A stretch of DNA of 64,000 nucleotides from Aureispira sp. CCB-E (GTDB lineage: Bacteria > Bacteroidota > Bacteroidia > Chitinophagales > Saprospiraceae). Of the stretch, positions 1 to 64,000 are shown piece after piece. The DNA is taken from contig NZ_CP133671.1 of NCBI RefSeq assembly GCF_031326345.1, positions 2,666,001 through 2,730,000 on the forward strand, read 5' to 3'. The position numbers were made by a program, and so were the translations under genes. The notes under the pieces were generated by a model, which saw nothing but the letters and a program-made list of their open reading frames with translations, did not search any database and was not told where the DNA came from. The first letter of the stretch is position 1, and each line of letters begins with the position of its first letter.

Positions 1-3000
1 TTAGAGGTTGTCAAGATAGTTTGGTTTATCCAATTACAGTAGATACAGCACCAATTGTTAGCTTTACCGATTTGCCGCCAACATATTGCGAAAATGAGCC
101 AACTTTATTGTTAACAGGTACACCTCTAGGAGGGCAATTTACTAGTACGATGGGGACGAACTTGGTACCAGTAGGTTTAGCAGTATTAGATACAGCCAAC
201 TTCCCTGTAAATTACCAAACAAATACAACAGGCAACGATATTGTTACCTACCGTTTTGAAGATAACAATGGTTGCGTGGAAATTGTACATGATACGATAG
301 ACATTGTACCATTGTTGGATAGTGTGTATATTGCTAATTCTTTAGATCCATTTGGAAATGGTCATTGTGTGGATGCAGATTCAACAATATTAGATGTGAA
401 CTTATTCTCTGGAACATTAATTACGAATGGTACATTCTATGGTGCAGGAGTTCGGAATGGAACAGCTGGTGCAGGTGGTGCAATTTTCTATCCTGATTCA
501 GCAGAAATAGATATGGGGCATACAGGTGATGTGACAGTAGAATACATCTACAATACAACGACAGGTTGTGCAGATACAACTAGATTTACAACTAGAGTAC
601 ATGCTTTACCAGATTTAACTTTTATGAATCTGCCAGATAGTCTTTGTCTCAACGCAGATTCGTTCCAAGTAGTTGCTATCAATCATGTTGTGACTGGAGC
701 GATGGGACAAATAATGTATGCGGATACCTTGATTAATGAAGGAACATATATAGCAAGAGATACTAGTGGTAATAATTTACCAAACTTCATACAACTATTT
801 GATACTTTGTATCCTTATACAGCAGATGGATACAGCCAAGTAAATGTTACTTATTCCTATACAGCTCCTAGTTCATTGGGATTATGTTCTAGTACAATAT
901 ATGATAGTGTAAGGATAGATACGGTGCCTATTGTGTACTTTGAAGATTTGAGACCTTATTATTGTGAAAATGAGCCTCAAAGTATTTTCTTAGCATTCCC
1001 TGCATTTAGTGTGGGTTCAGGATATTTATCAATTGATTCGACACGAATTGATAGCAGCTTCTTCTGGATTGATCCAAGCACAATGGTAGGCCCAGGACAA
1101 ACAACCGCTGTTTACCCTGTTTATTATACATTTACAGATACAAGGGGGTGTAGAGGCGAAGGCTATGATACCTTTGAAGTAAGACCTTATCCAAGAATCG
1201 TGTTTGATCCTATGGCGCAAGATACATTCTGTCGTCAAGTAGGGCGTTATGATTTAAGACAACTAGTCGTCGCTCCTACAGGAGGATACTTTACAGATAA
1301 TTTAGCATTGACAAGTATTCAAGACAGTTTCTTTTTGAATTTGAATGCTTTGGCTGGTCCTAGATTGGTTACTTATCATTATGTAGATCCAGCAACACAA
1401 TGCGAAAATCAAGATTCTATTTGGCTCTATTTGTTTAATGCCCCTGAGATTGACTTTACTGTCTATGGAGGGTGTGCTCAAATGGATATTACGTTTGATC
1501 CAGTTACTAATAATTTGGTAAATGGAATCGACTCGATTACTAGTATTTGGTGGGATTTTGAAGGAAATGGAATGATCACAAACTCTCCTTTGGATACTTC
1601 GGCAATAACAATGCCCGATATGCTATATCAATATACGGCAAGCGGGACTTACAACGTAACTTTGAATGTTCAAAATCAAGGTAGTTGTCCTGCAAGTCTT
1701 ACTAAACCGTTGATAATATCTCCTTATCACGACTTAGCTTCTGATTATTTTGAAGATTTCAACAGTGGTGCTGGGGACTGGTATGATGATCAACCGATAG
1801 ATGTAACTCCGAGCAATGTTTGGACTCATGAGAATAGTTTGACAGGCAATCATATTAGTAATTCCAATGGATTTTGGGTAACAATGGCCGCAGGTCCTCT
1901 TTATGAGGTCAACCAATCGGCTTGGGTTTATAGTCCCTGTTTTGACTTTACCAATTCAAGACGACCGATGATTGCATTGGATTTATGGAGAGATGCATCT
2001 CCTAGAATTGATGGTGCTGTGCTAGAGTTTTATAACAACACTAGCAACCAATGGGAGTTAGTTGGGGATGTTGGAGAAGGAATTAATTGGTATCAATATG
2101 ACTTTGTTTTGAGTCAACCAGGTAACCAATTGAATATGATTAATCCCAAAGGATGGTCGGGACGTAGTAATGGTCCAGAAAGTGCACGTTTGCGTTTGGA
2201 TCAATTTAAAGGACAGAGAGATGTTCGCTTCCGTATCGCCTTTGCATCGGCTTTGCAATCTGTAATTGATTCTTTATCAGGTAATGATTATGAAGGTGTT
2301 GCGTTTGATAATGTATGGATTGGAGAGCGAACTAGAAATGTATTGGTAGAACATTTTGATCATGTTAATTATGTGAATAGTAATAGCATTCCTTCTTCTG
2401 TTATCAATCAATCTGTTTACAATAAGATCTTTAACTCTTGGAATGGTTTAGATGTTATTTTGATTCAGTATCAAACAGAAGATTTAAGCTTGACCGCTGA
2501 TCCATTGTATTTAGATAATGAGCCTGATTTGAGCTCACGTCAGTATCAATATTCTGCTCAGCCTAATAATATTTTTATAGATGGACAAACGGTGGGAGAT
2601 GGCTTGTCAGAATCATTAAGCCAGTGGCATCTAGATCATGATATGTTGCAGTTCCCTGATTTTGATATTCAAATTACGACTCCTGTTAGTATTGTTAATG
2701 GTGTATTGACTGCTGAGGCAACTGTGGAAGCATTAACAGCAAAAGATTCTAGTATTATTTATACAACACGAGTAGCTGTTATTCAAGATAGCTTTACCTA
2801 TGTTGGAAACTCGCATATACTTAGTGCCTTCCGTAAAATGTTACCCAATAATGCTGGTATCAGAAAAACAAATGGTTGGCAGCAAGGGGAACAACAGCTA
2901 ATTAATGAGCCTTTGACGCTCTCAACATTAGGACAACGAGTGCCTGTTGATGAAACACAGTTAGAAGTTATTGTTTTTGTACAAAATGCCAATGATAATT

Positions 3001-3341
3001 CAAGAGAGGTGTATCAAGCTTCTACAACACAGGATTTGAATAGGTATACTGGAACAATAAAAGTAGAAGATGACGAGGCAACAGAAATCTTTAGCTTAAA
3101 TGTTTATCCAAACCCATCTAGCAATTTATTTAATGTCTCATTTGATAAAGCGTTAGAAGGGGAGTATAATTGGCGATTGGTTGATGTTACAGGACGTGTT
3201 CTCCAAACAGGACAAACGGCTAAAGGAACAGAACAATTTACAATTAATGCAGAGCGATTAGTTGATGGTGCTTACTTCTTTATTATTAACAGTGATGATA
3301 ATAGAGCATACGCACAACGAAAATTAATTGTTATTAAATAA
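1..3341 (+). CDS. Large T9SS-exported protein with PKD-like, MAM-like and Omp28-like regions (5' partial)
   Basis: The reading frame is open to the left edge (codons start at base 3), so the N-terminus and any signal peptide are missing; about 1112 residues are visible. The first ~470 residues are repetitive, Thr/Asp-rich beta-type segments with spaced cysteines. A PKD-like region (about 475-565, with WWDFEGNG and a YxxSGTYNVTL-type end) follows, then a jelly-roll/MAM-like stretch (about 575-760) starting YFEDFNSG. An Omp28-like region (about 770-960) starts NVLVEHFDHVNY. The C-terminus (about 1025 on) is a type A T9SS sorting domain with the VYPNPSSN motif and a final KLIVIK. Expected to be exported through the outer membrane and anchored or released. 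The Omp28-like part lacks the WCxxC-like cysteines usual near the start of that family. Family assignments are by motif only; exact function unknown. A strong hairpin terminator follows. Confidence 0.8.
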   Translation, partial: RGCQDSLVYPITVDTAPIVSFTDLPPTYCENEPTLLLTGTPLGGQFTSTMGTNLVPVGLAVLDTANFPVNYQTNTTGNDIVTYRFEDNNGCVEIVHDTIDIVPLLDSVYIANSLDPFGNGHCVDADSTILDVNLFSGTLITNGTFYGAGVRNGTAGAGGAIFYPDSAEIDMGHTGDVTVEYIYNTTTGCADTTRFTTRVHALPDLTFMNLPDSLCLNADSFQVVAINHVVTGAMGQIMYADTLINEGTYIARDTSGNNLPNFIQLFDTLYPYTADGYSQVNVTYSYTAPSSLGLCSSTIYDSVRIDTVPIVYFEDLRPYYCENEPQSIFLAFPAFSVGSGYLSIDSTRIDSSFFWIDPSTMVGPGQTTAVYPVYYTFTDTRGCRGEGYDTFEVRPYPRIVFDPMAQDTFCRQVGRYDLRQLVVAPTGGYFTDNLALTSIQDSFFLNLNALAGPRLVTYHYVDPATQCENQDSIWLYLFNAPEIDFTVYGGCAQMDITFDPVTNNLVNGIDSITSIWWDFEGNGMITNSPLDTSAITMPDMLYQYTASGTYNVTLNVQNQGSCPASLTKPLIISPYHDLASDYFEDFNSGAGDWYDDQPIDVTPSNVWTHENSLTGNHISNSNGFWVTMAAGPLYEVNQSAWVYSPCFDFTNSRRPMIALDLWRDASPRIDGAVLEFYNNTSNQWELVGDVGEGINWYQYDFVLSQPGNQLNMINPKGWSGRSNGPESARLRLDQFKGQRDVRFRIAFASALQSVIDSLSGNDYEGVAFDNVWIGERTRNVLVEHFDHVNYVNSNSIPSSVINQSVYNKIFNSWNGLDVILIQYQTEDLSLTADPLYLDNEPDLSSRQYQYSAQPNNIFIDGQTVGDGLSESLSQWHLDHDMLQFPDFDIQITTPVSIVNGVLTAEATVEALTAKDSSIIYTTRVAVIQDSFTYVGNSHILSAFRKMLPNNAGIRKTNGWQQGEQQLINEPLTLSTLGQRVPVDETQLEVIVFVQNANDNSREVYQASTTQDLNRYTGTIKVEDDEATEIFSLNVYPNPSSNLFNVSFDKALEGEYNWRLVDVTGRVLQTGQTAKGTEQFTINAERLVDGAYFFIINSDDNRAYAQRKLIVIK

Positions 3342-3370
3342 TATAGCAGAAGATACCGTTTAGGTAAGAG

Positions 3371-3407
3371 GAGCTAGGCTGATATTTTAGTCTAGCTCTT
3401 TTTTTTT
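3371..3407 (+). terminator. Intrinsic terminator after the T9SS protein
   Basis: A 10-bp stem (3371-3380 with 3389-3398, one G-T wobble) with an 8-base loop is followed by nine T's (3399-3407), 30 bases past the stop codon at 3341. Confidence 0.85.
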
Positions 3408-3458
3408 GCGTTTTACAAGATTTGTCCAAGAAATGATCCGATTAGAAGTAAGCGCTTC

Positions 3459-4601
3459 TTAGCTAGATTTTGAGATTTGTCTAAAATGAATTAAAACCAA
3501 CAGAAGAATATAGAGGCAAGCACTAATCGTAATCAAACCAGAGATTTGATATTGGTAAATTAAGAAGGCAACGATTAAGTTCGTGGCACCTGCCAATAAA
3601 ACTAGAGGTAGTGCTAACCTTTTAAAGTGATGAGCACCAAAAGCCACCCACACAATCAAAAACGGAACTAGCATAAATAAAATACGGTCGTAGAGGTAAG
3701 GCCAAAAGAAGGGAAGCAAAAACCATCCTGTAACAAAGGTTAGGAATAATGCAGCGTAAATTTGCGTCCATTGGCGAAAAGCAATGTTTTTAAACAAACC
3801 AACTAAAAAAAGAAACCAATATAAATCTATTGTATGGTAACTTTGGGCAATAAAACTTTTCCAATAAAAGGCTGGTGGATCACTATGACCAAACTTAATC
3901 CAGTCCCAAATGGATATTCCCCAAATACTGTCAATTAGGTAGTTTCCAATTAAAAATGTGCCTAAAAAAAAACTTCCAAGGACAGCATAGATTGTTATTT
4001 TTATCTTAGGAGTATGATGAGGGTGGAGGAGGATCAAAAAGAAAGTAAACATGCCTGTAATAATAATAGATTCTTTGATAAAAAATCCGATTCCCATAAA
4101 TCCCCCCAAGAAAGCGATATGTCTCCAAGAGAGTTTGGGAGAACAGAAACATTTTAGGCTCCACAAAACACCCCAAAGCATCCAAAACCAGCCTAATCCA
4201 TCGGTAAGAATAGCTAATCCGTAGACTGCCATAGGTTGGCATAGAGTATAAGCAAGCATTGCCAAGTAAGCCAAATAGTCTTTAGAGGTAACAAAAAAAA
4301 CTATTTTATACAATACAAAAGCACTCAACCAGTAGGCTAGAAGCTGCTGAATGAAAAAGCCATATTGGATGGGGATTTCAAAGAAATAGTATAGACAAGT
4401 TGGAATGAATAAGCTAAGTGGTTTGCTCAATCGAAATAAACGATCGGGCTGAGAGGACTCCCCAAGTAATAATTCAACTGCATTAATAAAACTTGGAGAA
4501 TCTGTCTGAAAAAACATAAAATAAAACAAGCATATCGAAAAGACACTTGTTCCTAATAATGTAAAAATTAGCTGCGTTTTTGATATGGTAGCCTTAGACA
4601 A
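3459..4601 (-). CDS. Polytopic membrane protein, possible GT-C-type glycosyltransferase
   Basis: 380 residues dominated by about 9-11 hydrophobic segments, beginning with a membrane anchor right after the N-terminus. The first long extracytoplasmic loop (about residues 32-60) carries charged residues and is followed by regularly spaced helices. That layout recalls the GT-C (dolichyl-phosphate-mannose mannosyltransferase-like) fold, but I see no diagnostic DE/DD motif, so this is only a suggestion. The upstream minus-strand gene (4607-5467) ends 5 bases before this one starts, so the two are almost certainly co-transcribed. It may modify or accommodate the envelope near its lipoprotein partner. 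Confidence 0.6.
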   Translation of the reverse strand: MSKATISKTQLIFTLLGTSVFSICLFYFMFFQTDSPSFINAVELLLGESSQPDRLFRLSKPLSLFIPTCLYYFFEIPIQYGFFIQQLLAYWLSAFVLYKIVFFVTSKDYLAYLAMLAYTLCQPMAVYGLAILTDGLGWFWMLWGVLWSLKCFCSPKLSWRHIAFLGGFMGIGFFIKESIIITGMFTFFLILLHPHHTPKIKITIYAVLGSFFLGTFLIGNYLIDSIWGISIWDWIKFGHSDPPAFYWKSFIAQSYHTIDLYWFLFLVGLFKNIAFRQWTQIYAALFLTFVTGWFLLPFFWPYLYDRILFMLVPFLIVWVAFGAHHFKRLALPLVLLAGATNLIVAFLIYQYQISGLITISACLYILLLVLIHFRQISKSS

Positions 4602-4606
4602 AGGTT

Positions 4607-5467
4607 TTAGTTTAGCAAGCTCTTGAATTGAGGATAACCTCCTTCGTCAACTTCTCCACTACAAGATAAAGAATCCTTTACATCATTAAAAAGATGAGAG
4701 GCATAATCGTTTGAAGACTGAGTGCGAGGAAATAATTGATACCAGTTAAGATTACTATTTCGGTTGTGAATAAACCAATCAGAGTAAGTTTGTACATCGT
4801 ACCCCAGTTCACAAATCGCCTTTTCTGCTTCATCATCCAACAACTCAACAATACTCGTTTGATACGGTTCGTTTTCTAAAACATCCAAAATAGAACAAAT
4901 ATCAGCCCCTGACCCTGCATTAATTTTACCTCCTAAAGCTAAATCTAGTAGAAAGTTAGTAGAAAAACGTGCTTCTAATTTTTCGATATCATAACGACTC
5001 TTAGAACAAGCCATTAGATGTGCTAAAACAGGCGCAAATTGAGCTTCATAATTAATGTTTTTCAAAAAATCCTTGTACAAGTAAATATATCCTCCAGGAA
5101 CCACAAAAGCACCAGTATAACCCGCCTTGTGAATCACACGAACCGTTGGAGTCGCAGAGGGGGAGAGAGCGTTGGATTGATTGGCACCTACTGTCAAAAA
5201 ACCACTAGATCCATTGATAGATTGACTAATTTGATAAATATAATTATAAATAGCTGGATGAGACTGTTGATTGAGCAGGGAGAGGTCAGAGGAGGTGTCA
5301 ATGTGAGTTAACAAAGCCTGATCGATGGCACGTCCAATATTGGCGTCGTCTTCAGAAGTAATGATATGTTTGGCTTCGACAGCTTCCTTTTCGCAACTAA
5401 TTGTTAATAGGACAATAAAAAATGCAATTGTAGCAAAATAGAAATTACGCGTAAAAAAAAAGTTCAT
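4607..5467 (-). CDS. Lipoprotein resembling an M48 metalloprotease with degenerate active site
   Basis: 286 residues. A hydrophobic N-terminal segment ends at Cys25 (TISC), a plausible lipoprotein signal, although the -3 residue is not typical. Residues about 105-160 follow the M48 (Ste24/HtpX/BepA-like) layout: a beta hairpin with FVVPGGYIYLY, then a helix where active enzymes have HExxH. Here the helix reads VLAHLMACSKSR: only the first His (H150) remains, and the Glu and second His are Leu and Cys. A downstream Glu/Asp-rich stretch (LLDDEAEKAICELGYD) sits where M48 enzymes have their third zinc ligand. A pseudoprotease with a scaffold or chaperone role in the periplasm is inferred. It is first in a two-gene operon with the membrane protein at 3459-4601. 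The upstream region contains a 174-bp repeat element. Confidence 0.65.
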   Translation of the reverse strand: MNFFFTRNFYFATIAFFIVLLTISCEKEAVEAKHIITSEDDANIGRAIDQALLTHIDTSSDLSLLNQQSHPAIYNYIYQISQSINGSSGFLTVGANQSNALSPSATPTVRVIHKAGYTGAFVVPGGYIYLYKDFLKNINYEAQFAPVLAHLMACSKSRYDIEKLEARFSTNFLLDLALGGKINAGSGADICSILDVLENEPYQTSIVELLDDEAEKAICELGYDVQTYSDWFIHNRNSNLNWYQLFPRTQSSNDYASHLFNDVKDSLSCSGEVDEGGYPQFKSLLN

Positions 5468-5498
5468 ACTTATAAATTAAGTCTGTTGTATTCAACAA

Positions 5499-5672
5499 TA
5501 GTTCGTTGAAAAACTTTATTAGTTTGATAATCAATAAATTGAAGATTTATTGTGTTTTATGTTAAGGTTTTGATTATCAAATTAATATAAATGTGTTTTT
5601 TTGTCTTTTGGGTAGCTAAGCTTGCGATCTCACGAGCGTAGCGAGCTAAAAAAGTAAAAAATCAACGAACTA
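5499..5672. repeat. 174-bp MITE-like element, copy 1
   Basis: The ends are perfect 11-bp terminal inverted repeats (TAGTTCGTTGA at 5499-5509, its complement at 5662-5672). Inside is a second, nested inverted repeat around TTTGATAATCAA. The right third holds a module reading GCGATCTCACGAGCG then TAGCGAGCT. A same-length, nearly identical copy lies at 36832-37005. It occupies the middle of the 477-base gap 5468-5944; the rest of that gap is AT-rich with no gene that I can see. No transposase is in the window, so mobilisation in trans is inferred. Confidence 0.8.
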
Positions 5673-5944
5673 CTAATTCAAGGTCTTTTTCATTAAAAAA
5701 CGACAATCAAAAAACTAATCTACAGCCTACTGATTGTATACAGAATCTTTAAAAACAATTAGAATAATTGGGAGTTTATCTCTATCATTGTGTTATCATT
5801 TGGGGTAGTTTTGGGCAAATATACTATTTTATTGATATAGTGCAAATGCTTCAATAAATATACCACCTAACAACTATTTTACATTAATTACTGTTTTAGG
5901 TGTGTACTTTAACATTTTTGCAAGTCTTGATTCTAAATTAAACA

Positions 5945-8764
5945 ATGGAAAATTCTCAGGAATTTATACAAATTTTTGGTGCCAAAGAGCACAATCTTCA
6001 AAACATAGATTTACGAATTCCACGCAACCAAATGGTTGTTATTACGGGGGTAAGTGGTAGCGGCAAATCTTCTCTAGCATTTGATACTATCTATGCAGAG
6101 GGGCAGCGGCGTTATATGGAAACCTTCTCTGCTTATGCCAGACAGTTTATTGGGGATATGGAACGACCTGATGTAGAAAAAATTACTGGACTGAGCCCTG
6201 TCATTGCAATTGAACAAAAAACAACAAGTAAAAATCCTCGATCAACGGTAGGAACTGTCACTGAAATTTATGATTTCTTGCGTTTGTTGTTTGCCCGTGC
6301 TGGAGAAGCTTATTCTTACAACACAGGCCAGAAAATGGTTCGTTATACAGAAGAGGAAATCCAAAATCATATTTTTGAAAACTTTGAGGGCAAAAAAGGA
6401 ATGATCTTAGCTCCTTTGGTGCGTGCTAGAAAAGGACATTATCGAGAGCTTTTTGATCAAATGCGTAAGCAGGGCTTTTCAAAAATGCGTATTGATGGAT
6501 TTATAATTGACCTTTCGCCAGGAATGCAAGTAGATCGCTATAAGGTTCATGATATTGAACTGGTTGTAGATCGTGTCGTAGTAGAAGAATCGAGGCGGGA
6601 TCGTTTTGGGGCATCTATGCAAACGGCTTTGCGTTTGGGCAATGGGTTTATGATGTTCATGGATTATGAGACGGAGGAAGTTTTTCAATACAGCAAGCAC
6701 TTGATGTGTGCCGAAACAGGACTTTCTTATGAAGAACCTTCACCCAATAGTTTTTCCTTTAATTCTCCTTATGGTGCTTGTCCCAATTGTAAGGGTTTGG
6801 GCTCTGTTCATGAAGTAGAGTACAAGCGCATTATACCAGACGATAGCAAAACAATCAATCAAATTGGTATATTGCCTTTGGGAGAAGTTCGAAATAATAT
6901 GACGTTTAAGCAATTGCGTGCAATTGCCAAAAAATACGATTTTACATTTTCAACTCCTATCTCGGAATTATCAGAAGAAGCCTTGCATGTTATTTTGTAT
7001 GGTGGAGATAATACATTTGAGGCTCGAAAGTTTGGAAAGGAAGAGTTTTCGCACAATTTAGCAAAAGAGGGGTTGATTCAGATGTTGAAACGTTATTACA
7101 AAGAATCTACATCTGAAAAGATTCGCCGTTGGGCAGAAGAATTTATGGTGGTAGCGCCTTGTTCGGAATGTGATGGAACGCGTTTAAAAAAACAAGCCTT
7201 GTTCTTTAAGGTTGCCGAAAAAAATATCTCAGAGTTAGCACAAATGGACATCCAAAATTTATACGATTGGGTGGGCTCTATAGGTGATCAACTCTCTACT
7301 CGTCAAATGGCGATTGCTAAAGATATTTTGAAAGAATTGCGCTTGCGTTTAGGCTTCTTACTAGATGTTGGGCTAGATTATTTGAGCTTAAACCGTCCTG
7401 CTAGAACGTTATCAGGAGGAGAGTCTCAACGGATTCGATTGGCAACGCAAATTGGGTCTCAATTAACAGGGATTACATATATCTTAGATGAGCCTAGTAT
7501 TGGGTTGCATCAGCGTGATAATGAACAGCTAATTAAAGCATTGAGAGACTTGACGGATATAGGGAATACGGTCTTAGTGGTAGAGCACGACAAAGACATT
7601 ATGATGGCAGCTGATTATTTGATTGATTTAGGACCTCTTGCAGGAAAATTAGGAGGAGAGGTAGTGGCAGCTGGAAAACCAGAAGAGTTTTTAACTAAAA
7701 GTAGTATTACAGCTACTTATTTGAATAATACAGAAAAGATAGAAGTTCCCAAAGAGCGTCGCAAGGGGACAGGAGACGAGATTGTTTTGAAAGGGGCGAC
7801 AGGAAATAACTTAAAGTCTGTTGATTTAACCATACCTCTAGGGAAATTTGTTTGTATTACAGGGGTTTCAGGTAGTGGTAAATCGACTTTAGTGAACGAA
7901 ACTTTGTATCCTATTCTGAGGCAACATTTTTACAATAGCTTGAAAAAGCCAATGCCTTATGAACAAATAACAGGAATCGAGCACGTCGATAAAGTGATAG
8001 AAATTGACCAAGCGCCAATTGGTCGTACCCCTCGTTCTAATCCTGCGACATACATTGGTGTTTTTGATAATATTAGAAAGTTATTTTCTAGCACGCCAGA
8101 GTCTAAAATTAGAGGTTACAAGCCTGGTCGATTCTCCTTTAATGTAAAAGGAGGGCGTTGTGAGGTTTGTGGTGGTTCTGGCAAACGTGTGATTGAAATG
8201 CAGTTTTTGCCAAATGTAGAGGTAGAGTGTGAGAACTGTAGTGGTAAGCGTTACAATAGAGAAACTTTAGAAATTTTATACGCAGGACAGTCAATTAATG
8301 ATATCTTGGATATGACGGTTGATGAAGCAACTGATTTCTTTGTAAAAGTTCCTCGAATTCATCAATATATTAGCACGTTGCAAATGGTCGGCTTGGGATA
8401 CATCACCTTGGGGCAGTCTGCTACAACGCTTTCAGGAGGTGAAGCGCAACGTATAAAGTTGGCGAAAGAGTTGGCCAAAAAAGATACAGGAAATACCTTG
8501 TATATCTTGGATGAACCTACTACTGGATTGCACTTTTCTGATATTAAATTACTACTTGGTGTATTGGATGAGTTGGTCGATAGAGGAAATACCATTGTTG
8601 TAATTGAGCATAATATGGACGTTATCAAAATGGCAGACTATATTATTGATATTGGACCAGAAGGAGGGAAACGAGGTGGAACGGTGGTGGTTGAAGGAAC
8701 TCCTGAGGTTGTTGCGGCTCATCCAACTAGCCACACAGGGCGATTTCTTAAATTAGAACTATAA
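5945..8764 (+). CDS. uvrA: Excinuclease ABC subunit A
   Basis: 939 residues, the usual UvrA length. It is the DNA-damage recognition ATPase of nucleotide excision repair, forming a dimer that loads UvrB. Two ABC modules are visible: Walker A GVSGSGKSSLAF near residue 35 and GVSGSGKSTLVN near 640; signatures LSGGESQRIRLA near 495 and LSGGEAQRIKLA near 835, each followed by a Walker B ILDEPxxGLH. Zinc-binding cysteine pairs occur as CPNCKG and CSECDG in the first half, and as CEVCGGSG with CENCSG in the second. The ATG at 5945 gives the standard N-terminus. It stands alone, with a strong terminator after it. Confidence 0.98.
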   Translation: MENSQEFIQIFGAKEHNLQNIDLRIPRNQMVVITGVSGSGKSSLAFDTIYAEGQRRYMETFSAYARQFIGDMERPDVEKITGLSPVIAIEQKTTSKNPRSTVGTVTEIYDFLRLLFARAGEAYSYNTGQKMVRYTEEEIQNHIFENFEGKKGMILAPLVRARKGHYRELFDQMRKQGFSKMRIDGFIIDLSPGMQVDRYKVHDIELVVDRVVVEESRRDRFGASMQTALRLGNGFMMFMDYETEEVFQYSKHLMCAETGLSYEEPSPNSFSFNSPYGACPNCKGLGSVHEVEYKRIIPDDSKTINQIGILPLGEVRNNMTFKQLRAIAKKYDFTFSTPISELSEEALHVILYGGDNTFEARKFGKEEFSHNLAKEGLIQMLKRYYKESTSEKIRRWAEEFMVVAPCSECDGTRLKKQALFFKVAEKNISELAQMDIQNLYDWVGSIGDQLSTRQMAIAKDILKELRLRLGFLLDVGLDYLSLNRPARTLSGGESQRIRLATQIGSQLTGITYILDEPSIGLHQRDNEQLIKALRDLTDIGNTVLVVEHDKDIMMAADYLIDLGPLAGKLGGEVVAAGKPEEFLTKSSITATYLNNTEKIEVPKERRKGTGDEIVLKGATGNNLKSVDLTIPLGKFVCITGVSGSGKSTLVNETLYPILRQHFYNSLKKPMPYEQITGIEHVDKVIEIDQAPIGRTPRSNPATYIGVFDNIRKLFSSTPESKIRGYKPGRFSFNVKGGRCEVCGGSGKRVIEMQFLPNVEVECENCSGKRYNRETLEILYAGQSINDILDMTVDEATDFFVKVPRIHQYISTLQMVGLGYITLGQSATTLSGGEAQRIKLAKELAKKDTGNTLYILDEPTTGLHFSDIKLLLGVLDELVDRGNTIVVIEHNMDVIKMADYIIDIGPEGGKRGGTVVVEGTPEVVAAHPTSHTGRFLKLEL

Positions 8765-8793
8765 GAATTAAGACATTTATCTTATTCGTGGAC

Positions 8794-8838
8794 AAAAACT
8801 CTTTCTAAGGTTGTACTTAGGAAGAGTTTTTATTTTTT
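8794..8838 (+). terminator. Intrinsic terminator after uvrA
   Basis: A 16-bp stem (8794-8809 with 8816-8831, one wobble) has a 6-base loop and is followed by A then T6. It begins 30 bases after the uvrA stop codon. Confidence 0.88.
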
Positions 8839-9158
8839 GAGTACTTAAGGATTTAATTGCTCTTTGGAGAAAATTTAAAGTGTTAAAAAAAAATACAGAA
8901 GGAGGTCCCTAAGAGCTATTTAAAAGCTTATAATATTTTGGAAATTAGATTTTTGCACCTTATAAAACGTTGAGGTTTAATTTAATAGTTAAATTTTTTG
9001 GCTGTTGATTTTAACAGAAAATATTCTTAAAGCGTCATTCTATTATCCTATTTTGGGACAAATAGTGCAAAGACTTGAATCACTAAAGTGCATCTAGATT
9101 CAATTTCTTTCGCTATGACAACAATCATATTTTTTAAATTCCAAAAAAGTTTAACAGA
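8839..9158. other. Intergenic region, 320 bases, no gene seen
   Basis: AT-rich sequence between the uvrA terminator and the desaturase start. I see no coding frame of useful length, no tRNA-like fold and no clear TAnnTTTG promoter box close to the next start; the desaturase promoter presumably lies here. Confidence 0.5.
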
Positions 9159-10133
9159 ATGAAAAATGCAGATCCAATTCCGCAGAAAATGCAGGGATTG
9201 CTCTTCGGAGTATTCCTATTTGTTTTAATTCCAGGACTTTCAATTTATTATTTTGCTACAGGACAAGCCGAGGTAACTTGGTTTTGGGTAGGTATCGGCT
9301 TAGTTTGCTGGTACTTGCAGATGGTAGGAGTATTAATTGGATACCACCGTTACTTTTCGCACAAATCCTTTGAGACAGGACCCGTTATGCGCTTTGTACT
9401 TGGTTTTCTAGGGTGTATTAGTGGTCAAAAAGGGCCTATTTTTTGGGCTTGTCATCATCGTTTTCATCACAATAGTTGTGAAGAAGATCATGATGTTCAT
9501 TCCCCTTATACCTATGGTAATTTAAAAGGCTTTAATCTTGTAAAAGGCTTTTTATGGTCTCATTTTTTACATTTAGTAGAAAATGGTCCTATGCCAGTAG
9601 AAGATAAGTGGGTAAGAGATTTACTCAAACAACCTGAGGTTGTCTTTTTAGAAAAACAAGCAACGCTTATTTACTATTTGTTTGGTTTAGCAACTTACCT
9701 TTTAGGAGGTATAAATGGGTTAGTTTGGGGCTTTTTCTTGCCTTCCTTCCTTTCATGGAACTGTGTTATGTTGGTCAATTCAGCCGTACATATTTGGGGC
9801 GCACGTCCATATATTTCTAAATTGGCACCTAATTGTAATGCTAGAAATATTTGGTGGTTATCGATCCCTATGTTAGGCGATAACTGGCACAACAATCACC
9901 ATGCTGATATGAACAGTGCTAGAGCTGGCTTTTACTGGTGGCAGTTGGATTTGAACTATTGTCTTATTTGGTGTATGAGCAAAGTTGGATTGGTTTGGAA
10001 TGTCAGACAGCCCGATTGGAAAAACTTAAAAGACATGGAAAATCAAGATAAAGATTCCGAAAAAGCATTTTTAGTAGAGTTAGATAAAAAAGAGAAAGGC
10101 AAAAAAGAGCAAGAACCAAGTTTGGTTAATTAA
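9159..10133 (+). CDS. Membrane fatty acid (acyl-CoA type) desaturase
   Basis: 324 residues. It belongs to the membrane di-iron desaturases (stearoyl-CoA delta-9 type), which insert a double bond into saturated acyl chains to adjust membrane fluidity. All three histidine boxes are present: HRYFSH (about 63-68), HHRFHH (about 99-104) and HNNHH (about 245-249). Hydrophobic pairs flank them (about 13-60 and 165-200). The C-terminal ~30 residues are highly charged (Lys/Glu-rich). Single-gene unit; a terminator follows and the next gene is convergent. The positional specificity and the acyl carrier (CoA or lipid) cannot be read from sequence alone. Confidence 0.93.
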   Translation: MKNADPIPQKMQGLLFGVFLFVLIPGLSIYYFATGQAEVTWFWVGIGLVCWYLQMVGVLIGYHRYFSHKSFETGPVMRFVLGFLGCISGQKGPIFWACHHRFHHNSCEEDHDVHSPYTYGNLKGFNLVKGFLWSHFLHLVENGPMPVEDKWVRDLLKQPEVVFLEKQATLIYYLFGLATYLLGGINGLVWGFFLPSFLSWNCVMLVNSAVHIWGARPYISKLAPNCNARNIWWLSIPMLGDNWHNNHHADMNSARAGFYWWQLDLNYCLIWCMSKVGLVWNVRQPDWKNLKDMENQDKDSEKAFLVELDKKEKGKKEQEPSLVN

Positions 10134-10188
10134 CGAGTAGTTGAAACAACTTGATGTTGCAAACCACATTTTTTTTGCAAAAAAAAAC

Positions 10189-10228
10189 AAAAACGCTTTG
10201 CCGATTCAATTTTTGGCAAAGCGTTTTT
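10189..10228. terminator. Bidirectional intrinsic terminator between convergent genes
   Basis: A perfect 14-bp stem (10189-10202 with 10215-10228) whose outer pairs are A5/T5, giving a T-run on either strand. It lies between the plus-strand desaturase and the minus-strand DUF4835 gene. Confidence 0.88.
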
Positions 10229-10265
10229 CATTCAGGTTAAACGAGTAAAAATAGCAAATTACGAT

Positions 10266-11183
10266 CTATTTTAATAAGACTCGATAATCATTGGCACGAG
10301 TACCATCTAGTTTAACCATGATACCATATACTTTGCGTTTGGTGTTAAAATCAGCTACTTTGAAGAGATTAATAATTTCATCTTTTTTTGCATCTGAAAA
10401 TATTTGAACCCACATCGAGTTGGGATTAGATTGATTGGCTGCATCAATAGTTTCCAATGCTTTTAAGACCGCTGTAAGTCCTTTCTCGGTTTGATCTTCT
10501 TGAGCAATTCTATCCAAACCTAGCATATAATATTGATACATAGCACGACGCATATCTTGCATACGAGGGCTTAGTAAGTTTTCGATAATCCAATAGCGAC
10601 TTCTATTCACAATTCCACCACTTCCAGCTGTCCAGCCATCAGCGGTACCTCGTGGAACGGCATTTAGTATATCTTGTGCTTTTTGTAAGTGATCTTCTCC
10701 ACCCAATTCAGAAAATGAATCGTAGTCCATGCCTAAAATTACATAAGCATAAAACGCTAGGGTAGAAGTAAGGTTAGAGGTAAACGTATTTTCAGAAAAA
10801 TCTAATCGTTCGTATTCCCCATAAGTGAATTTAAATTGTTTGTCTAAGTTTTGAAACAAAACAGAGTTGTAGCCACTATTATAAACAGGACGACTGGCTT
10901 GAATTGTCATTTGCCCTTCAAAATCTGTTTGAGAAAGCTCTTTGTCAATTGTAATAACAATATTTAATTCAATGCGTTCTTCGGGTTCAAAGTTATCTTC
11001 TACCCAATTTCGTGTATTCATGAATTCTTCAATGGCTGTTTCTAAATTTCTAAAAATTTTAGGATCTACCGATTGAATTTTAGGTGTATTAATTGTCACC
11101 TGAGTATTAAAGTCTTGAGCAGTAGCGGAAAAACTTAGGCAAGTTGCCAAGAACAAACCACTTAATTTTTGTATTAATCTCAT
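10266..11183 (-). CDS. DUF4835 family secreted protein (PorD-like, T9SS-associated)
   Basis: 305 residues with a clear Sec signal peptide (hydrophobic 8-20, ending SATAQ). The mature part matches the Bacteroidota DUF4835 family as I know it: a Q-x-NTP start, paired beta strands (MTIQASRPVYN), a central YAYVILGMDYDSF segment and a C-terminal helical region (RYWIIENLLSPRM, RRAMYQYYMLGLD). Members of this family are often labelled PorD and linked with type IX secretion; I rely on memory for that label. It lies downstream of coaBC, rpoZ and bamD on the same strand, a gene order commonly conserved in this phylum. About 200 bases separate it from coaBC, so it may have its own promoter. Confidence 0.85.
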   Translation of the reverse strand: MRLIQKLSGLFLATCLSFSATAQDFNTQVTINTPKIQSVDPKIFRNLETAIEEFMNTRNWVEDNFEPEERIELNIVITIDKELSQTDFEGQMTIQASRPVYNSGYNSVLFQNLDKQFKFTYGEYERLDFSENTFTSNLTSTLAFYAYVILGMDYDSFSELGGEDHLQKAQDILNAVPRGTADGWTAGSGGIVNRSRYWIIENLLSPRMQDMRRAMYQYYMLGLDRIAQEDQTEKGLTAVLKALETIDAANQSNPNSMWVQIFSDAKKDEIINLFKVADFNTKRKVYGIMVKLDGTRANDYRVLLK

Positions 11184-11380
11184 TTATTTTTAATTGTATG
11201 TTATGATCTTACCAAATTAACTTTATTATAACAATAATCCGACAAAATAGAAAGCAACCGCTTGCAGAACTTGTCAGAGAGTCAAGACTAGAATAGTTGC
11301 CTGCTTACTTGGGATGTTTACTATAAAGAACGCAAAAAGTTATAGGGAATTGAGTCTACTTTGTGTATTTAACAAGATTT

Positions 11381-12589
11381 TTAGTCTTTATCTAATAATT
11401 GAATCACTTTTTGGGTAATATCAGCAGCAACTTCTAGCTTTGTTTTTAGACTTTGGTGTGCAATACTACCATCTTGCCCCAAAAAAGTCACCTTATTGGT
11501 ATCATGTCCAAATCCTGCTCCTTTATCAGATAGGTCGTTTAAAACAATAAAGTCAAAATTCTTTTTGGTTAGTTTGCGTTGAGCATTTTCAACAGCATTA
11601 TTGGTTTCTAAAGCAAATCCAACCATAATTTGATGGGCTTGTTTTTGTTGCCCTAGTGTTGCTGCAATATCTGTCGTTCTTTTGAGTTCAATATTTAAGT
11701 CTCCTTCCTTTTTCTTTAATTTATGATCTGCTTTTGTTTTGGGCGTATAATCCGCTACTGCCGCTGCAAGAATAGTTACATCGGCAGTTGGAAAGTAAGT
11801 AGCGGCGGCTTGGTACATTTCTTCAGCAGACCGCACAGGAATTCGCTCTACAGCGGGATGATTGGGAAGAATTGATGTGGCACCACTAACAAGAATCACA
11901 CGAGCACCTTGCTGCGCCATTTTGTCTGCAATTGCTGTACCCATTTTTCCTGTAGAATGATTGGTAATGAATCGTACAGGATCAATTGCCTCTTGAGTAG
12001 GGCCTGATGTAATTAAAACTACTTTACCTGCTAAAGTATTTGTAGTATCTCGTTGAACGAAAAAGCTTTCTAAGTGGGAGAGAATTGCTTCAGGTTCTGA
12101 CATTCTTCCTTTTCCAACCAAGCCACTAGCCAACTCTCCATCTTCAACAGGCAATAAGTGATGCCCAAAGTTGAGCAATTTTTGTACATTATGCTGAGTT
12201 GCAGGATGCACCCACATATCTAAATCCATCGCTGGAGCAATAAAAACAGGGCAACGACTAGATAAATAAGCAGCCAACAGCATATTATCGCAAAGTCCGT
12301 TGGCCATTTTTGCTAAGGTGTTAGCCGTTGCTGGAGCAATCAGCATGGCATCCGCCCATAGTCCTAGTTCTACGTGATTGTTCCATGCCTCGTCAGAGCT
12401 GACATCGCTATACACGGGATTTTTGGAAAGTGTAGAAAGAGTTAATGGAGTAATAAAGCCTTGTGCAGCAGGTGTCATGATAACTTTAACTTCTGCTTTT
12501 GCTTTGACCAACAAACGAACCAAGGTGGCAATTTTGTAAGCAGCAATACTACCTGAAACAGCGACTAAAATTTTTTTTCCTAAGAGCAT
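11381..12589 (-). CDS. coaBC: Bifunctional phosphopantothenoylcysteine decarboxylase / phosphopantothenate-cysteine ligase
   Basis: 402 residues. It catalyses two consecutive steps of coenzyme A synthesis: joining cysteine to 4'-phosphopantothenate, then decarboxylation. The N-terminal flavoprotein half (about 1-180) shows GSIAAYK, a PATANT motif, PAMDLDMW (the PxMNxxMW position, with Asp in place of Asn) and ELASGLVGKGRM, where enterobacterial enzymes carry a clamp Cys. The CoaB half (about 186-402) shows LITSGPTQEAID, NHSTGKMG and VGFALET. I believe the Asp and Ser variants are normal for this phylum, but that should be checked. It is followed by the DUF4835 gene and preceded by rpoZ and bamD. 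Confidence 0.96.
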   Translation of the reverse strand: MLLGKKILVAVSGSIAAYKIATLVRLLVKAKAEVKVIMTPAAQGFITPLTLSTLSKNPVYSDVSSDEAWNNHVELGLWADAMLIAPATANTLAKMANGLCDNMLLAAYLSSRCPVFIAPAMDLDMWVHPATQHNVQKLLNFGHHLLPVEDGELASGLVGKGRMSEPEAILSHLESFFVQRDTTNTLAGKVVLITSGPTQEAIDPVRFITNHSTGKMGTAIADKMAQQGARVILVSGATSILPNHPAVERIPVRSAEEMYQAAATYFPTADVTILAAAVADYTPKTKADHKLKKKEGDLNIELKRTTDIAATLGQQKQAHQIMVGFALETNNAVENAQRKLTKKNFDFIVLNDLSDKGAGFGHDTNKVTFLGQDGSIAHQSLKTKLEVAADITQKVIQLLDKD

Positions 12590-12680
12590 TATTTGATGTT
12601 AATATCCAAATTAAACAAAAAAATCCTGACAACTAACAGGTAATTATCAGGACTATATCTTACAATAAACAAACTGTTTA

Positions 12681-13040
12681 CTATTCTTCTGTATTTTTAA
12701 CTTCCTTAAATCTATGGTAAACCTTGCCATCAAAAAACTCGTGGAGAGCAATGATACTAGGGTTTGGTAAACGCTCATAGAATTTAGAAATTTCGATTTG
12801 CTCTTTGTTTTCGTGAATCTCTTCTAAAGTATCCGTAGTAGAAGCAAATTCATCTAATTTTGCATGCAACTCTTTTTTCAAATCAACACCAATTTGGTCC
12901 GCACGACGCGCAATGATATTTAGAGATTGATAGATGTTACCACCACCAAGCGCTGAAATTTCATCTGAATTACGAGCAACAATATAAGGATTGATGCCTT
13001 GTGCTTTTTGTTTGATTTCGTTATTTCTGTTAATGTTCAT
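12681..13040 (-). CDS. rpoZ: RNA polymerase omega subunit-like protein
   Basis: 119 residues. It resembles the Bacteroidota form of RpoZ, the small subunit that supports assembly of beta-prime. Visible features are a short lead ending PYIVARNSDEI, then NIYQSLNIIARRADQIG, the omega-like helix, an acidic mid-section and a conserved tail (LPNPSIIALHEFFDGKVYHRF). The first 11 bases of its coding region overlap the end of bamD (stop at 13030-13032), implying translational coupling. coaBC starts 91 bases further downstream. Family divergence from proteobacterial omega is high, so the call also rests on context. Confidence 0.85.
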   Translation of the reverse strand: MNINRNNEIKQKAQGINPYIVARNSDEISALGGGNIYQSLNIIARRADQIGVDLKKELHAKLDEFASTTDTLEEIHENKEQIEISKFYERLPNPSIIALHEFFDGKVYHRFKEVKNTEE

Positions 13041-13848
13041 TGCGTATTTTTTTGATTTTGTTATTGGCAGTTTCGTAAATGGTATCTACTTCTTTTATGT
13101 ATTCGCTCTCACTATGTCTTTTCTTAAAATCGACACAAGCTTTCATTGTTTCTTCATAACGTTCTATTTGTTTTGAAAGAACAGATTGTTGCGCATATTT
13201 CAAAGATGAACGAATAACCATATAACGGATGTATTCTCCTTCTTTAGTATCTGGGTAATCAATTAATAAGTTTTTAAACGTATACGTAGCCGCTTTATAG
13301 TGTTTGCGTTTGTAGTACCCTTTGGCACTATCCAAAGCTTTTAATTCTAGTTTGGCTCTTAATAAGTCAATTCGCTCATTGGAGGCAGATACCTTATCGC
13401 TATTGGGATAGGTATTGACAAATACTTGCAAACCTTCTATGGCACTTTCTGTATCTTCTTGTGTTAACCTAAAATTAGGAGACAATTTGTAATAAGAATC
13501 TGCACTCATGAATAAGGCTTCTTCAGCATATTCTCCATTGGGAAATGTTGTCGAAAATTGTTTGAAGTAGTAAGAAGCAAAAGAATAGTTTTTTAAGTGA
13601 TAATGCGTATAAGCATAATAAAAATAAACTTTCTCTGCTTTATCTGTCAATCGAACAATTCCAATCAAATCCTCTAATAGATATTGAGCTTTTAACCATT
13701 CTTCGGCTTCATAAAACTCAAAAGCCTTTGTTAGCTTTAAATCATTGTCGCTAGATAAACGCAACTTTTCGTAACTACTTTTGCAACTTGAAAAAAGAAG
13801 CATTAGTACGAGTAAACCATTAATTAATATTCCTTTCTGTTTTAGCAT
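13030..13848 (-). CDS. bamD: Outer membrane protein assembly factor BamD
   Basis: 272 residues from the chosen start, the ATG ending at 13848. The frame stays open to 13929, but this start gives a proper lipoprotein signal: MLKQKG, a hydrophobic run, then LFSSC with Cys22 as the lipid site. A TACATTTG promoter box also lies only 7 bases upstream. The mature protein is made of TPR-like helices (AEEWLKAQYLLEDL, YYFKQFSTTFPNGEYAEEALFM, QVFVNTYPNS), as in BamD/YfiO, the lipoprotein partner of BamA that helps insert outer-membrane barrels. A lysine-rich tail ends the protein. It overlaps rpoZ by 11 bases and heads the bamD-rpoZ-coaBC cluster. Confidence 0.92.
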   Translation of the reverse strand: MLKQKGILINGLLVLMLLFSSCKSSYEKLRLSSDNDLKLTKAFEFYEAEEWLKAQYLLEDLIGIVRLTDKAEKVYFYYAYTHYHLKNYSFASYYFKQFSTTFPNGEYAEEALFMSADSYYKLSPNFRLTQEDTESAIEGLQVFVNTYPNSDKVSASNERIDLLRAKLELKALDSAKGYYKRKHYKAATYTFKNLLIDYPDTKEGEYIRYMVIRSSLKYAQQSVLSKQIERYEETMKACVDFKKRHSESEYIKEVDTIYETANNKIKKIRNEH

Positions 13849-13854
13849 AGCTGC

Positions 13855-13862
13855 AAATGTAC
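13855..13862 (-). promoter_or_regulatory. TAnnTTTG -7 promoter box of bamD
   Basis: Minus strand reads TACATTTG, a perfect match to the Bacteroidota -7 consensus. Its inner edge is 7 bases from the bamD ATG, so the transcript would be leaderless or nearly so. I see no good -33 TTTG. Confidence 0.5.
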
Positions 13863-13929
13863 GGTTTTTATACGGTTTTTGAATGAAAATTGCCAGTTTT
13901 TTAACAAAAATCTGATTTTTTTTGAGCAA

Positions 13930-14348
13930 TTACTTACCTAGATTAAGTGATTGCTCAACTTTAAATGTAACACTAGTGCGCTTGAAGGTTGTATTAGGTT
14001 GATAATTAGTAGTCTACTTTTTAAGTGTGTAACTTTTAAAACGTTTGATTAACAATTAAATACAAGGTGGTTTTTATTAAAAACTAAAAATAAGCGAACT
14101 AAGTAATCGTTCATAAAAAATTATAGGCAAAATAGAATTCTTTTTGCACTGTTCTTCATCAAAAAATCTCGTTTTAGCCCGCTAAAACTTCAATTCTTTT
14201 CTTTGAACAGCACTAAAAACAATTACATTTTTAACTATACTTTTTTCTGTCCACTTACTTATTGATGAATACCTGTTAGTATAACTAAAATAGAAAACGG
14301 AAGAATAAACCAATGGGTTGGTTTTAATTGTTTTGGTTGTATTGTTAT
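13930..14348. other. Intergenic region with one perfect short hairpin
   Basis: About 420 bases with no gene seen. The clearest structure is GTTTTAGC/GCTAAAAC (14171-14178 with 14181-14188, 2-base loop), flanked by inverted TGTTC/GAACA motifs that extend the symmetry over about 14150-14207. Function unknown; it could be a remnant of a short repeat element. Confidence 0.4.
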
Positions 14349-14684
14349 TTAGTCTTCGAAATCATCATCATCTCCTAATTCTAACTTGGCACCTGCCAAC
14401 TCCGATAAGCTATGCGTATCGCCAGCTTCTCTTGCTTTTTGCATGCCTTTTTTGTAGGTGAAAAATGCCTTAGCATCTTGTCCTAGTTGTTCGTATAATT
14501 TGCCAAGGTGATAGTAAGTGCCAATATAATCAGGAGCATGATGTTCAAGCTCTAAGTAATATTTTAATGCATTATCTTGATCGTTCAAGCCTTCGTATTC
14601 TTTGGCAATAGCGAAAAGGAGAAATGGTTCTTTGGGACTAGCTTTCAAAAAGCCCATCAATTGTTCCAGTCTTTGACTGTTCAT
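14349..14684 (-). CDS. Small TPR-repeat protein
   Basis: 111 residues, no signal peptide. Three TPR-type helix pairs are visible: PFLLFAIAKEYEGLNDQDNALKYY, PDYIGTYYHLGKLYEQLGQDAKAFFTY, and a final helix. An acidic tail (GDDDDFED) ends the protein. TPR proteins mediate protein-protein contacts; the partner cannot be inferred. It stands alone, with more than 300 bases on either side. Confidence 0.8.
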   Translation of the reverse strand: MNSQRLEQLMGFLKASPKEPFLLFAIAKEYEGLNDQDNALKYYLELEHHAPDYIGTYYHLGKLYEQLGQDAKAFFTYKKGMQKAREAGDTHSLSELAGAKLELGDDDDFED

Positions 14685-14993
14685 GATTTAGTTGTTTTTT
14701 TATGTAAGTGAGAATTCAAAATTCAATACAAAATATGATTTAAACAAATCCTGCCTTCTTGCTGAACCCAATTAGTATTTATACAATAGTTAAGGATGCT
14801 TCTACTGTGGTAATTGTAGAAACAGACAGTAACTGTTAGAGGGAAATAGCTGTTAAAAAGAAGGACAAAGATAAACTAAATACGTAGGAAGAGGAATTTA
14901 TTCTGATTTTTTACAAGCCATCATTTTATTCCAACAACCTACCACTTTGGGGCTTCAGATAAGTATTTAAAAGCATATCCGACTAAGAAAGTA
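14685..14993. other. Intergenic region, 309 bases, no gene seen
   Basis: AT-rich spacer between two minus-strand genes. I find no coding frame, terminator-grade hairpin or promoter box that I can defend. Confidence 0.45.
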
Positions 14994-15470
14994 CTACTGA
15001 GGATCAGTTGGTAATAAAAGACAATCAATAGTTTTAAAGTTATAGTTGACATCAAATGTTAATTCGCAGGCACGTCCAGCACCAATAGAATCGTATGTGA
15101 AATTACCACTAGTAGATTGGATGCCATCATCTATAATATCCACGATGTATTTATTGTCCATTTTTTCTACCTCAATAACAAAAAATCCAATCTTTTGACC
15201 TGTTTTTTGGGTGCTGTAATTTTGCAATTCTTTTTTTGTTTTGGGAACAATAGTAGCACTGCCAATTTTCTTTGAGACATTCTGATAAATAGATTTATCT
15301 GCTACCTCTATAATGAATTCCGAAGGAACAATTTTAAAGGTAGTTTTCATTTCCTTTAAATATTGTTCAATAGCAGCATTTAATAATTTAGCATCAGGTT
15401 TGGAGATGGTTTGTCCAAAGCTTAATGTGGTTGTAATTAATAGAAACAGCAAGAGAGATGATGTTTTCAT
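14994..15470 (-). CDS. Secreted protein of unknown function
   Basis: 158 residues with a signal peptide (hydrophobic 4-18, ending LSFGQ). The mature part has a long amphipathic helix (LNAAIEQYLKEMKTTFKIVP), several beta-like segments and two cysteines near the C-terminus (ACELTF, TIDCLLL) that could form a disulfide. I do not recognise the family. It is divergent from the PLP enzyme at 15831, with a terminator-like hairpin in the gap. Confidence 0.65.
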   Translation of the reverse strand: MKTSSLLLFLLITTTLSFGQTISKPDAKLLNAAIEQYLKEMKTTFKIVPSEFIIEVADKSIYQNVSKKIGSATIVPKTKKELQNYSTQKTGQKIGFFVIEVEKMDNKYIVDIIDDGIQSTSGNFTYDSIGAGRACELTFDVNYNFKTIDCLLLPTDPQ

Positions 15471-15691
15471 AGTTATTGGTTTTGTATTTTAAATAATAGT
15501 AGCTAGGTGCAGCTATTGCGTAGTACTTTGCGAGCGTTGCACAGTTGAGAATCAAAAAATAGTGCAAAATGCCACAAAATGGCAATTTACGGTTTATAAA
15601 TCATTGAGCTTAATACAAAATGATTGCCAATCTAAAAGTATTTAATAGAACGATGTTATTGGGTAGGAATGATTTAGTTGTGTTAAAACAT

Positions 15692-15729
15692 AAAAAAAAC
15701 TACTAAATCTCTAAAGAAACCTAGTAGTT
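15692..15729 (-). terminator. Terminator-like hairpin in a divergent gap
   Basis: A perfect 8-bp stem (15698-15705 with 15722-15729) is followed on the minus strand by a T6+ run (15697-15692). It sits between the divergent genes starting at 15470 (minus) and 15831 (plus), where no gene end needs it. It could be a leader attenuator for the minus-strand gene or the end of a short minus-strand transcript. The rest of the 360-base gap shows no gene. Confidence 0.45.
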
Positions 15730-15830
15730 GGATGTTATTATAGTGTGTGGTATAATAATACCTACAATATAGATAAAAAAGTTAATTTAGCCCCAAACTC
15801 TCTCTTTAATTTTGTTTTTTGGACATAAAA

Positions 15831-16796
15831 ATGAAAACTATGCAAAAAATAACAAACATTCCAACATTAGAACAGATACAAGCAGCACACAAAGCAATAA
15901 TGCCCTATGTCCATTATACACCAGTATTGACCAACTCTAGTATTAATGAGATGATAGGGGCGTCGCTTTATTTTAAGTGTGAAAATTTTCAAAAAATTGG
16001 TGCATTTAAAATGCGTGGGGCAACTTGTGCAGCATTAGCCTTAGATGAAGAGGAAAAAAAGAGTGGTATTGCAACACATTCTTCAGGAAATCACGCACAG
16101 GCTGTTGCTTTGACAGCACAGCTACACGGGCTTAAATCGTATGTGGTTATGCCAGCAACAGCACCCACAATCAAAAAGAATGCAACAAGAGGGTATGGGG
16201 CAAATGTAACCATTTGTGAGCCGACCATAGAGAGTAGGCAAAATACTTTGAGCAAAATCATAGTCGAAACAGGAGCAACATTTATTCCCTCTTACGATCA
16301 TTATAATGTAATTGCAGGGCAAGCAACGGTTGCTAAAGAATTGATCGAAACTATAGAGGCTTTGGATGTGGTTATGGCACCTGTAGGAGGTGGTGGATTG
16401 ATGAGTGGAACGGCATTGAGTACACATTATCTATTGCCTAATGCACAAGTTATCGGCGCAGAGCCAGAGGTAGTTGATGACGCTTATCAGTCTTTTCAAT
16501 CAGGGACAAAACAAAAACATACAGGGGCTTCTTCTGTTGCGGATGGTTTGTTGACGAATATAAGCGACCGAACATTTGAAATTATCAAAAAATACGTAAC
16601 GGACATTATTACAGTAAGTGAAGAAGAGATTGTGGCAGCAATGCGACTAATTTGGGAGCGTATGAAAATTATTGTAGAACCTTCTTCTTCGGTTCCTTTG
16701 GCTGCAATTTTGAAACAAAAAGAACGTTTTAAAGGGAAGAGGATTGGAGTTATTTTAACAGGTGGTAATGTAGATGTCAATCAATTGCCTTTTTAA
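15831..16796 (+). CDS. PLP-dependent threonine ammonia-lyase / serine racemase family enzyme
   Basis: 321 residues from the ATG at 15831; the frame can be read from a TTG at 15819, but the ATG fits the family N-terminus better. Fold-type II PLP enzyme: the PLP lysine is in KIGAFKMRGA (about residue 55-60), with SSGNHAQA binding the carboxylate, GGGGLMSG holding the phosphate and a C-terminal TGGNVD segment. No ACT regulatory domain follows, so the length matches serine racemase, threo-3-hydroxyaspartate dehydratase or the catabolic threonine dehydratase rather than long biosynthetic IlvA. Which of these activities it has cannot be told from sequence reading alone. Confidence 0.9.
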   Translation: MKTMQKITNIPTLEQIQAAHKAIMPYVHYTPVLTNSSINEMIGASLYFKCENFQKIGAFKMRGATCAALALDEEEKKSGIATHSSGNHAQAVALTAQLHGLKSYVVMPATAPTIKKNATRGYGANVTICEPTIESRQNTLSKIIVETGATFIPSYDHYNVIAGQATVAKELIETIEALDVVMAPVGGGGLMSGTALSTHYLLPNAQVIGAEPEVVDDAYQSFQSGTKQKHTGASSVADGLLTNISDRTFEIIKKYVTDIITVSEEEIVAAMRLIWERMKIIVEPSSSVPLAAILKQKERFKGKRIGVILTGGNVDVNQLPF

Positions 16797-16840
16797 GTGT
16801 ATAGACAGAAGAAGTGATTACTTAATACTATATTGTTTTT

Positions 16841-18388
16841 ATGAGGAATTATCTGCGGTTTTTTGTGCTTATCGGAATTGCTTTGGTATTGGTGGCTTGC
16901 CCAATCAAAAATGAGCGGTTGCCAAAATTTGCACTCCCTATTGAATTACCAGTAATGCCAAGTTCTATCGTTCAAATTCCTTTGGTTTTAAAATCGAAGG
17001 ACTTGAAGCAAGCATTTTATCAGCACTTCCCCAACCCTGTATTAGAAGGAAAAACCGAGGAGTTGAAGTTGCAGTTGTCAGGGCGAAAAAAAGAGACCGA
17101 TAAGAATTTTTTAGACAAACTAGCAAGTCCTTTGTTGAAATGGGTAGACAAAACATTTTATGTTTCTTCTAAATTAGCGTATGCGCTCGATTTGTCAAAA
17201 TATGATTTTTGGTTTGAAGGCGATCAATTTTATGCAGATGTATTGTTAGATGCTAGAACGACCATGCAGCTTAGAAATGAAGCCAAAATTTTGAATGAAA
17301 ACATTCGATTAAACGGCGATTTGAATTGCCCAATGCAAGTGCGTGTGGTATTAAATGGCAAAATTGAATTGACTAAAGAGGCAAGTATTAACATCCTCTT
17401 GAATGACGATGATGCAAAAATAAAATTTCAAAAGGTTTGTTCCTCTAAGGCAATTCAAAACATAGATTTTCCTGAGTTGTTACGTCCCATTGTAGAACCA
17501 GTGAAAAGGCGGATTAGCAAGACAATTAATAAAATTATCACACAGCAACTACAACGCCTATTAAATCATGATCAAACAGGGAGCTATTTGAGTTTTAAAG
17601 AAAAAATTGACGCTGCTGCTTGGCAACTGGGCAAACCCTATGAACTTACGCAAGGCATTTGGTTGGTGCCCAAAGTAGAACAAGTATTTGTATCGCCTGT
17701 ATATGGTGTAGGATTGGGCGTAGAAAATCGCCTGGAATTCTGCATTGGGGTAAAAGCAAAACCTGTTGTCACTTTGGCAGAAAAAGCCCCTAATGTAATG
17801 ATTCCTAAGGAAGTAAATTTTGCTGTAAATCGTTATCCTTCAGGGACTGTGGTTTGTGTGAATGGAAGTGTGCCTTTGACGTATGCTGCTAAAGAAGCAC
17901 AAATATTTTTAAAAAACTATGTCGATCAGAATTATGCGCAACATGGCTATACGATTGGAAACGTTTCAATTTATCCTAATGGCAATAGAGCGGCTATTGC
18001 CATAGAGGTTTTGAAAGCTAAAAACAACCAATTGAAAGCGACTCTTTATCTTTCTGGTGTTCCAAAGTATGATACCTCCACACAAGAAGTGTATTTAAGT
18101 GATTTAAAATTCACAACCCAATCTAAAAATATACTACTTCAAGTAGGAGAGTGGTTGATGCACCCTAAAATTATGAAACACCTCAAAGAAAACCTTCGGT
18201 TTGGTATTTCAAGTGAATTAAAAAGGTTGCAAAAAGAATTAAATTACTTTCAGATAGAGGAACATATGGGAACCTTAACAGGTCGTTTCCCTACTTTGGA
18301 TGTGCAAGAAATTTTTATTAGCGAGCATTACTTTGAAGTGTATTTACAAGCAGAAGGAGCTTTAGATTTTAAGATTAAATGGCAATAG
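16841..18388 (+). CDS. DUF4403 family lipoprotein
   Basis: 515 residues. The signal anchor ends LVLVAC (Cys20), a good lipobox. The body matches the DUF4403 family: an N-terminal beta region starting PSSIVQIPLVL, a central basic stretch (RRISKTINKIITQQLQ), the GIWLVPKVEQVFVSPV block, and a C-terminal repeat of the fold including LYLSGVPKYDTSTQEVYLSDLKF-like features. Such proteins may bind hydrophobic ligands, but their function is not established. It starts 44 bases after the PLP enzyme and may share its transcript. A convergent hydrolase gene follows. Confidence 0.85.
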   Translation: MRNYLRFFVLIGIALVLVACPIKNERLPKFALPIELPVMPSSIVQIPLVLKSKDLKQAFYQHFPNPVLEGKTEELKLQLSGRKKETDKNFLDKLASPLLKWVDKTFYVSSKLAYALDLSKYDFWFEGDQFYADVLLDARTTMQLRNEAKILNENIRLNGDLNCPMQVRVVLNGKIELTKEASINILLNDDDAKIKFQKVCSSKAIQNIDFPELLRPIVEPVKRRISKTINKIITQQLQRLLNHDQTGSYLSFKEKIDAAAWQLGKPYELTQGIWLVPKVEQVFVSPVYGVGLGVENRLEFCIGVKAKPVVTLAEKAPNVMIPKEVNFAVNRYPSGTVVCVNGSVPLTYAAKEAQIFLKNYVDQNYAQHGYTIGNVSIYPNGNRAAIAIEVLKAKNNQLKATLYLSGVPKYDTSTQEVYLSDLKFTTQSKNILLQVGEWLMHPKIMKHLKENLRFGISSELKRLQKELNYFQIEEHMGTLTGRFPTLDVQEIFISEHYFEVYLQAEGALDFKIKWQ

Positions 18389-18402
18389 GTTGGGAGTAAA
18401 AA

Positions 18403-18442
18403 AACGTTGGTTTTTGTCAAGAAAAATACAAAAACCAACGTT
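18403..18442 (-). terminator. Intrinsic terminator of the glucosaminidase gene
   Basis: A perfect 15-bp stem (18403-18417 with 18428-18442). On the minus strand it is followed by a run of T's (A-run 18398-18404 on plus). It sits between convergent genes and serves the minus-strand one; the plus strand has no T-run. Confidence 0.82.
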
Positions 18443-18468
18443 GGGAAGAGTGGCATCAATAAACTCCA

Positions 18469-19020
18469 TTAAGCCATAGGATATTCCAATTCTTCCAAAT
18501 GTAAAAAATCAATCATGACGGCCAATTTTTTACTGTATTTATCTCTATGATTAAAACCGCAATCTTGTAAGCCTTTGATAAAACTAGGCAAGTCGTCAAT
18601 TGCAATTTCTTTTAAGGGAGCATAACGCTCCATGTTGAACATATTGATATAGTAATCAAAACATTCGTCTAGAGATGAAAAATCTCTGTAACCTGCTTTC
18701 CCATTTTTATAAATGCGTATGCCCAAGTGATTGTTCTTTTTTTGTGCATAAGCACTACGACCATAACCTGTTTCTAAACAAGCAATAGCAATAGTTATAG
18801 GAGCTGGAATCGATTGCTCTTTTTGAGCCTTGATGGCATAAGGATAAATTTTCTCAACATATTCCCTAGCATGATCAATTGTAATGACAGAGAAATCAGG
18901 AATAAATTCCTCGATAGGCTCTGGTGCTAAATTTTCTTCTACTCCAGAAGCAGGGATAGCTTCTGTGTGTTGTGTGTGTGTTGCCACACAAATCGCCAAT
19001 GCTGCAAATAGATGCTTCAT
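18469..19020 (-). CDS. GH73 glucosaminidase (FlgJ-like peptidoglycan hydrolase)
   Basis: 183 residues with a short N-terminal hydrophobic segment that can act as a signal peptide. The domain (about 45-178) is a mannosyl-glycoprotein endo-beta-N-acetylglucosaminidase-like/GH73 fold: IAIACLETGYGRSAYA contains the likely catalytic Glu83, followed by NNHLGIRIY and the FDYYINMF helix. It is predicted to cleave beta-1,4-linked GlcNAc in peptidoglycan in the periplasm. The protein is short and has no LysM or SH3 anchor. Confidence 0.9.
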   Translation of the reverse strand: MKHLFAALAICVATHTQHTEAIPASGVEENLAPEPIEEFIPDFSVITIDHAREYVEKIYPYAIKAQKEQSIPAPITIAIACLETGYGRSAYAQKKNNHLGIRIYKNGKAGYRDFSSLDECFDYYINMFNMERYAPLKEIAIDDLPSFIKGLQDCGFNHRDKYSKKLAVMIDFLHLEELEYPMA

Positions 19021-19692
19021 AACGGAAAAAGTACGGTAACATTACCCAAAAGGTTTCTGAAAAGAAAAAATGTTTATGTACTTGATTTACCTTAGTATGT
19101 TTCTTTGTTCCGAGCTTGTAAAGCATTGATTTGAAATCAAATTCAATTGCTTTAAGGTAAATATAGTTGTATTTTTAGTTAACAAAACTACAAGCTTTGT
19201 CTGTAAAAGACCGTTTTTACTTTTAGCAATAATTATGCCTTTTGTGTAAGTTGTTGATTTGTAGTTGTTTGTGTTTGTTTTGTGTCTTCCTTGTAACAAA
19301 AGAATAGAAGTTATTGATTTGTTAAGAAAACCTTATTTTATAAGGTAAAAGAAAGAGAATCGAAATTTTTATTTGTTTGGGAAAAATCTATTTTTTGACA
19401 AATGGATGGTTCTATTCTGACAGATTGGGTTCTAATTTGGAACAAAAGTCTCAAAATGAGTTTTTTTATCTCCATCTGACAGGCATTGGATAGGCAACGT
19501 ATAATCATCAATAGTACCACTTGCTAAGGCACTTGTTTTGATCGTTATCGTGCTAAAAAGAAGCATTACCTTGTGTCAATACTGTGTGGTAAAATAAAAA
19601 AATCTACAACCACATGATGCGATCCATAGTAGGAGCCCCGCTAAGTATGATTGTTGGTAAGTTTCTTATGGAAAAATAATCCGTTTTTTATT
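19021..19692. other. Intergenic region, about 670 bases, no gene seen
   Basis: The long divergent gap is AT-rich. A small near-palindrome (CCTTATTTTATAAGG, about 19331-19345) is the only structure that stands out. Short open frames in it have no protein-like composition, and I see no RNA gene. Confidence 0.45.
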
Positions 19693-20373
19693 ATGAAAAT
19701 GAGAATATATAGCTGTTTAAGTTTGTTTGTGACAGTTCTTTTTTTTGGAAATTCGTGTCAAACTAAGAGAGAGGGTAAAGTTTATAGAGTAGAAGAACGA
19801 TTAGTAAGAGATACTGTTTATTTGTCAATGCCAAGGAGAGACTGGCAAAAAGATTTTGGTTTGAGTCACAATCCTAATGAAGATACAATTTTGGGAAATC
19901 CAGCGAGTATGTATCTAAATAATGTTCATTGTTCAGGATTAGCAAAGGCTTTTTATTATGGGCAATACAAACCAACCGATGACTTTATAACACCCGAGGT
20001 ATTAAATTTAGCCTTGACAGAACAAGATAGTTTGAGACCATTTTATCTTTGGTGTTTGAGTAAAACAATTCTTATATCTGATGGTGCACTTGGAGAATAT
20101 ATAGGCTCTCCTGCCAGAGCATTTATAGAGCAGTATCCCAAAGCATTTTTTGAACTGATGGATAAGGAAAACTCGCCCCAATTGTATAACAAATGGGTTA
20201 GTGGTATTCGTTATAGCGGTCTGCTTGATTTCTACTATACAGATAAACGCTTTTCCCGTTCGGAAATTCAGCAAATACTAAAAAAAGAGATGCTAAAAAA
20301 TTGCGTGTCGTGTTCTGCTCAAATAAAGCAAAGAATTAGTCGTTTGACGAAGGATATAGTGGCGGTAGAGTAG
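19693..20373 (+). CDS. Lipoprotein of unknown function
   Basis: 226 residues from the ATG at 19693, chosen because it gives a compact lipoprotein signal (MKMRIYS, hydrophobic run, FGNSC); the frame extends upstream to 19651. The mature part is helical, with conserved-looking stretches such as RPFYLWCLSKTI and SPARAFIEQYPKAFFELM, and a C-terminal CxxC (NCVSCS). I do not recognise the family. gyrB begins 150 bases downstream with its own promoter box, so this gene is probably not its operon partner. Confidence 0.7.
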   Translation: MKMRIYSCLSLFVTVLFFGNSCQTKREGKVYRVEERLVRDTVYLSMPRRDWQKDFGLSHNPNEDTILGNPASMYLNNVHCSGLAKAFYYGQYKPTDDFITPEVLNLALTEQDSLRPFYLWCLSKTILISDGALGEYIGSPARAFIEQYPKAFFELMDKENSPQLYNKWVSGIRYSGLLDFYYTDKRFSRSEIQQILKKEMLKNCVSCSAQIKQRISRLTKDIVAVE

Positions 20374-20499
20374 CTTGTTGAGGAGACGAATAAACTCAAA
20401 TTTTTTTAATTTGTTCTTCTTTGAGTTGTCCTTGTTTTTGGGGGATAAAAAAAGCAAAATAAGCCTTATTTTTGTGCTGAAAAATATTATCTAATTTAG

Positions 20500-22500
<2,001 letters not shown>

Positions 22501-22510
22501 AAAATATCAG

Positions 22511-22545
22511 AAGCTGCTTGTATCAATTCAAGCAGCTTTTTTTTT
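22511..22545 (+). terminator. Intrinsic terminator after gyrB
   Basis: A perfect 10-bp stem (22511-22520 with 22529-22538), 8-base loop and T-run through 22545, starting 11 bases after the gyrB stop. Confidence 0.9.
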
Positions 22546-22572
22546 ATATTGAATTAAGAATAGTGATTACCT

Positions 22573-22676
22573 ATGGTGCTACTTCGTGGATCGTTGATTC
22601 ATCGTTTGTTGCTACTACGTGCTGCTTCGTGAGATCGCCAGTTTAGTTATCAATGCTGTTAACTATTGTTAGAAAG
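22573..22676. repeat. Degenerate dispersed intergenic repeat
   Basis: This gap carries modules shared with other intergenic repeats here: GCTACTTCGTGG, TTCGTGAGATCGC, TTTAGTTA and GTTAACTATTG. It appears to be a decayed or composite member of the family of the 174-bp element; boundaries are approximate. Confidence 0.5.
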
Positions 22677-22706
22677 AAATCGACTAATTTATAAAACAAT
22701 CCAATT

Positions 22707-23726
22707 ATGCACGCAGGAAGACAATATTCCCTTTTACATACCTTGTTTTGGACTAGTAAATACATTCTTATTTTTGCAATTTGGTCTACTATTGTAGTGC
22801 TTCTTTATTCTACTTTAGAAATAAAATGGATTGGAATACCTTGGCTACCGATAGCTTTAGTTGGAACAGCAATTGCTTTTTATTTAGGGTTTAAAAATAA
22901 TTCGGCATATGATCGCTTGTGGGAAGCTCGAAAAATATGGGGCGGAATTGTTAACTCTAGTCGAACATTAGGAGTCATGGCACGTGATTTTGTAACCAAT
23001 GAATATGCCAATGAACGCCTCTCTCAAACCGAATTACAAAAAATACACCGTCGCTTAATCTACCGACATATTGCTTGGTTGTATGCCTTGACGTTTCAAT
23101 TAAGAGAGCCCAAGCCTTGGGAGCACAACAATAAAAAATCAGCCCAAAATAGAATGTCTTTTGATACGGATCCTAAGCCAGAACGGTACGATTATCTCAA
23201 ACAATTTATTAGTACAGAAGATTTTGCCTACATCAGTTCCAAGACAAACCGAGCTGTTCAATTGTTGAGTTTGCAATCTAAAGATTTAAAAGAGTTGAAA
23301 TCCAAAGGGTTGATTGATAATTTTAGGCACATGGAAATGAAAGGATTAATTGAAAAACTCTATGCTTTACAAGGAAAGTGCGAGCGAATTAAAAATTATC
23401 CTTTCCCTCGCCAATACGCTTCTGTGAATGTCTTTTTTGTTTGGTTGTTTAGTTTCTTGTTGCCCTTTGCAATGGTTCATGAATTTAGCCAAACAGGTGG
23501 TTGTTTTATTTGGTTGACTGTTCCTTTGTGTGTCGTTGTTTCGTGGGTTTTTCATACGATGGAGGTTATTGGTGACTTTAGCGAAAATCCATTCGAGGGC
23601 TTGTTTAATGACGTACCAATGACTTCTTTATCTAGAACGATTGAAATAGATTTGAGAGAAATGCTAGATGAAACGGATCTTCCTGTACCTATTAAGCCTG
23701 TGACTAAGTTTAAAATTTTGTTGTAA
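22707..23726 (+). CDS. Bestrophin-like (UPF0187) membrane channel
   Basis: 339 residues. Two hydrophobic hairpins (about 17-65 and 228-275) flank a long helical cytoplasmic part. The family hallmark is the FKNNSAYDRLWEARKIWGGIVN segment near 72-92. Bacterial bestrophin homologues form pentameric ion channels (cation- or anion-selective depending on the protein) in the inner membrane. A second family feature, the SENPFEG-like stretch (FSENPFEGLFNDVP), is near 290. Single-gene unit flanked by dispersed repeat fragments. Ion selectivity cannot be inferred. Confidence 0.92.
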   Translation: MHAGRQYSLLHTLFWTSKYILIFAIWSTIVVLLYSTLEIKWIGIPWLPIALVGTAIAFYLGFKNNSAYDRLWEARKIWGGIVNSSRTLGVMARDFVTNEYANERLSQTELQKIHRRLIYRHIAWLYALTFQLREPKPWEHNNKKSAQNRMSFDTDPKPERYDYLKQFISTEDFAYISSKTNRAVQLLSLQSKDLKELKSKGLIDNFRHMEMKGLIEKLYALQGKCERIKNYPFPRQYASVNVFFVWLFSFLLPFAMVHEFSQTGGCFIWLTVPLCVVVSWVFHTMEVIGDFSENPFEGLFNDVPMTSLSRTIEIDLREMLDETDLPVPIKPVTKFKILL

Positions 23727-23835
23727 CCTTACTCTAGATCGTTAGTCCCTGTGGTTGTGAGTTCGCATAGCTCGATTCGCTATTACTACATGGTTTCAAT
23801 GGAGTTTGTCTAGAGCCTTTTTAATAGTTATAATC

Positions 23836-25305
23836 ATGAATGGAATAGCCAAGGTAGGCGATGTATATGCTTTATGGAATGAAGTGTTGCAATTATGGAC
23901 GTTAATACAAGTGATACAAGAGAATGAAAAGGGCAATATAGCTCTTTTAGATTTAGAAAATACCTTTGATGAAATCCCGACGGCTACCAATTTGGTTGAT
24001 TTGAAACCTTTGATAATTAATCATCATAATTGGAAAGGAGAATATAGTTGTCGATATATTGGCACCAAAAGAGTACCCAAGCGGATTATATACATCGGCA
24101 ATAATACTCCTATTTTAGATTTAGAGATTAGAAGTTATTCCATAGGTTGGCCCAAAAATGTATTACAAGTGATACTACAACATCAGTGGAATCAGTTGCC
24201 TAAATCGCTGCGAGTTGCTTATAAAACGGCGAAAGCATCTAAGGAGACTGTGGAGGTAGGAGGACGCTCAAGACGTATTGATTCAACAACAATTTATATA
24301 GAACCAGAAGATGAAATACTTCTTACCGAGCTTCAAAAAATGCCTGCATTGACAGATATTTATTATAGGGGGACAAGCAATGAGTTAATTCCTTTGGTAG
24401 AAAAAAATCCGTTAATATCTACCTTAGAATGGAAAGAACATCGACAAAAAGTAGTGGACATTAGTAGAACAAATATTAGGAAATTAGAATTGGATGTTAC
24501 GTTTCTCGAAGAGCTTATATTGAATGCATCTATTCGTTCGGTGTCTTTTATAGGAGATTTAGAGCAATTAAACAAGTTGAAAATTCATCATCCTTTGGGG
24601 GGAAAGTTTTTAGAAGTGGATATGTATCTTCTTAAGTCAAATATTGAACTGCCAAATTTGAATTTGCCCAATCTAGAAGAAATACGTTTGGTGGTCAATC
24701 AAATAGACATTAAACAGTTGGTAAGTTTTTATCCTAATCTTCGGACTATAGCTATTTGGGGAAATCCTGGAATCATTCACCACTTCAATTATTTTGGAAA
24801 ATTTAAGCACCTAGAACATCTACAACTAAATGATTTGTTTGGTTTTGGTAAGCAAGATTTTCCTGCTCCAGAAATGCTGCCTCATCTAGAGTTTTTATGG
24901 TTGACTAGTATTCCTAAAGAGGCGGGAACGTATGCAAAAAAGCATTTTAAAGAAGTTTCTTCTTTGAGTGTAACCAAATTACGTAATGAAAAATGGTTGG
25001 CAGAAAATTTAAACAACCCTTTTCGAAGTTGGGATGGTAGAGAAGGCATCTCTACTGCCAATGCCAAGAAAGCATTCAAAGCTTTTAAGGTACTTAATTC
25101 TGGTATTGAAAAACAGTCGGACAAAGAAACTATAGTAGTGTTGTTTTCCAACTTTATTGATGTTTTTAATAAGATGGATACTCAAGGAGTGATAGATACG
25201 ATGGCTCGAGAGGAAATTTATGAGGTTTATATGGAGTTGGCTAAAAAGTCATCTATCAATGAACAAGAGCTATTTGAAATTTTTGAAAAAAATAGGGATT
25301 TTTAA
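23836..25305 (+). CDS. Leucine-rich-repeat-like protein with an immunity-like N-terminal domain
   Basis: 489 residues from the ATG at 23836 (an in-frame TTG lies 30 bases earlier). No signal peptide, so probably cytoplasmic. The N-terminal ~130 residues begin KVGDVYALW and contain PLIINHHNWKG, VPKRIIYIGN and YSIGWP. This pattern reminds me of the Imm26-type small beta-barrel found in polymorphic-toxin immunity proteins, a tentative resemblance. The middle (about 150-400) is a run of irregular leucine-rich repeats (LRKLEL/LEELIL, LPNLEEIRL, FKHLEHLQLNDL, LPHLEFLWL). A charged helical tail follows. Function unknown. Confidence 0.65.
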   Translation: MNGIAKVGDVYALWNEVLQLWTLIQVIQENEKGNIALLDLENTFDEIPTATNLVDLKPLIINHHNWKGEYSCRYIGTKRVPKRIIYIGNNTPILDLEIRSYSIGWPKNVLQVILQHQWNQLPKSLRVAYKTAKASKETVEVGGRSRRIDSTTIYIEPEDEILLTELQKMPALTDIYYRGTSNELIPLVEKNPLISTLEWKEHRQKVVDISRTNIRKLELDVTFLEELILNASIRSVSFIGDLEQLNKLKIHHPLGGKFLEVDMYLLKSNIELPNLNLPNLEEIRLVVNQIDIKQLVSFYPNLRTIAIWGNPGIIHHFNYFGKFKHLEHLQLNDLFGFGKQDFPAPEMLPHLEFLWLTSIPKEAGTYAKKHFKEVSSLSVTKLRNEKWLAENLNNPFRSWDGREGISTANAKKAFKAFKVLNSGIEKQSDKETIVVLFSNFIDVFNKMDTQGVIDTMAREEIYEVYMELAKKSSINEQELFEIFEKNRDF

Positions 25306-25311
25306 AATAAT

Positions 25312-25396
25312 CAATAGTTCGTTGAAACCACGAAGTAGCAGCGCACCCAGCTTGCTGGCTCATGACCGCAGGGAGTAACTAAGCTAACTACTAAAT
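25312..25396. repeat. Short variant of the dispersed repeat
   Basis: It starts with the same left end as the 174-bp elements (TAGTTCGTTGA) and then switches to a different module containing CTTGCTGGCTCATGACC and GCAGGGAGTAACTAAGC, which recurs inverted at 30434-30475. It ends TAACTACT. Confidence 0.6.
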
Positions 25397-25419
25397 AATA
25401 GAACTCTAAGACATTTCTT

Positions 25420-25800
25420 TTAAAACATAGTGTTGTTGTTGGCAGATGTTGGGGGAACCTGCTGAATAGCATCCCAGTGTTCAATAATTTTTCCTTGTTC
25501 GTCAAACCTAAAAAAGTCCATTGTTACGTATTCTTTGTTTGCATCTGACCAAACTTGATGAGTATGCAAGGCTACCAAGTCTCCTTCTGCAATAGCTCGA
25601 ACAAACTCAATAGATTTGCGAGGATAATTTTTTGCTAAATCTTCGAAATAGGCAATAAACGCTTCTTTGCCATCTCCAACGGAAGGGTTATGTTGAATAT
25701 ATTGTGCTCCAACATATAGCTCGGTAGCTTTTTGGGGATTACCCTCATAGGCCATTTTATAAAATTCAATGGCATTTTTTTTATTATCTTGTCTGCTCAT
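25420..25800 (-). CDS. SnoaL-like / NTF2-fold protein
   Basis: 126 residues. It has the SnoaL-like polyketide-cyclase/NTF2 pattern: AIEFYKMAYEGNPQKA, YIQHNPSVGDGKEAF, a central beta sheet (VALHTHQVW) and FFRFDEQGKIIEHWDAIQ at the end. Such small alpha+beta cones form dimers that bind or isomerise hydrophobic ligands, and the family is often catalytically unassigned. There is no signal peptide. It is isolated from its neighbours by over 100 bases on each side. Confidence 0.85.
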   Translation of the reverse strand: MSRQDNKKNAIEFYKMAYEGNPQKATELYVGAQYIQHNPSVGDGKEAFIAYFEDLAKNYPRKSIEFVRAIAEGDLVALHTHQVWSDANKEYVTMDFFRFDEQGKIIEHWDAIQQVPPTSANNNTMF

Positions 25801-25932
25801 ATTTTCAATTTATTTTTATAATGCTCTCAACACATTTATAACTAAAGAGGTTCAAAAAAACATTATTTAAGTAGGACTTTTAGGTCTCTGTCTTAAGCTT
25901 GTTACAAAAAAGAAGATCATTAAATACACCAA

Positions 25933-26856
25933 TTAATCCATTGTTTGGGGTATAAACGACCAAACTAGAAGACGACTTTTTTTATTGCCTTGCCCCATGG
26001 AAATCGTATTGGTATATGCTACACCTACTTTTTTTAATAGTTTATAGGTAGGCTTAAGATGCGCTTCTTTAGAAACTAAGGTTGTAAACCAACGCACAGA
26101 ACTGGCAACGCTTTTGCTTTGTGTTATCATTTGCTTTAGAAATTGCAATTCTCCTCCTTTGCACCACAATTCGTGCTGTTGACCACCAAAATTCAAAGTT
26201 GGTTCTATCACATTTTTTTTGCCTAAGTTCTTCAGTTTTCTGAGGGCTTCCATTTTGGCTTCTTCCGCAGAGGCATGAAAAGGTGGGTTACAAATAGATA
26301 GGGTAAAGTTATCTTTGGCTGTGATAATGCCTTTAAAAATGTGTTCGCTATGCTCTTGCCAACGAAGTTCTATGTTAGATCGTAGTGTCTTATTATTGAG
26401 AACAATAGCATGTGCATTTTGGAGAGAAGCTTTATTGATATCTACTCCAACAAAAGACCAAGCGTATTCTTTTACTCCAATAATTGGATAAATACAGTTG
26501 GCACCAACTCCAATATCCAATACACGAATTTTTTTTCCTTTGGGGATAAGACCATCATTTTCCTTGGCTAATAGATCGGCAATATGGTGTATATAATCGG
26601 CACGACCAGGAATAGGAGGGCAAAGGTAGTGGTCTGGGATATCCCAGTTTTGTATGGCATAGTAATAACTCAGCAAGGTTTTATTAAGCATTTTTACCGC
26701 AATGGGATCAAAAAAATCAATGGATTGTTGCCCTTGTTTGTTTTTAATGATAAATGCTTGCAATTTGGGATTGTGTTTTAATAATTCATTAAAATCATAT
26801 TGCCCTTTGTGCTTGTTGCGAGGATGTAAACCTGATTTATGTTTTTGATTAGCCAT
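25933..26856 (-). CDS. rlmF: 23S rRNA (adenine(1618)-N(6))-methyltransferase
   Basis: 307 residues, the usual RlmF length. It uses SAM to methylate N6 of A1618 in 23S rRNA. The N-terminus has the family signature GLHPRNKHKGQYDF, and the next block has IDFFDPIAVKMLNKTLL and CPPIPGRADYIHH. The SAM-binding fold shows VLDIGVGANCIYP, and the catalytic motif is NPPF (SICNPPFHAS). The C-terminal part contains GQQHELWCKGGE. Single gene with no operon partner. Confidence 0.95.
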   Translation of the reverse strand: MANQKHKSGLHPRNKHKGQYDFNELLKHNPKLQAFIIKNKQGQQSIDFFDPIAVKMLNKTLLSYYYAIQNWDIPDHYLCPPIPGRADYIHHIADLLAKENDGLIPKGKKIRVLDIGVGANCIYPIIGVKEYAWSFVGVDINKASLQNAHAIVLNNKTLRSNIELRWQEHSEHIFKGIITAKDNFTLSICNPPFHASAEEAKMEALRKLKNLGKKNVIEPTLNFGGQQHELWCKGGELQFLKQMITQSKSVASSVRWFTTLVSKEAHLKPTYKLLKKVGVAYTNTISMGQGNKKSRLLVWSFIPQTMD

Positions 26857-27018
26857 TGATTTAATTGTAATGCTTTAAAGGTAAAGGGTGGAATAGCTGG
26901 TCGTTACTAGTTGTAGTTTTTTAGATCGATAATGTAGGTTGTAAAAAAACTAAAAAATAAGCGGACTATTAATAACTAAGGTATAATTTATTTAAATTAT
27001 TAATTGATGTAAAAAAGT

Positions 27019-27026
27019 TACATTTG
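27019..27026 (+). promoter_or_regulatory. TAnnTTTG -7 promoter box upstream of the DinB-like gene
   Basis: TACATTTG, a perfect match, ends 16 bases before the ATG at 27043. Confidence 0.5.
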
Positions 27027-27042
27027 TAAAAAAAATAAAACA

Positions 27043-27510
27043 ATGACGAATACAGAATTCATACTTCTTAACTTAAAAGAAATTCGGAGACGAAGCATTA
27101 AACTATGGGAAGGACTTCCAAGAGAACGTTATTTTTGGAAGCCAGATAAAGAAGCCATGACAGCCATCGAAATGATTCGACATGTTTTGGGAGCAGATCA
27201 TGGGTGGAATATTATTATTAACCAAGGAGATATGTCGAGTTATATTTCTCCTTGGGAAAATCGACCGTTTGTAAGTTTGCAGGATGAACTTGAATTTGCA
27301 AAACCGTATCGCCAGCAATTTTTAGAAAGTATTCGCCAATTTTCAGCAGATGATTTAGCCAACAAAGAAATTACGCATCCAGGTAATGGTAAAGTAAGAT
27401 TATTAGGAGATTATTTGCTTCGGATTGGCTACCATGAATCTGTCCATGCTGGACAATTTATTTCTTATTTAAGAATGATGCAAGTTGAGAGACCATTTAT
27501 TTGGGATTAG
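27043..27510 (+). CDS. DinB-family (four-helix, metal-binding) protein
   Basis: 155 residues. Four-helix DinB/YfiT-like fold, with histidines in the expected places: one in helix two (MIRHVLGADHGW) and a pair in the last helix (GYHESVHAGQF). These usually bind a divalent metal. DinB-like proteins include thiol transferases and stress-linked proteins, and this one's substrate is unknown. Single gene, convergent with the ATP-grasp gene. Confidence 0.85.
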   Translation: MTNTEFILLNLKEIRRRSIKLWEGLPRERYFWKPDKEAMTAIEMIRHVLGADHGWNIIINQGDMSSYISPWENRPFVSLQDELEFAKPYRQQFLESIRQFSADDLANKEITHPGNGKVRLLGDYLLRIGYHESVHAGQFISYLRMMQVERPFIWD

Positions 27511-27568
27511 TAGGAATGAATATTATTCAGTGCTTGAAAGGAGAGTTTACAGCCACTTAGAATACGAT

Positions 27569-28303
27569 TTAAAAATTACAATAATCCTCAACAGAATTTA
27601 ATTGAGCCCATCGAGCAGACAGTAGTTTGGCATAATCAATATAAAATAGACCATAAGAACCTAAGCTAAAACCGTCGTTTGCCTCAATTAAAATTGTTTC
27701 TCCTTGTTTGGTCACTCCTACATCAAAAGCATAGCCATTAGGTGCATTTTCATATGCTTTAGGAATTGCTTCTACAACGTTATAATCAAAATGCTTCCGC
27801 CAGTTGCCCTTATAAGGTCGAACTCCGACAATTTTATTATAACGAACAAAGCATCGCCATTCGGTTTCAATTTCTAAAGCACCCGATACCCAAACAGGCA
27901 CATCAAACGTCCTGTCTCCACAGCCAATTAAATCATTGGTTCCATGAACTACACGCCCAGTAAATTTTTTAGCAAAACCTTTGGGTTTTACAAATTGTCC
28001 CCACTCCGAAGGGGTAGAAGCGATGGTATTAATCGTAGATTCTTTGAGAGGACGTTTTAAGAAATGACGCAAAGAAGGGGGATAATCTAATGGTTCAGGA
28101 GGAACAATCCCATGACGCTCCAAAGCTTGGTAAACAACCCCAATGCCTGCTACTACTATTGCTTCTTGCTCTAAATTCTCAATTTCTTTTATAGATTCAA
28201 AATGAACAATTTCAAATCCCATTCTGCGAAACCCTTCACAGGCAATGTAACAGTTGATATTTAAAGGTTGATTGGTATCTCGATGTTGAATATACGCTTT
28301 CAT
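27569..28303 (-). CDS. ATP-grasp domain protein (DUF4343-like)
   Basis: 244 residues from the ATG ending at 28303. The frame stays open to 28411, but that extension runs through a dispersed repeat and lacks protein character. Residues about 60-220 look like an ATP-grasp ligase: FVKPKGFAKKFTG supplies a nucleotide-binding lysine; EWRCFVRYNKIVGVRPY and YAFDVGVTKQGETILIEANDGFSLG hold the metal/ATP residues. It likely forms an amide or other bond with ATP; the substrate is unknown. Proteins of this type occur in cell-wall, peptide-tag and toxin-related pathways. Confidence 0.8.
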   Translation of the reverse strand: MKAYIQHRDTNQPLNINCYIACEGFRRMGFEIVHFESIKEIENLEQEAIVVAGIGVVYQALERHGIVPPEPLDYPPSLRHFLKRPLKESTINTIASTPSEWGQFVKPKGFAKKFTGRVVHGTNDLIGCGDRTFDVPVWVSGALEIETEWRCFVRYNKIVGVRPYKGNWRKHFDYNVVEAIPKAYENAPNGYAFDVGVTKQGETILIEANDGFSLGSYGLFYIDYAKLLSARWAQLNSVEDYCNF

Positions 28304-28329
28304 AGTGGTCGTTGTTAAGAGAATACACT

Positions 28330-28520
28330 GCTCATTAAAAGCTATTGTTTTAACGTAGTACTTAGCTGCACTGCTACTTCGTGGTAGCTCCCAGCGGTCG
28401 TGAGAGCGCAAGCTTAGTTTTTTAGCTTTTTTGTAAAAAACTAAAAAAGCATCTTTGCATCAGTTTGATTACCAGTTCTTTAAGGAATCAAGTAGCGAAA
28501 ATGTATTCTATTGATAATCA
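28330..28520. repeat. Composite dispersed repeat with long inverted segment
   Basis: It contains GCTACTTCGTGG, GTCGTGAGAGCGCAAGCTTAG and, further right, an inverted repeat CATCAGTTTGATTA (about 28458-28471) with TGATAATCAAACTGATG. The second part resembles the nested inverted repeat inside the 174-bp elements. Boundaries are approximate. The 277-base gap 28304-28580 contains no gene besides this. Confidence 0.55.
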
Positions 28521-28580
28521 AACTGATGCGATTTTCCCACGAATTAATGTAACGAGCAGCGCAATTTTTTTCAAAAAGTA

Positions 28581-28931
28581 TTAAGATTTAAACTCTGAAA
28601 TAACTTCAATTTTGCCAACAATATTAGCATTCAAGTCATCCATCAACTCAGCAGGAATCCACAACTCGTTGTGTTGATGGGCGCCTACATTTTGGATTTC
28701 AAATTGCTGCAAAAATGAATTCTTAACCTCAAAACGAGTCACATACCCAATACCATATTGTTTTACGTTCCAATCTTTTGTAATCTGAGTAGCGTAAGCT
28801 TCATTCATAACTGGATAGAAGAACGGCTGTTCTGGTTTTCGAGGAGGAAAACCACGGTGGTCAAGCTCTTGAATCAAGAATAGTTCTTTGTCATTGACAG
28901 GACGATACAAGGTTGTAGTTAGTTTTTTCAT
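28581..28931 (-). CDS. Conserved small protein of unknown function
   Basis: 116 residues from the ATG ending at 28931 (the frame is open to 28985). It begins MKKLTTTLYRPVN and contains FPPRKPEQPFFYPVMNEAYATQI, a WNVKQYGIGYVTRFEV segment and a C-terminal HNELWIPAELMDDL. I have seen similar short proteins labelled 'ADP-ribosylation/crystallin J1'. That label comes from annotation transfer and I see no ADP-ribosylglycohydrolase motif, so I leave the function open. The compact length and conserved prolines suggest a small folded domain. Confidence 0.7.
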   Translation of the reverse strand: MKKLTTTLYRPVNDKELFLIQELDHRGFPPRKPEQPFFYPVMNEAYATQITKDWNVKQYGIGYVTRFEVKNSFLQQFEIQNVGAHQHNELWIPAELMDDLNANIVGKIEVISEFKS

Positions 28932-28963
28932 GTGTTGGTTAGTTTTGAAATTAAAATAAATAG

Positions 28964-29024
28964 TAGTTAACGGTGTTGTTATCATCTGATGAGTGAAACA
29001 TCAATAGAGCAACACCGCTAACTA
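28964..29024. repeat. Inverted repeat of 15-bp arms
   Basis: TAGTTAACGGTGTTG (28964-28978) and its near-perfect complement (29010-29024, one mismatch) are separated by 31 bases just upstream of the 28931 start. It resembles a small palindromic intergenic element; the GTTAACTATTG-like end also occurs near 22664. Confidence 0.6.
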
Positions 29025-29138
29025 TTGCTAAAAAGGAATCTACTTTTAATAGCTGTTAATACAATAAGTTAATAGAAAGAGTTCCACATCGACTTTTTTT
29101 TGTCAAAAATTGTATGGTACAAGTTGTGATAACTTATT

Positions 29139-30368
29139 CTAAAAAATGTCATCCAAAACAGCTATTAAGCGCTCCAATTCTTCAAAGGTATTGTAATGAG
29201 CCATGCTAACACGAACCACACCTCCTTGACGATCTAAATCTAAGGCTTTGGTAATGCCATTTGCATAAAAGTTGCCTGTTTTGATACCAATATTGTTTGC
29301 TGCGACTTTGGCATCAATTTCAGGACTATTTATTCCTTCTACCACAAAGGCAATGGTACAAACACGAACATCTTTATCAGCTGTTGTTTCTCCTATGATA
29401 CGTACCTTATCTTTGGTCGCCAAAAAGTTTAGTAGATGTTGAGCTAATGCTTCTTCGTGAGCATCAAACAAATCATAGGCGAATTGCATTTGAGTTCTAA
29501 TCGGTTCGTTCGCATTCATGCCGTGGTGTTGTGCAACTGCTTGCAAGTATTCAGAAATTCCATTCAAGGCGTAAGTTAACTCATAATTAGGACCGCCAGG
29601 TTGAAATTTGTACGGCAAATCATCGTTGGGTACAATTGAGTGATTGATGCCTGGAAGTCGCAACAAATGTTCTTCTTTGCCATACAAAACACCAATATGA
29701 GGACCAAAAACTTTGTAAATGCTATAAACATAAAAGTCAGCATCTATATCTTGTACATCTGGCAAGCGATGTGGGGCATAAGCAACACCGTCTACAAAAG
29801 CAAGTGCTCCTTGACGGTGGATATACGCATTGATTTCTTTGGCGGGATGAATCGTTCCAAAAATATTGGAAACATGACAGTAGGCAACTAATTTTGTTTT
29901 TGCTGACATTAGTTGTTTTAAATCTTCCAATTCTAATTGAAAGGTTTCTGTATTAAACTCCCAAGTTTTGATAACAATACCCTGCTCTGCAAGACTTTGC
30001 CAAGGGCTAATATTGGCTTGATGGTCTGCATTGGTAATAATAATTTCGTCTCCTGCTTGTAATGTTTTGCCAATGACAATAGAAAACAAACGAATGAGAG
30101 CAGTCGAAGAACTTCCTATGACTGCTTCGTGAGGAAATTTAGCGTTTAAGGTTTGTGCAATCTGAGCCGTACCACTGTTTACCCGTTCTCTGGCTTGAGT
30201 AGAGATGCTATAAGTTCCTCCAAGTTGGACATCTGAGGTCATATAATACGCTGTAATTTTATCCATGACCCTTTTTAGAGTTTGGGAACCACCAGCATTA
30301 TCAAAAAAAACATAATCTTCTCTTAAAGAGGGATATTCGTTGCGAATAAAATCTAAGTCAAGTTTCAT
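29139..30368 (-). CDS. Cysteine desulfurase-like class V aminotransferase
   Basis: 409 residues. PLP-dependent fold-type I enzyme similar to the 'cysteine desulfurase-like protein' group. Visible motifs: VFFDNAGGSQ at the N-terminus, ADHQANISPW for cofactor stacking, FVDGVAYAPHRLPDVQ with the conserved Asp, and SIYKVFGPHIGVLYG with the PLP lysine. I see no active-site Cys in the C-terminal loop region that would be typical of IscS/SufS, so it may act as a different lyase or transaminase. There is no neighbouring Fe-S gene. The upstream gap contains a dispersed repeat. Confidence 0.88.
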   Translation of the reverse strand: MKLDLDFIRNEYPSLREDYVFFDNAGGSQTLKRVMDKITAYYMTSDVQLGGTYSISTQARERVNSGTAQIAQTLNAKFPHEAVIGSSSTALIRLFSIVIGKTLQAGDEIIITNADHQANISPWQSLAEQGIVIKTWEFNTETFQLELEDLKQLMSAKTKLVAYCHVSNIFGTIHPAKEINAYIHRQGALAFVDGVAYAPHRLPDVQDIDADFYVYSIYKVFGPHIGVLYGKEEHLLRLPGINHSIVPNDDLPYKFQPGGPNYELTYALNGISEYLQAVAQHHGMNANEPIRTQMQFAYDLFDAHEEALAQHLLNFLATKDKVRIIGETTADKDVRVCTIAFVVEGINSPEIDAKVAANNIGIKTGNFYANGITKALDLDRQGGVVRVSMAHYNTFEELERLIAVLDDIF

Positions 30369-30433
30369 TATAATTGAGTGTTAAGAAATGCATAGAATAG
30401 ATATTTAGCAATAAATTGTTCTTTATTTTTGGG

Positions 30434-30545
30434 TAGTAGTTAGCTTAGTTACTCCCTGCGGTCATGAACCAGCAAGTTTTTTAGCTCGCTACGCTCGTGA
30501 GATCGCAAGCTTAGTTACCAAAAAGATAAAAAAGTACATTTATTT
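30434..30545. repeat. Inverted partial copy of the dispersed repeat
   Basis: Its right half is the reverse complement of the right part of the 174-bp elements (AGCTCGCTACGCTCGTGAG, then ATCGCAAGCTTAGTTAC and an AAAAAGATAAAAAAG tract). Its left half is the complement of the module at about 25349-25390 (CTTGCTGG...GGGAGTAACT). It is therefore a chimera of two modules. Confidence 0.65.
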
Positions 30546-30611
30546 AACCGCAAGATTTTGGTCGTATAATAAAACATGTGAAATATACTTGTTAAATGAC
30601 GTTTCCACAAA

Positions 30612-31850
30612 CTATTGCAAAAGATAATAACCACATTTTAGGTAAGCCCCTTCAGGAAAAGAAATGGGATGGTCCAAATCATGGTAGGTCTTTTCTTGAA
30701 TTTTGAAGCGTTTCCCACTAGCTTTTAGGCTCTTTTCAACGGCATCAAAGAAATCAATAGCTTTGATTCTTGCGGTACAAGAAGCCAATACCAATAGACC
30801 GCCTTTGGGAACCAATTGACTGCCTAATGTTGCTAGGCGTTTATAACTGTTGATGGCACCAGCAACCTCCGATTCTTTTTTGGCAAAAGAAGGAGGATCA
30901 ATGACTACAATATCATATTTTTGACCTTGTTGAATCAAATCTTCAAGCCCTTTGAAGGCATCCACGGCTAGAGTGGTGTGTTGACCAGAATGAGGATTTA
31001 AAGCCGCATTTTGTTGGGCGACAGTCAATGCTTGGGCACTAATGTCAATACTGACTACTTGGGTGGCGCCTTTGGCTAGTGCATGCACTGAAAAACCTCC
31101 AGCATAAGCAAAGACATCAAGCACAGATTTCCCTTTTGATAAGTTTCCAACTTTTAAACGATTGTGTCGATGATCTAAAAAATAGCCTGTTTTGTGACCA
31201 TGAATTACATTGGCAGAAAAGTTAACACCATGCTCTTTAAATACAACGACCTCATTTTCTAAATCGCCATAGACAACTTGACCATCTTCCAAACCAAAAT
31301 TATTGGGATTTTGTTGCAACAAACGACTCATACGAAGTACCATTGTTGTACAATTACTGATTTCTAGTAAGATCGGTAGAATATCATTCAAATAGGGAAA
31401 CCAAATTGATGCATAAAGTTTGACGACAATAACATGTTTATAAACATCAGCAATCAAACTGGGTAAACCATCATTTTCGCCATAAATCAAACGATAACTA
31501 TTGGTATCTGTAGCCAAGAGTGGTGCCCGTTTTTCATAAGCGGCTTTGATTTTGGCTTCAAACCATGCCGCATTAATGGTAGCAGCTTGATGCGTTTGTA
31601 AAACTTTAATACGTATGGGAGAATCAGGGTCGTAGAGACCGCAAGCTAAGAACTTATTCTTTTTATTATCATAAATAATAGCTAGATCACCCGCATTGCC
31701 AGTAGTACTTAATTTAGTGATTCCTCCTTCAAATACCCAAGGATGCCCTTTTTTTACCATTCGTTCGGCGGCAGGTTTGAGTTTAATAGCAAGACGTTTG
31801 ATCTCAAATTTTGGAAATGTTATTATCATGAAATATTGGTCTACGTACAA
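30612..31850 (-). CDS. rlmI: Class I SAM-dependent rRNA methyltransferase (RlmI-like)
   Basis: 412 residues, or 405 from a second ATG at 31829. It carries an N-terminal PUA domain (KKGHPWVFEGGI near 34-45) and a Rossmann methyltransferase. The linker has NFGLEDGQVVYG, followed by the signature GHKTGYFLDHRHNR, the SAM loop VLDVFAYAGGFSVHA, VVIDPPSFAK (motif IV) and a SCT (motif VI). RlmI makes m5C1962 in 23S rRNA, and this layout fits that family well. The catalytic Cys is probably in ASCTARI. A lipoprotein gene lies downstream on the same strand about 70 bases further on. Confidence 0.9.
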   Translation of the reverse strand: MYVDQYFMIITFPKFEIKRLAIKLKPAAERMVKKGHPWVFEGGITKLSTTGNAGDLAIIYDNKKNKFLACGLYDPDSPIRIKVLQTHQAATINAAWFEAKIKAAYEKRAPLLATDTNSYRLIYGENDGLPSLIADVYKHVIVVKLYASIWFPYLNDILPILLEISNCTTMVLRMSRLLQQNPNNFGLEDGQVVYGDLENEVVVFKEHGVNFSANVIHGHKTGYFLDHRHNRLKVGNLSKGKSVLDVFAYAGGFSVHALAKGATQVVSIDISAQALTVAQQNAALNPHSGQHTTLAVDAFKGLEDLIQQGQKYDIVVIDPPSFAKKESEVAGAINSYKRLATLGSQLVPKGGLLVLASCTARIKAIDFFDAVEKSLKASGKRFKIQEKTYHDLDHPISFPEGAYLKCGYYLLQ

Positions 31851-31921
31851 GACGATATTAATACAAGAAATGCTCTTATCGCTCCAAAGGTAAGGAAGTA
31901 AATTGATTAACGTAGCACCAG

Positions 31922-33211
31922 TTACTTAACTTTTTTTAAGGCATCCTTGATCGCTTGATACGAAGAAGAAGAAAATTGTAATTGTTCGATAACTCCATCA
32001 GAAGAATTGGCTTTGGTCGAAGCCAAAACGGGTTGTTTGTCTTTTTCTCCAAAAGCAATAATTTGAATGGCTTCATTCTTGGGCAAGTCAGAAAAGCTGA
32101 CTTGATTGCCTTCTCGTTTTCCTGTAAGAATAATTTTTGATTTTTGAAGCATCAATTTTACTTCTGCTAAAAACGTAGGTTCTACTTTTACAACTAAGTT
32201 AACAGGATCTGGACTATCTATTGCTTTGGCCGCAGCAATCCAACCCAACTTACTAATATTAAAAATATGATATTTAAATTCTAACTGATCTATGTGACTA
32301 ATTTTTTGTGCCTGTAGTTTAGGATATTTTTTCCCTAGAATATTGATGTAGTGGATGTCTTTTTTGTAATGTGGTTCTGCCTGATGGACATGAAAAATAT
32401 ATTGACCACTAACAACAGTAGGCTGTCCATTGACTAAAAATGGTTTGCAAATAGGGTAGTTTTTCATTACCTTTAAAATTCTCTTTTGGAAATTGGTATT
32501 GACTTTTTCTTCAAAAGCAACATTTTCTATTTTTCCTAATTTATTGATGGTATAGTCTAGGTGCAAATGCTGTTCGTTGTCCCAAAGTTCTTGTTCTTCT
32601 TTTTCTTTACGAATGGTGAGGTTTTTGTCTTCCCAAAGTTCAATAGAGCTGCCATCAGCAAATTGAGCTTCCTTATACTGACCTGTTTTTAGGCGATGGT
32701 TAAACAGACGGGGCTGATCAAATTTTATAGGTGTCCAAGCTTGTGGGTGACCACTCCACAAACCAATTTCAGGAGTGTTTTTATCTTTCTTAAAATGTAT
32801 TCTCAAGTCGTGTTTAGGGGAAATGGATAGGGTGTTAATACCTTGTTTGGCTTCTAAGTAAATAACTTTGCTAGCAGCTAAAAGGTGGTGATCCAAACTT
32901 GCATTAGAAATACTTTGTGCTAGAGCAGCAGAAGGAGAGTGGTATTCTTTTAGATACAAGTCTACCATGGTATTACTACCTCTGGCAATAAACGCTTTGG
33001 CTGGCACATAAATAAAAAAATCATTTGCTCCAAAAACTAGGGTGTCTCGACTGTTGTCAATTGTAAATTTAGTTGGTTCTATGTCAATAGAAGCATAGGC
33101 AAACGGCTTTAATCCACGATTGCTATCTGGGTCAAGTTTTGGGGGCTTATGATCCCCACAAGAGAGGACCAAAAGACTTGCAGCTAAGATGATGAAAAAT
33201 GTATGTTGCAT
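31922..33211 (-). CDS. Lipoprotein with a TonB C-terminal-like segment
   Basis: 429 residues from the ATG ending at 33211, which gives MQHTFF, a hydrophobic run and LVLSC. The longer frame to 33286 would put two hydrophobic segments in tandem. A beta-rich N-terminal region (about 35-170) follows the acyl Cys. Residues about 215-290 read like a TonB C-terminal domain (YTINKLGKIENV, FQKRILKVMKNYPICKPFLVNGQP, then a closing beta strand). The rest is unassigned. A lipoprotein carrying such a domain is unusual, and the domain call is by eye. The gene is between rlmI and a YkgJ-type gene, all on the minus strand. Confidence 0.65.
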   Translation of the reverse strand: MQHTFFIILAASLLVLSCGDHKPPKLDPDSNRGLKPFAYASIDIEPTKFTIDNSRDTLVFGANDFFIYVPAKAFIARGSNTMVDLYLKEYHSPSAALAQSISNASLDHHLLAASKVIYLEAKQGINTLSISPKHDLRIHFKKDKNTPEIGLWSGHPQAWTPIKFDQPRLFNHRLKTGQYKEAQFADGSSIELWEDKNLTIRKEKEEQELWDNEQHLHLDYTINKLGKIENVAFEEKVNTNFQKRILKVMKNYPICKPFLVNGQPTVVSGQYIFHVHQAEPHYKKDIHYINILGKKYPKLQAQKISHIDQLEFKYHIFNISKLGWIAAAKAIDSPDPVNLVVKVEPTFLAEVKLMLQKSKIILTGKREGNQVSFSDLPKNEAIQIIAFGEKDKQPVLASTKANSSDGVIEQLQFSSSSYQAIKDALKKVK

Positions 33212-33344
33212 AAGACAAGATATTATAATAATTAGAGTAGTAAGGATACCTAATGCAAATAGGATGCTAGAAATTTTTTGAAACAATTACTGGTTGTAAA
33301 AAGAAGCAAAATTACTAGAATTTGGTCGATTAATCAAGCCAATT

Positions 33345-33836
33345 TTAAACGGGAACATTTTTCTTTAATTGTTCCAAAATATGAAAGGTTGCAGGGCAAT
33401 ACAAGGCATTCTTAGCGTGATAACTCAAGTTTTTAGAAAAGTTGACATCAGTATGTGGGTATTCACGGCAAGCCTTTGGGCGAAACTCATAGATAGAACA
33501 TTTGTTGTCTTCTAATAGAAATGGGCAAGGGGTTTGCTTTAAAACAGTATCGTGGTCTTCGTCTGTAGTCAAAAAATCTTTTTCAAACGTAGCTAAAGAA
33601 AGCCCTAATTTTTTAGAAATGCGTTGGGCATCTGTTTTGTTAACAATGGGCGGCAAGCCCGAACAGCAACCCGCACAATCTAAACAATCAATTTTTTGAA
33701 AGACTTTTTCATGTGTTAAGCTTGCAAATTGGTCCAAATGTTTGCCGCGGTGTTGATGCAGTTTTTTGGTGAATTTTTGGAGTGATTTTTTTGCTCCATC
33801 CTTTTTGTTCTTCCAACTTTGAATAAGATCTTCCAT
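33345..33836 (-). CDS. YkgJ-family cysteine cluster protein
   Basis: 163 residues. The family pattern is a cysteine cluster likely to bind zinc or an Fe-S centre: CLDCAGCCSGLPP, then CPFLLEDNKCSIYEFRPKACREYP and a late Cys (LYCPATF). The N-terminus is basic and helical (KKDGAKKSLQKFTKKLHQHRGKH). YkgJ-like proteins are widespread and their role is unsettled. No signal peptide. Confidence 0.9.
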   Translation of the reverse strand: MEDLIQSWKNKKDGAKKSLQKFTKKLHQHRGKHLDQFASLTHEKVFQKIDCLDCAGCCSGLPPIVNKTDAQRISKKLGLSLATFEKDFLTTDEDHDTVLKQTPCPFLLEDNKCSIYEFRPKACREYPHTDVNFSKNLSYHAKNALYCPATFHILEQLKKNVPV

Positions 33837-34050
33837 AAACTAACTGTAAGTATTGATGTCGTTAAATACATTGCCAATTCAACGATCAAAGGTCATATAC
33901 TTTATTGATGCGATTGAATTGTATTGCTCTGTGACTGCATTTAAGTTTTGACCATTGTTATAATAAAAATAGCTGTTGACAAGTTATCAATTTCTAATAA
34001 ATACTTTGTAATTTTTCGTTTTTAAAGTAGATCTAAAACAGAATCCATCT

Positions 34051-35310
34051 ATGCGCTCAATTCTTTTTATACTCGGAGTTATTATTCAAGTACCATTAGG
34101 ATGGTATTTTTATGCGACAGAATCTACTGATTCTAAGCTAGAAACAGATGTTGTTCTTCCAAAAATACAAAAAGTAGATGGTTTTGATATGGATATTGTT
34201 CCTGCTGCGGCTCAATTTCATAAATATGTTGATTTCTTAAAAGACAAACGTTTGGGATTGGTGGTTAATCACACATCTACTGTAGGAACACACCACTTGG
34301 TAGATACTTTGGTTAGAATGGGGTTTGATATAAAAAAAATATTTGCCCCTGAACACGGTTTTAGAGGAAAGGCAGACGCAGGAGAAAAACTTAAAGATGG
34401 TCTAGATGCTCGTACTGGTATTTCAATTGTTTCATTATACGGCAAAAACCGAAAACCCAATGCGACACAATTCCAAGATTTAGACTTAGTAATATTTGAT
34501 ATTCAGGATGTAGGAACTCGGTTTTATACCTACACTTCGACGATGACCTATGTGATGGAAGCTTGTGCAGAAAACAATGTGCCTTTGTTAATTTTGGATC
34601 GTCCCAATCCTAATGGGCATTATGTTGATGGTCCAGTTTTAGAAAAGGATCAAAAGAGTTTTGTCGGTTTACATCCTGTGCCCGTTGTTCATGGCTTAAC
34701 GATAGCGGAATATGCACATATGATAAACGAGGAGGGTTGGCTAGAAAATGAGGTGCAGTGTGAATTGTATCATGTAGAATGTTTGAACTATGACCATACT
34801 AAGTTTTATCAATTGCCTATTCCACCTTCGCCTAATTTACCAAATATGAAAAGTATTTATCTGTATCCTTCCCTGTGTTGGTTTGAAGGCACAACAGTTA
34901 GTGTGGGCAGAGGAACTACCAAGCAATTTCAAGTATATGGTCATCCAGATTGTTCTATTGGAAACTATAATTTCAAACCCATACCCAGAGAAGGAGCGAA
35001 AAAACCCAAGCACGAAGGATTGTCTTGCAAAGGGTATGATTTGAGCCAACTGACTATTGAAAAATTGCAAACAAGCACCCAACTTAACTTGAATTATTTG
35101 GTCGATTTTTATACTCATTTGAGCGAAGACCAACAAGCTGCATTTTTTAATAAAAACAATTTCTTTGATAAATTAGCAGGTACCAGTACCTTGCAAGCGC
35201 AACTCAAAGAAGGAACGAGCATTTCAGCGATTCAAAAAGAATGGAAAGCGGCTTTGGACAACTATAAAAAGTTGCGAAAAAAATACTTATTGTATAAAGA
35301 CTTTGAATAA
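34051..35310 (+). CDS. DUF1343 / NamZ-type exo-beta-N-acetylmuramidase
   Basis: 419 residues with an N-terminal hydrophobic segment (about 3-20) for export or anchoring. Family hallmarks: LGLVVNHTS, IFAPEHGFRG, LVIFDIQDVGTRFYTY (about 148-163), LDRPNPNGHYVDGP and the SVGRGTTKQFQVYG block. NamZ (GH171) removes terminal N-acetylmuramic acid from peptidoglycan fragments, supporting cell-wall recycling in the periplasm. All blocks that I expect are intact, so it is probably active. It is monocistronic, ending 23 bases before a convergent SDR gene with no obvious terminator in between. Confidence 0.92.
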   Translation: MRSILFILGVIIQVPLGWYFYATESTDSKLETDVVLPKIQKVDGFDMDIVPAAAQFHKYVDFLKDKRLGLVVNHTSTVGTHHLVDTLVRMGFDIKKIFAPEHGFRGKADAGEKLKDGLDARTGISIVSLYGKNRKPNATQFQDLDLVIFDIQDVGTRFYTYTSTMTYVMEACAENNVPLLILDRPNPNGHYVDGPVLEKDQKSFVGLHPVPVVHGLTIAEYAHMINEEGWLENEVQCELYHVECLNYDHTKFYQLPIPPSPNLPNMKSIYLYPSLCWFEGTTVSVGRGTTKQFQVYGHPDCSIGNYNFKPIPREGAKKPKHEGLSCKGYDLSQLTIEKLQTSTQLNLNYLVDFYTHLSEDQQAAFFNKNNFFDKLAGTSTLQAQLKEGTSISAIQKEWKAALDNYKKLRKKYLLYKDFE

Positions 35311-35333
35311 TTGAAATGCTTGAACCATAGTTG

Positions 35334-36113
35334 TTATTGTATCTCTTGCATTTTTCGGATCTGCGTAAGAAGCATTTTTTTAGGCGTGATAGGAATAGCA
35401 GCCATCATCATTTTTTGTGTAAATGTCAATCCTGAAATAACATCTAACTTCCCTGCTAGCATTGCATTGTAACCATCCAAAGCGACAGACCTAGCACTAG
35501 CTGCCTGTGCAAACAAATCTGTTTTGTCCATGCCAGATGTATCTGCAAAACCTGTTTCTGTTGCACCTGGCAAAAGCGCTGTAACTGTGATATTGGTATC
35601 GTGTAACTCTTCGGCAATTGCATTGCTAAAGGAGGTTACATAAGCTTTTGTAGCATAATAAACAGCTTGCAAAGGACCTGGTAGCAAGCTTGCTGTAGAG
35701 GAGACATTGAGTATTTTTCCGTTGTTTCGAGCAACAAAGTCAGGTAAAAAATAACGGGTTAAAGAAGTTAATGCGATGATATTCAAATGAATCATTGCCA
35801 AATCGTCTTTCCATGCCCGTTCGTGAAATTTGCCTTGTCCTCCAAAACCAGCATTGTTAATCAAATAATCTACCGTTATGTTATCGTCCTTTATCTCGTT
35901 ATAAATATCTAAGGTCGCATTGGTTTCTGTTAAGTCTTTGACAATGATTTTAACGTTAACAGAATATTTTTGTTCCAACTCAGCTTTTAACCGATTAAGT
36001 TTGTCTTCACTTCTTGCAATGAGAATCAAGTCGCCTCCTTTTTCAGCATGAATAAATGCAAATTCTTTTCCTATGCCACTAGAGGCTCCTGTAATTAAGG
36101 CTACTTTTTTCAT
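35334..36113 (-). CDS. Short-chain dehydrogenase/reductase (SDR) family oxidoreductase
   Basis: 259 residues. Classical SDR: the NAD(P)-binding loop TGASSGIG lies near residue 8-15, NNAGFGG follows, and the catalytic Ser (NVSSTASLL) and Tyr-Lys pair (YYATKAYVTSF, YxxxK) are in place. PGATETGF closes the cofactor site. The N-terminal Arg/Lys after strand two (ARSEDKL) suggests NADP preference. Substrate unknown. Similar proteins (DltE/YqjQ-like) are often annotated as broad-specificity reductases. Confidence 0.93.
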   Translation of the reverse strand: MKKVALITGASSGIGKEFAFIHAEKGGDLILIARSEDKLNRLKAELEQKYSVNVKIIVKDLTETNATLDIYNEIKDDNITVDYLINNAGFGGQGKFHERAWKDDLAMIHLNIIALTSLTRYFLPDFVARNNGKILNVSSTASLLPGPLQAVYYATKAYVTSFSNAIAEELHDTNITVTALLPGATETGFADTSGMDKTDLFAQAASARSVALDGYNAMLAGKLDVISGLTFTQKMMMAAIPITPKKMLLTQIRKMQEIQ

Positions 36114-36340
36114 AATAATTTGTGTTCAATACTTAAATAATAAGACAAAGATAAGGCAAGAAACAAGAGGGATGTTTGTTAAAAAAAATCAAATCTACTT
36201 GTCAAAAAAAGTCAATAAATATTGCTATTGTCTAGTTGCTTATCGTTCTGTAGTACTTTTGTAATCTATAAATGAGGTAAATGTTTTGTCGATTGGTAAC
36301 AAACTAAAGAATTAGACTACAGATACTTATTATAATAAAA

Positions 36341-36793
36341 TCAAACCCCAAATTGTTCTAAATGATGGCTGTGATGTTTGTAAATTGCCCAACTGCGTTC
36401 GGATGGAGATAGTTTCCCAAATAACGTATGTTCTGTACTTCCTGTATGGCGAACAAAGGCATCCAAAGATGCCAAAAAGCGTTCTTTTTCAGCATCAAAA
36501 TCTTTTTGACTATTAATTACATATTGTTGATGAGTGGGAGAACTTTTAGGGTAAGGCTTATCGTTAAGAACGGATTTTTTGATAAACCCTTTGAATAACT
36601 TTAGGAAAAAAGGAGTGTTTTTTAGAGCCTTGCCATTACAAGCTTCTTGAACTTCGGTGCAATGAGCAAACATTTGAGCTGCGTTCATCGTCCCCCAAAG
36701 AGGTCGACTATCGGCTTTGATACGCTGAAATCTAGCCTTGAAGTCCTGGTAAACTTGTGGATCAAATAGATTAGGATGTTTGGTAGTCGCCAT
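36341..36793 (-). CDS. DUF1569 family protein (DinB-like helical bundle)
   Basis: 150 residues. The family is recognised from LWGTMNAAQMFAHCTEVQEACNG, a KPYPKSSPTHQQY turn and the C-terminal YKHHSHHLEQFGV. It is a member of the DinB/YfiT-like four-helix class, with a histidine in helix two (MFAHC) and a cluster at the C-terminus that may bind metal. No known substrate. The next 900 bases to the right hold a repeat and a long leader. Confidence 0.88.
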   Translation of the reverse strand: MATTKHPNLFDPQVYQDFKARFQRIKADSRPLWGTMNAAQMFAHCTEVQEACNGKALKNTPFFLKLFKGFIKKSVLNDKPYPKSSPTHQQYVINSQKDFDAEKERFLASLDAFVRHTGSTEHTLFGKLSPSERSWAIYKHHSHHLEQFGV

Positions 36794-36831
36794 AGTTGCT
36801 TATTTGATAAAATGCGTTATTGATGCTACAA

Positions 36832-37005
36832 TAGTTCGTTGTAAAACTTTATTAGTTTGATAATCAATAAGTTATATCTTTGTTGTGTTTTGTGTTAAAA
36901 TTTTGATTATCAAACTAATATAAATGTGCTTTTTTATCTTTTTGGTAACTAAGCTTGCGATCTCACGAGCGTAGCGAGCTAAAAAAGTAAAAAATCAACG
37001 AACTA
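36832..37005. repeat. 174-bp MITE-like element, copy 2
   Basis: Same length and ends as 5499-5672 (TAGTTCGTTG left, complement at 36995-37005). Its nested inverted repeat is better kept than in copy 1 (ATTAGTTTGATAATCAA with its exact complement). Differences between copies are scattered point changes, so the element moved or was copied not long ago, or is under selection for structure. Confidence 0.8.
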
Positions 37006-37727
37006 CTAATGCTAAGAAGGTACAAAAATTTATATTCATAACAAAAAGTAGGGTAGGGTAATTCTCAAACGGTTAAGAGCTGAAGAAGCTATTAAAAATA
37101 ACTTGCTTCTGCAAAAAAACTATTTGAATTTTTAATCCCTTTGGGAGATGATTTTTATCTATAATTTAGGCTTATAATAAACTAAATACGGAATTAATTG
37201 AATGAATAGAATCTATAAATAGGAATTTTTGTCTTTTTTTTTATCAAAAAAACGTTTTTATCTTGTAATTTATGAAGACCAGTTCTATTTAGGATATAAA
37301 AAATGTGATTTTTTTAGAAGAATTAAACTTTTTTTAACTGTTTTTATATAACTTTGTTGAGTAGAAGCACTTCTATTTCAGTTCATAAAGTTATTATTAA
37401 CTGAATGTTGAAGCTAGTCCCCAGCTAGTATTTAACTTAGATAATCCTCTTATCAAAGTTGACTTATCTAAATATGATTCAAAGAATAATTGAATAAAAT
37501 TTAAGTTAGTGAATTGCGACTAATTTAAGAAGAACTGATGGCTTAGTTAAAGTGATTTTTGACAAAGATAAATTTTCTATTTCTCCTTAATTTTAAGTAA
37601 TTTACATACACATTAAAATCAAGGTACACCACATCCTTTCTTGATTCATCTACTTATAATGACAATTAATAAGGTTAATAGTCTATGATCTTATTAGCAC
37701 ATTGTCGCTTCTTAAAACACGTACAAA
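37006..37727 (+). promoter_or_regulatory. Long leader/promoter region of the giant SprB-repeat gene
   Basis: 722 bases without a gene. A TAACTTTG promoter box (perfect TAnnTTTG) lies at 37349-37356, implying an untranslated leader of about 370 bases. Upstream is a very T-rich tract (about 37225-37348). No known riboswitch or terminator is recognisable. Confidence 0.4.
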
Positions 37728-40700
37728 ATGATGAGATTAACATTAATGCTCGCCTTTTTGTTTGTTTCTGTCGTTACCCATGCACAGCTGTCGGTCCAAA
37801 AAGGACTTACAGCACAACAGCTTGGGAATAATCTGGCAGGGGCAAACATTAACATTATTAATCCAACCATTACGGGAGATACGAGCCAATATGGCTTGTT
37901 CAATTTTACTGGAACTGGTTTAGGTTTATCTTCTGGAGTCATATTATCGACAGGAGATATTGATAATGCTGTGGGACCTAACAGCAATCCCAGTACCTCA
38001 ACCTCTTATGGGTTGCCAGGAGATGCCGACTTGACAGCTCTAGCAGGTTTTGCAACACAAGATGCGGTTGTTTTCGAATTTGAATTTGAGGTTCAAGGGG
38101 ACGAACTCGAATTTAATTTTGTATTCTTATCAGAAGAATACAACGAATTTGTCAATAGTGGATTTAATGATGTATTTGCTTTTTACATCAGTGGTCCAGG
38201 TATTGTTGGGCAAGAAAATTTAGCAGTTGTGCCAGGAACAACAACTCCTGTTACGATTAACAGTATCAACAACGGCTCTTTTTTCCAGTTTTATAATGAC
38301 AATGATGCTAGTGTGACGAATCAAGTTAATGTAGAATTTGATGGTTTTACAACCTTGATGAAAGCGAGAAGAACCAATCTAACACCTTGTAGCGTATACA
38401 AGTTATCGCTGCGAATTGCCGATGGTTCTGACGATCGTTTAGATTCTGGGGTATTATTACAAGAAAACTCATTGGTTTCTAATAGTATTGCCGTTAACTC
38501 TGCAACAGTTAGCACCGATACTACAGCCTTAGAAGGTTGTATCCCTGCAACATTTACGTTTAATTTGGGAGCAACGGCTGCGACGGATCTCAATATTCCA
38601 ATTCGTTTGGGAGGCACAGCGTTAAATGGTGTCGATTACGCATTCATAGATTCTATCATTACAATTCCTGCGGGACAAACTTCTTCAACAGTTATTATCA
38701 ATGCATTAGCAGATGGTATTACAGAAGGTAGAGAAACAATTGAATTATATTATAGTCCGTCTTCTTGTGCGCCTGAAGATACTGTTTTGTTGTATATAGA
38801 CGATGCAACTTCTATTACATTTGATGCTTTGGGCACCAATTTGAATTGTAATGGAAATAGCTCAGGAAGTATTAATGTAAATATAACAGGGGGGGCACCA
38901 CCTTATAATGTTACCTATATTGATACGGCAACGGGTGTCTCTAACACCGTTCCCGCAACGTCCTTGCCAATAACAGGCTTGGATGCTACTTCTTATTTAT
39001 TGCGTATTTCTGACCAATACGGATGTACGGCAGATGCTATTGTTGTTGGAGGAAACTTCAATGCAGGACAAACATTTTTGCCCGATGGTACAGGAGCTTC
39101 GTATACATCAGGTATTAATATAACAGGTTTTAATGCAGGGCAAACGCTTAACTCAATTAATCAAATCAACTCTATTTGTGCAACAATGGAGCACTCTTAT
39201 GCTAGTGATTTGACAATAGAATTGGTCGCGCCAAGTGGACAAAGCATTCAATTAAAGAATGTAGGAAATACAGGAACAGGTGTGAATACTTGTGACTTGG
39301 GAGAGCCAATTGCCTCTGGACCAGTTGATAACTGGAGTACTTCAAACACTTTGCCAGGGGTAGGGTACCAATATTGTTGGACCAATAACCCAACTTATGC
39401 CACGATGAACGATATGGTTTCGCCAGCTCCTCCAGGCCCTCCACCAACACATACCTTTACAACATTGGCAGGAAATACTTATACGGATTACTACTTGCCA
39501 GCGGGCTCTTATGCTCCTCGTCAATCTTTCTTTGGTTTGTTGGGAACTTCATTAAATGGAAACTGGACGTTGAGGGTAACCGATAATTTTGCACAAGACA
39601 ATGGTTACATTTTTGATTGGTCAATTAGTTTGCAAACTGATTTGCCAGACTCTATTGTTACTTTAACCGAGCCGCCAGCACCTACTATGGCACACACTAC
39701 AACAGATCCAGCTTGTGGTATGTCGAATGGAGCAATTGATTTTTCTGTAACAGGAAATGGACCATTTACGTATCTATGGTCAAATGGCGCAACGACAGAG
39801 GATTTGAATAACATCACAGCAGGTTCGTACACAGTAACAGTTACGGATGGAACGGGGTGTACTTATGATTATACCGTCAATTTATCAAATACGGGGTCAG
39901 TAACCCTAAGTGCTGTTGTAACCGACGAAGCGTGTGATGGTTCCAATGATGGTGCGATTGATTTGAGTGTAGGGGCAGGAACATTTACCTACGCATGGTC
40001 AAATTCAGCATCTACAGAAGACTTGACAGGTTTGGCACCTGGAACATATACTGTAACCGTTTCAGATGGTACTTGTGTAGGGGTAGCTAGCTATACGGTT
40101 GATCCAGCTAGTACAATTGTAGTTACTTCTTCTATTACAAATGAAAATTGTGGAGATCAAGAAGGAGTTATAAATATTTCTTTGCAAGGCGGAGTAACAC
40201 CGTTTACCTATATTTGGTCGAATGGTGAAACATCACAAGATATTGATGATTTGCAACAAGGTAATTATTTTGTAACAGTGACCGATGCCAACAACTGTAC
40301 AACAGTAGATTCATTTACAGTAATTAATTTAGTTGGAAACTGTGTGCCTAGTTGTGATTTAGATATTACAAGCTTCTTAGCGTCTAATGAAAATTGTGCA
40401 GATGGTACTGGTGCTGTAGATATTACCGTTTTTACAACTAGTGGACCAATTACTTACTTGTGGTCAAATGGAGCAACAACGCAAGATATTAGTGGCTTAT
40501 CGGCAGGATCTTATGCCGTTACGGTGACAGATGCTATTAATTGTGTGGATACGATGAGTTTTAACATTATCAATCAAGCAAGTGGCTTGAGTATAGCATC
40601 GATGAATGTGACGAATGAGTTCTGTGGTAATGGTTCTGGAGCTATTGATGCAACAATATCAGGAGGTTCTTTGCCATATACTTATTTGTGGTCAAATGGT

Positions 40701-43700
40701 GCGACAACCCAAGATCTTTCGAATGTTGCGGCAGGAGCTTATACGTTGACAGTAACCGATGGAAATGGCTGTCGTTATGTAGATAATGCCACTGTTGTTA
40801 ACAATACAGGTGGTTTTGTTCAAACATTTGGCAATGCAGTAGATGAAGTTTGTTCTAATGGACAAGGTTCTATTGATATTTTATTTAGTGGTGGTCAAAC
40901 GCCTTATTCTTACTTGTGGTCAAATGGGGCAACAACAGAAGATTTGATAGGAATTAGTGCAGGAACGTACACTTGTACTGTAACCGATAATGCAGGATGT
41001 GTGCTCATTACACCAAGTTATGTCGTTAATAACAATGCAGGTGGTTTGACATTTAATAACATAGATGTTGACAATGAAACTTGTGCCAACGGGCAAGGAG
41101 AGATTACCTTGAGTATTACTGGCGGACAAGCACCTTATACCTATGCTTGGAATACAGGAGCTAACACAGCAGCCATAACTGGTTTGTCAGCAGGAGCGTA
41201 TACTGCAACGGTAACCGATAATAGTGGTTGTGCTATTTTTACCAACACCTTGAACTTAGCGAACAATAGTGGTAACCTTTCTTTAGATGCAGTACAAGTG
41301 ATGGACGAAACGTGTGGTAGCGGAACTGGTAGTGTAGATATTACGGTATCAGGAAATACAGGTCCGTTGAGTTTTGCATGGAGTAATAGCTCTGCTTCTG
41401 AAGATTTATCCAACTTATCGGCAGGAAATTATAATTGTACGATTACAGATTCTGTCGGTTGTGCAGTATATGCCAATGCAACGGTCAACAATGATCCAGG
41501 AGCCTTGAGTATTGATAATACAATTATCAGCGATGAAACTTGTGGTCAAAATGATGGTTCGGTAACTATTATTGTTTCTGGAGCCAATGCACCTGCTACT
41601 TATGCATGGTCAAATGCTAGTGCGACACAAAATCTATCTAACATCGCAGCTGGAACATATAGTGTAACAGTAACCGATGCTATTGGTTGTACGGTAACAT
41701 CTAATGCTAATGTTCAAAATAATACAGGAACGCTAGCTTTAGCAGGACAAGTATTAACGAATGAAGTTTGTGGGAATGGACAAGGGGCGATTGATATTAG
41801 TATAACGGGGGGAACCGCTCCACTGACTTATTTGTGGTCTAATAACGCCACAACAGAAGATGTATCAGGTTTGACATCAGGAACGTATACTTGTACAATT
41901 TCAGATGCGTCAGGTTGTGATTTGATTGCAGGTCCTTACGTTATTAATAATAGTTCAGGAACATTAACACAAGGAACGCATCTAGTAACAGATGAAACGT
42001 GTGGGAATGGACAAGGGGCGATTGATATTACTGTAACAGGTGGAACGGCACCATTGACTTATTTATGGTCTAATAATGCCACAACAGAAGATTTGACCAA
42101 CTTGTCAGCAGGAACGTATACTGGTACGGTTAGTGATGCTTCGGGTTGTTCGTTAATTATTACAAGAACAGTGAACAACAACGCTGGTGGATTGACGATC
42201 TCGAATGCTCAAGTCGTAGATGAAAACTGTACAGACGGACAAGGGGCAATTGATATCACAATTGCTGGTGGTACTCCTACCTATACCTATGCATGGTCAA
42301 ACTCAGCAACGACAGAAGATTTGACAACTTTAAGTGCTGGAACATATAGCGTAACGGTGACCGATGCCAATGGTTGTGCTGTTTCTAATAGTTATACAGT
42401 TAATAATAATTCTGCCAACTTTCAATTGGCTAACATCAATACGACAAACGAAAATTGTGGAGATGGAACAGGGGCTATTGATGTGACCTTCACTGGAGGA
42501 CAGGCACCCCTTGTATATGCATGGTCAAATGGCGCAACAACCGAGGATTTAACAGGGTTAAATGCAGGCGTGTATGCTGCAACAGTAACAGATGCCAATG
42601 GCTGTGTAATTACACATTCTTCTAGCATCCAAAACGATCCAGGGTCATTAACAGTTTCTAATGATAGTATTGTTGATGCAACTTGTGGAGCAGTTAATGG
42701 AGCTGTTTTCCTCACGATAAGTAACGGTACACCAGGATATACTTATCAATGGTCGAATGGTGCTACTACTCAAAACTTGACAGGCTTGTCAGGAGGGACG
42801 TATACTTGTGTCATTACGGATGCAAACGGATGTACGACAAACTATACGGGAACAGTACAGGATTTGGGCGGTAATTTGCAAATTGCTAATAGTTCTACTG
42901 TAGACGATGCTTGTAATCAAGGAACTGGTTCTATTACAACAACCGTGACAGGTGGTGGACTTCCGTATACTTATAATTGGTCAACGGTCTCATCTAATCC
43001 ATGTTGCAACTATGAGCTGCATATGTTTGATTTAAATGGCAATGGATGGGGAGGTACACCTGCTCCATTTGTAAATGTATATGTCAATAATAATTTAATT
43101 GGTGCCTATACAGTGCCAATAGGTCCAGGAAACTCATTCAATAGCGTTGCTATACCCGTATGTACAGGAGATATCATTGCTGTTGAATACGTTGCTGCGG
43201 CTCAAAATGGTAATAATGCCTACTTATTGCTAAATGCTGCTGGCGATACTGTATTCCAAGATGGTCCTAATCCATTCTCGGGAGGAATTGCCTATACAGG
43301 AAATGTAACTTGTTCTATCAATGGTCAAGGAACCAATAGTATTTCCAACTTATCGGCTGGAAATTATGGTTTAACGGTTACGGATAATTACGGTTGTTCT
43401 GTAACACAAGCCTACACGATTAATAACTCTAGTGGAGCAATTAATATTAGTTTGAATAATCAAGTCGATGAAACTTGTGGTCTAGGAAATGGAGCACTTG
43501 ATGTCACCGTAGGAGGGGCAGCGAATCCAACTTACTTGTGGTCGAATGGTGCAACAACAGAGGATATTACAGGTTTGTCTGCGGGAGCATATACAATGAC
43601 TGCAACAGACCCAAGTAATGGCTGTACAACAGTAGGAAGTTATACGATTGTCAACAATGCCAATGGCTTGGTAGTTACAGATACCTTAGTTACAAATGAA

Positions 43701-46295
43701 ACTTGTGGGAATGGGCAAGGAGCAATTGACCTTACAGTTAGTGGAGGGGCAACACCTTATTCGTTTGCATGGTCGAATGGATCAGGAACAGAGGATATTA
43801 TTCTGTTATCAGCGGGTACTTATATAGTTACTATTACAGATAATACTGGCTGTGATTTAGTAGAAACGTATACCGTTATCAATAATGCCAATGGTATTAC
43901 AGCATCAGCCGTTACAACAGACGAAACTTGTGGTGATGGAACAGGTGCTATTGATATGACAGTAACAGGAGGAACAACACCATATACTTTTGCATGGTCA
44001 AATGGCGCAACAACAGAGGATATTACAGGTCTATCTGCGGGCATATATAATACTACTATTACCGATGCCTCAGGATGTGTTATTGTCTTTGCGGATACAG
44101 TCAACAATACAACTAGTACCGTAACGATTACAAATGTAACGATCGATACTGCTTTCTGTGGTAATAATGATGGAGGCGTTACATTAGCTTTATCTGGTGG
44201 TGCATTACCATTGAGTTTTAATTGGAGTAATGGAGCAACGACTCAAAACCTTACCAATGTAACTCCTGGGACCTATACTTTAACTATAACAGAAGCCAAT
44301 GGATGTATGTTGGTCGATTCTTTTGTAGTGGAGAACAATGCTTTCTTTGATGTGACTGCTACCGTTACCAACGAAGCCTGTGGTGATGGAACGGGGGCTA
44401 TTGATTTAACAATAGCAGCTGGAGGACCTCCTCCATCCTTTGTATGGTCAACAGGAGCAACAACAGAGGATTTAGCCAACCTTTCCGCAGGAACATATTC
44501 CGTAACCATGACGGTTAACTTTGGACCTGGCGGGGGTGGATGTACTCATGTGGAAACGTATCAGGTAATTAATGATTTAGGACCTGTTAATATAGATAGC
44601 TTAGTTGTTACCGATGAAACGTGTAATCAAGCCAATGGTGAAATTGATGCGTATACGTCGATCGATAGTTTCTGTAGCTATACCTTGAATTTGTATGATG
44701 GCTTTGGCTTTGGTTGGCAAGGTTCAAGTGTGACTGTTATCGTTAATGGAGTAAATGTAGGAAACTATACTGCGACAGCGGCTGTTTCTTCCTTTACGAT
44801 CAAAGTTCCTAGCGGGCAAAGCATTCAATTTATTTATAATGAAAGCCCATTTGCACCAGGGCAAGATAGTTATGATGTAGTCTTAAACGGAACGACCGAA
44901 TTTATTTCAGGGCTAAATCCAGTAAATGGCTCTGGGTATACAACTACTTGTACTAGTCCTACGACCTCTGTAACTAGTTTTACCTACTTATGGTCAACAG
45001 GAGCAACAACTCAAAGTATTTCTGCTTTATCAGCAGGTACGTACACCTTATCTATAACCGATAATAATGGTTGTGTAACAATTGATTCCGTCTCTATCCA
45101 AAACAACACATTCGGATTTGGTATTGCTGGTGCATTGCTGACAGACGAACAATGTGGTGATGGTACTGGTGCCATTGATTTGACAATAGGAGGCGGAGCG
45201 AGTCCATATACTTTTGTTTGGAGCAATGGAGCAACAACAGAAGATTTGACAGGTCTTTCAGCTGGAAGCTATGATGTTACGGTAACAGATAACTTAGGTT
45301 GTGCCTTGGTACAATCGTATGTTATTAATAATAATACCAATAATTTTGGAGTTACTGGAACAACAACAGCGGCTAACTGTGCGGCAGCGGATGGTAGTGT
45401 AGATATTACAGTAACTGGAGGAACAAGCCCTTACACTTATGCGTGGAGCAATGGAGCAACAACAGAAGACGTGAGTGCCGTTGTTTCTGGTACCTATGTT
45501 GTAACGATAACAGATGCAGCAGGTTGTATTATTAATGCTACTTATACTGTTGGAAATACAGGTGGTGGTTTAGGATTGACCTCTACACCAACAGCTGCAA
45601 CTTGTAATCAGGCAAATGGCGGTATGATCTTAAATGTAACAGGGGGAACAAGTCCTTATACTTATGCATGGAACAATGGAGCGACAGGAGCTAGTATTTC
45701 GGGTGTATTGGCTGGAAATTATGGTGCAACTATAACTGATGCCAATGGCTGTCAATTATCTGTACCAATTGTAATTCCAAATATCGGAACTCCTGTAGAC
45801 TTTATTTCTGGAGATACAACTTCAACGTCTTGTTCTAGTTGTAGCGATGGTGCGGTTGACTTAACTCTAGGAGGAGCTGGTGCACCTTATACCTTTGTTT
45901 GGAGCAATGGAGCAACAACTGAAGATTTAATAAATGTTGTTCCTGGAGTCTATAATGTAACGATTACAAACGTGGATGGTTGTACAATGGATACTGTATT
46001 TACAGTTGATTTCTCTACGGCAATAGTGGAATTAGAGGGCATGGAACTGAGTGTGTATCCAAACCCATCTAATGGAAGCATTTATGTAGAATTTGCACAA
46101 CTACCAATGGAGCCAATCCAAATTGAAGTGTTCAATGCACTTGGACAACGTGTTATGGAGCGTACTTATGCTCCTCAGTTGATTCAAGAACGTATTCATG
46201 TAGATGTACAAAATGCCAGTACTGGAACTTATATGATGAAAATCTCTTCTGCTGGAAAATACATTACCAAACGAGTGGTTATTTTGAAAGAGTAG
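37728..46295 (+). CDS. Giant SprB-repeat surface protein, type A T9SS sorting domain
   Basis: 2855 residues. A signal peptide (MMRLTLMLAFLFVSVVTHAQ) leads into a choice-of-anchor-L-like domain (about 20-235, with LSEEYNEFVNSGFNDVFAFY). A Calx-beta-like segment (about 255-350), one divergent repeat and a proprotein-convertase P-like domain (about 445-640) come next. About 26 SprB repeats of roughly 65-75 residues follow. The consensus is DETCGxGxGAIDITVTGG, then PYTYxWSNGATTEDLTGLSAG, then TYTVTVTDxxGC. Two repeats are interrupted by an inserted CxYxLxLYDxxGxGW domain (about 1756-1864 and 2313-2410). The C-terminus has VYPNPSNG and a final VVILKE, the type A sorting domain. By analogy with SprB of Flavobacterium, an adhesin in motility or attachment is inferred. 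Confidence 0.9.
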   Translation: MMRLTLMLAFLFVSVVTHAQLSVQKGLTAQQLGNNLAGANINIINPTITGDTSQYGLFNFTGTGLGLSSGVILSTGDIDNAVGPNSNPSTSTSYGLPGDADLTALAGFATQDAVVFEFEFEVQGDELEFNFVFLSEEYNEFVNSGFNDVFAFYISGPGIVGQENLAVVPGTTTPVTINSINNGSFFQFYNDNDASVTNQVNVEFDGFTTLMKARRTNLTPCSVYKLSLRIADGSDDRLDSGVLLQENSLVSNSIAVNSATVSTDTTALEGCIPATFTFNLGATAATDLNIPIRLGGTALNGVDYAFIDSIITIPAGQTSSTVIINALADGITEGRETIELYYSPSSCAPEDTVLLYIDDATSITFDALGTNLNCNGNSSGSINVNITGGAPPYNVTYIDTATGVSNTVPATSLPITGLDATSYLLRISDQYGCTADAIVVGGNFNAGQTFLPDGTGASYTSGINITGFNAGQTLNSINQINSICATMEHSYASDLTIELVAPSGQSIQLKNVGNTGTGVNTCDLGEPIASGPVDNWSTSNTLPGVGYQYCWTNNPTYATMNDMVSPAPPGPPPTHTFTTLAGNTYTDYYLPAGSYAPRQSFFGLLGTSLNGNWTLRVTDNFAQDNGYIFDWSISLQTDLPDSIVTLTEPPAPTMAHTTTDPACGMSNGAIDFSVTGNGPFTYLWSNGATTEDLNNITAGSYTVTVTDGTGCTYDYTVNLSNTGSVTLSAVVTDEACDGSNDGAIDLSVGAGTFTYAWSNSASTEDLTGLAPGTYTVTVSDGTCVGVASYTVDPASTIVVTSSITNENCGDQEGVINISLQGGVTPFTYIWSNGETSQDIDDLQQGNYFVTVTDANNCTTVDSFTVINLVGNCVPSCDLDITSFLASNENCADGTGAVDITVFTTSGPITYLWSNGATTQDISGLSAGSYAVTVTDAINCVDTMSFNIINQASGLSIASMNVTNEFCGNGSGAIDATISGGSLPYTYLWSNGATTQDLSNVAAGAYTLTVTDGNGCRYVDNATVVNNTGGFVQTFGNAVDEVCSNGQGSIDILFSGGQTPYSYLWSNGATTEDLIGISAGTYTCTVTDNAGCVLITPSYVVNNNAGGLTFNNIDVDNETCANGQGEITLSITGGQAPYTYAWNTGANTAAITGLSAGAYTATVTDNSGCAIFTNTLNLANNSGNLSLDAVQVMDETCGSGTGSVDITVSGNTGPLSFAWSNSSASEDLSNLSAGNYNCTITDSVGCAVYANATVNNDPGALSIDNTIISDETCGQNDGSVTIIVSGANAPATYAWSNASATQNLSNIAAGTYSVTVTDAIGCTVTSNANVQNNTGTLALAGQVLTNEVCGNGQGAIDISITGGTAPLTYLWSNNATTEDVSGLTSGTYTCTISDASGCDLIAGPYVINNSSGTLTQGTHLVTDETCGNGQGAIDITVTGGTAPLTYLWSNNATTEDLTNLSAGTYTGTVSDASGCSLIITRTVNNNAGGLTISNAQVVDENCTDGQGAIDITIAGGTPTYTYAWSNSATTEDLTTLSAGTYSVTVTDANGCAVSNSYTVNNNSANFQLANINTTNENCGDGTGAIDVTFTGGQAPLVYAWSNGATTEDLTGLNAGVYAATVTDANGCVITHSSSIQNDPGSLTVSNDSIVDATCGAVNGAVFLTISNGTPGYTYQWSNGATTQNLTGLSGGTYTCVITDANGCTTNYTGTVQDLGGNLQIANSSTVDDACNQGTGSITTTVTGGGLPYTYNWSTVSSNPCCNYELHMFDLNGNGWGGTPAPFVNVYVNNNLIGAYTVPIGPGNSFNSVAIPVCTGDIIAVEYVAAAQNGNNAYLLLNAAGDTVFQDGPNPFSGGIAYTGNVTCSINGQGTNSISNLSAGNYGLTVTDNYGCSVTQAYTINNSSGAINISLNNQVDETCGLGNGALDVTVGGAANPTYLWSNGATTEDITGLSAGAYTMTATDPSNGCTTVGSYTIVNNANGLVVTDTLVTNETCGNGQGAIDLTVSGGATPYSFAWSNGSGTEDIILLSAGTYIVTITDNTGCDLVETYTVINNANGITASAVTTDETCGDGTGAIDMTVTGGTTPYTFAWSNGATTEDITGLSAGIYNTTITDASGCVIVFADTVNNTTSTVTITNVTIDTAFCGNNDGGVTLALSGGALPLSFNWSNGATTQNLTNVTPGTYTLTITEANGCMLVDSFVVENNAFFDVTATVTNEACGDGTGAIDLTIAAGGPPPSFVWSTGATTEDLANLSAGTYSVTMTVNFGPGGGGCTHVETYQVINDLGPVNIDSLVVTDETCNQANGEIDAYTSIDSFCSYTLNLYDGFGFGWQGSSVTVIVNGVNVGNYTATAAVSSFTIKVPSGQSIQFIYNESPFAPGQDSYDVVLNGTTEFISGLNPVNGSGYTTTCTSPTTSVTSFTYLWSTGATTQSISALSAGTYTLSITDNNGCVTIDSVSIQNNTFGFGIAGALLTDEQCGDGTGAIDLTIGGGASPYTFVWSNGATTEDLTGLSAGSYDVTVTDNLGCALVQSYVINNNTNNFGVTGTTTAANCAAADGSVDITVTGGTSPYTYAWSNGATTEDVSAVVSGTYVVTITDAAGCIINATYTVGNTGGGLGLTSTPTAATCNQANGGMILNVTGGTSPYTYAWNNGATGASISGVLAGNYGATITDANGCQLSVPIVIPNIGTPVDFISGDTTSTSCSSCSDGAVDLTLGGAGAPYTFVWSNGATTEDLINVVPGVYNVTITNVDGCTMDTVFTVDFSTAIVELEGMELSVYPNPSNGSIYVEFAQLPMEPIQIEVFNALGQRVMERTYAPQLIQERIHVDVQNASTGTYMMKISSAGKYITKRVVILKE
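42994..43320 (+). other. Domain inserted inside a SprB repeat (first)
   Basis: The repeat starting DDACNQGTGSI runs to YNWST and breaks. About 105 residues follow, starting CCNYELHMFDLNGNGWGG and ending near GNVTCSI. The repeat then resumes at ISNLSAGNYGLTVTDNYGC. The insert is a beta-rich domain bounded by cysteines. Confidence 0.75.
44668..44960 (+). other. Domain inserted inside a SprB repeat (second)
   Basis: The same type of insert (CSYTLNLYDGFGFGWQGSS through TTTCTS, about 97 residues) splits the repeat that starts DETCNQANGEIDA and resumes SFTYLWSTGATTQSI. It is related to the first insert by the CxYxLxxxDxxGxGW opening. Confidence 0.75.
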
Positions 46296-46775
46296 AGTAA
46301 TTTATAAATGCCATTTCTGAACATAGGCTAACCTTTTATAGTTGGATTATGTTTGGGAATGGCTTATTTATTCAAAACAACACATTGTCCCCACCTTTGT
46401 TATGAAGTTATTTGAGAATTAATTTTTTTTAAATAAGTTCAACTCATCAACTATTTGTAATGCAAATGTTGCCCAAAAAACATACTTTTGTGGCGTAAAA
46501 TTCGAGCAATACGTTTTTCTAGTATATGCTTGGGATGCTTATATCTTATTTTAGAAGAATAAGATGGGGGTATCTTTAAATTATGTAGTATTGATTATGA
46601 GAAAGAACTTGCTTTTTAACTTAAAATAAGTTGTTCTTATCTAAGAAGGAGGAATTGAATTTAAGTCATTTTGGCAAAATATTACTCTGAAAAACGAAAA
46701 CAACAATGTGTTAAGTCAAAGAAAGTTCAATAACAAAACAAAAGAGTCAACCATTCATTATAAAAAACAATTAAA
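46296..46775. other. Intergenic region between the two giant genes, 480 bases
   Basis: No gene seen. An imperfect long stem (GCCATTTCTGAACATA near 46309-46324 with TATGTTTGGGAATGGC near 46348-46363) follows the first giant gene and may act as a weak terminator or processing hairpin; there is no T-run. The remainder presumably holds the promoter of the second gene. Confidence 0.4.
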
Positions 46776-49700
46776 ATGAAATTTTTCATTAAATGCTGTT
46801 TGTTGTTAGTCCTTGTGTTGTCATTCAACACTCAAACAAAGGCACAAGCAATTATAACAGTAGATACCATTATTAATGCAACATGTAATGCTTCGGCAGA
46901 TGGAGCCATTCAGATTAGTGTTGCAGGAGTACCGCCATTTACCTATCAATGGAGTAATGGAGCAACTACAGAAGATGTAACAGGTTTGTTTTCTGGTTCC
47001 TTTGTTGTGACTGTTACCGATGGTTTAAGTGGGGTAACCGTCTCTAACGTCCTAACGGTTACAGCACCACCTGTTATTAATGTTGTAGCAGACACGATTA
47101 TTAATATCCTATGTGCAGGTGATTCGACGGGATCTGTTGATTTATCCGTATCGGGAGGTGTACCTGGATATACTTACATTTGGGACAATGGAGCAACCAC
47201 ACAGGATGTGTCAGGTTTGCCCGCAGGACCAATGAATGTAACGGTAACCGACGCCAATGGATGTACAGCTTCGGCTAAAGCAATTGGAATAGATAGTGTA
47301 CCTCCGATTATTGTGACTTTGGATTCTATCGACAATGTTACTTGTAATGGAGCAGCCAATGGAGGTGTTTTTATTAGTGTGACAGGAGGAAGAGGAGGAA
47401 CCTACAACTATTTGTGGAGCAATGGAGCGACTACACAAAATATAACGGGTCTTAGTGGCGGTGCCTATTCGGTGACAGTGACTGATTCTAGCAATTGCGT
47501 CATGCTTTCGGGACCACATATTGTGAACGAACCGAATATACTTGCGGTAACGTTTGATTCATTGCAAAATGTAGATTGTAATGGAAATGGTAATGGAGCC
47601 GTTTTTATAACTGTAACAGGAGGAACTGCGAATTATAATTTTAATTGGTCGAATGGAGCAACAACAGAAGATATTACAGGATTATCTGGAGGTACTTATT
47701 CTGTTGTGGTAACGGATGCCAATGGTTGTGTAGATAGCACAGGACCTCATACTGTAAATGAACCAGCTGTTTTAACGTTGACCCTAGATTCTATTCAGCA
47801 TATAGACTGTAACGGTGATGCTGATGGAGCTGTCTTTGTAACCGTGACAGGGGGGACTACCAATTATACTTATGCTTGGTCAAACTCAGCCACGACTCAA
47901 GATATTACAGGGCTAAATGGAGGAAATTACACCATTACAGTAACGGATGCGAATGGTTGTACAGTAAGTGATACAGCTTATGTTGTAAATGAACCACCTG
48001 TATTAGTGGCTACTTTAGATTCTATTGTAGATGTGAGTTGTAATGGTTTTGGAAATGGAGGTGTCTTTATTAGTGTAACAGGAGGAACAACGAATTATAA
48101 CTTCTTATGGAGCAATGGAGTAACAACAGAAGATAATCCCAACATAGGAGGTGGTAGTTATACCGTTACGATCACGGATGCCAATGGTTGTTCTGTTACA
48201 TCTGGTCCACATATCGTTGTGGAGCCAGCAGGGATGACGGTGACCTTAGATTCTATTAACAATGTGAGTTGTAATGGGGCAAATGATGGAGGCGTGTTCA
48301 TTACAGTAACAGGAGGAGCACCAAACTATACTTATTTGTGGTCGAATACAGCAACAACAGAAGATATTACAGGTTTAAGTGGAGGTAGTTATATTATTAC
48401 GGTAACGGATGCGAATGGTTGTACGGTTAGTTCAGGACCACATGTAGTAACCGAAGCTCCTGCCTTGGTCATCACTTTAGACTCTATCGACAATGTAAGT
48501 TGTAATGGAGCAAATGATGGAGCCGTATTTATCACAGCAACAGGCGGCACAAGTGGATATACCTATGCATGGTCAAATACAGGCAGCAGTCAAAACATTA
48601 CAGGTTTAGGCGGTGGTTCATACACCGTGACAGTAACGGATGCGGCAGGCTGTACGGCAGTATCAGGACCACACGTTGTGATGGAACCTACGCAACTAGT
48701 AGCGACTTTGGATTCTATTAATAATGTCAGTTGTAATGGCTTGAGTGATGGTGGTGTATTTGTAAGTATTACAGGTGGAACAGTACCCTTCAGTTATTTG
48801 TGGAGCAATGGAGCGACGACAGAAGATGCAACAGGTTTAATTGCAGGATCGTATACCTTGACCGTAACGGATACCAATGGTTGTACGGCAACAACAGGAC
48901 CACATGTAGTAACAGAGCCAACTGCTTTGGTTATCACCTTAGATTCTATCGATAATGTAAGTTGTAATGGAGCAGCTGACGGAGGTGTGTTTATCACAGC
49001 AACAGGCGGAACAGGATCGTATACTTATGCATGGTCGAATACAGGCAGTAGCCAAAACATTACAGGTTTGAGTGGCGGTTCGTACACCGTAACGGTAACG
49101 GATGCGAATGGTTGTACGGTTAGTTCAGGACCACATGTAGTAACCGAAGCCCCTGCCTTGGTCATCACTTTAGACTCTATCGACAATGTAAGTTGTAATG
49201 GAGCAAATGATGGAGCCGTATTTATCACAGCAACAGGCGGCACAGGTGGGTATATCTATGCATGGTCGAATACAGGCAGCAGTCAAAACATCACTGGTTT
49301 GGGTGGTGGTTCATACACCGTGACAGTAACGGATGCGGCAGGCTGTACGGCAGTATCAGGACCACACGTTGTGACGGAACCTACGCAACTAGTAGCGACT
49401 TTGGATTCTATTAATAATGTCAGTTGTAATGGCTTGAGTGATGGTGGTGTATTTGTAAGTATTACAGGTGGAACAGTACCATTCAGTTATTTGTGGAGTA
49501 ATGGAGCAACAACCGAAGATGCAACAGGTTTAATTGCAGGATCGTATACTTTGACCGTAACGGATACCAATGGTTGTACGGCAACAACAGGACCACATAT
49601 AGTAACAGAGCCAACTGCTTTGGTTATCACCTTAGATTCTATCGATAATGTAAGTTGTAATGGAGCAGCTGACGGAGGTGTGTTTATCACAGCAACAGGT

Positions 49701-52700
49701 GGAACAGGAGTATACACTTATGCATGGTCGAATACAGGCAGTAGCCAAAACATCACAGGTTTGAGTGGCGGTTCGTACACTGTAACGGTAACGGATGCCA
49801 ATGGATGTACAGCGGTATCAGGACCACATGTAGTGACCGAAGCCCCTGCCTTGGTCATCACTTTAGACTCTATCGACAATGTAAGTTGTAATGGAGCAAA
49901 TGATGGAGCCGTATTTATCACAGCAACAGGCGGCACAGGTGGGTATACCTATGCATGGTCGAATACAGGCAGCAGTCAAAACATTACAGGTTTAGGCGGT
50001 GGTTCATACACCGTTACAGTAACAGATGCGGCAGGCTGTACGGTAGTATCAGGACCACACGTTGTGACGGAACCTACGCAACTAGTAGCGACTTTGGATT
50101 CTATTAATAATGTCAGTTGTAATGGCTTGAGTGATGGTGGTGTATTTGTAAGCATTACAGGTGGAACAGTACCATTCAGTTATTTATGGAGCAATGGAGC
50201 GACGACAGAAGATGCAACAGGTTTAATTGCAGGATCGTATACCTTAACCGTAACGGATACCAATGGTTGTACGGCAACAACAGGACCACATGTAGTAACA
50301 GAGCCAACTGCTTTGGTTATCACCTTAGATTCTATCGATAATGTAAGTTGTAATGGAGCAGCTGATGGAGGTGTGTTTATCACAGCAACAGGCGGAACAG
50401 GAGCATACACTTATGCATGGTCGAATACAGGCAGCAGTCAAAATATTACAGGTTTGAGTGGTGGTTCGTACACCGTAACGGTAACGAATGCCAATGGATG
50501 TACAGCGGTATCAGGACCACATGTAGTGACCGAAGCCCCTGCCTTGGTCATCACTTTAGACTCTATCGACAATGTAAGTTGTAATGGAGCAAATGATGGA
50601 GCCGTATTTATCACAGCAACAGGCGGCACAGGTGGGTATACCTATGCATGGTCGAATACAGGCAGCAGTCAAAACATTACAGGTTTAGGCGGTGGTTCAT
50701 ACACCGTTACAGTAACAGATGCGGCAGGCTGTACGGTAGTATCAGGACCACACGTTGTGACGGAACCTACGCAACTAGTAGCGACTTTGGATTCTATTAA
50801 TAATGTCAGTTGTAATGGCTTGAGTGATGGTGGTGTATTTGTAAGCATTACAGGTGGAACAGTACCATTCAGTTATTTATGGAGCAATGGAGCGACGACA
50901 GAAGATGCAACAGGTTTAATTGCAGGATCGTATACCTTAACCGTAACGGATACCAATGGTTGTACGGCAACAACAGGACCACATGTAGTAACAGAGCCAA
51001 CTGCTTTGGTTATCACCTTAGATTCTATCGATAATGTAAGTTGTAATGGAGCAGCTGACGGAGGTGTGTTTATCACAGCAACAGGCGGAACAGGAGCATA
51101 CACTTATGCATGGTCAAATACAGGCAGTAGCCAAAACATCACAGGTTTGAGTGGCGGTTCATACACCGTAACGGTAACGGATGCCAATGGATGTACACAG
51201 ACAAGTGGACCTCTTAGTGTAAGTGAACCTACAACTTTAGATATTGTCATAGATAGTTTTAAAAATGAAAGCTGTTTTGGTATTATTGATGGATTTATCA
51301 GTACGACAGCTACAGGAGGAACAGCGCCATATAGCTACTTATGGAATACAGGTGCTACCGTAGATGATCTTACGAACTTAATAGCAGGAACGTATACCAT
51401 TACAGTAACCGATACCAATGGCTGTACTGCTATAGATACTGTTACGATTAATGATATTCCTACAATAACCGTTACACTAGATGGAATTGATTCAGTTTCT
51501 TGTAATGGATTGAGCGATGGAGCTGTTTCTATAACAACGACTTTAGGCGCACCTGGCTATACTTGGTTGTGGAGCACAGGAGCAACGACGGAAGACTTAA
51601 GTGGCGTTTCAATAGGAAATTATACCTTAACTGTAACAGATGCATTGGGTTGTACCATAACTGCTGGAGCTTATACGGTGGAGGAACCAGCCATTCTGGC
51701 AATTACGTTAGACAATAGTACTGATGTCAGTTGTAATGGGGCTGCAGATGGTGCTGTCATGATGACAACAACAGGGGGAACAAGTACCTACACGTATGCT
51801 TGGTCTAATGGTCAAGTGACAGAAGACATTACAGGATTAAGTGGTAGCTCTAATACGGTGACCGTAACGGATTTTAATGGTTGTACCGCAACATCAGGAC
51901 CACATATTGTAAATGAGGCAAGCGCAATTGTTGTCACAATAGACAATATTGATTCGGTAAGCTGTAATGGAGCAGCGGATGGAGCGATTGCTATTTCCGT
52001 ATCAGGAGGAACACCTGCTTATTCTTACAACTGGGATAACGGAGGAGGAACAACTGAAGATTTGACGAATTTGAGTGGTAATACTTATACTGTAACGGTG
52101 ACGGATGGAGCTAATTGTACGGTAACATCAGGACCACATGTTGTCTTAGAACCAGCAGCATTAAATGTAGTAATAACAGCAACTGTTCCTTTGGAAGGAT
52201 GTCTGGGAGAACCATTTGGTGCTTTGGATGCAGCGGCATCAGGCGGAACGGGAACCGCTACTTATCAGTGGTCAAATAGTATAACAACGGCATCTAATGC
52301 AGGTTTAAATACAGGAATTTATACTGTTACAGTAACGGATGCGAATGGTTGTACTGCAACAGCGGTAGATTCTATACAAGACCCTGTTCGACCAGTTGTC
52401 AATCCATTTGTTGGGCAAGCATTTGTAACCGATACGACAGTTAATTGGGGAGATATTATTAATATTAATGCAGGAAATGACCAGACATCAAACGGTGTTA
52501 ATTATACTTGGGAAGATGTTACTAATTTGGGTGATGTGAATTTTGGTAGTAATACAGCGTCTGCCACAAGCATTCGACCAGAACCAACAACATCAGGAAC
52601 ATATACTTTATTAGTAACAGCAACATCAGCCGATGGTTGTGTGGATACAGGTTCGGTTTATGTGACTGTTAATATCAATGATTTGTTGGGAATTCCAACT

Positions 52701-52955
52701 GCTTTTACTCCTAATGGAGACGGCGTTAATGATTATTTCCGACCAGCAAACTTAGATCCACAATTTATTGTAGAATACAAGATTTATAATCGTTGGGGAC
52801 AATTGCTCTTTGACGATACGAATACAACGAATCAGTGGGATGGTCGTTTTAATGGAGTCGATCAGCCGACAGAAGTATACATTTATTTATTGCGTTATCA
52901 GGTTCCAGGGCAAGATGCGCGTATATTGAGAGGCGAGTTTACATTACTTCGATAA
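46776..52955 (+). CDS. SprB-repeat surface protein with CHU_C-type (type B) T9SS sorting domain
   Basis: 2059 residues. The signal peptide (hydrophobic 5-18, ending TKAQA) leads directly into about 24 SprB repeats of about 77 residues, based on LDSIxNVSCNGxxDGGVFITVTGG and YxWSNGATTEDITGLSGG plus VTVTDANGCTxxSGPHVV. Repeats 8-19 form four near-identical triplets (see the 693-bp repeat). A last unrelated beta domain (about 1880-1965) precedes a CHU_C/gliding-motility-associated C-terminus (about 1969-2059): IPTAFTPNGDGVNDYF, YNRWGQLLF, W-DGRFNG. That is the type B sorting domain. It is likely a filamentous cell-surface adhesin. No SprF/PorP-like gene is adjacent, although type B cargo often has one. 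Confidence 0.92.
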   Translation: MKFFIKCCLLLVLVLSFNTQTKAQAIITVDTIINATCNASADGAIQISVAGVPPFTYQWSNGATTEDVTGLFSGSFVVTVTDGLSGVTVSNVLTVTAPPVINVVADTIINILCAGDSTGSVDLSVSGGVPGYTYIWDNGATTQDVSGLPAGPMNVTVTDANGCTASAKAIGIDSVPPIIVTLDSIDNVTCNGAANGGVFISVTGGRGGTYNYLWSNGATTQNITGLSGGAYSVTVTDSSNCVMLSGPHIVNEPNILAVTFDSLQNVDCNGNGNGAVFITVTGGTANYNFNWSNGATTEDITGLSGGTYSVVVTDANGCVDSTGPHTVNEPAVLTLTLDSIQHIDCNGDADGAVFVTVTGGTTNYTYAWSNSATTQDITGLNGGNYTITVTDANGCTVSDTAYVVNEPPVLVATLDSIVDVSCNGFGNGGVFISVTGGTTNYNFLWSNGVTTEDNPNIGGGSYTVTITDANGCSVTSGPHIVVEPAGMTVTLDSINNVSCNGANDGGVFITVTGGAPNYTYLWSNTATTEDITGLSGGSYIITVTDANGCTVSSGPHVVTEAPALVITLDSIDNVSCNGANDGAVFITATGGTSGYTYAWSNTGSSQNITGLGGGSYTVTVTDAAGCTAVSGPHVVMEPTQLVATLDSINNVSCNGLSDGGVFVSITGGTVPFSYLWSNGATTEDATGLIAGSYTLTVTDTNGCTATTGPHVVTEPTALVITLDSIDNVSCNGAADGGVFITATGGTGSYTYAWSNTGSSQNITGLSGGSYTVTVTDANGCTVSSGPHVVTEAPALVITLDSIDNVSCNGANDGAVFITATGGTGGYIYAWSNTGSSQNITGLGGGSYTVTVTDAAGCTAVSGPHVVTEPTQLVATLDSINNVSCNGLSDGGVFVSITGGTVPFSYLWSNGATTEDATGLIAGSYTLTVTDTNGCTATTGPHIVTEPTALVITLDSIDNVSCNGAADGGVFITATGGTGVYTYAWSNTGSSQNITGLSGGSYTVTVTDANGCTAVSGPHVVTEAPALVITLDSIDNVSCNGANDGAVFITATGGTGGYTYAWSNTGSSQNITGLGGGSYTVTVTDAAGCTVVSGPHVVTEPTQLVATLDSINNVSCNGLSDGGVFVSITGGTVPFSYLWSNGATTEDATGLIAGSYTLTVTDTNGCTATTGPHVVTEPTALVITLDSIDNVSCNGAADGGVFITATGGTGAYTYAWSNTGSSQNITGLSGGSYTVTVTNANGCTAVSGPHVVTEAPALVITLDSIDNVSCNGANDGAVFITATGGTGGYTYAWSNTGSSQNITGLGGGSYTVTVTDAAGCTVVSGPHVVTEPTQLVATLDSINNVSCNGLSDGGVFVSITGGTVPFSYLWSNGATTEDATGLIAGSYTLTVTDTNGCTATTGPHVVTEPTALVITLDSIDNVSCNGAADGGVFITATGGTGAYTYAWSNTGSSQNITGLSGGSYTVTVTDANGCTQTSGPLSVSEPTTLDIVIDSFKNESCFGIIDGFISTTATGGTAPYSYLWNTGATVDDLTNLIAGTYTITVTDTNGCTAIDTVTINDIPTITVTLDGIDSVSCNGLSDGAVSITTTLGAPGYTWLWSTGATTEDLSGVSIGNYTLTVTDALGCTITAGAYTVEEPAILAITLDNSTDVSCNGAADGAVMMTTTGGTSTYTYAWSNGQVTEDITGLSGSSNTVTVTDFNGCTATSGPHIVNEASAIVVTIDNIDSVSCNGAADGAIAISVSGGTPAYSYNWDNGGGTTEDLTNLSGNTYTVTVTDGANCTVTSGPHVVLEPAALNVVITATVPLEGCLGEPFGALDAAASGGTGTATYQWSNSITTASNAGLNTGIYTVTVTDANGCTATAVDSIQDPVRPVVNPFVGQAFVTDTTVNWGDIININAGNDQTSNGVNYTWEDVTNLGDVNFGSNTASATSIRPEPTTSGTYTLLVTATSADGCVDTGSVYVTVNINDLLGIPTAFTPNGDGVNDYFRPANLDPQFIVEYKIYNRWGQLLFDDTNTTNQWDGRFNGVDQPTEVYIYLLRYQVPGQDARILRGEFTLLR
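48471..51197 (+). repeat. Higher-order tandem repeat, four copies of a 693-bp unit
   Basis: Units start at 48471, 49164, 49857 and 50550; the last ends near 51197. Each 693-bp unit encodes three different 77-residue SprB repeats in the order A-B-C. Units are nearly identical in DNA, while A, B and C differ clearly from one another. Units 3 and 4 share private changes (for example GTAGTATCAGG in A, where units 1 and 2 have GCAGTATCAGG), so they look like the latest duplication. Flanking repeats are much more divergent. Confidence 0.92.
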
Positions 52956-52982
52956 CTGTAAATTTTATAAATCTCTTAAATT

Positions 52983-53016
52983 AAGAAGCCATTTCTCATC
53001 TGAGAAATGGCTTCTT
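52983..53016 (+). terminator. Intrinsic terminator after the second giant gene
   Basis: A perfect 16-bp stem (52983-52998 with 53001-53016) with a 2-base loop starts 28 bases after the stop and is followed by GTTTTATT. The T-run is short, but the stem is very stable. Confidence 0.8.
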
Positions 53017-53112
53017 GTTTTATTAGAATCAATTAAAAAATCAACGGAGCATTAATAATCAAAAGATATAGTAACTGTCCTCATAACTTTTTACATGTAT
53101 AACCTTTAATAT

Positions 53113-53955
53113 TTATAGCTGTTTCAACAAGTCTAGATATTGGCTAGGTTCTGGTCGCAAGCGATAATTATCCGTTAGGTCTGCAAAACGAATGATTCCT
53201 TCCTTATCTGTAACAACCAGTGTTGGCAAAACATTGTCAGAGTCGTATCCTAATACCTCAAAGCCAGCAGGAGTACCCTTTGAGTGAAACAAACCAAGTT
53301 TTTGGGCGGCTTTTAAATCTTCATCAATTAAAAATTGAGCTGGGATGTCAAACTTTTTAGCTAAACTTTTGGTGTGTTTAGGAGACTGAGGGCTGATAAA
53401 AACTAAAGCAGCACCTTGAGCTTTTATTTGCTGATACTCTTGTGCCAATTCTTTGATTTGTGCCATGCAGAACGGACACCAGTTGCCACGATAGAATAGA
53501 AAAATAGCTGGAGCTCCCAAGAATTGTTGAATAGAAACTTCAGCGCCTTCTGGGGTTTTAAACGAAACCAAAGGCATTTTTTTCCCAATTTTGAGTAAGG
53601 TTTTGTCTCGACTAGAAAAATCTGTTGCCCAATATGTATACAAGCACCAACAGCCCAACATACATACATTTAAAATTAGTGCCCAATAATTACTCGAGAG
53701 GGCTATGGTGCTGTATATGACCAAACTAGTTCCTAATAATAGCAATAACCAAGTCGACCACATATTTTTACTTGTTCTTGGTGTGGCAACTAGGTAAATA
53801 CCTGCAAAATAAATGGAGCCTGTACCAAAACTAATAAGATTACCAAGCCAAGCTAGTTGATTGGTATGAGTTAGATATGTATAGCCAGAATAGAGTGTGC
53901 CAATGACAATAAAAGTGACGCTGAGGCTAATAAAAAGACCTTTTAAAGAATCCAT
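53113..53955 (-). CDS. Membrane-anchored peroxiredoxin-like (AhpC/TSA) protein
   Basis: 280 residues. Four hydrophobic segments (about 5-110) anchor the protein. A thioredoxin-fold redoxin domain follows (about 120-280). The active site is FLFYRGNWCPFC near residue 160-170, typical of the AhpC/TSA group with a CPxC. KKFDIPAQFLIDED and TLVVTDKEGIIRFAD are further family landmarks. It probably reduces peroxides or thiols at the membrane surface. An N-terminal four-helix anchor on such a domain is less usual. Single gene, convergent with the giant adhesin. Confidence 0.85.
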   Translation of the reverse strand: MDSLKGLFISLSVTFIVIGTLYSGYTYLTHTNQLAWLGNLISFGTGSIYFAGIYLVATPRTSKNMWSTWLLLLLGTSLVIYSTIALSSNYWALILNVCMLGCWCLYTYWATDFSSRDKTLLKIGKKMPLVSFKTPEGAEVSIQQFLGAPAIFLFYRGNWCPFCMAQIKELAQEYQQIKAQGAALVFISPQSPKHTKSLAKKFDIPAQFLIDEDLKAAQKLGLFHSKGTPAGFEVLGYDSDNVLPTLVVTDKEGIIRFADLTDNYRLRPEPSQYLDLLKQL

Positions 53956-54217
53956 AAAATCTCTGATTTAAATTGCGTTATAACTTGCTAGGAAAATAAA
54001 TTTACTTTATTGAGCATCAAAGTACACCAAAAAAATTGTATTTTGCATCTTAATACTTGAATAGACTACAAAAATAGTAATTCAATCTGTTGAGATGAAT
54101 TATGATAATGGGCAAAATTAAAAGAAGAATTGTAAGTCTAGGAATAATACTCTACTGTTGACCTTAAAACCACCACAATTTGTTTTGGGTTAATAGCATC
54201 ATTTAAAACGAAATCAT

Positions 54218-54757
54218 TTGACGGAGCAAGAACTCATAGAAAGATGTAAGCGCAACGATAGGTTGGCGCAAAAGGCTTTGTACGAGCGGTTCTCTTCCAA
54301 AATGTTTGGGGTCTGTAGGCGTTATGTCAAAACAGTCGAAAACACAGAGGAAGTGTTAATGTTAGCTTTTTGCAAAGTGTTTAAAAAAATTGATACCTAC
54401 TCAGGCAATGGAAGCTTTGAGGGGTGGATCAGACGTGTAATGGTAAATGAATCATTGATGTTTTTGCGAAAAAATTATCGTTTTAATGAGCATGCTGATA
54501 TTAGCGAATTGCCTGTGAAGGCAGTGGAAGTAAATGTAGAAGATGAATTAGCAGCACAAGATATTTTGAACTTACTGGAACAATTGCCTACTGGGTACAG
54601 AACCGTCTTTAACTTGTATGTTATAGAAGGATTCAAGCATAGAGAAATTGCAGAACAACTTGGCATTAGTATTAATACATCTAAATCGCAGTTGATTTTG
54701 GCGAAAAAGAAACTACAGGAAATGATTAAAAAATCAGAACAATTGGGAAGCAATTAA
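54218..54757 (+). CDS. ECF-type RNA polymerase sigma factor (module 1)
   Basis: 179 residues. Region 2 (about 20-90: ALYERFSSKMFGVCRRYVK, AFCKVFKKIDTY, FEGWIRRVMVNESLMFLRK) and region 4 (about 115-170: LEQLPTGYRTVFNLYVIEG, HREIAEQLGISINTSKSQL) are both present. The start is a TTG at 54218: it gives the standard MTEQELIERCK opening, and no ATG occurs for the next 28 codons. The gene after it is a predicted membrane-bound regulator, suggesting a sigma/anti-sigma pair. Gap to that gene: 140 bases. Confidence 0.93.
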   Translation: MTEQELIERCKRNDRLAQKALYERFSSKMFGVCRRYVKTVENTEEVLMLAFCKVFKKIDTYSGNGSFEGWIRRVMVNESLMFLRKNYRFNEHADISELPVKAVEVNVEDELAAQDILNLLEQLPTGYRTVFNLYVIEGFKHREIAEQLGISINTSKSQLILAKKKLQEMIKKSEQLGSN

Positions 54758-54897
54758 AAAAATTAAAAAATAAGAAGATTCAGAAACATATTACAAATAA
54801 ATTGGGTTTGAACCCATAAAGGGAATAAACATCAACTTGTTAGACAAGAATAGAACTAAATGATTAAAAGAAACCAACCAAAGATAATTAATTAATT

Positions 54898-56220
54898 ATG
54901 AGCAGAGATGATTACATTTCTAAACTGTTTATAAAAAATCAGGACAAGCTAGAACAACCGCCTTCTAACGACCTTTGGTCTAAATTAGAAATGCAGTTAG
55001 ATCAAGAGCTACCTGTCACTGAAAACACAACTGGAGGTGCCACTTCGGCTACTAAGGTGATCGGTTTATCAAAGTATTTAGCAGCAGCCTCTGTATTGGT
55101 TGTTTTGGCTAGTGTCGCTTATATGTTCCGATCTATAGAAACTTCTAATATGGATCAAAAAACCTTAGAAGCTCCCTTGGCAATTTATACAGATGTGGAA
55201 GAGGAGACAGAAGAAGAACCTTACGAGTCGTACAAAGATTTTCCTGCTAAAACAGAAGCAGAAAAAGCAAAGGAGGAAGTACAACAAGCAGAAAAAATTG
55301 TAGAAGCGGTGAACGAAAAAGTATTGAAGGAAAATATTGTGGTTCCTAATACAATGAAAAATTCTACTTCTTCTTCTAAGAAAATTGAATTGGACGATAT
55401 TGAAATTGTAGATGAAAAAGAAGTCAATGACTTGATTGTCATCGAACCTGAAATACCTGATGAAACAGTTTTGGCAAGAACGACAAACATACCAACGAAT
55501 ACTAGAGCAGATTTGTACCAAAATGATGTTCCTGTGGAGCAAGAGGATTTAAATTACAACAGAAATTATATTCCTCAAATTGCTAACACGATAGACAATA
55601 ATAGCGTTGTGGAAGAGGTCTTGAATCAATCAAAAGATAAAGAAACGATTAGTGCTACGAAAAAATTTAAGTCAAGTACTCGAAAAAGAGGTGCAGGAAG
55701 GGGAAAAATTGTCGGAAAAGAAAAGAAGACAGTAAAGAAAATAAAATCTCCGATGGCATCAGCCCACCAACGTTTATATCCTTTTGGATTTTTGTTGGGT
55801 AAATGGGAGGACGATAATGAGATAGGAGGGAAGTCTTACGAAATGTGGACACTTAAAAACTCGACCACTCTAGTTGGCAAAGGATATAAATTGTCTAACA
55901 GCGCAGAACGAATTTTTGAAGAAGTTATGCGAATCGAATTTAGAGACAATCAAATCTTTTTAGTAATGAGCCTAGATGAAGATAAAACAACTGTAGATTA
56001 TATGCTGTCTACTTTTGATAATGAACGCTTTATTTTTGAACAGCAGATGTCTAAAAATTATCCAGATAAAGTAATTATTCAGAAAAGTGGTTTGGATGGT
56101 TATTCGGTTATTATTACCAATAATCATAATTTTCTAACAACTGACCAACAACGCTATTTGGAGAACCGAAATAGAGTATCGAATGTTCAGTCTATGCGGA
56201 CCATGCATTATAAAGATTAG
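54898..56220 (+). CDS. Putative anti-sigma factor with extracytoplasmic DUF6265-like domain
   Basis: 440 residues. A short cytoplasmic N-terminus (about 1-55; LFIKNQDKLEQPPSNDLWSKLE) resembles the sigma-binding end of Bacteroidota anti-sigma proteins. One transmembrane helix follows (about 59-79). A long charged linker (about 90-290) rich in Glu/Lys leads to a C-terminal domain (about 297-410) starting PFGFLLGKWEDD, with YEMWTLKNSTTLVGKGY. That last domain matches the DUF6265 lipocalin-like pattern. The inferred role is holding the sigma factor at 54218 and responding to a signal outside the inner membrane. A strong terminator follows. Confidence 0.75.
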   Translation: MSRDDYISKLFIKNQDKLEQPPSNDLWSKLEMQLDQELPVTENTTGGATSATKVIGLSKYLAAASVLVVLASVAYMFRSIETSNMDQKTLEAPLAIYTDVEEETEEEPYESYKDFPAKTEAEKAKEEVQQAEKIVEAVNEKVLKENIVVPNTMKNSTSSSKKIELDDIEIVDEKEVNDLIVIEPEIPDETVLARTTNIPTNTRADLYQNDVPVEQEDLNYNRNYIPQIANTIDNNSVVEEVLNQSKDKETISATKKFKSSTRKRGAGRGKIVGKEKKTVKKIKSPMASAHQRLYPFGFLLGKWEDDNEIGGKSYEMWTLKNSTTLVGKGYKLSNSAERIFEEVMRIEFRDNQIFLVMSLDEDKTTVDYMLSTFDNERFIFEQQMSKNYPDKVIIQKSGLDGYSVIITNNHNFLTTDQQRYLENRNRVSNVQSMRTMHYKD

Positions 56221-56257
56221 GTTCATGCAATACTAAATTATTAAATATACTCGTTTT

Positions 56258-56294
56258 ACAAAAGTTGTTATCTTTCTGAGATAACAACTTTTGT
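56258..56294 (+). terminator. Intrinsic terminator after sigma module 1
   Basis: A perfect 16-bp stem (56258-56273 with 56279-56294) with a 5-base loop, then ATTTTAGG. It begins 37 bases after the stop of the DUF6265 protein. Confidence 0.82.
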
Positions 56295-56478
56295 ATTTTA
56301 GGACGCTGCACATTTCCTCCTCAATAAAAAACTAAGCTTGTACTTTCTGCCCCTGAATGATTATAATTAATGGGTGATTATATAAAAAGTCTATAGGCTT
56401 TTTTTGCTGTATAAAATTACGTAACTTTGAAGCTTTATAGTTTATTACAGTTAGTCTTGTAAGTACCTAATTCACTAA

Positions 56479-57051
56479 ATGACACAAGAGAATAATAACG
56501 ACTTATTACGACGTTTAAAAGAGAATGATAAGACTGCTTTGAAAGAAATATTTCAAGAGCATTATCCTGTTGTATATCGTGCCATATTTCGGATTGTATC
56601 TGACCAGGGAATAGCAGAAGATTTGGCTCAAGATGTATTTATGCGATTATGGGAAAAGCGGGATAGGATTGATATTCAAGGAGCATTGGGTGCTTATATT
56701 CGCAGAATGGCAGTAAACGAGGCATTGGGGTATTTACGTAAAAATAAAAAATACACCATAGAGGAAGTGGCGGATTATCACAGCCCTCTAACAATTAGTG
56801 GTGAAGATACTTATCTTGATAACGAGTTGCAGGCAGAAGTTAATAGGGCAATCGAAACCTTACCGCCAAGGTGCAAAGCGGTATTTATGTTAAGTCGCTT
56901 TGAGGAATTGTCTTACAAAGAAATTAGCCAAAAATTAGACATTTCTCCTAAAACTGTCGAAAATCAAATTTCAAAAGCTTTAAAAACGTTACGAAAAGCC
57001 TTAAAAAGCTATTTAAGTAGTTTTTTAATTTTTTGTATGTGGTATTTTTAG
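56479..57051 (+). CDS. ECF-type RNA polymerase sigma factor (module 2)
   Basis: 190 residues. Region 2 (about 12-90: ALKEIFQEHYPVVYRAIFRI, AEDLAQDVFMRLWEKRD, GAYIRRMAVNEALGYLRK) and region 4 (about 120-175: LPPRCKAVFMLSRFEELSYKEISQKLDISPKTVENQIS) match the FecI-like group of Bacteroidota. The C-terminus is hydrophobic (YLSSFLIFCMWYF), a feature shared by many FecR-linked sigma factors. It is followed by fecR and the STN protein in the same direction. Confidence 0.94.
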   Translation: MTQENNNDLLRRLKENDKTALKEIFQEHYPVVYRAIFRIVSDQGIAEDLAQDVFMRLWEKRDRIDIQGALGAYIRRMAVNEALGYLRKNKKYTIEEVADYHSPLTISGEDTYLDNELQAEVNRAIETLPPRCKAVFMLSRFEELSYKEISQKLDISPKTVENQISKALKTLRKALKSYLSSFLIFCMWYF

Positions 57052-57235
57052 CAATTGCCTCAACCTTACGTTACGCATTTTACACTTCTTTTTACTCTTT
57101 GGCATCCTTACCAGCACATTTGACTTCCCACTACATTAGATAAAACTATAAAAAAGTATTTTTTTTCTAAAAAAAATATTTTGATGTAGGGGGGAGGGCT
57201 GAAAATAGCATCATCATTAATAGAAAGCAGAAAAT

Positions 57236-58240
57236 ATGGACTCTAACAATAACAAATATCTTACACTCCTTAGTAAAGTACTAACAAAAAGCGCCTCTTT
57301 AGAAGAGAAGGAGCAGTTAGAGCAATGGGCAAATGAGAATGATGCACAAAAAGCATTTGTAGAGGAAACGCTAGAAGTTTGGAATTTATCTAAAAATTAT
57401 GCAGAAGATTTGCCAGTCGATACCAATCGTGCTTGGGATAAATTGGAAGCAAAATTAGAAGTTAAAACACCTCAACCTACTATATGGCGAAGTTTGGCTT
57501 CTTATTGGAAAGCTGCGGTAATCGCTGGTTTGGTAGCAACGTCTGTATTTTGGATTGCTTCTCGGAATGCGGTAAGTGTGGAAACTGTTTTGGAAATTGT
57601 AGAAACAGGAGAGCAAGAGCAAAAAGAATTAATTCTGCCCGATGGATCGTTGGTGTTGTTGAATGAAAATTCTTCTTTGGCTTATGCTAAAGATTTTAAG
57701 GTTCGAACAGTTGATTTAAAAGGAGAGGCATTTTTTGATGTGACAAAAAAGAACGGTCAGTCGTTTGAAATTAATACAAGCACTACAAAAACTAAAGTGT
57801 TGGGTACGTCGTTTAATATACGTGCTTATGACCAAACTCCAGTGGAGGTAGCTGTCGTGACAGGAAAAGTTGCTGTAGAAAGCGTTCAAGAAGGAAACAA
57901 AGAGTCGGTTCTGTTACTGCCAAATGAAACGGTTGTTTATGATGCAGCAGTTAAAAAAATGGTGAAAACGGTTGAACCAACCAATAATTCCGTGGCTTGG
58001 AAAACACAAGAACTAGTTTTTGATAATACGGAATTGGGGAGTGTGATTAAAACGTTGGAACGTTATTTTGAAGTAAAAATTGAGGGAGATCCTAAGATAT
58101 TAAATTGTCATTATACAGGAACCTTCAAAGAACCAAAACTAGGAGAAGTATTTAATACCATAGCTTTTACGTTTCCAACTGATTTGGAAATCAAGAAAGT
58201 AGATGAGAAATATATCCTTATTGGTCAAGGATGTGAATAA
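57236..58240 (+). CDS. FecR-family anti-sigma / signal transducer
   Basis: 334 residues. The cytoplasmic helical N-terminus (about 1-85) binds the sigma factor. One transmembrane helix lies at about 90-108. A FecR domain (about 112-225: LILPDGSLVLLNENSSLAY, VDLKGEAFFDV, TTKTKVLGTSFNIRAY) and a DUF4974 domain (about 255-330) extend into the periplasm. In the classic system FecR receives the signal from an STN domain at the N-terminus of a TonB-dependent receptor. Here the next gene, 25 bases downstream, supplies an STN domain in a different kind of protein. The sigma gene is 184 bases upstream. Confidence 0.94.
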   Translation: MDSNNNKYLTLLSKVLTKSASLEEKEQLEQWANENDAQKAFVEETLEVWNLSKNYAEDLPVDTNRAWDKLEAKLEVKTPQPTIWRSLASYWKAAVIAGLVATSVFWIASRNAVSVETVLEIVETGEQEQKELILPDGSLVLLNENSSLAYAKDFKVRTVDLKGEAFFDVTKKNGQSFEINTSTTKTKVLGTSFNIRAYDQTPVEVAVVTGKVAVESVQEGNKESVLLLPNETVVYDAAVKKMVKTVEPTNNSVAWKTQELVFDNTELGSVIKTLERYFEVKIEGDPKILNCHYTGTFKEPKLGEVFNTIAFTFPTDLEIKKVDEKYILIGQGCE

Positions 58241-58265
58241 AATTTTACGAGAAACAAGCATTCAC

Positions 58266-60119
58266 ATGATTAATAAGAAAAATATAGTAACAGTAGTTTT
58301 ACTGTTATCTTTTTTGGGATTGTATGCACAGAAACCCTCTGATGCACAGAGGGTTAATGTGCATTTTTCAAAAGTTTCTTTAAAAGAAATTTTGGCGCAA
58401 ATTAGTGCTGATTATCAGGTACATTTTTCGTATGGAAATGACCATTTAGCACTCAATGAAAAAATATCGTTTCACAGCGAAGGTAAAAGCCTAGAAAAAA
58501 CCTTAGAACAGTTATTTGAGGATAATAATATCATATACAGAACTATTGGTTCTCAATTGGTACTCAAACCTGGCTCGAATAAAAATAAAAAAAGAAACGA
58601 ACGCAAGAAACGTAAAAAAAGAAGAGAAGCGATACGAGAAGAACGGGATAAAGAAACTCTAGAAAGGGGAACGCTGTTTGATTTTGATATTCATTCTGAA
58701 ATCATTGGAAACAAAGATTTATCCTTAGAGGAAGAAGAGCTTCGTAGAAGCCCTATTCCTACCGATCCTATTCAGGCAATTAATACAGAGGAGATAAATG
58801 GGGTTTATTATCGAGATACGCTACAAAAAGAAGAGCCTAACCATGTAGACCCAGGTAAATACCGAAACACAAAAACTTCCTTTGGGCAATTTTCTGTATT
58901 GCCTTTTTTGTCTAGCAATAGACATCGAAGCCGATTTAATGTTTTCTCATTTAATTTGATTTGGGGCATTAATGGTGGTGTGAATGGATTTGAATTTGGT
59001 CTAGTTGGAAATAGTATTAAGCGTCACGTACACGGTTTGCAAATCGGAGGCTTTTTTAACAATGCAGAAGGGCATTTGTATGGAGCGCAAGCTTCCGCTA
59101 TTCTAAATGTTGTTAAAGGCGATATTGTCGGGCTTCAATTTGCAGGGTTGTGGAATTTGGGAGGAAATATATATGGATCTCAAGTCAGTATTTTAGGTAA
59201 TATAGCTAGAGATTTGTATGGTATGCAGTTTGGAGGATTGAGTAATATCGCAACCGATGTATATGGTTTCCAAGTTTCAGGTTTGTTCAACTTTGCGAAT
59301 GGTAAATTGTACGGGTCGCAAATTGCTGGCTTTGGCAACATTGCATGGGGAGGGAAAAGTGCTGTTCAGTTTGCAGGTTTGTTTAACATTAGTGCCAAAG
59401 CACAATTTCAAATAGGTGGCTTTTTTAATTCTGCTCAATCGGTTGATGGGGCGCAATTAGGAGGTTTGAATATCGGAAAAAATGTTAAAGGGGTGCAAAT
59501 GGGGGTTATTAATACCACCAAAGAACTGGAAGGTTTCCAAATTGGATTAATTAACCATGCCAAAAAAGCTCAAGGTTTGATGCTTGGCTTAATCAATATA
59601 GCAGATAGTATTAAAGGAGCTCCTATTGGACTCATTAATATTGTCAATAAGAACGGATACAACCGAATAGAAGTATTTGGTACGGATGCGATGTATGTTA
59701 ACTTAGGAGCAAAATTTGGCTTCGAACGTTATTATCATATTTTACAAATAGGATGGCGAGTGAGTGCTGATAATGTTTTTACTTGGACGGCTGGCGTAGG
59801 TGTTGGTACCAAACTTAATTTAAACAAAACGCTACATCTTAATTTTGAATTACTTACTTCTCATGTCAATGAGAACGACTTATGGACGAAAGAACTCAAT
59901 TTACTCAATCAGTTTAAAACAACCTTAGATGTTCGAGTTCGAGATCGAGTTAGCTTTTTTGTAGGACCTGTTTTTAATGCATTAGTCTCTGGTTTATACA
60001 ATGAAGAAACACAACGATATGGCTCTAATATCATGCCTTACACTTTGTTTGACCAAACGAACCAAAAAGGAACCAATCTTAAATTATGGATAGGTCTTAC
60101 TGCTGGATTAAGATTCTAA
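58266..60119 (+). CDS. STN domain fused to LA_2272-like surface-repeat protein
   Basis: 617 residues from the ATG at 58266, which yields a signal peptide (MINKKN, hydrophobic run, LYAQ); the frame extends upstream into fecR but without sense. Residues about 27-103 form an STN domain (VNVHFSKVSLKEILAQI, FSYGNDHLAL, LSFH-type turn, LEQLFEDNNIIYRTIGSQLVLKP). A very basic linker (about 108-135) and an acidic stretch follow. About 14 repeats of 15-20 residues come next (about 240-480), with the pattern GxQxGGLxNxA. They recall the LA_2272 surface-repeat family. The C-terminal ~130 residues look like beta-barrel strands ending in LRF. No plug or TonB-dependent barrel is present. It is presumably the outer-membrane input to the FecR at 57236. 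Confidence 0.8.
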   Translation: MINKKNIVTVVLLLSFLGLYAQKPSDAQRVNVHFSKVSLKEILAQISADYQVHFSYGNDHLALNEKISFHSEGKSLEKTLEQLFEDNNIIYRTIGSQLVLKPGSNKNKKRNERKKRKKRREAIREERDKETLERGTLFDFDIHSEIIGNKDLSLEEEELRRSPIPTDPIQAINTEEINGVYYRDTLQKEEPNHVDPGKYRNTKTSFGQFSVLPFLSSNRHRSRFNVFSFNLIWGINGGVNGFEFGLVGNSIKRHVHGLQIGGFFNNAEGHLYGAQASAILNVVKGDIVGLQFAGLWNLGGNIYGSQVSILGNIARDLYGMQFGGLSNIATDVYGFQVSGLFNFANGKLYGSQIAGFGNIAWGGKSAVQFAGLFNISAKAQFQIGGFFNSAQSVDGAQLGGLNIGKNVKGVQMGVINTTKELEGFQIGLINHAKKAQGLMLGLINIADSIKGAPIGLINIVNKNGYNRIEVFGTDAMYVNLGAKFGFERYYHILQIGWRVSADNVFTWTAGVGVGTKLNLNKTLHLNFELLTSHVNENDLWTKELNLLNQFKTTLDVRVRDRVSFFVGPVFNALVSGLYNEETQRYGSNIMPYTLFDQTNQKGTNLKLWIGLTAGLRF

Positions 60120-60367
60120 GTATATTCCATCGTAATAGTAGCAGTGCATAACTATTGTGACTTAGAAATATCTTGTTAACCAGTAGGTATATTTTGTAGC
60201 ATAATTACATCTGTTCATTGATCCTAAGACACTACTAAAACTTGTTGTAAAGTAATGTTAAAGTAGATTTTTTAAAATCTGCTAATGGGAAAGCTATGCC
60301 CTAAAGGGACTTATTAAAAGAAAATAAGGACTTGGTAGGGAATTATGAATTATAAAATATATAAAAT

Positions 60368-60811
60368 ATGGGAAGGAGAACAAAAATAGACATCTACATA
60401 ACACTATTGTTGCTATTAATAACGGGAGTTGGTATGGCGCAAGTAGGGCAGGATGTCAACTTTACGATTCAAGTAACAGGATTTCAGCAAAATGCTGGAC
60501 AAATTAGAATTGCTGTATATAATAATGAAAATGGCTTTTTAACACCAGAACGTGTTTATAAAAAGATTGTATTGGATGTTAACAACAGTATTTTAAGGCA
60601 TACGGTACAACTTCCAAAAGGAAACTATGCTGTGGCTTTGTATCATGATAATAATTCGAATGGTATTTGTGACAAAAACGTATTTGGTATTCCAACAGAA
60701 CGTTATGGTTTTTCTAATAACATTCGACCCATCCTAAGTGCGCCTTCTTTTAAAAGTACCGTCATCGAAGTAAAAAAAGATTTGGAAATAGAAATTGCCT
60801 TACTCAAATAA
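60368..60811 (+). CDS. DUF2141 family secreted protein
   Basis: 147 residues with a signal peptide (hydrophobic 9-24, ending GMAQ). The domain starts FTIQVTGFQQNAGQIRIAVYNN and has KGNYAVALYHDNNSNGICDKNVFGIPTERYGFSNN, the standard DUF2141 signature. These are small beta-sandwich periplasmic or outer-surface proteins with no assigned activity. It precedes an unrelated secreted protein by about 65 bases and may be in the same transcript. The 248-base gap before it separates it from the STN gene. Confidence 0.9.
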   Translation: MGRRTKIDIYITLLLLLITGVGMAQVGQDVNFTIQVTGFQQNAGQIRIAVYNNENGFLTPERVYKKIVLDVNNSILRHTVQLPKGNYAVALYHDNNSNGICDKNVFGIPTERYGFSNNIRPILSAPSFKSTVIEVKKDLEIEIALLK

Positions 60812-60875
60812 AAGGTAGTAAGGAGATTGGTTGAGAAGAATTTATCAGCCAGTTGATTGGTTAAAAAATAACAAT

Positions 60876-61526
60876 ATGAGATGCTTAGCGACTGGCTTAT
60901 GCTTATTATGGACAACTTTATTTTGTCATGCTCAAGACGCAAGAGAATTTTTCACTTCTGTTGATGCCGAGGTGGAATTTATTGGATTGGACTTTTCGGA
61001 GGCAAAAATGGTGGGGTTAAACACCAAAAATGCTCCCCAAGAAATTAAGGTAAAGTATTTTAAAGCTTGGAATGACTTGTTGATTAAAGAAGCCAGAAAA
61101 TATGATGTTAAGAGAGCATTTATGAAACAAAACCTAAGCTATAATTTTGATGTTGTCGATCATTTGAATCAACAGACAAAATCAGAAACGCTACTTACCA
61201 ATGCCTCGCCACAATCTTTTTCTGAAAAAAAATTACAGGGCATTGTCAACCAATACAATACCCAAACAATGAAAAGCCAATATGGCGTTTCGTTTGTCAT
61301 TCACAGTTTTAATCAGTTTCGAGAACGAGCCTATGTATATATCGTTATTTTTGATGTAGCAACTAAAGAGGTTCTGTTCTCCGCTCAAACATCGGGAGAA
61401 GCAGGAGGGTTTGGTTTTCGGAACTATTGGGCAAGGACAATTTATAATATTTTGGAAGATATTAGAGATTATAAATTTAGAAGATGGAAAGAAGAAATAA
61501 GAAGGCAACCTTTTGCAAAAAAATAA
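60876..61526 (+). CDS. Secreted protein of unknown function
   Basis: 216 residues from the ATG at 60876, chosen for its signal peptide (MRCLATGLCLLWTTLFCHAQ); a TTG 45 bases earlier opens the same frame. The mature part alternates helices and strands and includes VYIVIFDVATKEVLFSAQTSGEAGGFGFRNYWARTI near the end, a region that could pack as a lipid- or peptide-binding fold. It ends in a basic helix (RRWKEEIRRQ). I cannot name a family. It starts 65 bases after the DUF2141 gene. Confidence 0.7.
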   Translation: MRCLATGLCLLWTTLFCHAQDAREFFTSVDAEVEFIGLDFSEAKMVGLNTKNAPQEIKVKYFKAWNDLLIKEARKYDVKRAFMKQNLSYNFDVVDHLNQQTKSETLLTNASPQSFSEKKLQGIVNQYNTQTMKSQYGVSFVIHSFNQFRERAYVYIVIFDVATKEVLFSAQTSGEAGGFGFRNYWARTIYNILEDIRDYKFRRWKEEIRRQPFAKK

Positions 61527-61807
61527 ATCTCAAAATGCTCAAAAAAAATGATTTAAAGCTATCTTTTATGGCAAAAAAATTAATGTGTTAACGCTTTTTT
61601 TAGTAGAAAAAAATAGGTGTTTTGTCTATAAAATTTTTAGACTGATAATTAGTTTTACTTTGTTTTTGTTTGAAAAAACGCACTTTTAAACTAAAAAAGT
61701 ACGATTCAAGTTGGATGCAAAAACTAAAGAAATGTTATAGAATTATTAAAGTTCAAAAAAAAGTATTCAAAGACTGCCTTTTTTAACCTAGAATTAAATT
61801 TTAATTG

Positions 61808-61815
61808 TACATTTG
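61808..61815 (+). promoter_or_regulatory. TAnnTTTG -7 box ahead of a candidate non-coding RNA
   Basis: TACATTTG, a perfect match. It lies in a 784-base gap, with no coding region for the next 490 bases, and fits a transcript starting near 61820 and ending at the terminator at 62010. Confidence 0.5.
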
Positions 61816-61819
61816 TCGA

Positions 61820-62010
61820 TATGAATATCACTACCAAAAATCTAAAAGAGACCTCCCGACACTGGGTCGGTTTCGGAAGGTAATAAAAATGTACCCTATA
61901 CATTTCATTAATACCCCAAGAACCTAACCTTGAGTTTTAAATAAAAACAGTTTGCACACTTGTCAGGAGCTATATAGAGTTGCTACTTTTGAAGTAGCAG
62001 CTTTTTTTTT
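61820..62010 (+). ncRNA. Candidate free-standing structured RNA, about 190 nt
   Basis: The segment is bounded by a perfect promoter box (61808-61815) and a strong terminator (61979-62010). It contains no convincing reading frame. Within it are several stable short hairpins: CCGAC/GTCGG (61856-61860 with 61866-61870) nested in ACCT/AGGT, and AAATGTA/TACATTT (61887-61893 with 61899-61905). The middle is locally more GC-rich than the surrounding spacer. Length and isolation are compatible with 6S-type RNA, but I do not recognise the family; it could also be a new regulatory RNA. Start coordinate is estimated from the promoter. Confidence 0.5.
61979..62010 (+). terminator. Intrinsic terminator of the candidate RNA
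   Basis: A 10-bp stem (61979-61988 with 61992-62001, one wobble), 3-base loop and nine T's (62002-62010). It lies about 480 bases past the previous stop codon and 300 before the next start, so it fits a separate short transcript. Confidence 0.8.
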
Positions 62011-62310
62011 GTATTTCTGCGAACAATTTGGCTTGTATGGCATTAATAATAAGAATATTTAAAAATAAGAGGTGACTAAAAACAAGTACGCTTTAGAATA
62101 TTGGCTTATTTTTAAACAACTTAAATAATAATGTAGTAGCTTTGCAGCCTTAAATGAGTTTTATGAATAAAATAAAGCTTTAAATGGTTCTTTGGAGAAG
62201 ATGGTCGGATGCCAATTGGTTCTACAAAGAATATTATTTTTGGAGCATGGTTACGCTTATCCTAATAATGGACGTTAAACTAGCTCTTCAATTGAGCATA
62301 TACATACAAA
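62011..62310 (+). promoter_or_regulatory. Leader of the ferredoxin gene
   Basis: A TAGCTTTG box (62137-62144) fits the -7 consensus and would give a leader of about 160 bases. In it, TTCTTTG (near 62189) and CAAAGAA (near 62225) can pair around an internal CCAATTGG segment. No known riboswitch is recognised. Confidence 0.35.
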
Positions 62311-62655
62311 ATGGCAATAGTAAGATTTAAATTTGAAGATAAGAATATCCCAACACAAGAAGTGAAAGGAATGGTTGGGGATAATATATTGGATTTGGCA
62401 GAAGATAATGGGATGCACATTAACAGTAACTGCGGAATGGTTTGTGCTTGTAGCACTTGCCACGTTTATATTGAGAAAGGAGAGGATTTTCTGACAGAGA
62501 TTTCTGACAAAGAAGAAGATTTTATTGATCGTGCTTTAGATCCTCGTATCGAATCTCGTTTATCTTGTCAATGCAACCTTTTGGAAGACGATGACGATGT
62601 GGTTATAGAGGTATTGGTGCCTGATCAATCTAGAATTATTGGACACGAACATTAA
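62311..62655 (+). CDS. 2Fe-2S ferredoxin (adrenodoxin type)
   Basis: 114 residues. It is a small electron carrier with the adrenodoxin cluster spacing C-x5-C-x2-C and a fourth ligand about 37 residues on: the first three are in NCGMVCACSTCHVYI (about 41-55), the last in LSCQCN (about 91-95). One extra cysteine lies inside the first loop and one next to the fourth ligand. The acidic surface (EDDDDV) is typical for partner docking. IscX follows after about 110 bases, suggesting a role in Fe-S cluster assembly, as for Fdx of the isc system. Confidence 0.92.
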   Translation: MAIVRFKFEDKNIPTQEVKGMVGDNILDLAEDNGMHINSNCGMVCACSTCHVYIEKGEDFLTEISDKEEDFIDRALDPRIESRLSCQCNLLEDDDDVVIEVLVPDQSRIIGHEH

Positions 62656-62762
62656 TTAGTTGGATAGGAAGAAATGAGCGTGCCAATGCTCTAATAAGAG
62701 GTTTGACCGCACTTGAAAGATAGTGTCGGACTATTATGATAAAACACTATAAAAAATTTAAA

Positions 62763-63002
62763 ATGAGTTTTGAATTAAACTTGCCCATTCACTGGTCAGA
62801 TCATGAAGACATTGCAATGGGATTGTATGAGAAATTTGGAGATGAATTTACAGAATCCAAAATTTATCGTATTCGTTTCACAGATTTGTTGGAATGGATT
62901 TTATCACTGCCCAACTTTGAAGGTAAAAGAGAAGATTGCAACGAAAATCACTTAGAGCAAATCCAAGCAAAATGGGTTTATGAGTGGCGTGACAATCAAT
63001 AG
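62763..63002 (+). CDS. iscX: Fe-S cluster assembly protein IscX
   Basis: 79 residues from the ATG at 62763; the frame is open from 62736, but this start fits the small size of the family. IscX binds iron and IscS and tunes cluster assembly. Visible landmarks: IHWSDHEDIAMGLYEKFGDEF, YRIRFTDLLEWILSLPNF and NENHLEQIQAKWVYEW, which line up with the W-D/I-A-L-Y, R-F-T-D-L and W-I signatures. It follows the ferredoxin gene. No other isc genes are in view. Confidence 0.92.
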   Translation: MSFELNLPIHWSDHEDIAMGLYEKFGDEFTESKIYRIRFTDLLEWILSLPNFEGKREDCNENHLEQIQAKWVYEWRDNQ

Positions 63003-63092
63003 CCAAACTATTTGCAAACGATTGGTAATTTTTAACTTTATCAGGATTCGTGTGTAACTTGTTGTACGCGAGTTGTTAATATTGATCTCTTA

Positions 63093-63635
63093 ATGTCTTT
63101 CTTAGATAAATTACATGATATTGACACCATTATTTTAGATGTGGATGGTGTGCTGACGGATAGTTCTGTCTATATTTTTGAGGATGGTGTACTAATGCGT
63201 AAAATGAACGTACGAGATGGCTATGCGATTAAGTATGCCATTAGTAAGGGATACCGCCTTATTATCATTACGGGAGGAAAATCAGAAGGGGTTATCAAGC
63301 GTTTGCAAAACTTGGGTGTCCAAGAAATTTATAGTGGCATGCAAGACAAATTAGAAGCGATGGATGAGTTGATAGAAATTTATGGCTTGGATTTGTCTTC
63401 TACCGTTTATATGGGGGATGATTTGCCAGATTACGAACCGCTTCGTCTAGTCCATTTGCCTACCTGCCCTGCGAATGCTGCTCCTGAAATTCGAGAAATT
63501 TGCCAATATATTTCTCCTTTCAAAGGAGGGGAAGGCTGTGTTAGGGATTTGATTGAGAAAATATTAAAAGTACAGGGCAAATGGATTGAAACCGATGTGG
63601 TCAATTTGACGAAAGACAAACCCAGCGAATTTTAA
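63093..63635 (+). CDS. kdsC: KdsC-like 3-deoxy-D-manno-octulosonate 8-phosphate phosphatase (HAD family)
   Basis: 180 residues. HAD-superfamily C0-type phosphatase: motif I is LDVDGVLTD (about 13-21), motif II IITGGKSEGV (about 66-75), motif III region with Lys (QDKLEAMDEL) and motif IV YMGDDLPDYEPL. The C-terminal tail with GGEGCVRDLIEKIL is characteristic of KdsC, which removes phosphate from KDO-8-phosphate in lipid A/LPS core synthesis. Related enzymes act on other sugar phosphates, so the substrate is probable, not certain. It begins 90 bases after iscX. Confidence 0.9.
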   Translation: MSFLDKLHDIDTIILDVDGVLTDSSVYIFEDGVLMRKMNVRDGYAIKYAISKGYRLIIITGGKSEGVIKRLQNLGVQEIYSGMQDKLEAMDELIEIYGLDLSSTVYMGDDLPDYEPLRLVHLPTCPANAAPEIREICQYISPFKGGEGCVRDLIEKILKVQGKWIETDVVNLTKDKPSEF

Positions 63636-63840
63636 CGAAGGCTTCCTTGGTACTTTGTTAAAAGTCAGGTTAGTATGTTTTTTTTGCCAATGGTTTATAT
63701 AGAATCTTTTTAAGATGAAATGCCAATGGGTTCTATTTTGGGTGTCCAATTGTTAAGAATTTGGACGCTCCTTCTTATTTCGTTCCGCCGATTGAAAAAT
63801 ACTACCTTCCTTTTGTAGCAACTTGATGACAAGAAAGTTA

Positions 63841-64000
63841 TCAAACCTCTTCTTTGGTGCCTACCAACTTAAAAATAAAAGTACTTCCATTTGGCAAAAC
63901 CTTTTGGGAAATATCTTTGTTCTTAGCAATATAAATTGTATTCAAATCCAACTTATTTGAGGAAGGAAACAATTCCTGATTACACAACCAACATATTATG
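63841..64000 (-). CDS. C-terminal fragment of an unknown protein (runs off the right edge)
   Basis: On the minus strand the frame is open from the right edge to a TGA at 63841-63843, giving the last 53 residues. They read CWLCNQELFPSSNK, then LDLNTIYIAKNKDISQKVL and PNGSTFIFKLVGTKEEV. The sequence looks protein-like, with a CxxC near the edge, but I cannot assign it. It is convergent with kdsC; the 205-base gap has a possible small hairpin (GTCCAA/TTGGAC near 63744-63765). Confidence 0.5.
   Translation of the reverse strand, partial: IICWLCNQELFPSSNKLDLNTIYIAKNKDISQKVLPNGSTFIFKLVGTKEEV

Follow-up and report, generated by a model that had tools for sequence, protein, structure and literature searches.

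A sigma-FecR-STN/repeat locus in Aureispira sp. CCB-E: a candidate Fec-type unit whose partner protein matches neither plug nor TonB-barrel models

Genes and features of the locus

The window, a stretch of 64,000 nucleotides from the genome of the marine bacterium Aureispira sp. CCB-E, carries at positions 56479-60119 a gene for an ECF sigma factor, one for FecR and one for an STN/repeat protein. This order had been proposed in a preliminary description made from the sequence, and profile searches identify each part (TIGR02985 for the sigma factor, PF04773/PF16344 for FecR, PF07660 and NF047436 for the third protein). The features are as follows.

56422..56429, + strand: TAnnTTTG-type box, TAACTTTG, 5' of the ECF sigma gene; from an alignment of five Aureispira sequences
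56479..57051, + strand: ECF sigma factor, 190 aa; TIGR02985 at 150.2 bits (cut-off 126.4), 5.5e-44; PF04542; PF08281
57236..58240, + strand: FecR anti-sigma factor, 334 aa; PF04773 at 71.6 bits, 7.7e-20; PF16344 (FecR_C) at 48.8 bits, 7.1e-13
58266..60119, + strand: STN/repeat protein, 617 aa, starting 25 nt past fecR; relatives found
58326..58556, + strand: STN domain, residues 21-97; PF07660 and PF16344 over cut-off, profile match to the FecR C-terminus
58575..58658, + strand: basic linker, residues 104-131; 15 K/R in 28 residues
58986..59657, + strand: 15 GxQxGGLxN-type repeats, residues 241-464; pattern count and NF047436
59658..60116, + strand: C-terminal beta region ending in F, residues 465-617; conservation in relatives

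The box upstream of the sigma gene, which we take to be the Bacteroidota housekeeping -7 box, is the same in three of the five aligned sequences (the window, G003a and G003b) and altered in G004 and G007. FecR has a single hydrophobic helix, judged by eye, and a C-terminal STN-like FecR_C domain; it matches the PDB chains 4m0n (E 2.5e-27) and 4m0h (E 4.7e-27), both entered as putative anti-sigma factors, as well as 6ovk (E 1.7e-5), whose entry title reads siderophore-interacting protein and which is presumably PupR. In the window genome the FecR model has three hits, namely the window locus, a sigma-fecR pair with no adjoining STN gene, and a second locus (L055) in which sigma-fecR is followed by three tandem genes whose N-termini resemble STN. 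Two of these genes match CarboxypepD and Plug models, while the last one runs off the edge of the stretch; a plug-less STN as a genome-wide habit was therefore rejected, and the window genome has ordinary Fec wiring as well.

For the STN/repeat gene, the ATG at 58266 was preferred over a start at 58203. The encoded N-terminus is hydrophobic by eye and leads into the STN domain, which is barely over the PF07660 cut-off (29.6 against 28.4 bits) and is overlapped by a PF16344 match (25.0 against 24.4). Among 18 family members, the window protein included, STN is recognised in 13 at E<=0.01, and profile comparison of the STN with the FecR C-terminus (hhalign) gave a probability of 92.6 and an E value of 4.6e-7. 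Plug and TonB-barrel models gave no match to the window protein at E<=1 and none to the 18 members (the window protein and 17 relatives) at E<=0.01, so that a plug or TonB receptor hidden inside the protein was rejected. The preliminary description was thus right both in recognising an STN domain and in seeing no plug or TonB-dependent barrel.

The repeats, first put at about 14, number 15 (14 by pattern and one by eye) and are spaced 14-16 aa apart. Residues 205-470 contain the motif GxQx[GAS] 10 times, whereas 2000 shuffles contained it 0.8 times on average and never more than 5 times; the suggested LA_2272 type is borne out by NF047436 (LA_2272_repeat), at 51.9 bits where the cut-off is 25. 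Tandem Repeats Finder reported no array over the repeat region and only three short arrays elsewhere in the gene; the repeats have therefore diverged at the DNA level, and recent or phase-variable DNA repeats were rejected. The C-terminal beta region is conserved across the 18 rows of the family alignment (A1), and the tethered group described below has a comparable one (alignment A3). F is the last residue of 67 of 87 STN members, as it is of each of the 10 tethered proteins. The STN/repeat protein is probably an outer-membrane protein.

Predicted structures do not settle the fold. The full-length model (pLDDT 33) was of no use, and an AlphaFold model of the body reached pLDDT 43 overall and less than 50 in the C-terminal half; its best part, residues 51-160 of the fragment, has about 60-74 and shows each repeat as two strands. 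Foldseek with the body model returned nothing significant (best E 0.69); many of its top rows, none of them significant, were parallel beta-helix proteins.

Recurrence of the unit and its tethered form

With profile A1, matches were obtained in 113 of the 295 genomes of a class draw and in 119 of the 150 of a family draw, although many of the matches listed cover only the STN part of ORFs of 870-1240 aa, by size ordinary receptors. From these two draws 60 loci were picked by hand, long body matches being preferred, and further stretches came from earlier relative searches (20, including L055), from low-scoring matches in the phylum and class draws (20) and from another search (20). All locus counts below describe these 120 fetched stretches, which are not a random sample; the loci are related and the counts not independent. 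Sequences from the first loci, 13 for sigma, 17 for FecR and 18 for the STN/repeat protein, went into the respective profiles and are themselves inside the counts. Sigma was searched up to 2500 nt away from STN genes and up to 600 nt away from the other forms. Two loci first labelled tethered under a strict cut-off (L152 and L159) were moved to the STN form as STN was found at E<=1e-3; both of these proteins also end in F. L246 may be part of a tethered gene but stands among the bare forms in the counts. NF047436 alone matched 41 of 296 genomes in the phylum draw and 0 of 14 control genomes, but at the threshold used it missed the window's own gene and is thus a poor probe for the family. Among viral contigs no relative was found.

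The unit of sigma, FecR and STN/repeat protein, lacking plug and TonB barrel, is real and occurs repeatedly. We examined 89 STN+repeat genes from 88 genomes and 29 families, the window gene standing outside this number. In 85 of the 89, fecR lies within 600 nt upstream, mostly with short gaps to the STN gene, and both sigma and FecR are present in 73, in line with the three-gene order seen in the window; sigma was not found within 2500 nt upstream in the other 16, only three of which have less than 1.5 kb of upstream sequence. By comparison, none of 37 repeat bodies without STN has sigma or FecR within 600 nt. In 14 of 77 loci a second repeat gene lacking STN is among the next five same-strand ORFs downstream. 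Over 68 loci the distance correlation of STN with the FecR C-terminus is weak (partial r 0.125, p 0.016), and the correlation is larger for other segment pairs (0.323 for the barrel and the middle of FecR), hence not specific to STN and FecR.

A second form of the same module was found in 10 genomes of two other families (L051, L245 and L247-L254). Here the repeat body has no STN and is instead joined to a membrane helix and a long tether; within 600 nt, FecR is present in 0 of 10 and sigma in 8 of 10. Nine of these proteins could be aligned, the tenth (L253) ending at a contig end, and they share a short N-terminal segment, a helix near residue 50, the tether and a C-terminal beta body. None of the nine matched a Pfam or NCBIfam anti-sigma model, and when the group is compared by profile with the N-terminus of FecR, the alignment is confined to the helix. 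In the loci examined, the STN-FecR wiring and the tethered wiring are mutually exclusive. On a tree of 121 C-terminal regions the labels cluster (18 changes against a shuffled mean of 32.3), with 17 changes each for the STN and bare forms and two for the tethered rows, so that a single origin of the latter is not established; the tree leaves out 16 of 137 rows that had no C-terminal match, and with so many long branches it is no safe guide to direction or to a single origin.

Neighbouring genes and a candidate signalling mechanism

Both wirings share neighbours. A DUF2807 gene lies in the fetched stretch of 38 of the 89 STN loci (22 in the window's family and 16 in ten others) and of 9 of the 10 tethered loci, but in none of 19 low-scoring loci whose bodies have neither head, 18 of which hold a recognised body gene (the exception, L220, shows none). 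Pfam confirmed DUF2807 in all three tethered-group genes tested, and a rough background, from 35 matches in 10 genomes (~39.5 Mb), is about 1% per 10 kb. DUF2807 as a constant neighbour of sigma genes was rejected, sigma being present in 2 of 16 DUF2807 loci from nine genomes, one of the two an STN locus already counted. Genes resembling TonB receptors without STN accompany 38 of the 89 STN loci, 3 of the 10 tethered and 1 of the 19 low-scoring loci.

We consider it fairly probable that the locus is a Fec-type surface signalling unit with an outer-membrane partner other than a TonB receptor, in which docking between STN and FecR gates sigma, and that elsewhere the same module acts through a tether. 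The repeat/beta protein would be an outer-membrane protein whose STN faces the periplasm. There this domain would dock on FecR, at its STN-like C-terminus, and shield FecR, which would in turn retain sigma. A change of state of the outer-membrane protein, be it through a ligand, failed assembly, its loss or a separation of the envelope layers, would alter docking, leading to FecR cleavage and release of sigma. In the other group, the same module would be joined covalently, through the long tether and membrane helix, to the sigma-adjacent segment. For FoxA/FoxR, a published study (PMC11637429) describes docking of these domains by which the anti-sigma factor is protected.

The receptor-like neighbours open a serious rival, which we nevertheless regard as unlikely: the transducer may be split, with an STN-less TonB-dependent receptor binding the ligand and using TonB, and the STN/repeat protein relaying the signal to FecR. 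The enrichment of such ORFs beside both wirings fits this explanation, as does a Pfam scan of 14 such neighbours, 12 in STN loci and two in tethered ones, all of which match Plug at E<0.01 and none STN. Most of their Plug scores, however, are near or below cut-off, more than half of the STN loci have no receptor-like ORF in the fetched stretch and none was matched in the 64-kb window, and a receptor so placed may instead be a regulated target. These neighbours also bear on the proposal in the preliminary description that the repeat body replaces the transporter: a plug-less unit does recur, but functional replacement does not follow, because the STN-less receptor-like gene in 38 of 89 loci means that a different protein may hold the transporter. 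The preliminary description also suggested that the system may sense a surface structure or the condition of the repeat array.

Less probable still, and in our judgement improbable, is control of amount without any external signal, in which the repeat protein is itself the regulated product, its STN reports the assembled quantity, and free FecR signifies a shortage that makes sigma raise synthesis. Gene order and the mostly short gaps between FecR and STN fit a single operon, and the second repeat gene downstream in 14 of 77 loci would suit such a scheme; the box 5' of sigma, however, resembles a housekeeping promoter in the five-sequence alignment. That the STN is a mere leftover, picked up beside sigma-fecR by a surface-repeat adhesin whose signalling was then lost, is very improbable, for although the window STN score is barely over cut-off and sigma was not found in 16 of 89 loci, STN and FecR remain paired in 85 of 89 genes across 29 families and both are absent from the tethered group.

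If docking gates sigma as we favour, a repeat-built surface protein at the outer-membrane end of the signalling chain suggests another route by which the state of the surface reaches the genes. A widespread form with neither plug nor barrel would also allow STN-FecR signalling to be studied apart from transport, a separation called hard to achieve experimentally in a 2022 FEMS review (PMC9249621). One module wired in two ways provides a natural experiment: it can show whether FecR together with STN amounts to a trans-envelope tether that can break, and what a surface protein of the outer membrane is able to signal when no ligand is taken up. More tentatively, Bacteroidota may hold a large undescribed TonB-free class in which the repeat module reports the physical state of the outer membrane, or of its bond to the inner membrane, to an ECF sigma factor, evolution having swapped the wiring between non-covalent docking of STN on FecR and a covalent tether across both membranes. 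In the literature searched, which took in few subscription journals and no bioRxiv preprints, we found no account of a FecR partner that combines STN with repeats and lacks a plug.

Comparison with known systems

The window protein shares its repeat model with the LA_2272 surface-repeat proteins (NCBIfam NF047436, 51.9 against 25 bits), but stays under the cut-off of the LA_2272/LA_2273 lipoprotein model (22.3 against 30) and falls far short of the VC2662 family model (38.2 against 140). Classical Fec-type signalling runs through a TonB-powered transporter. Like the Fec-type systems (FecI/FecR/FecA, PupI/PupR/PupB and FoxI/FoxR/FoxA), the window has an ECF sigma gene adjoining fecR, a FecR with a periplasmic FecR domain and an STN-like C-terminus that matches solved anti-sigma chains, and a partner protein with an N-terminal STN; unlike them, its partner has no plug or TonB-barrel match, and the body is a repeat array followed by a C-terminal beta region.

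The layout of the Dma anti-sigma factors, as described in PMC13088901, comprises a short N-terminal segment, a helix, a long tether and a C-terminal beta body, and likewise ties an outer-membrane beta module to an ECF sigma factor without a TonB receptor. Our tethered group has the part order described there, with sigma adjoining in 8 of 10, a likeness of layout. The window protein differs from that description in its exported N-terminus and STN, and its anti-sigma factor is a separate FecR, not part of one chain. Should the TonB-free class be real, Fec and Dma signalling would become one continuum, in which the repeat body would be a transducer in its own right.

The three-gene unit and its repeat protein

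The preliminary description had proposed a signalling unit in which FecR is partnered by an STN/repeat protein lacking a plug and a TonB barrel. All three genes are present in the window:

56479-57051, + strand: ECF sigma factor gene, first of the three
57236-58240, + strand: FecR gene, whose product has a FecR domain and, at the C-terminus, the STN-like domain FecR_C
best start 58266, 25 nt past fecR, + strand: gene of the exported STN/repeat protein, 617 aa

FecR matches solved anti-sigma chains, and neither Plug nor the TonB barrel matched the STN/repeat protein in a domain model scan. The STN domain claimed for this protein was recovered at 29.6 bits against a cut-off of 28.4, which exceeds the threshold only just and counts against the signalling reading; relatives are spread over the family and class. 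Of 18 aligned members, 13 matched STN at E<=0.01, 10 FecR_C and 2 CarboxypepD_reg (in stretches L049 and L052, between STN and the repeats in a receptor-like placing), with Plug or a TonB barrel in 0/18. A counterpart with 99.8% identity over 617 residues is encoded on a contig of Aureispira sp. CCB-QB1, which places the source of the window in Aureispira (Saprospiria, Bacteroidota).

The linker of the window protein has 15 basic residues out of 28. The array of GxQxGGLxN-type repeats was confirmed, with a count of 15 in place of the earlier "about 14"; the repeats are spaced at 14-16 aa, with G at position 1 in 13/15 and Q at position 3 in 12/15, and GxQx[GAS] occurs 10 times versus a maximum of 5 over 2000 shuffles. 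The C-terminal region is conserved and ends in F. This anatomy is established. The structure models do not decide how the body folds, which also counts against the signalling reading: each repeat is modelled as two strands (pLDDT about 60-74), the C-terminal half of the body is not resolved, and Foldseek with the body model returned no significant match. Several of the last 14-aa repeats (window 59448-59657) read Q-x-G-x-x-N, a form that we take to resemble curlin repeats; the domain model scan of the protein matched no curlin model. By eye, a Q-x-[ST]-P-[IL]-Y motif (e.g. QTSPIY) is common to the STN-repeat linkers of seven relatives (L040-L046), at the position where transducers have the TonB box.

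Recurrence and neighbouring genes

We classed every repeat-body gene of at least 250 aa in 120 fetched stretches, which are hand-picked and related, so that the counts are not independent. The STN+repeat class, to which L152 and L159 were assigned rather than to the tethered class described below, comprises 89 genes from 88 genomes, 70 genera and 29 families. The proposed gene order recurs: in 85/89 a same-strand FecR gene lies no more than 600 nt upstream, and sigma and FecR are both present in 73/89. Four genes depart from this FecR placing: L043 (where the contig extends just 131 nt upstream), L197 (FecR some 1.7 kb upstream), L198 (no more than a fragment of FecR) and L264 (no FecR found). 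No upstream sigma gene was found in 16/89 loci, three of which (L043, L054, L185) have less than 1.5 kb of upstream sequence. Of 37 repeat bodies labelled bare, none had a sigma or FecR gene in the 600 nt upstream; thus the body occurs alone, and the STN-bearing body stands almost always behind fecR. This pairing, and the exclusivity of this wiring and the tethered one within the examined loci, are established.

Shared neighbours are established as well. DUF2807 was found in 38/89 STN loci (22 of them from the window's family and 16 from ten other families), in 9/10 tethered loci and in 0/19 low-scoring loci, 18 of which have a recognised body gene. Its background is low, with 35 matches over the roughly 39.5 Mb of ten genomes, and of 16 DUF2807 loci from nine of those genomes only 2 had a sigma gene, one of the two being an STN locus already among the 89. 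Being common to STN and tethered loci, DUF2807 connects those two forms. A small barrel-like gene is among the next five same-strand ORFs downstream of the STN gene in 26/77 loci; the one scanned gave OMP_b-brl at 28.3 bits against a cut-off of 28.7. In 14/77 loci (e.g. L037:8224-9507, L173, L176) the STN gene is followed downstream by another repeat gene that has no STN.

Elsewhere in the window's own genome (G000, 7.39 Mb), L055 (G000:C1:5773000-5786000) carries sigma-fecR and, behind it, a tandem of three genes whose products are STN-like at the N-terminus; two scan as FecR_C, CarboxypepD and Plug, and the third runs off the stretch. L268 (G000:C1:1933000-1948000) has a sigma-fecR pair with no adjoining STN gene, the following gene being on the opposite strand. 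The window also encodes two giant SprB-repeat proteins, both with type IX secretion signals (Por_Secre_tail, CHU_C):

37728-46295: giant protein, 25 SprB stretches
46776-52955: giant protein, 23 SprB stretches

The tethered form

In ten genomes (nine in family f3, one in f14, both of one taxonomic order) the body is fused to a different head, made up of some 48 residues, then a membrane helix, then a tether roughly 245-340 residues long, and has no STN; in L253 the contig starts within this head. FecR was found in 0/10 of these loci and sigma within 600 nt upstream in 8/10 (exceptions L253 and L249). The absence of STN and FecR together is compatible with the two jointly connecting the body to sigma. 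No anti-sigma family matched the head in the nine members scanned, and a tree of the C-terminal region did not show a single origin of the ten proteins. Another ECF sigma gene and the gene that follows it lie at window 54218-56220; the product of the latter, 440 aa long, has a helix judged hydrophobic by eye, an extended acidic segment and a C-terminus resembling DUF6265 (PF19780, 22.6 bits against a cut-off of 23.8), and is perhaps a further tethered anti-sigma factor.

Signalling and known systems

By profile, STN and the FecR C-terminus resemble each other (hhalign 92.6%, E 4.6e-7). By analogy with FoxA/FoxR, where docking of these domains is reported to protect the anti-sigma factor (PMC11637429), the STN of the repeat protein would most likely hold FecR protected; FecR cleavage and release of sigma would then follow when the outer-membrane body changes. 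We infer here the STN-FecR contact, the outer-membrane location, the proteolysis, the stimulus and TonB independence. Against this reading, distance correlation did not set the pair of STN and FecR C-terminus apart from other segment pairs. We keep alive a split transducer, in which the STN/repeat protein would act with a separate STN-less TonB-dependent receptor and remain TonB-driven. It is favoured by STN-less receptor-like ORFs at 38/89 STN loci (3/10 tethered, 1/19 low-scoring), and 14 of 14 such ORFs scanned with Pfam matched Plug at E<0.01 and none STN. In the window, the profiles used for the other loci found neither a receptor-like nor a DUF2807 gene.

The literature searched contained no description of a plug-less STN/repeat partner of FecR. 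The Dma anti-sigma proteins, as described by Pardue and co-workers (PMC13088901), combine an anti-sigma segment, a helix, a long disordered tether and a beta barrel at the C-terminus, and are encoded next to an ECF21 sigma gene. The tethered group resembles this published description in its layout. The window system is not Dma, because its anti-sigma factor and outer-membrane part are two proteins and not one chain. With Fec-type signalling it shares sigma, FecR and STN, and the likeness runs up to STN; since the defining transporter of TonB-dependent transducers was sought in the window protein and not found, we do not class it with them.
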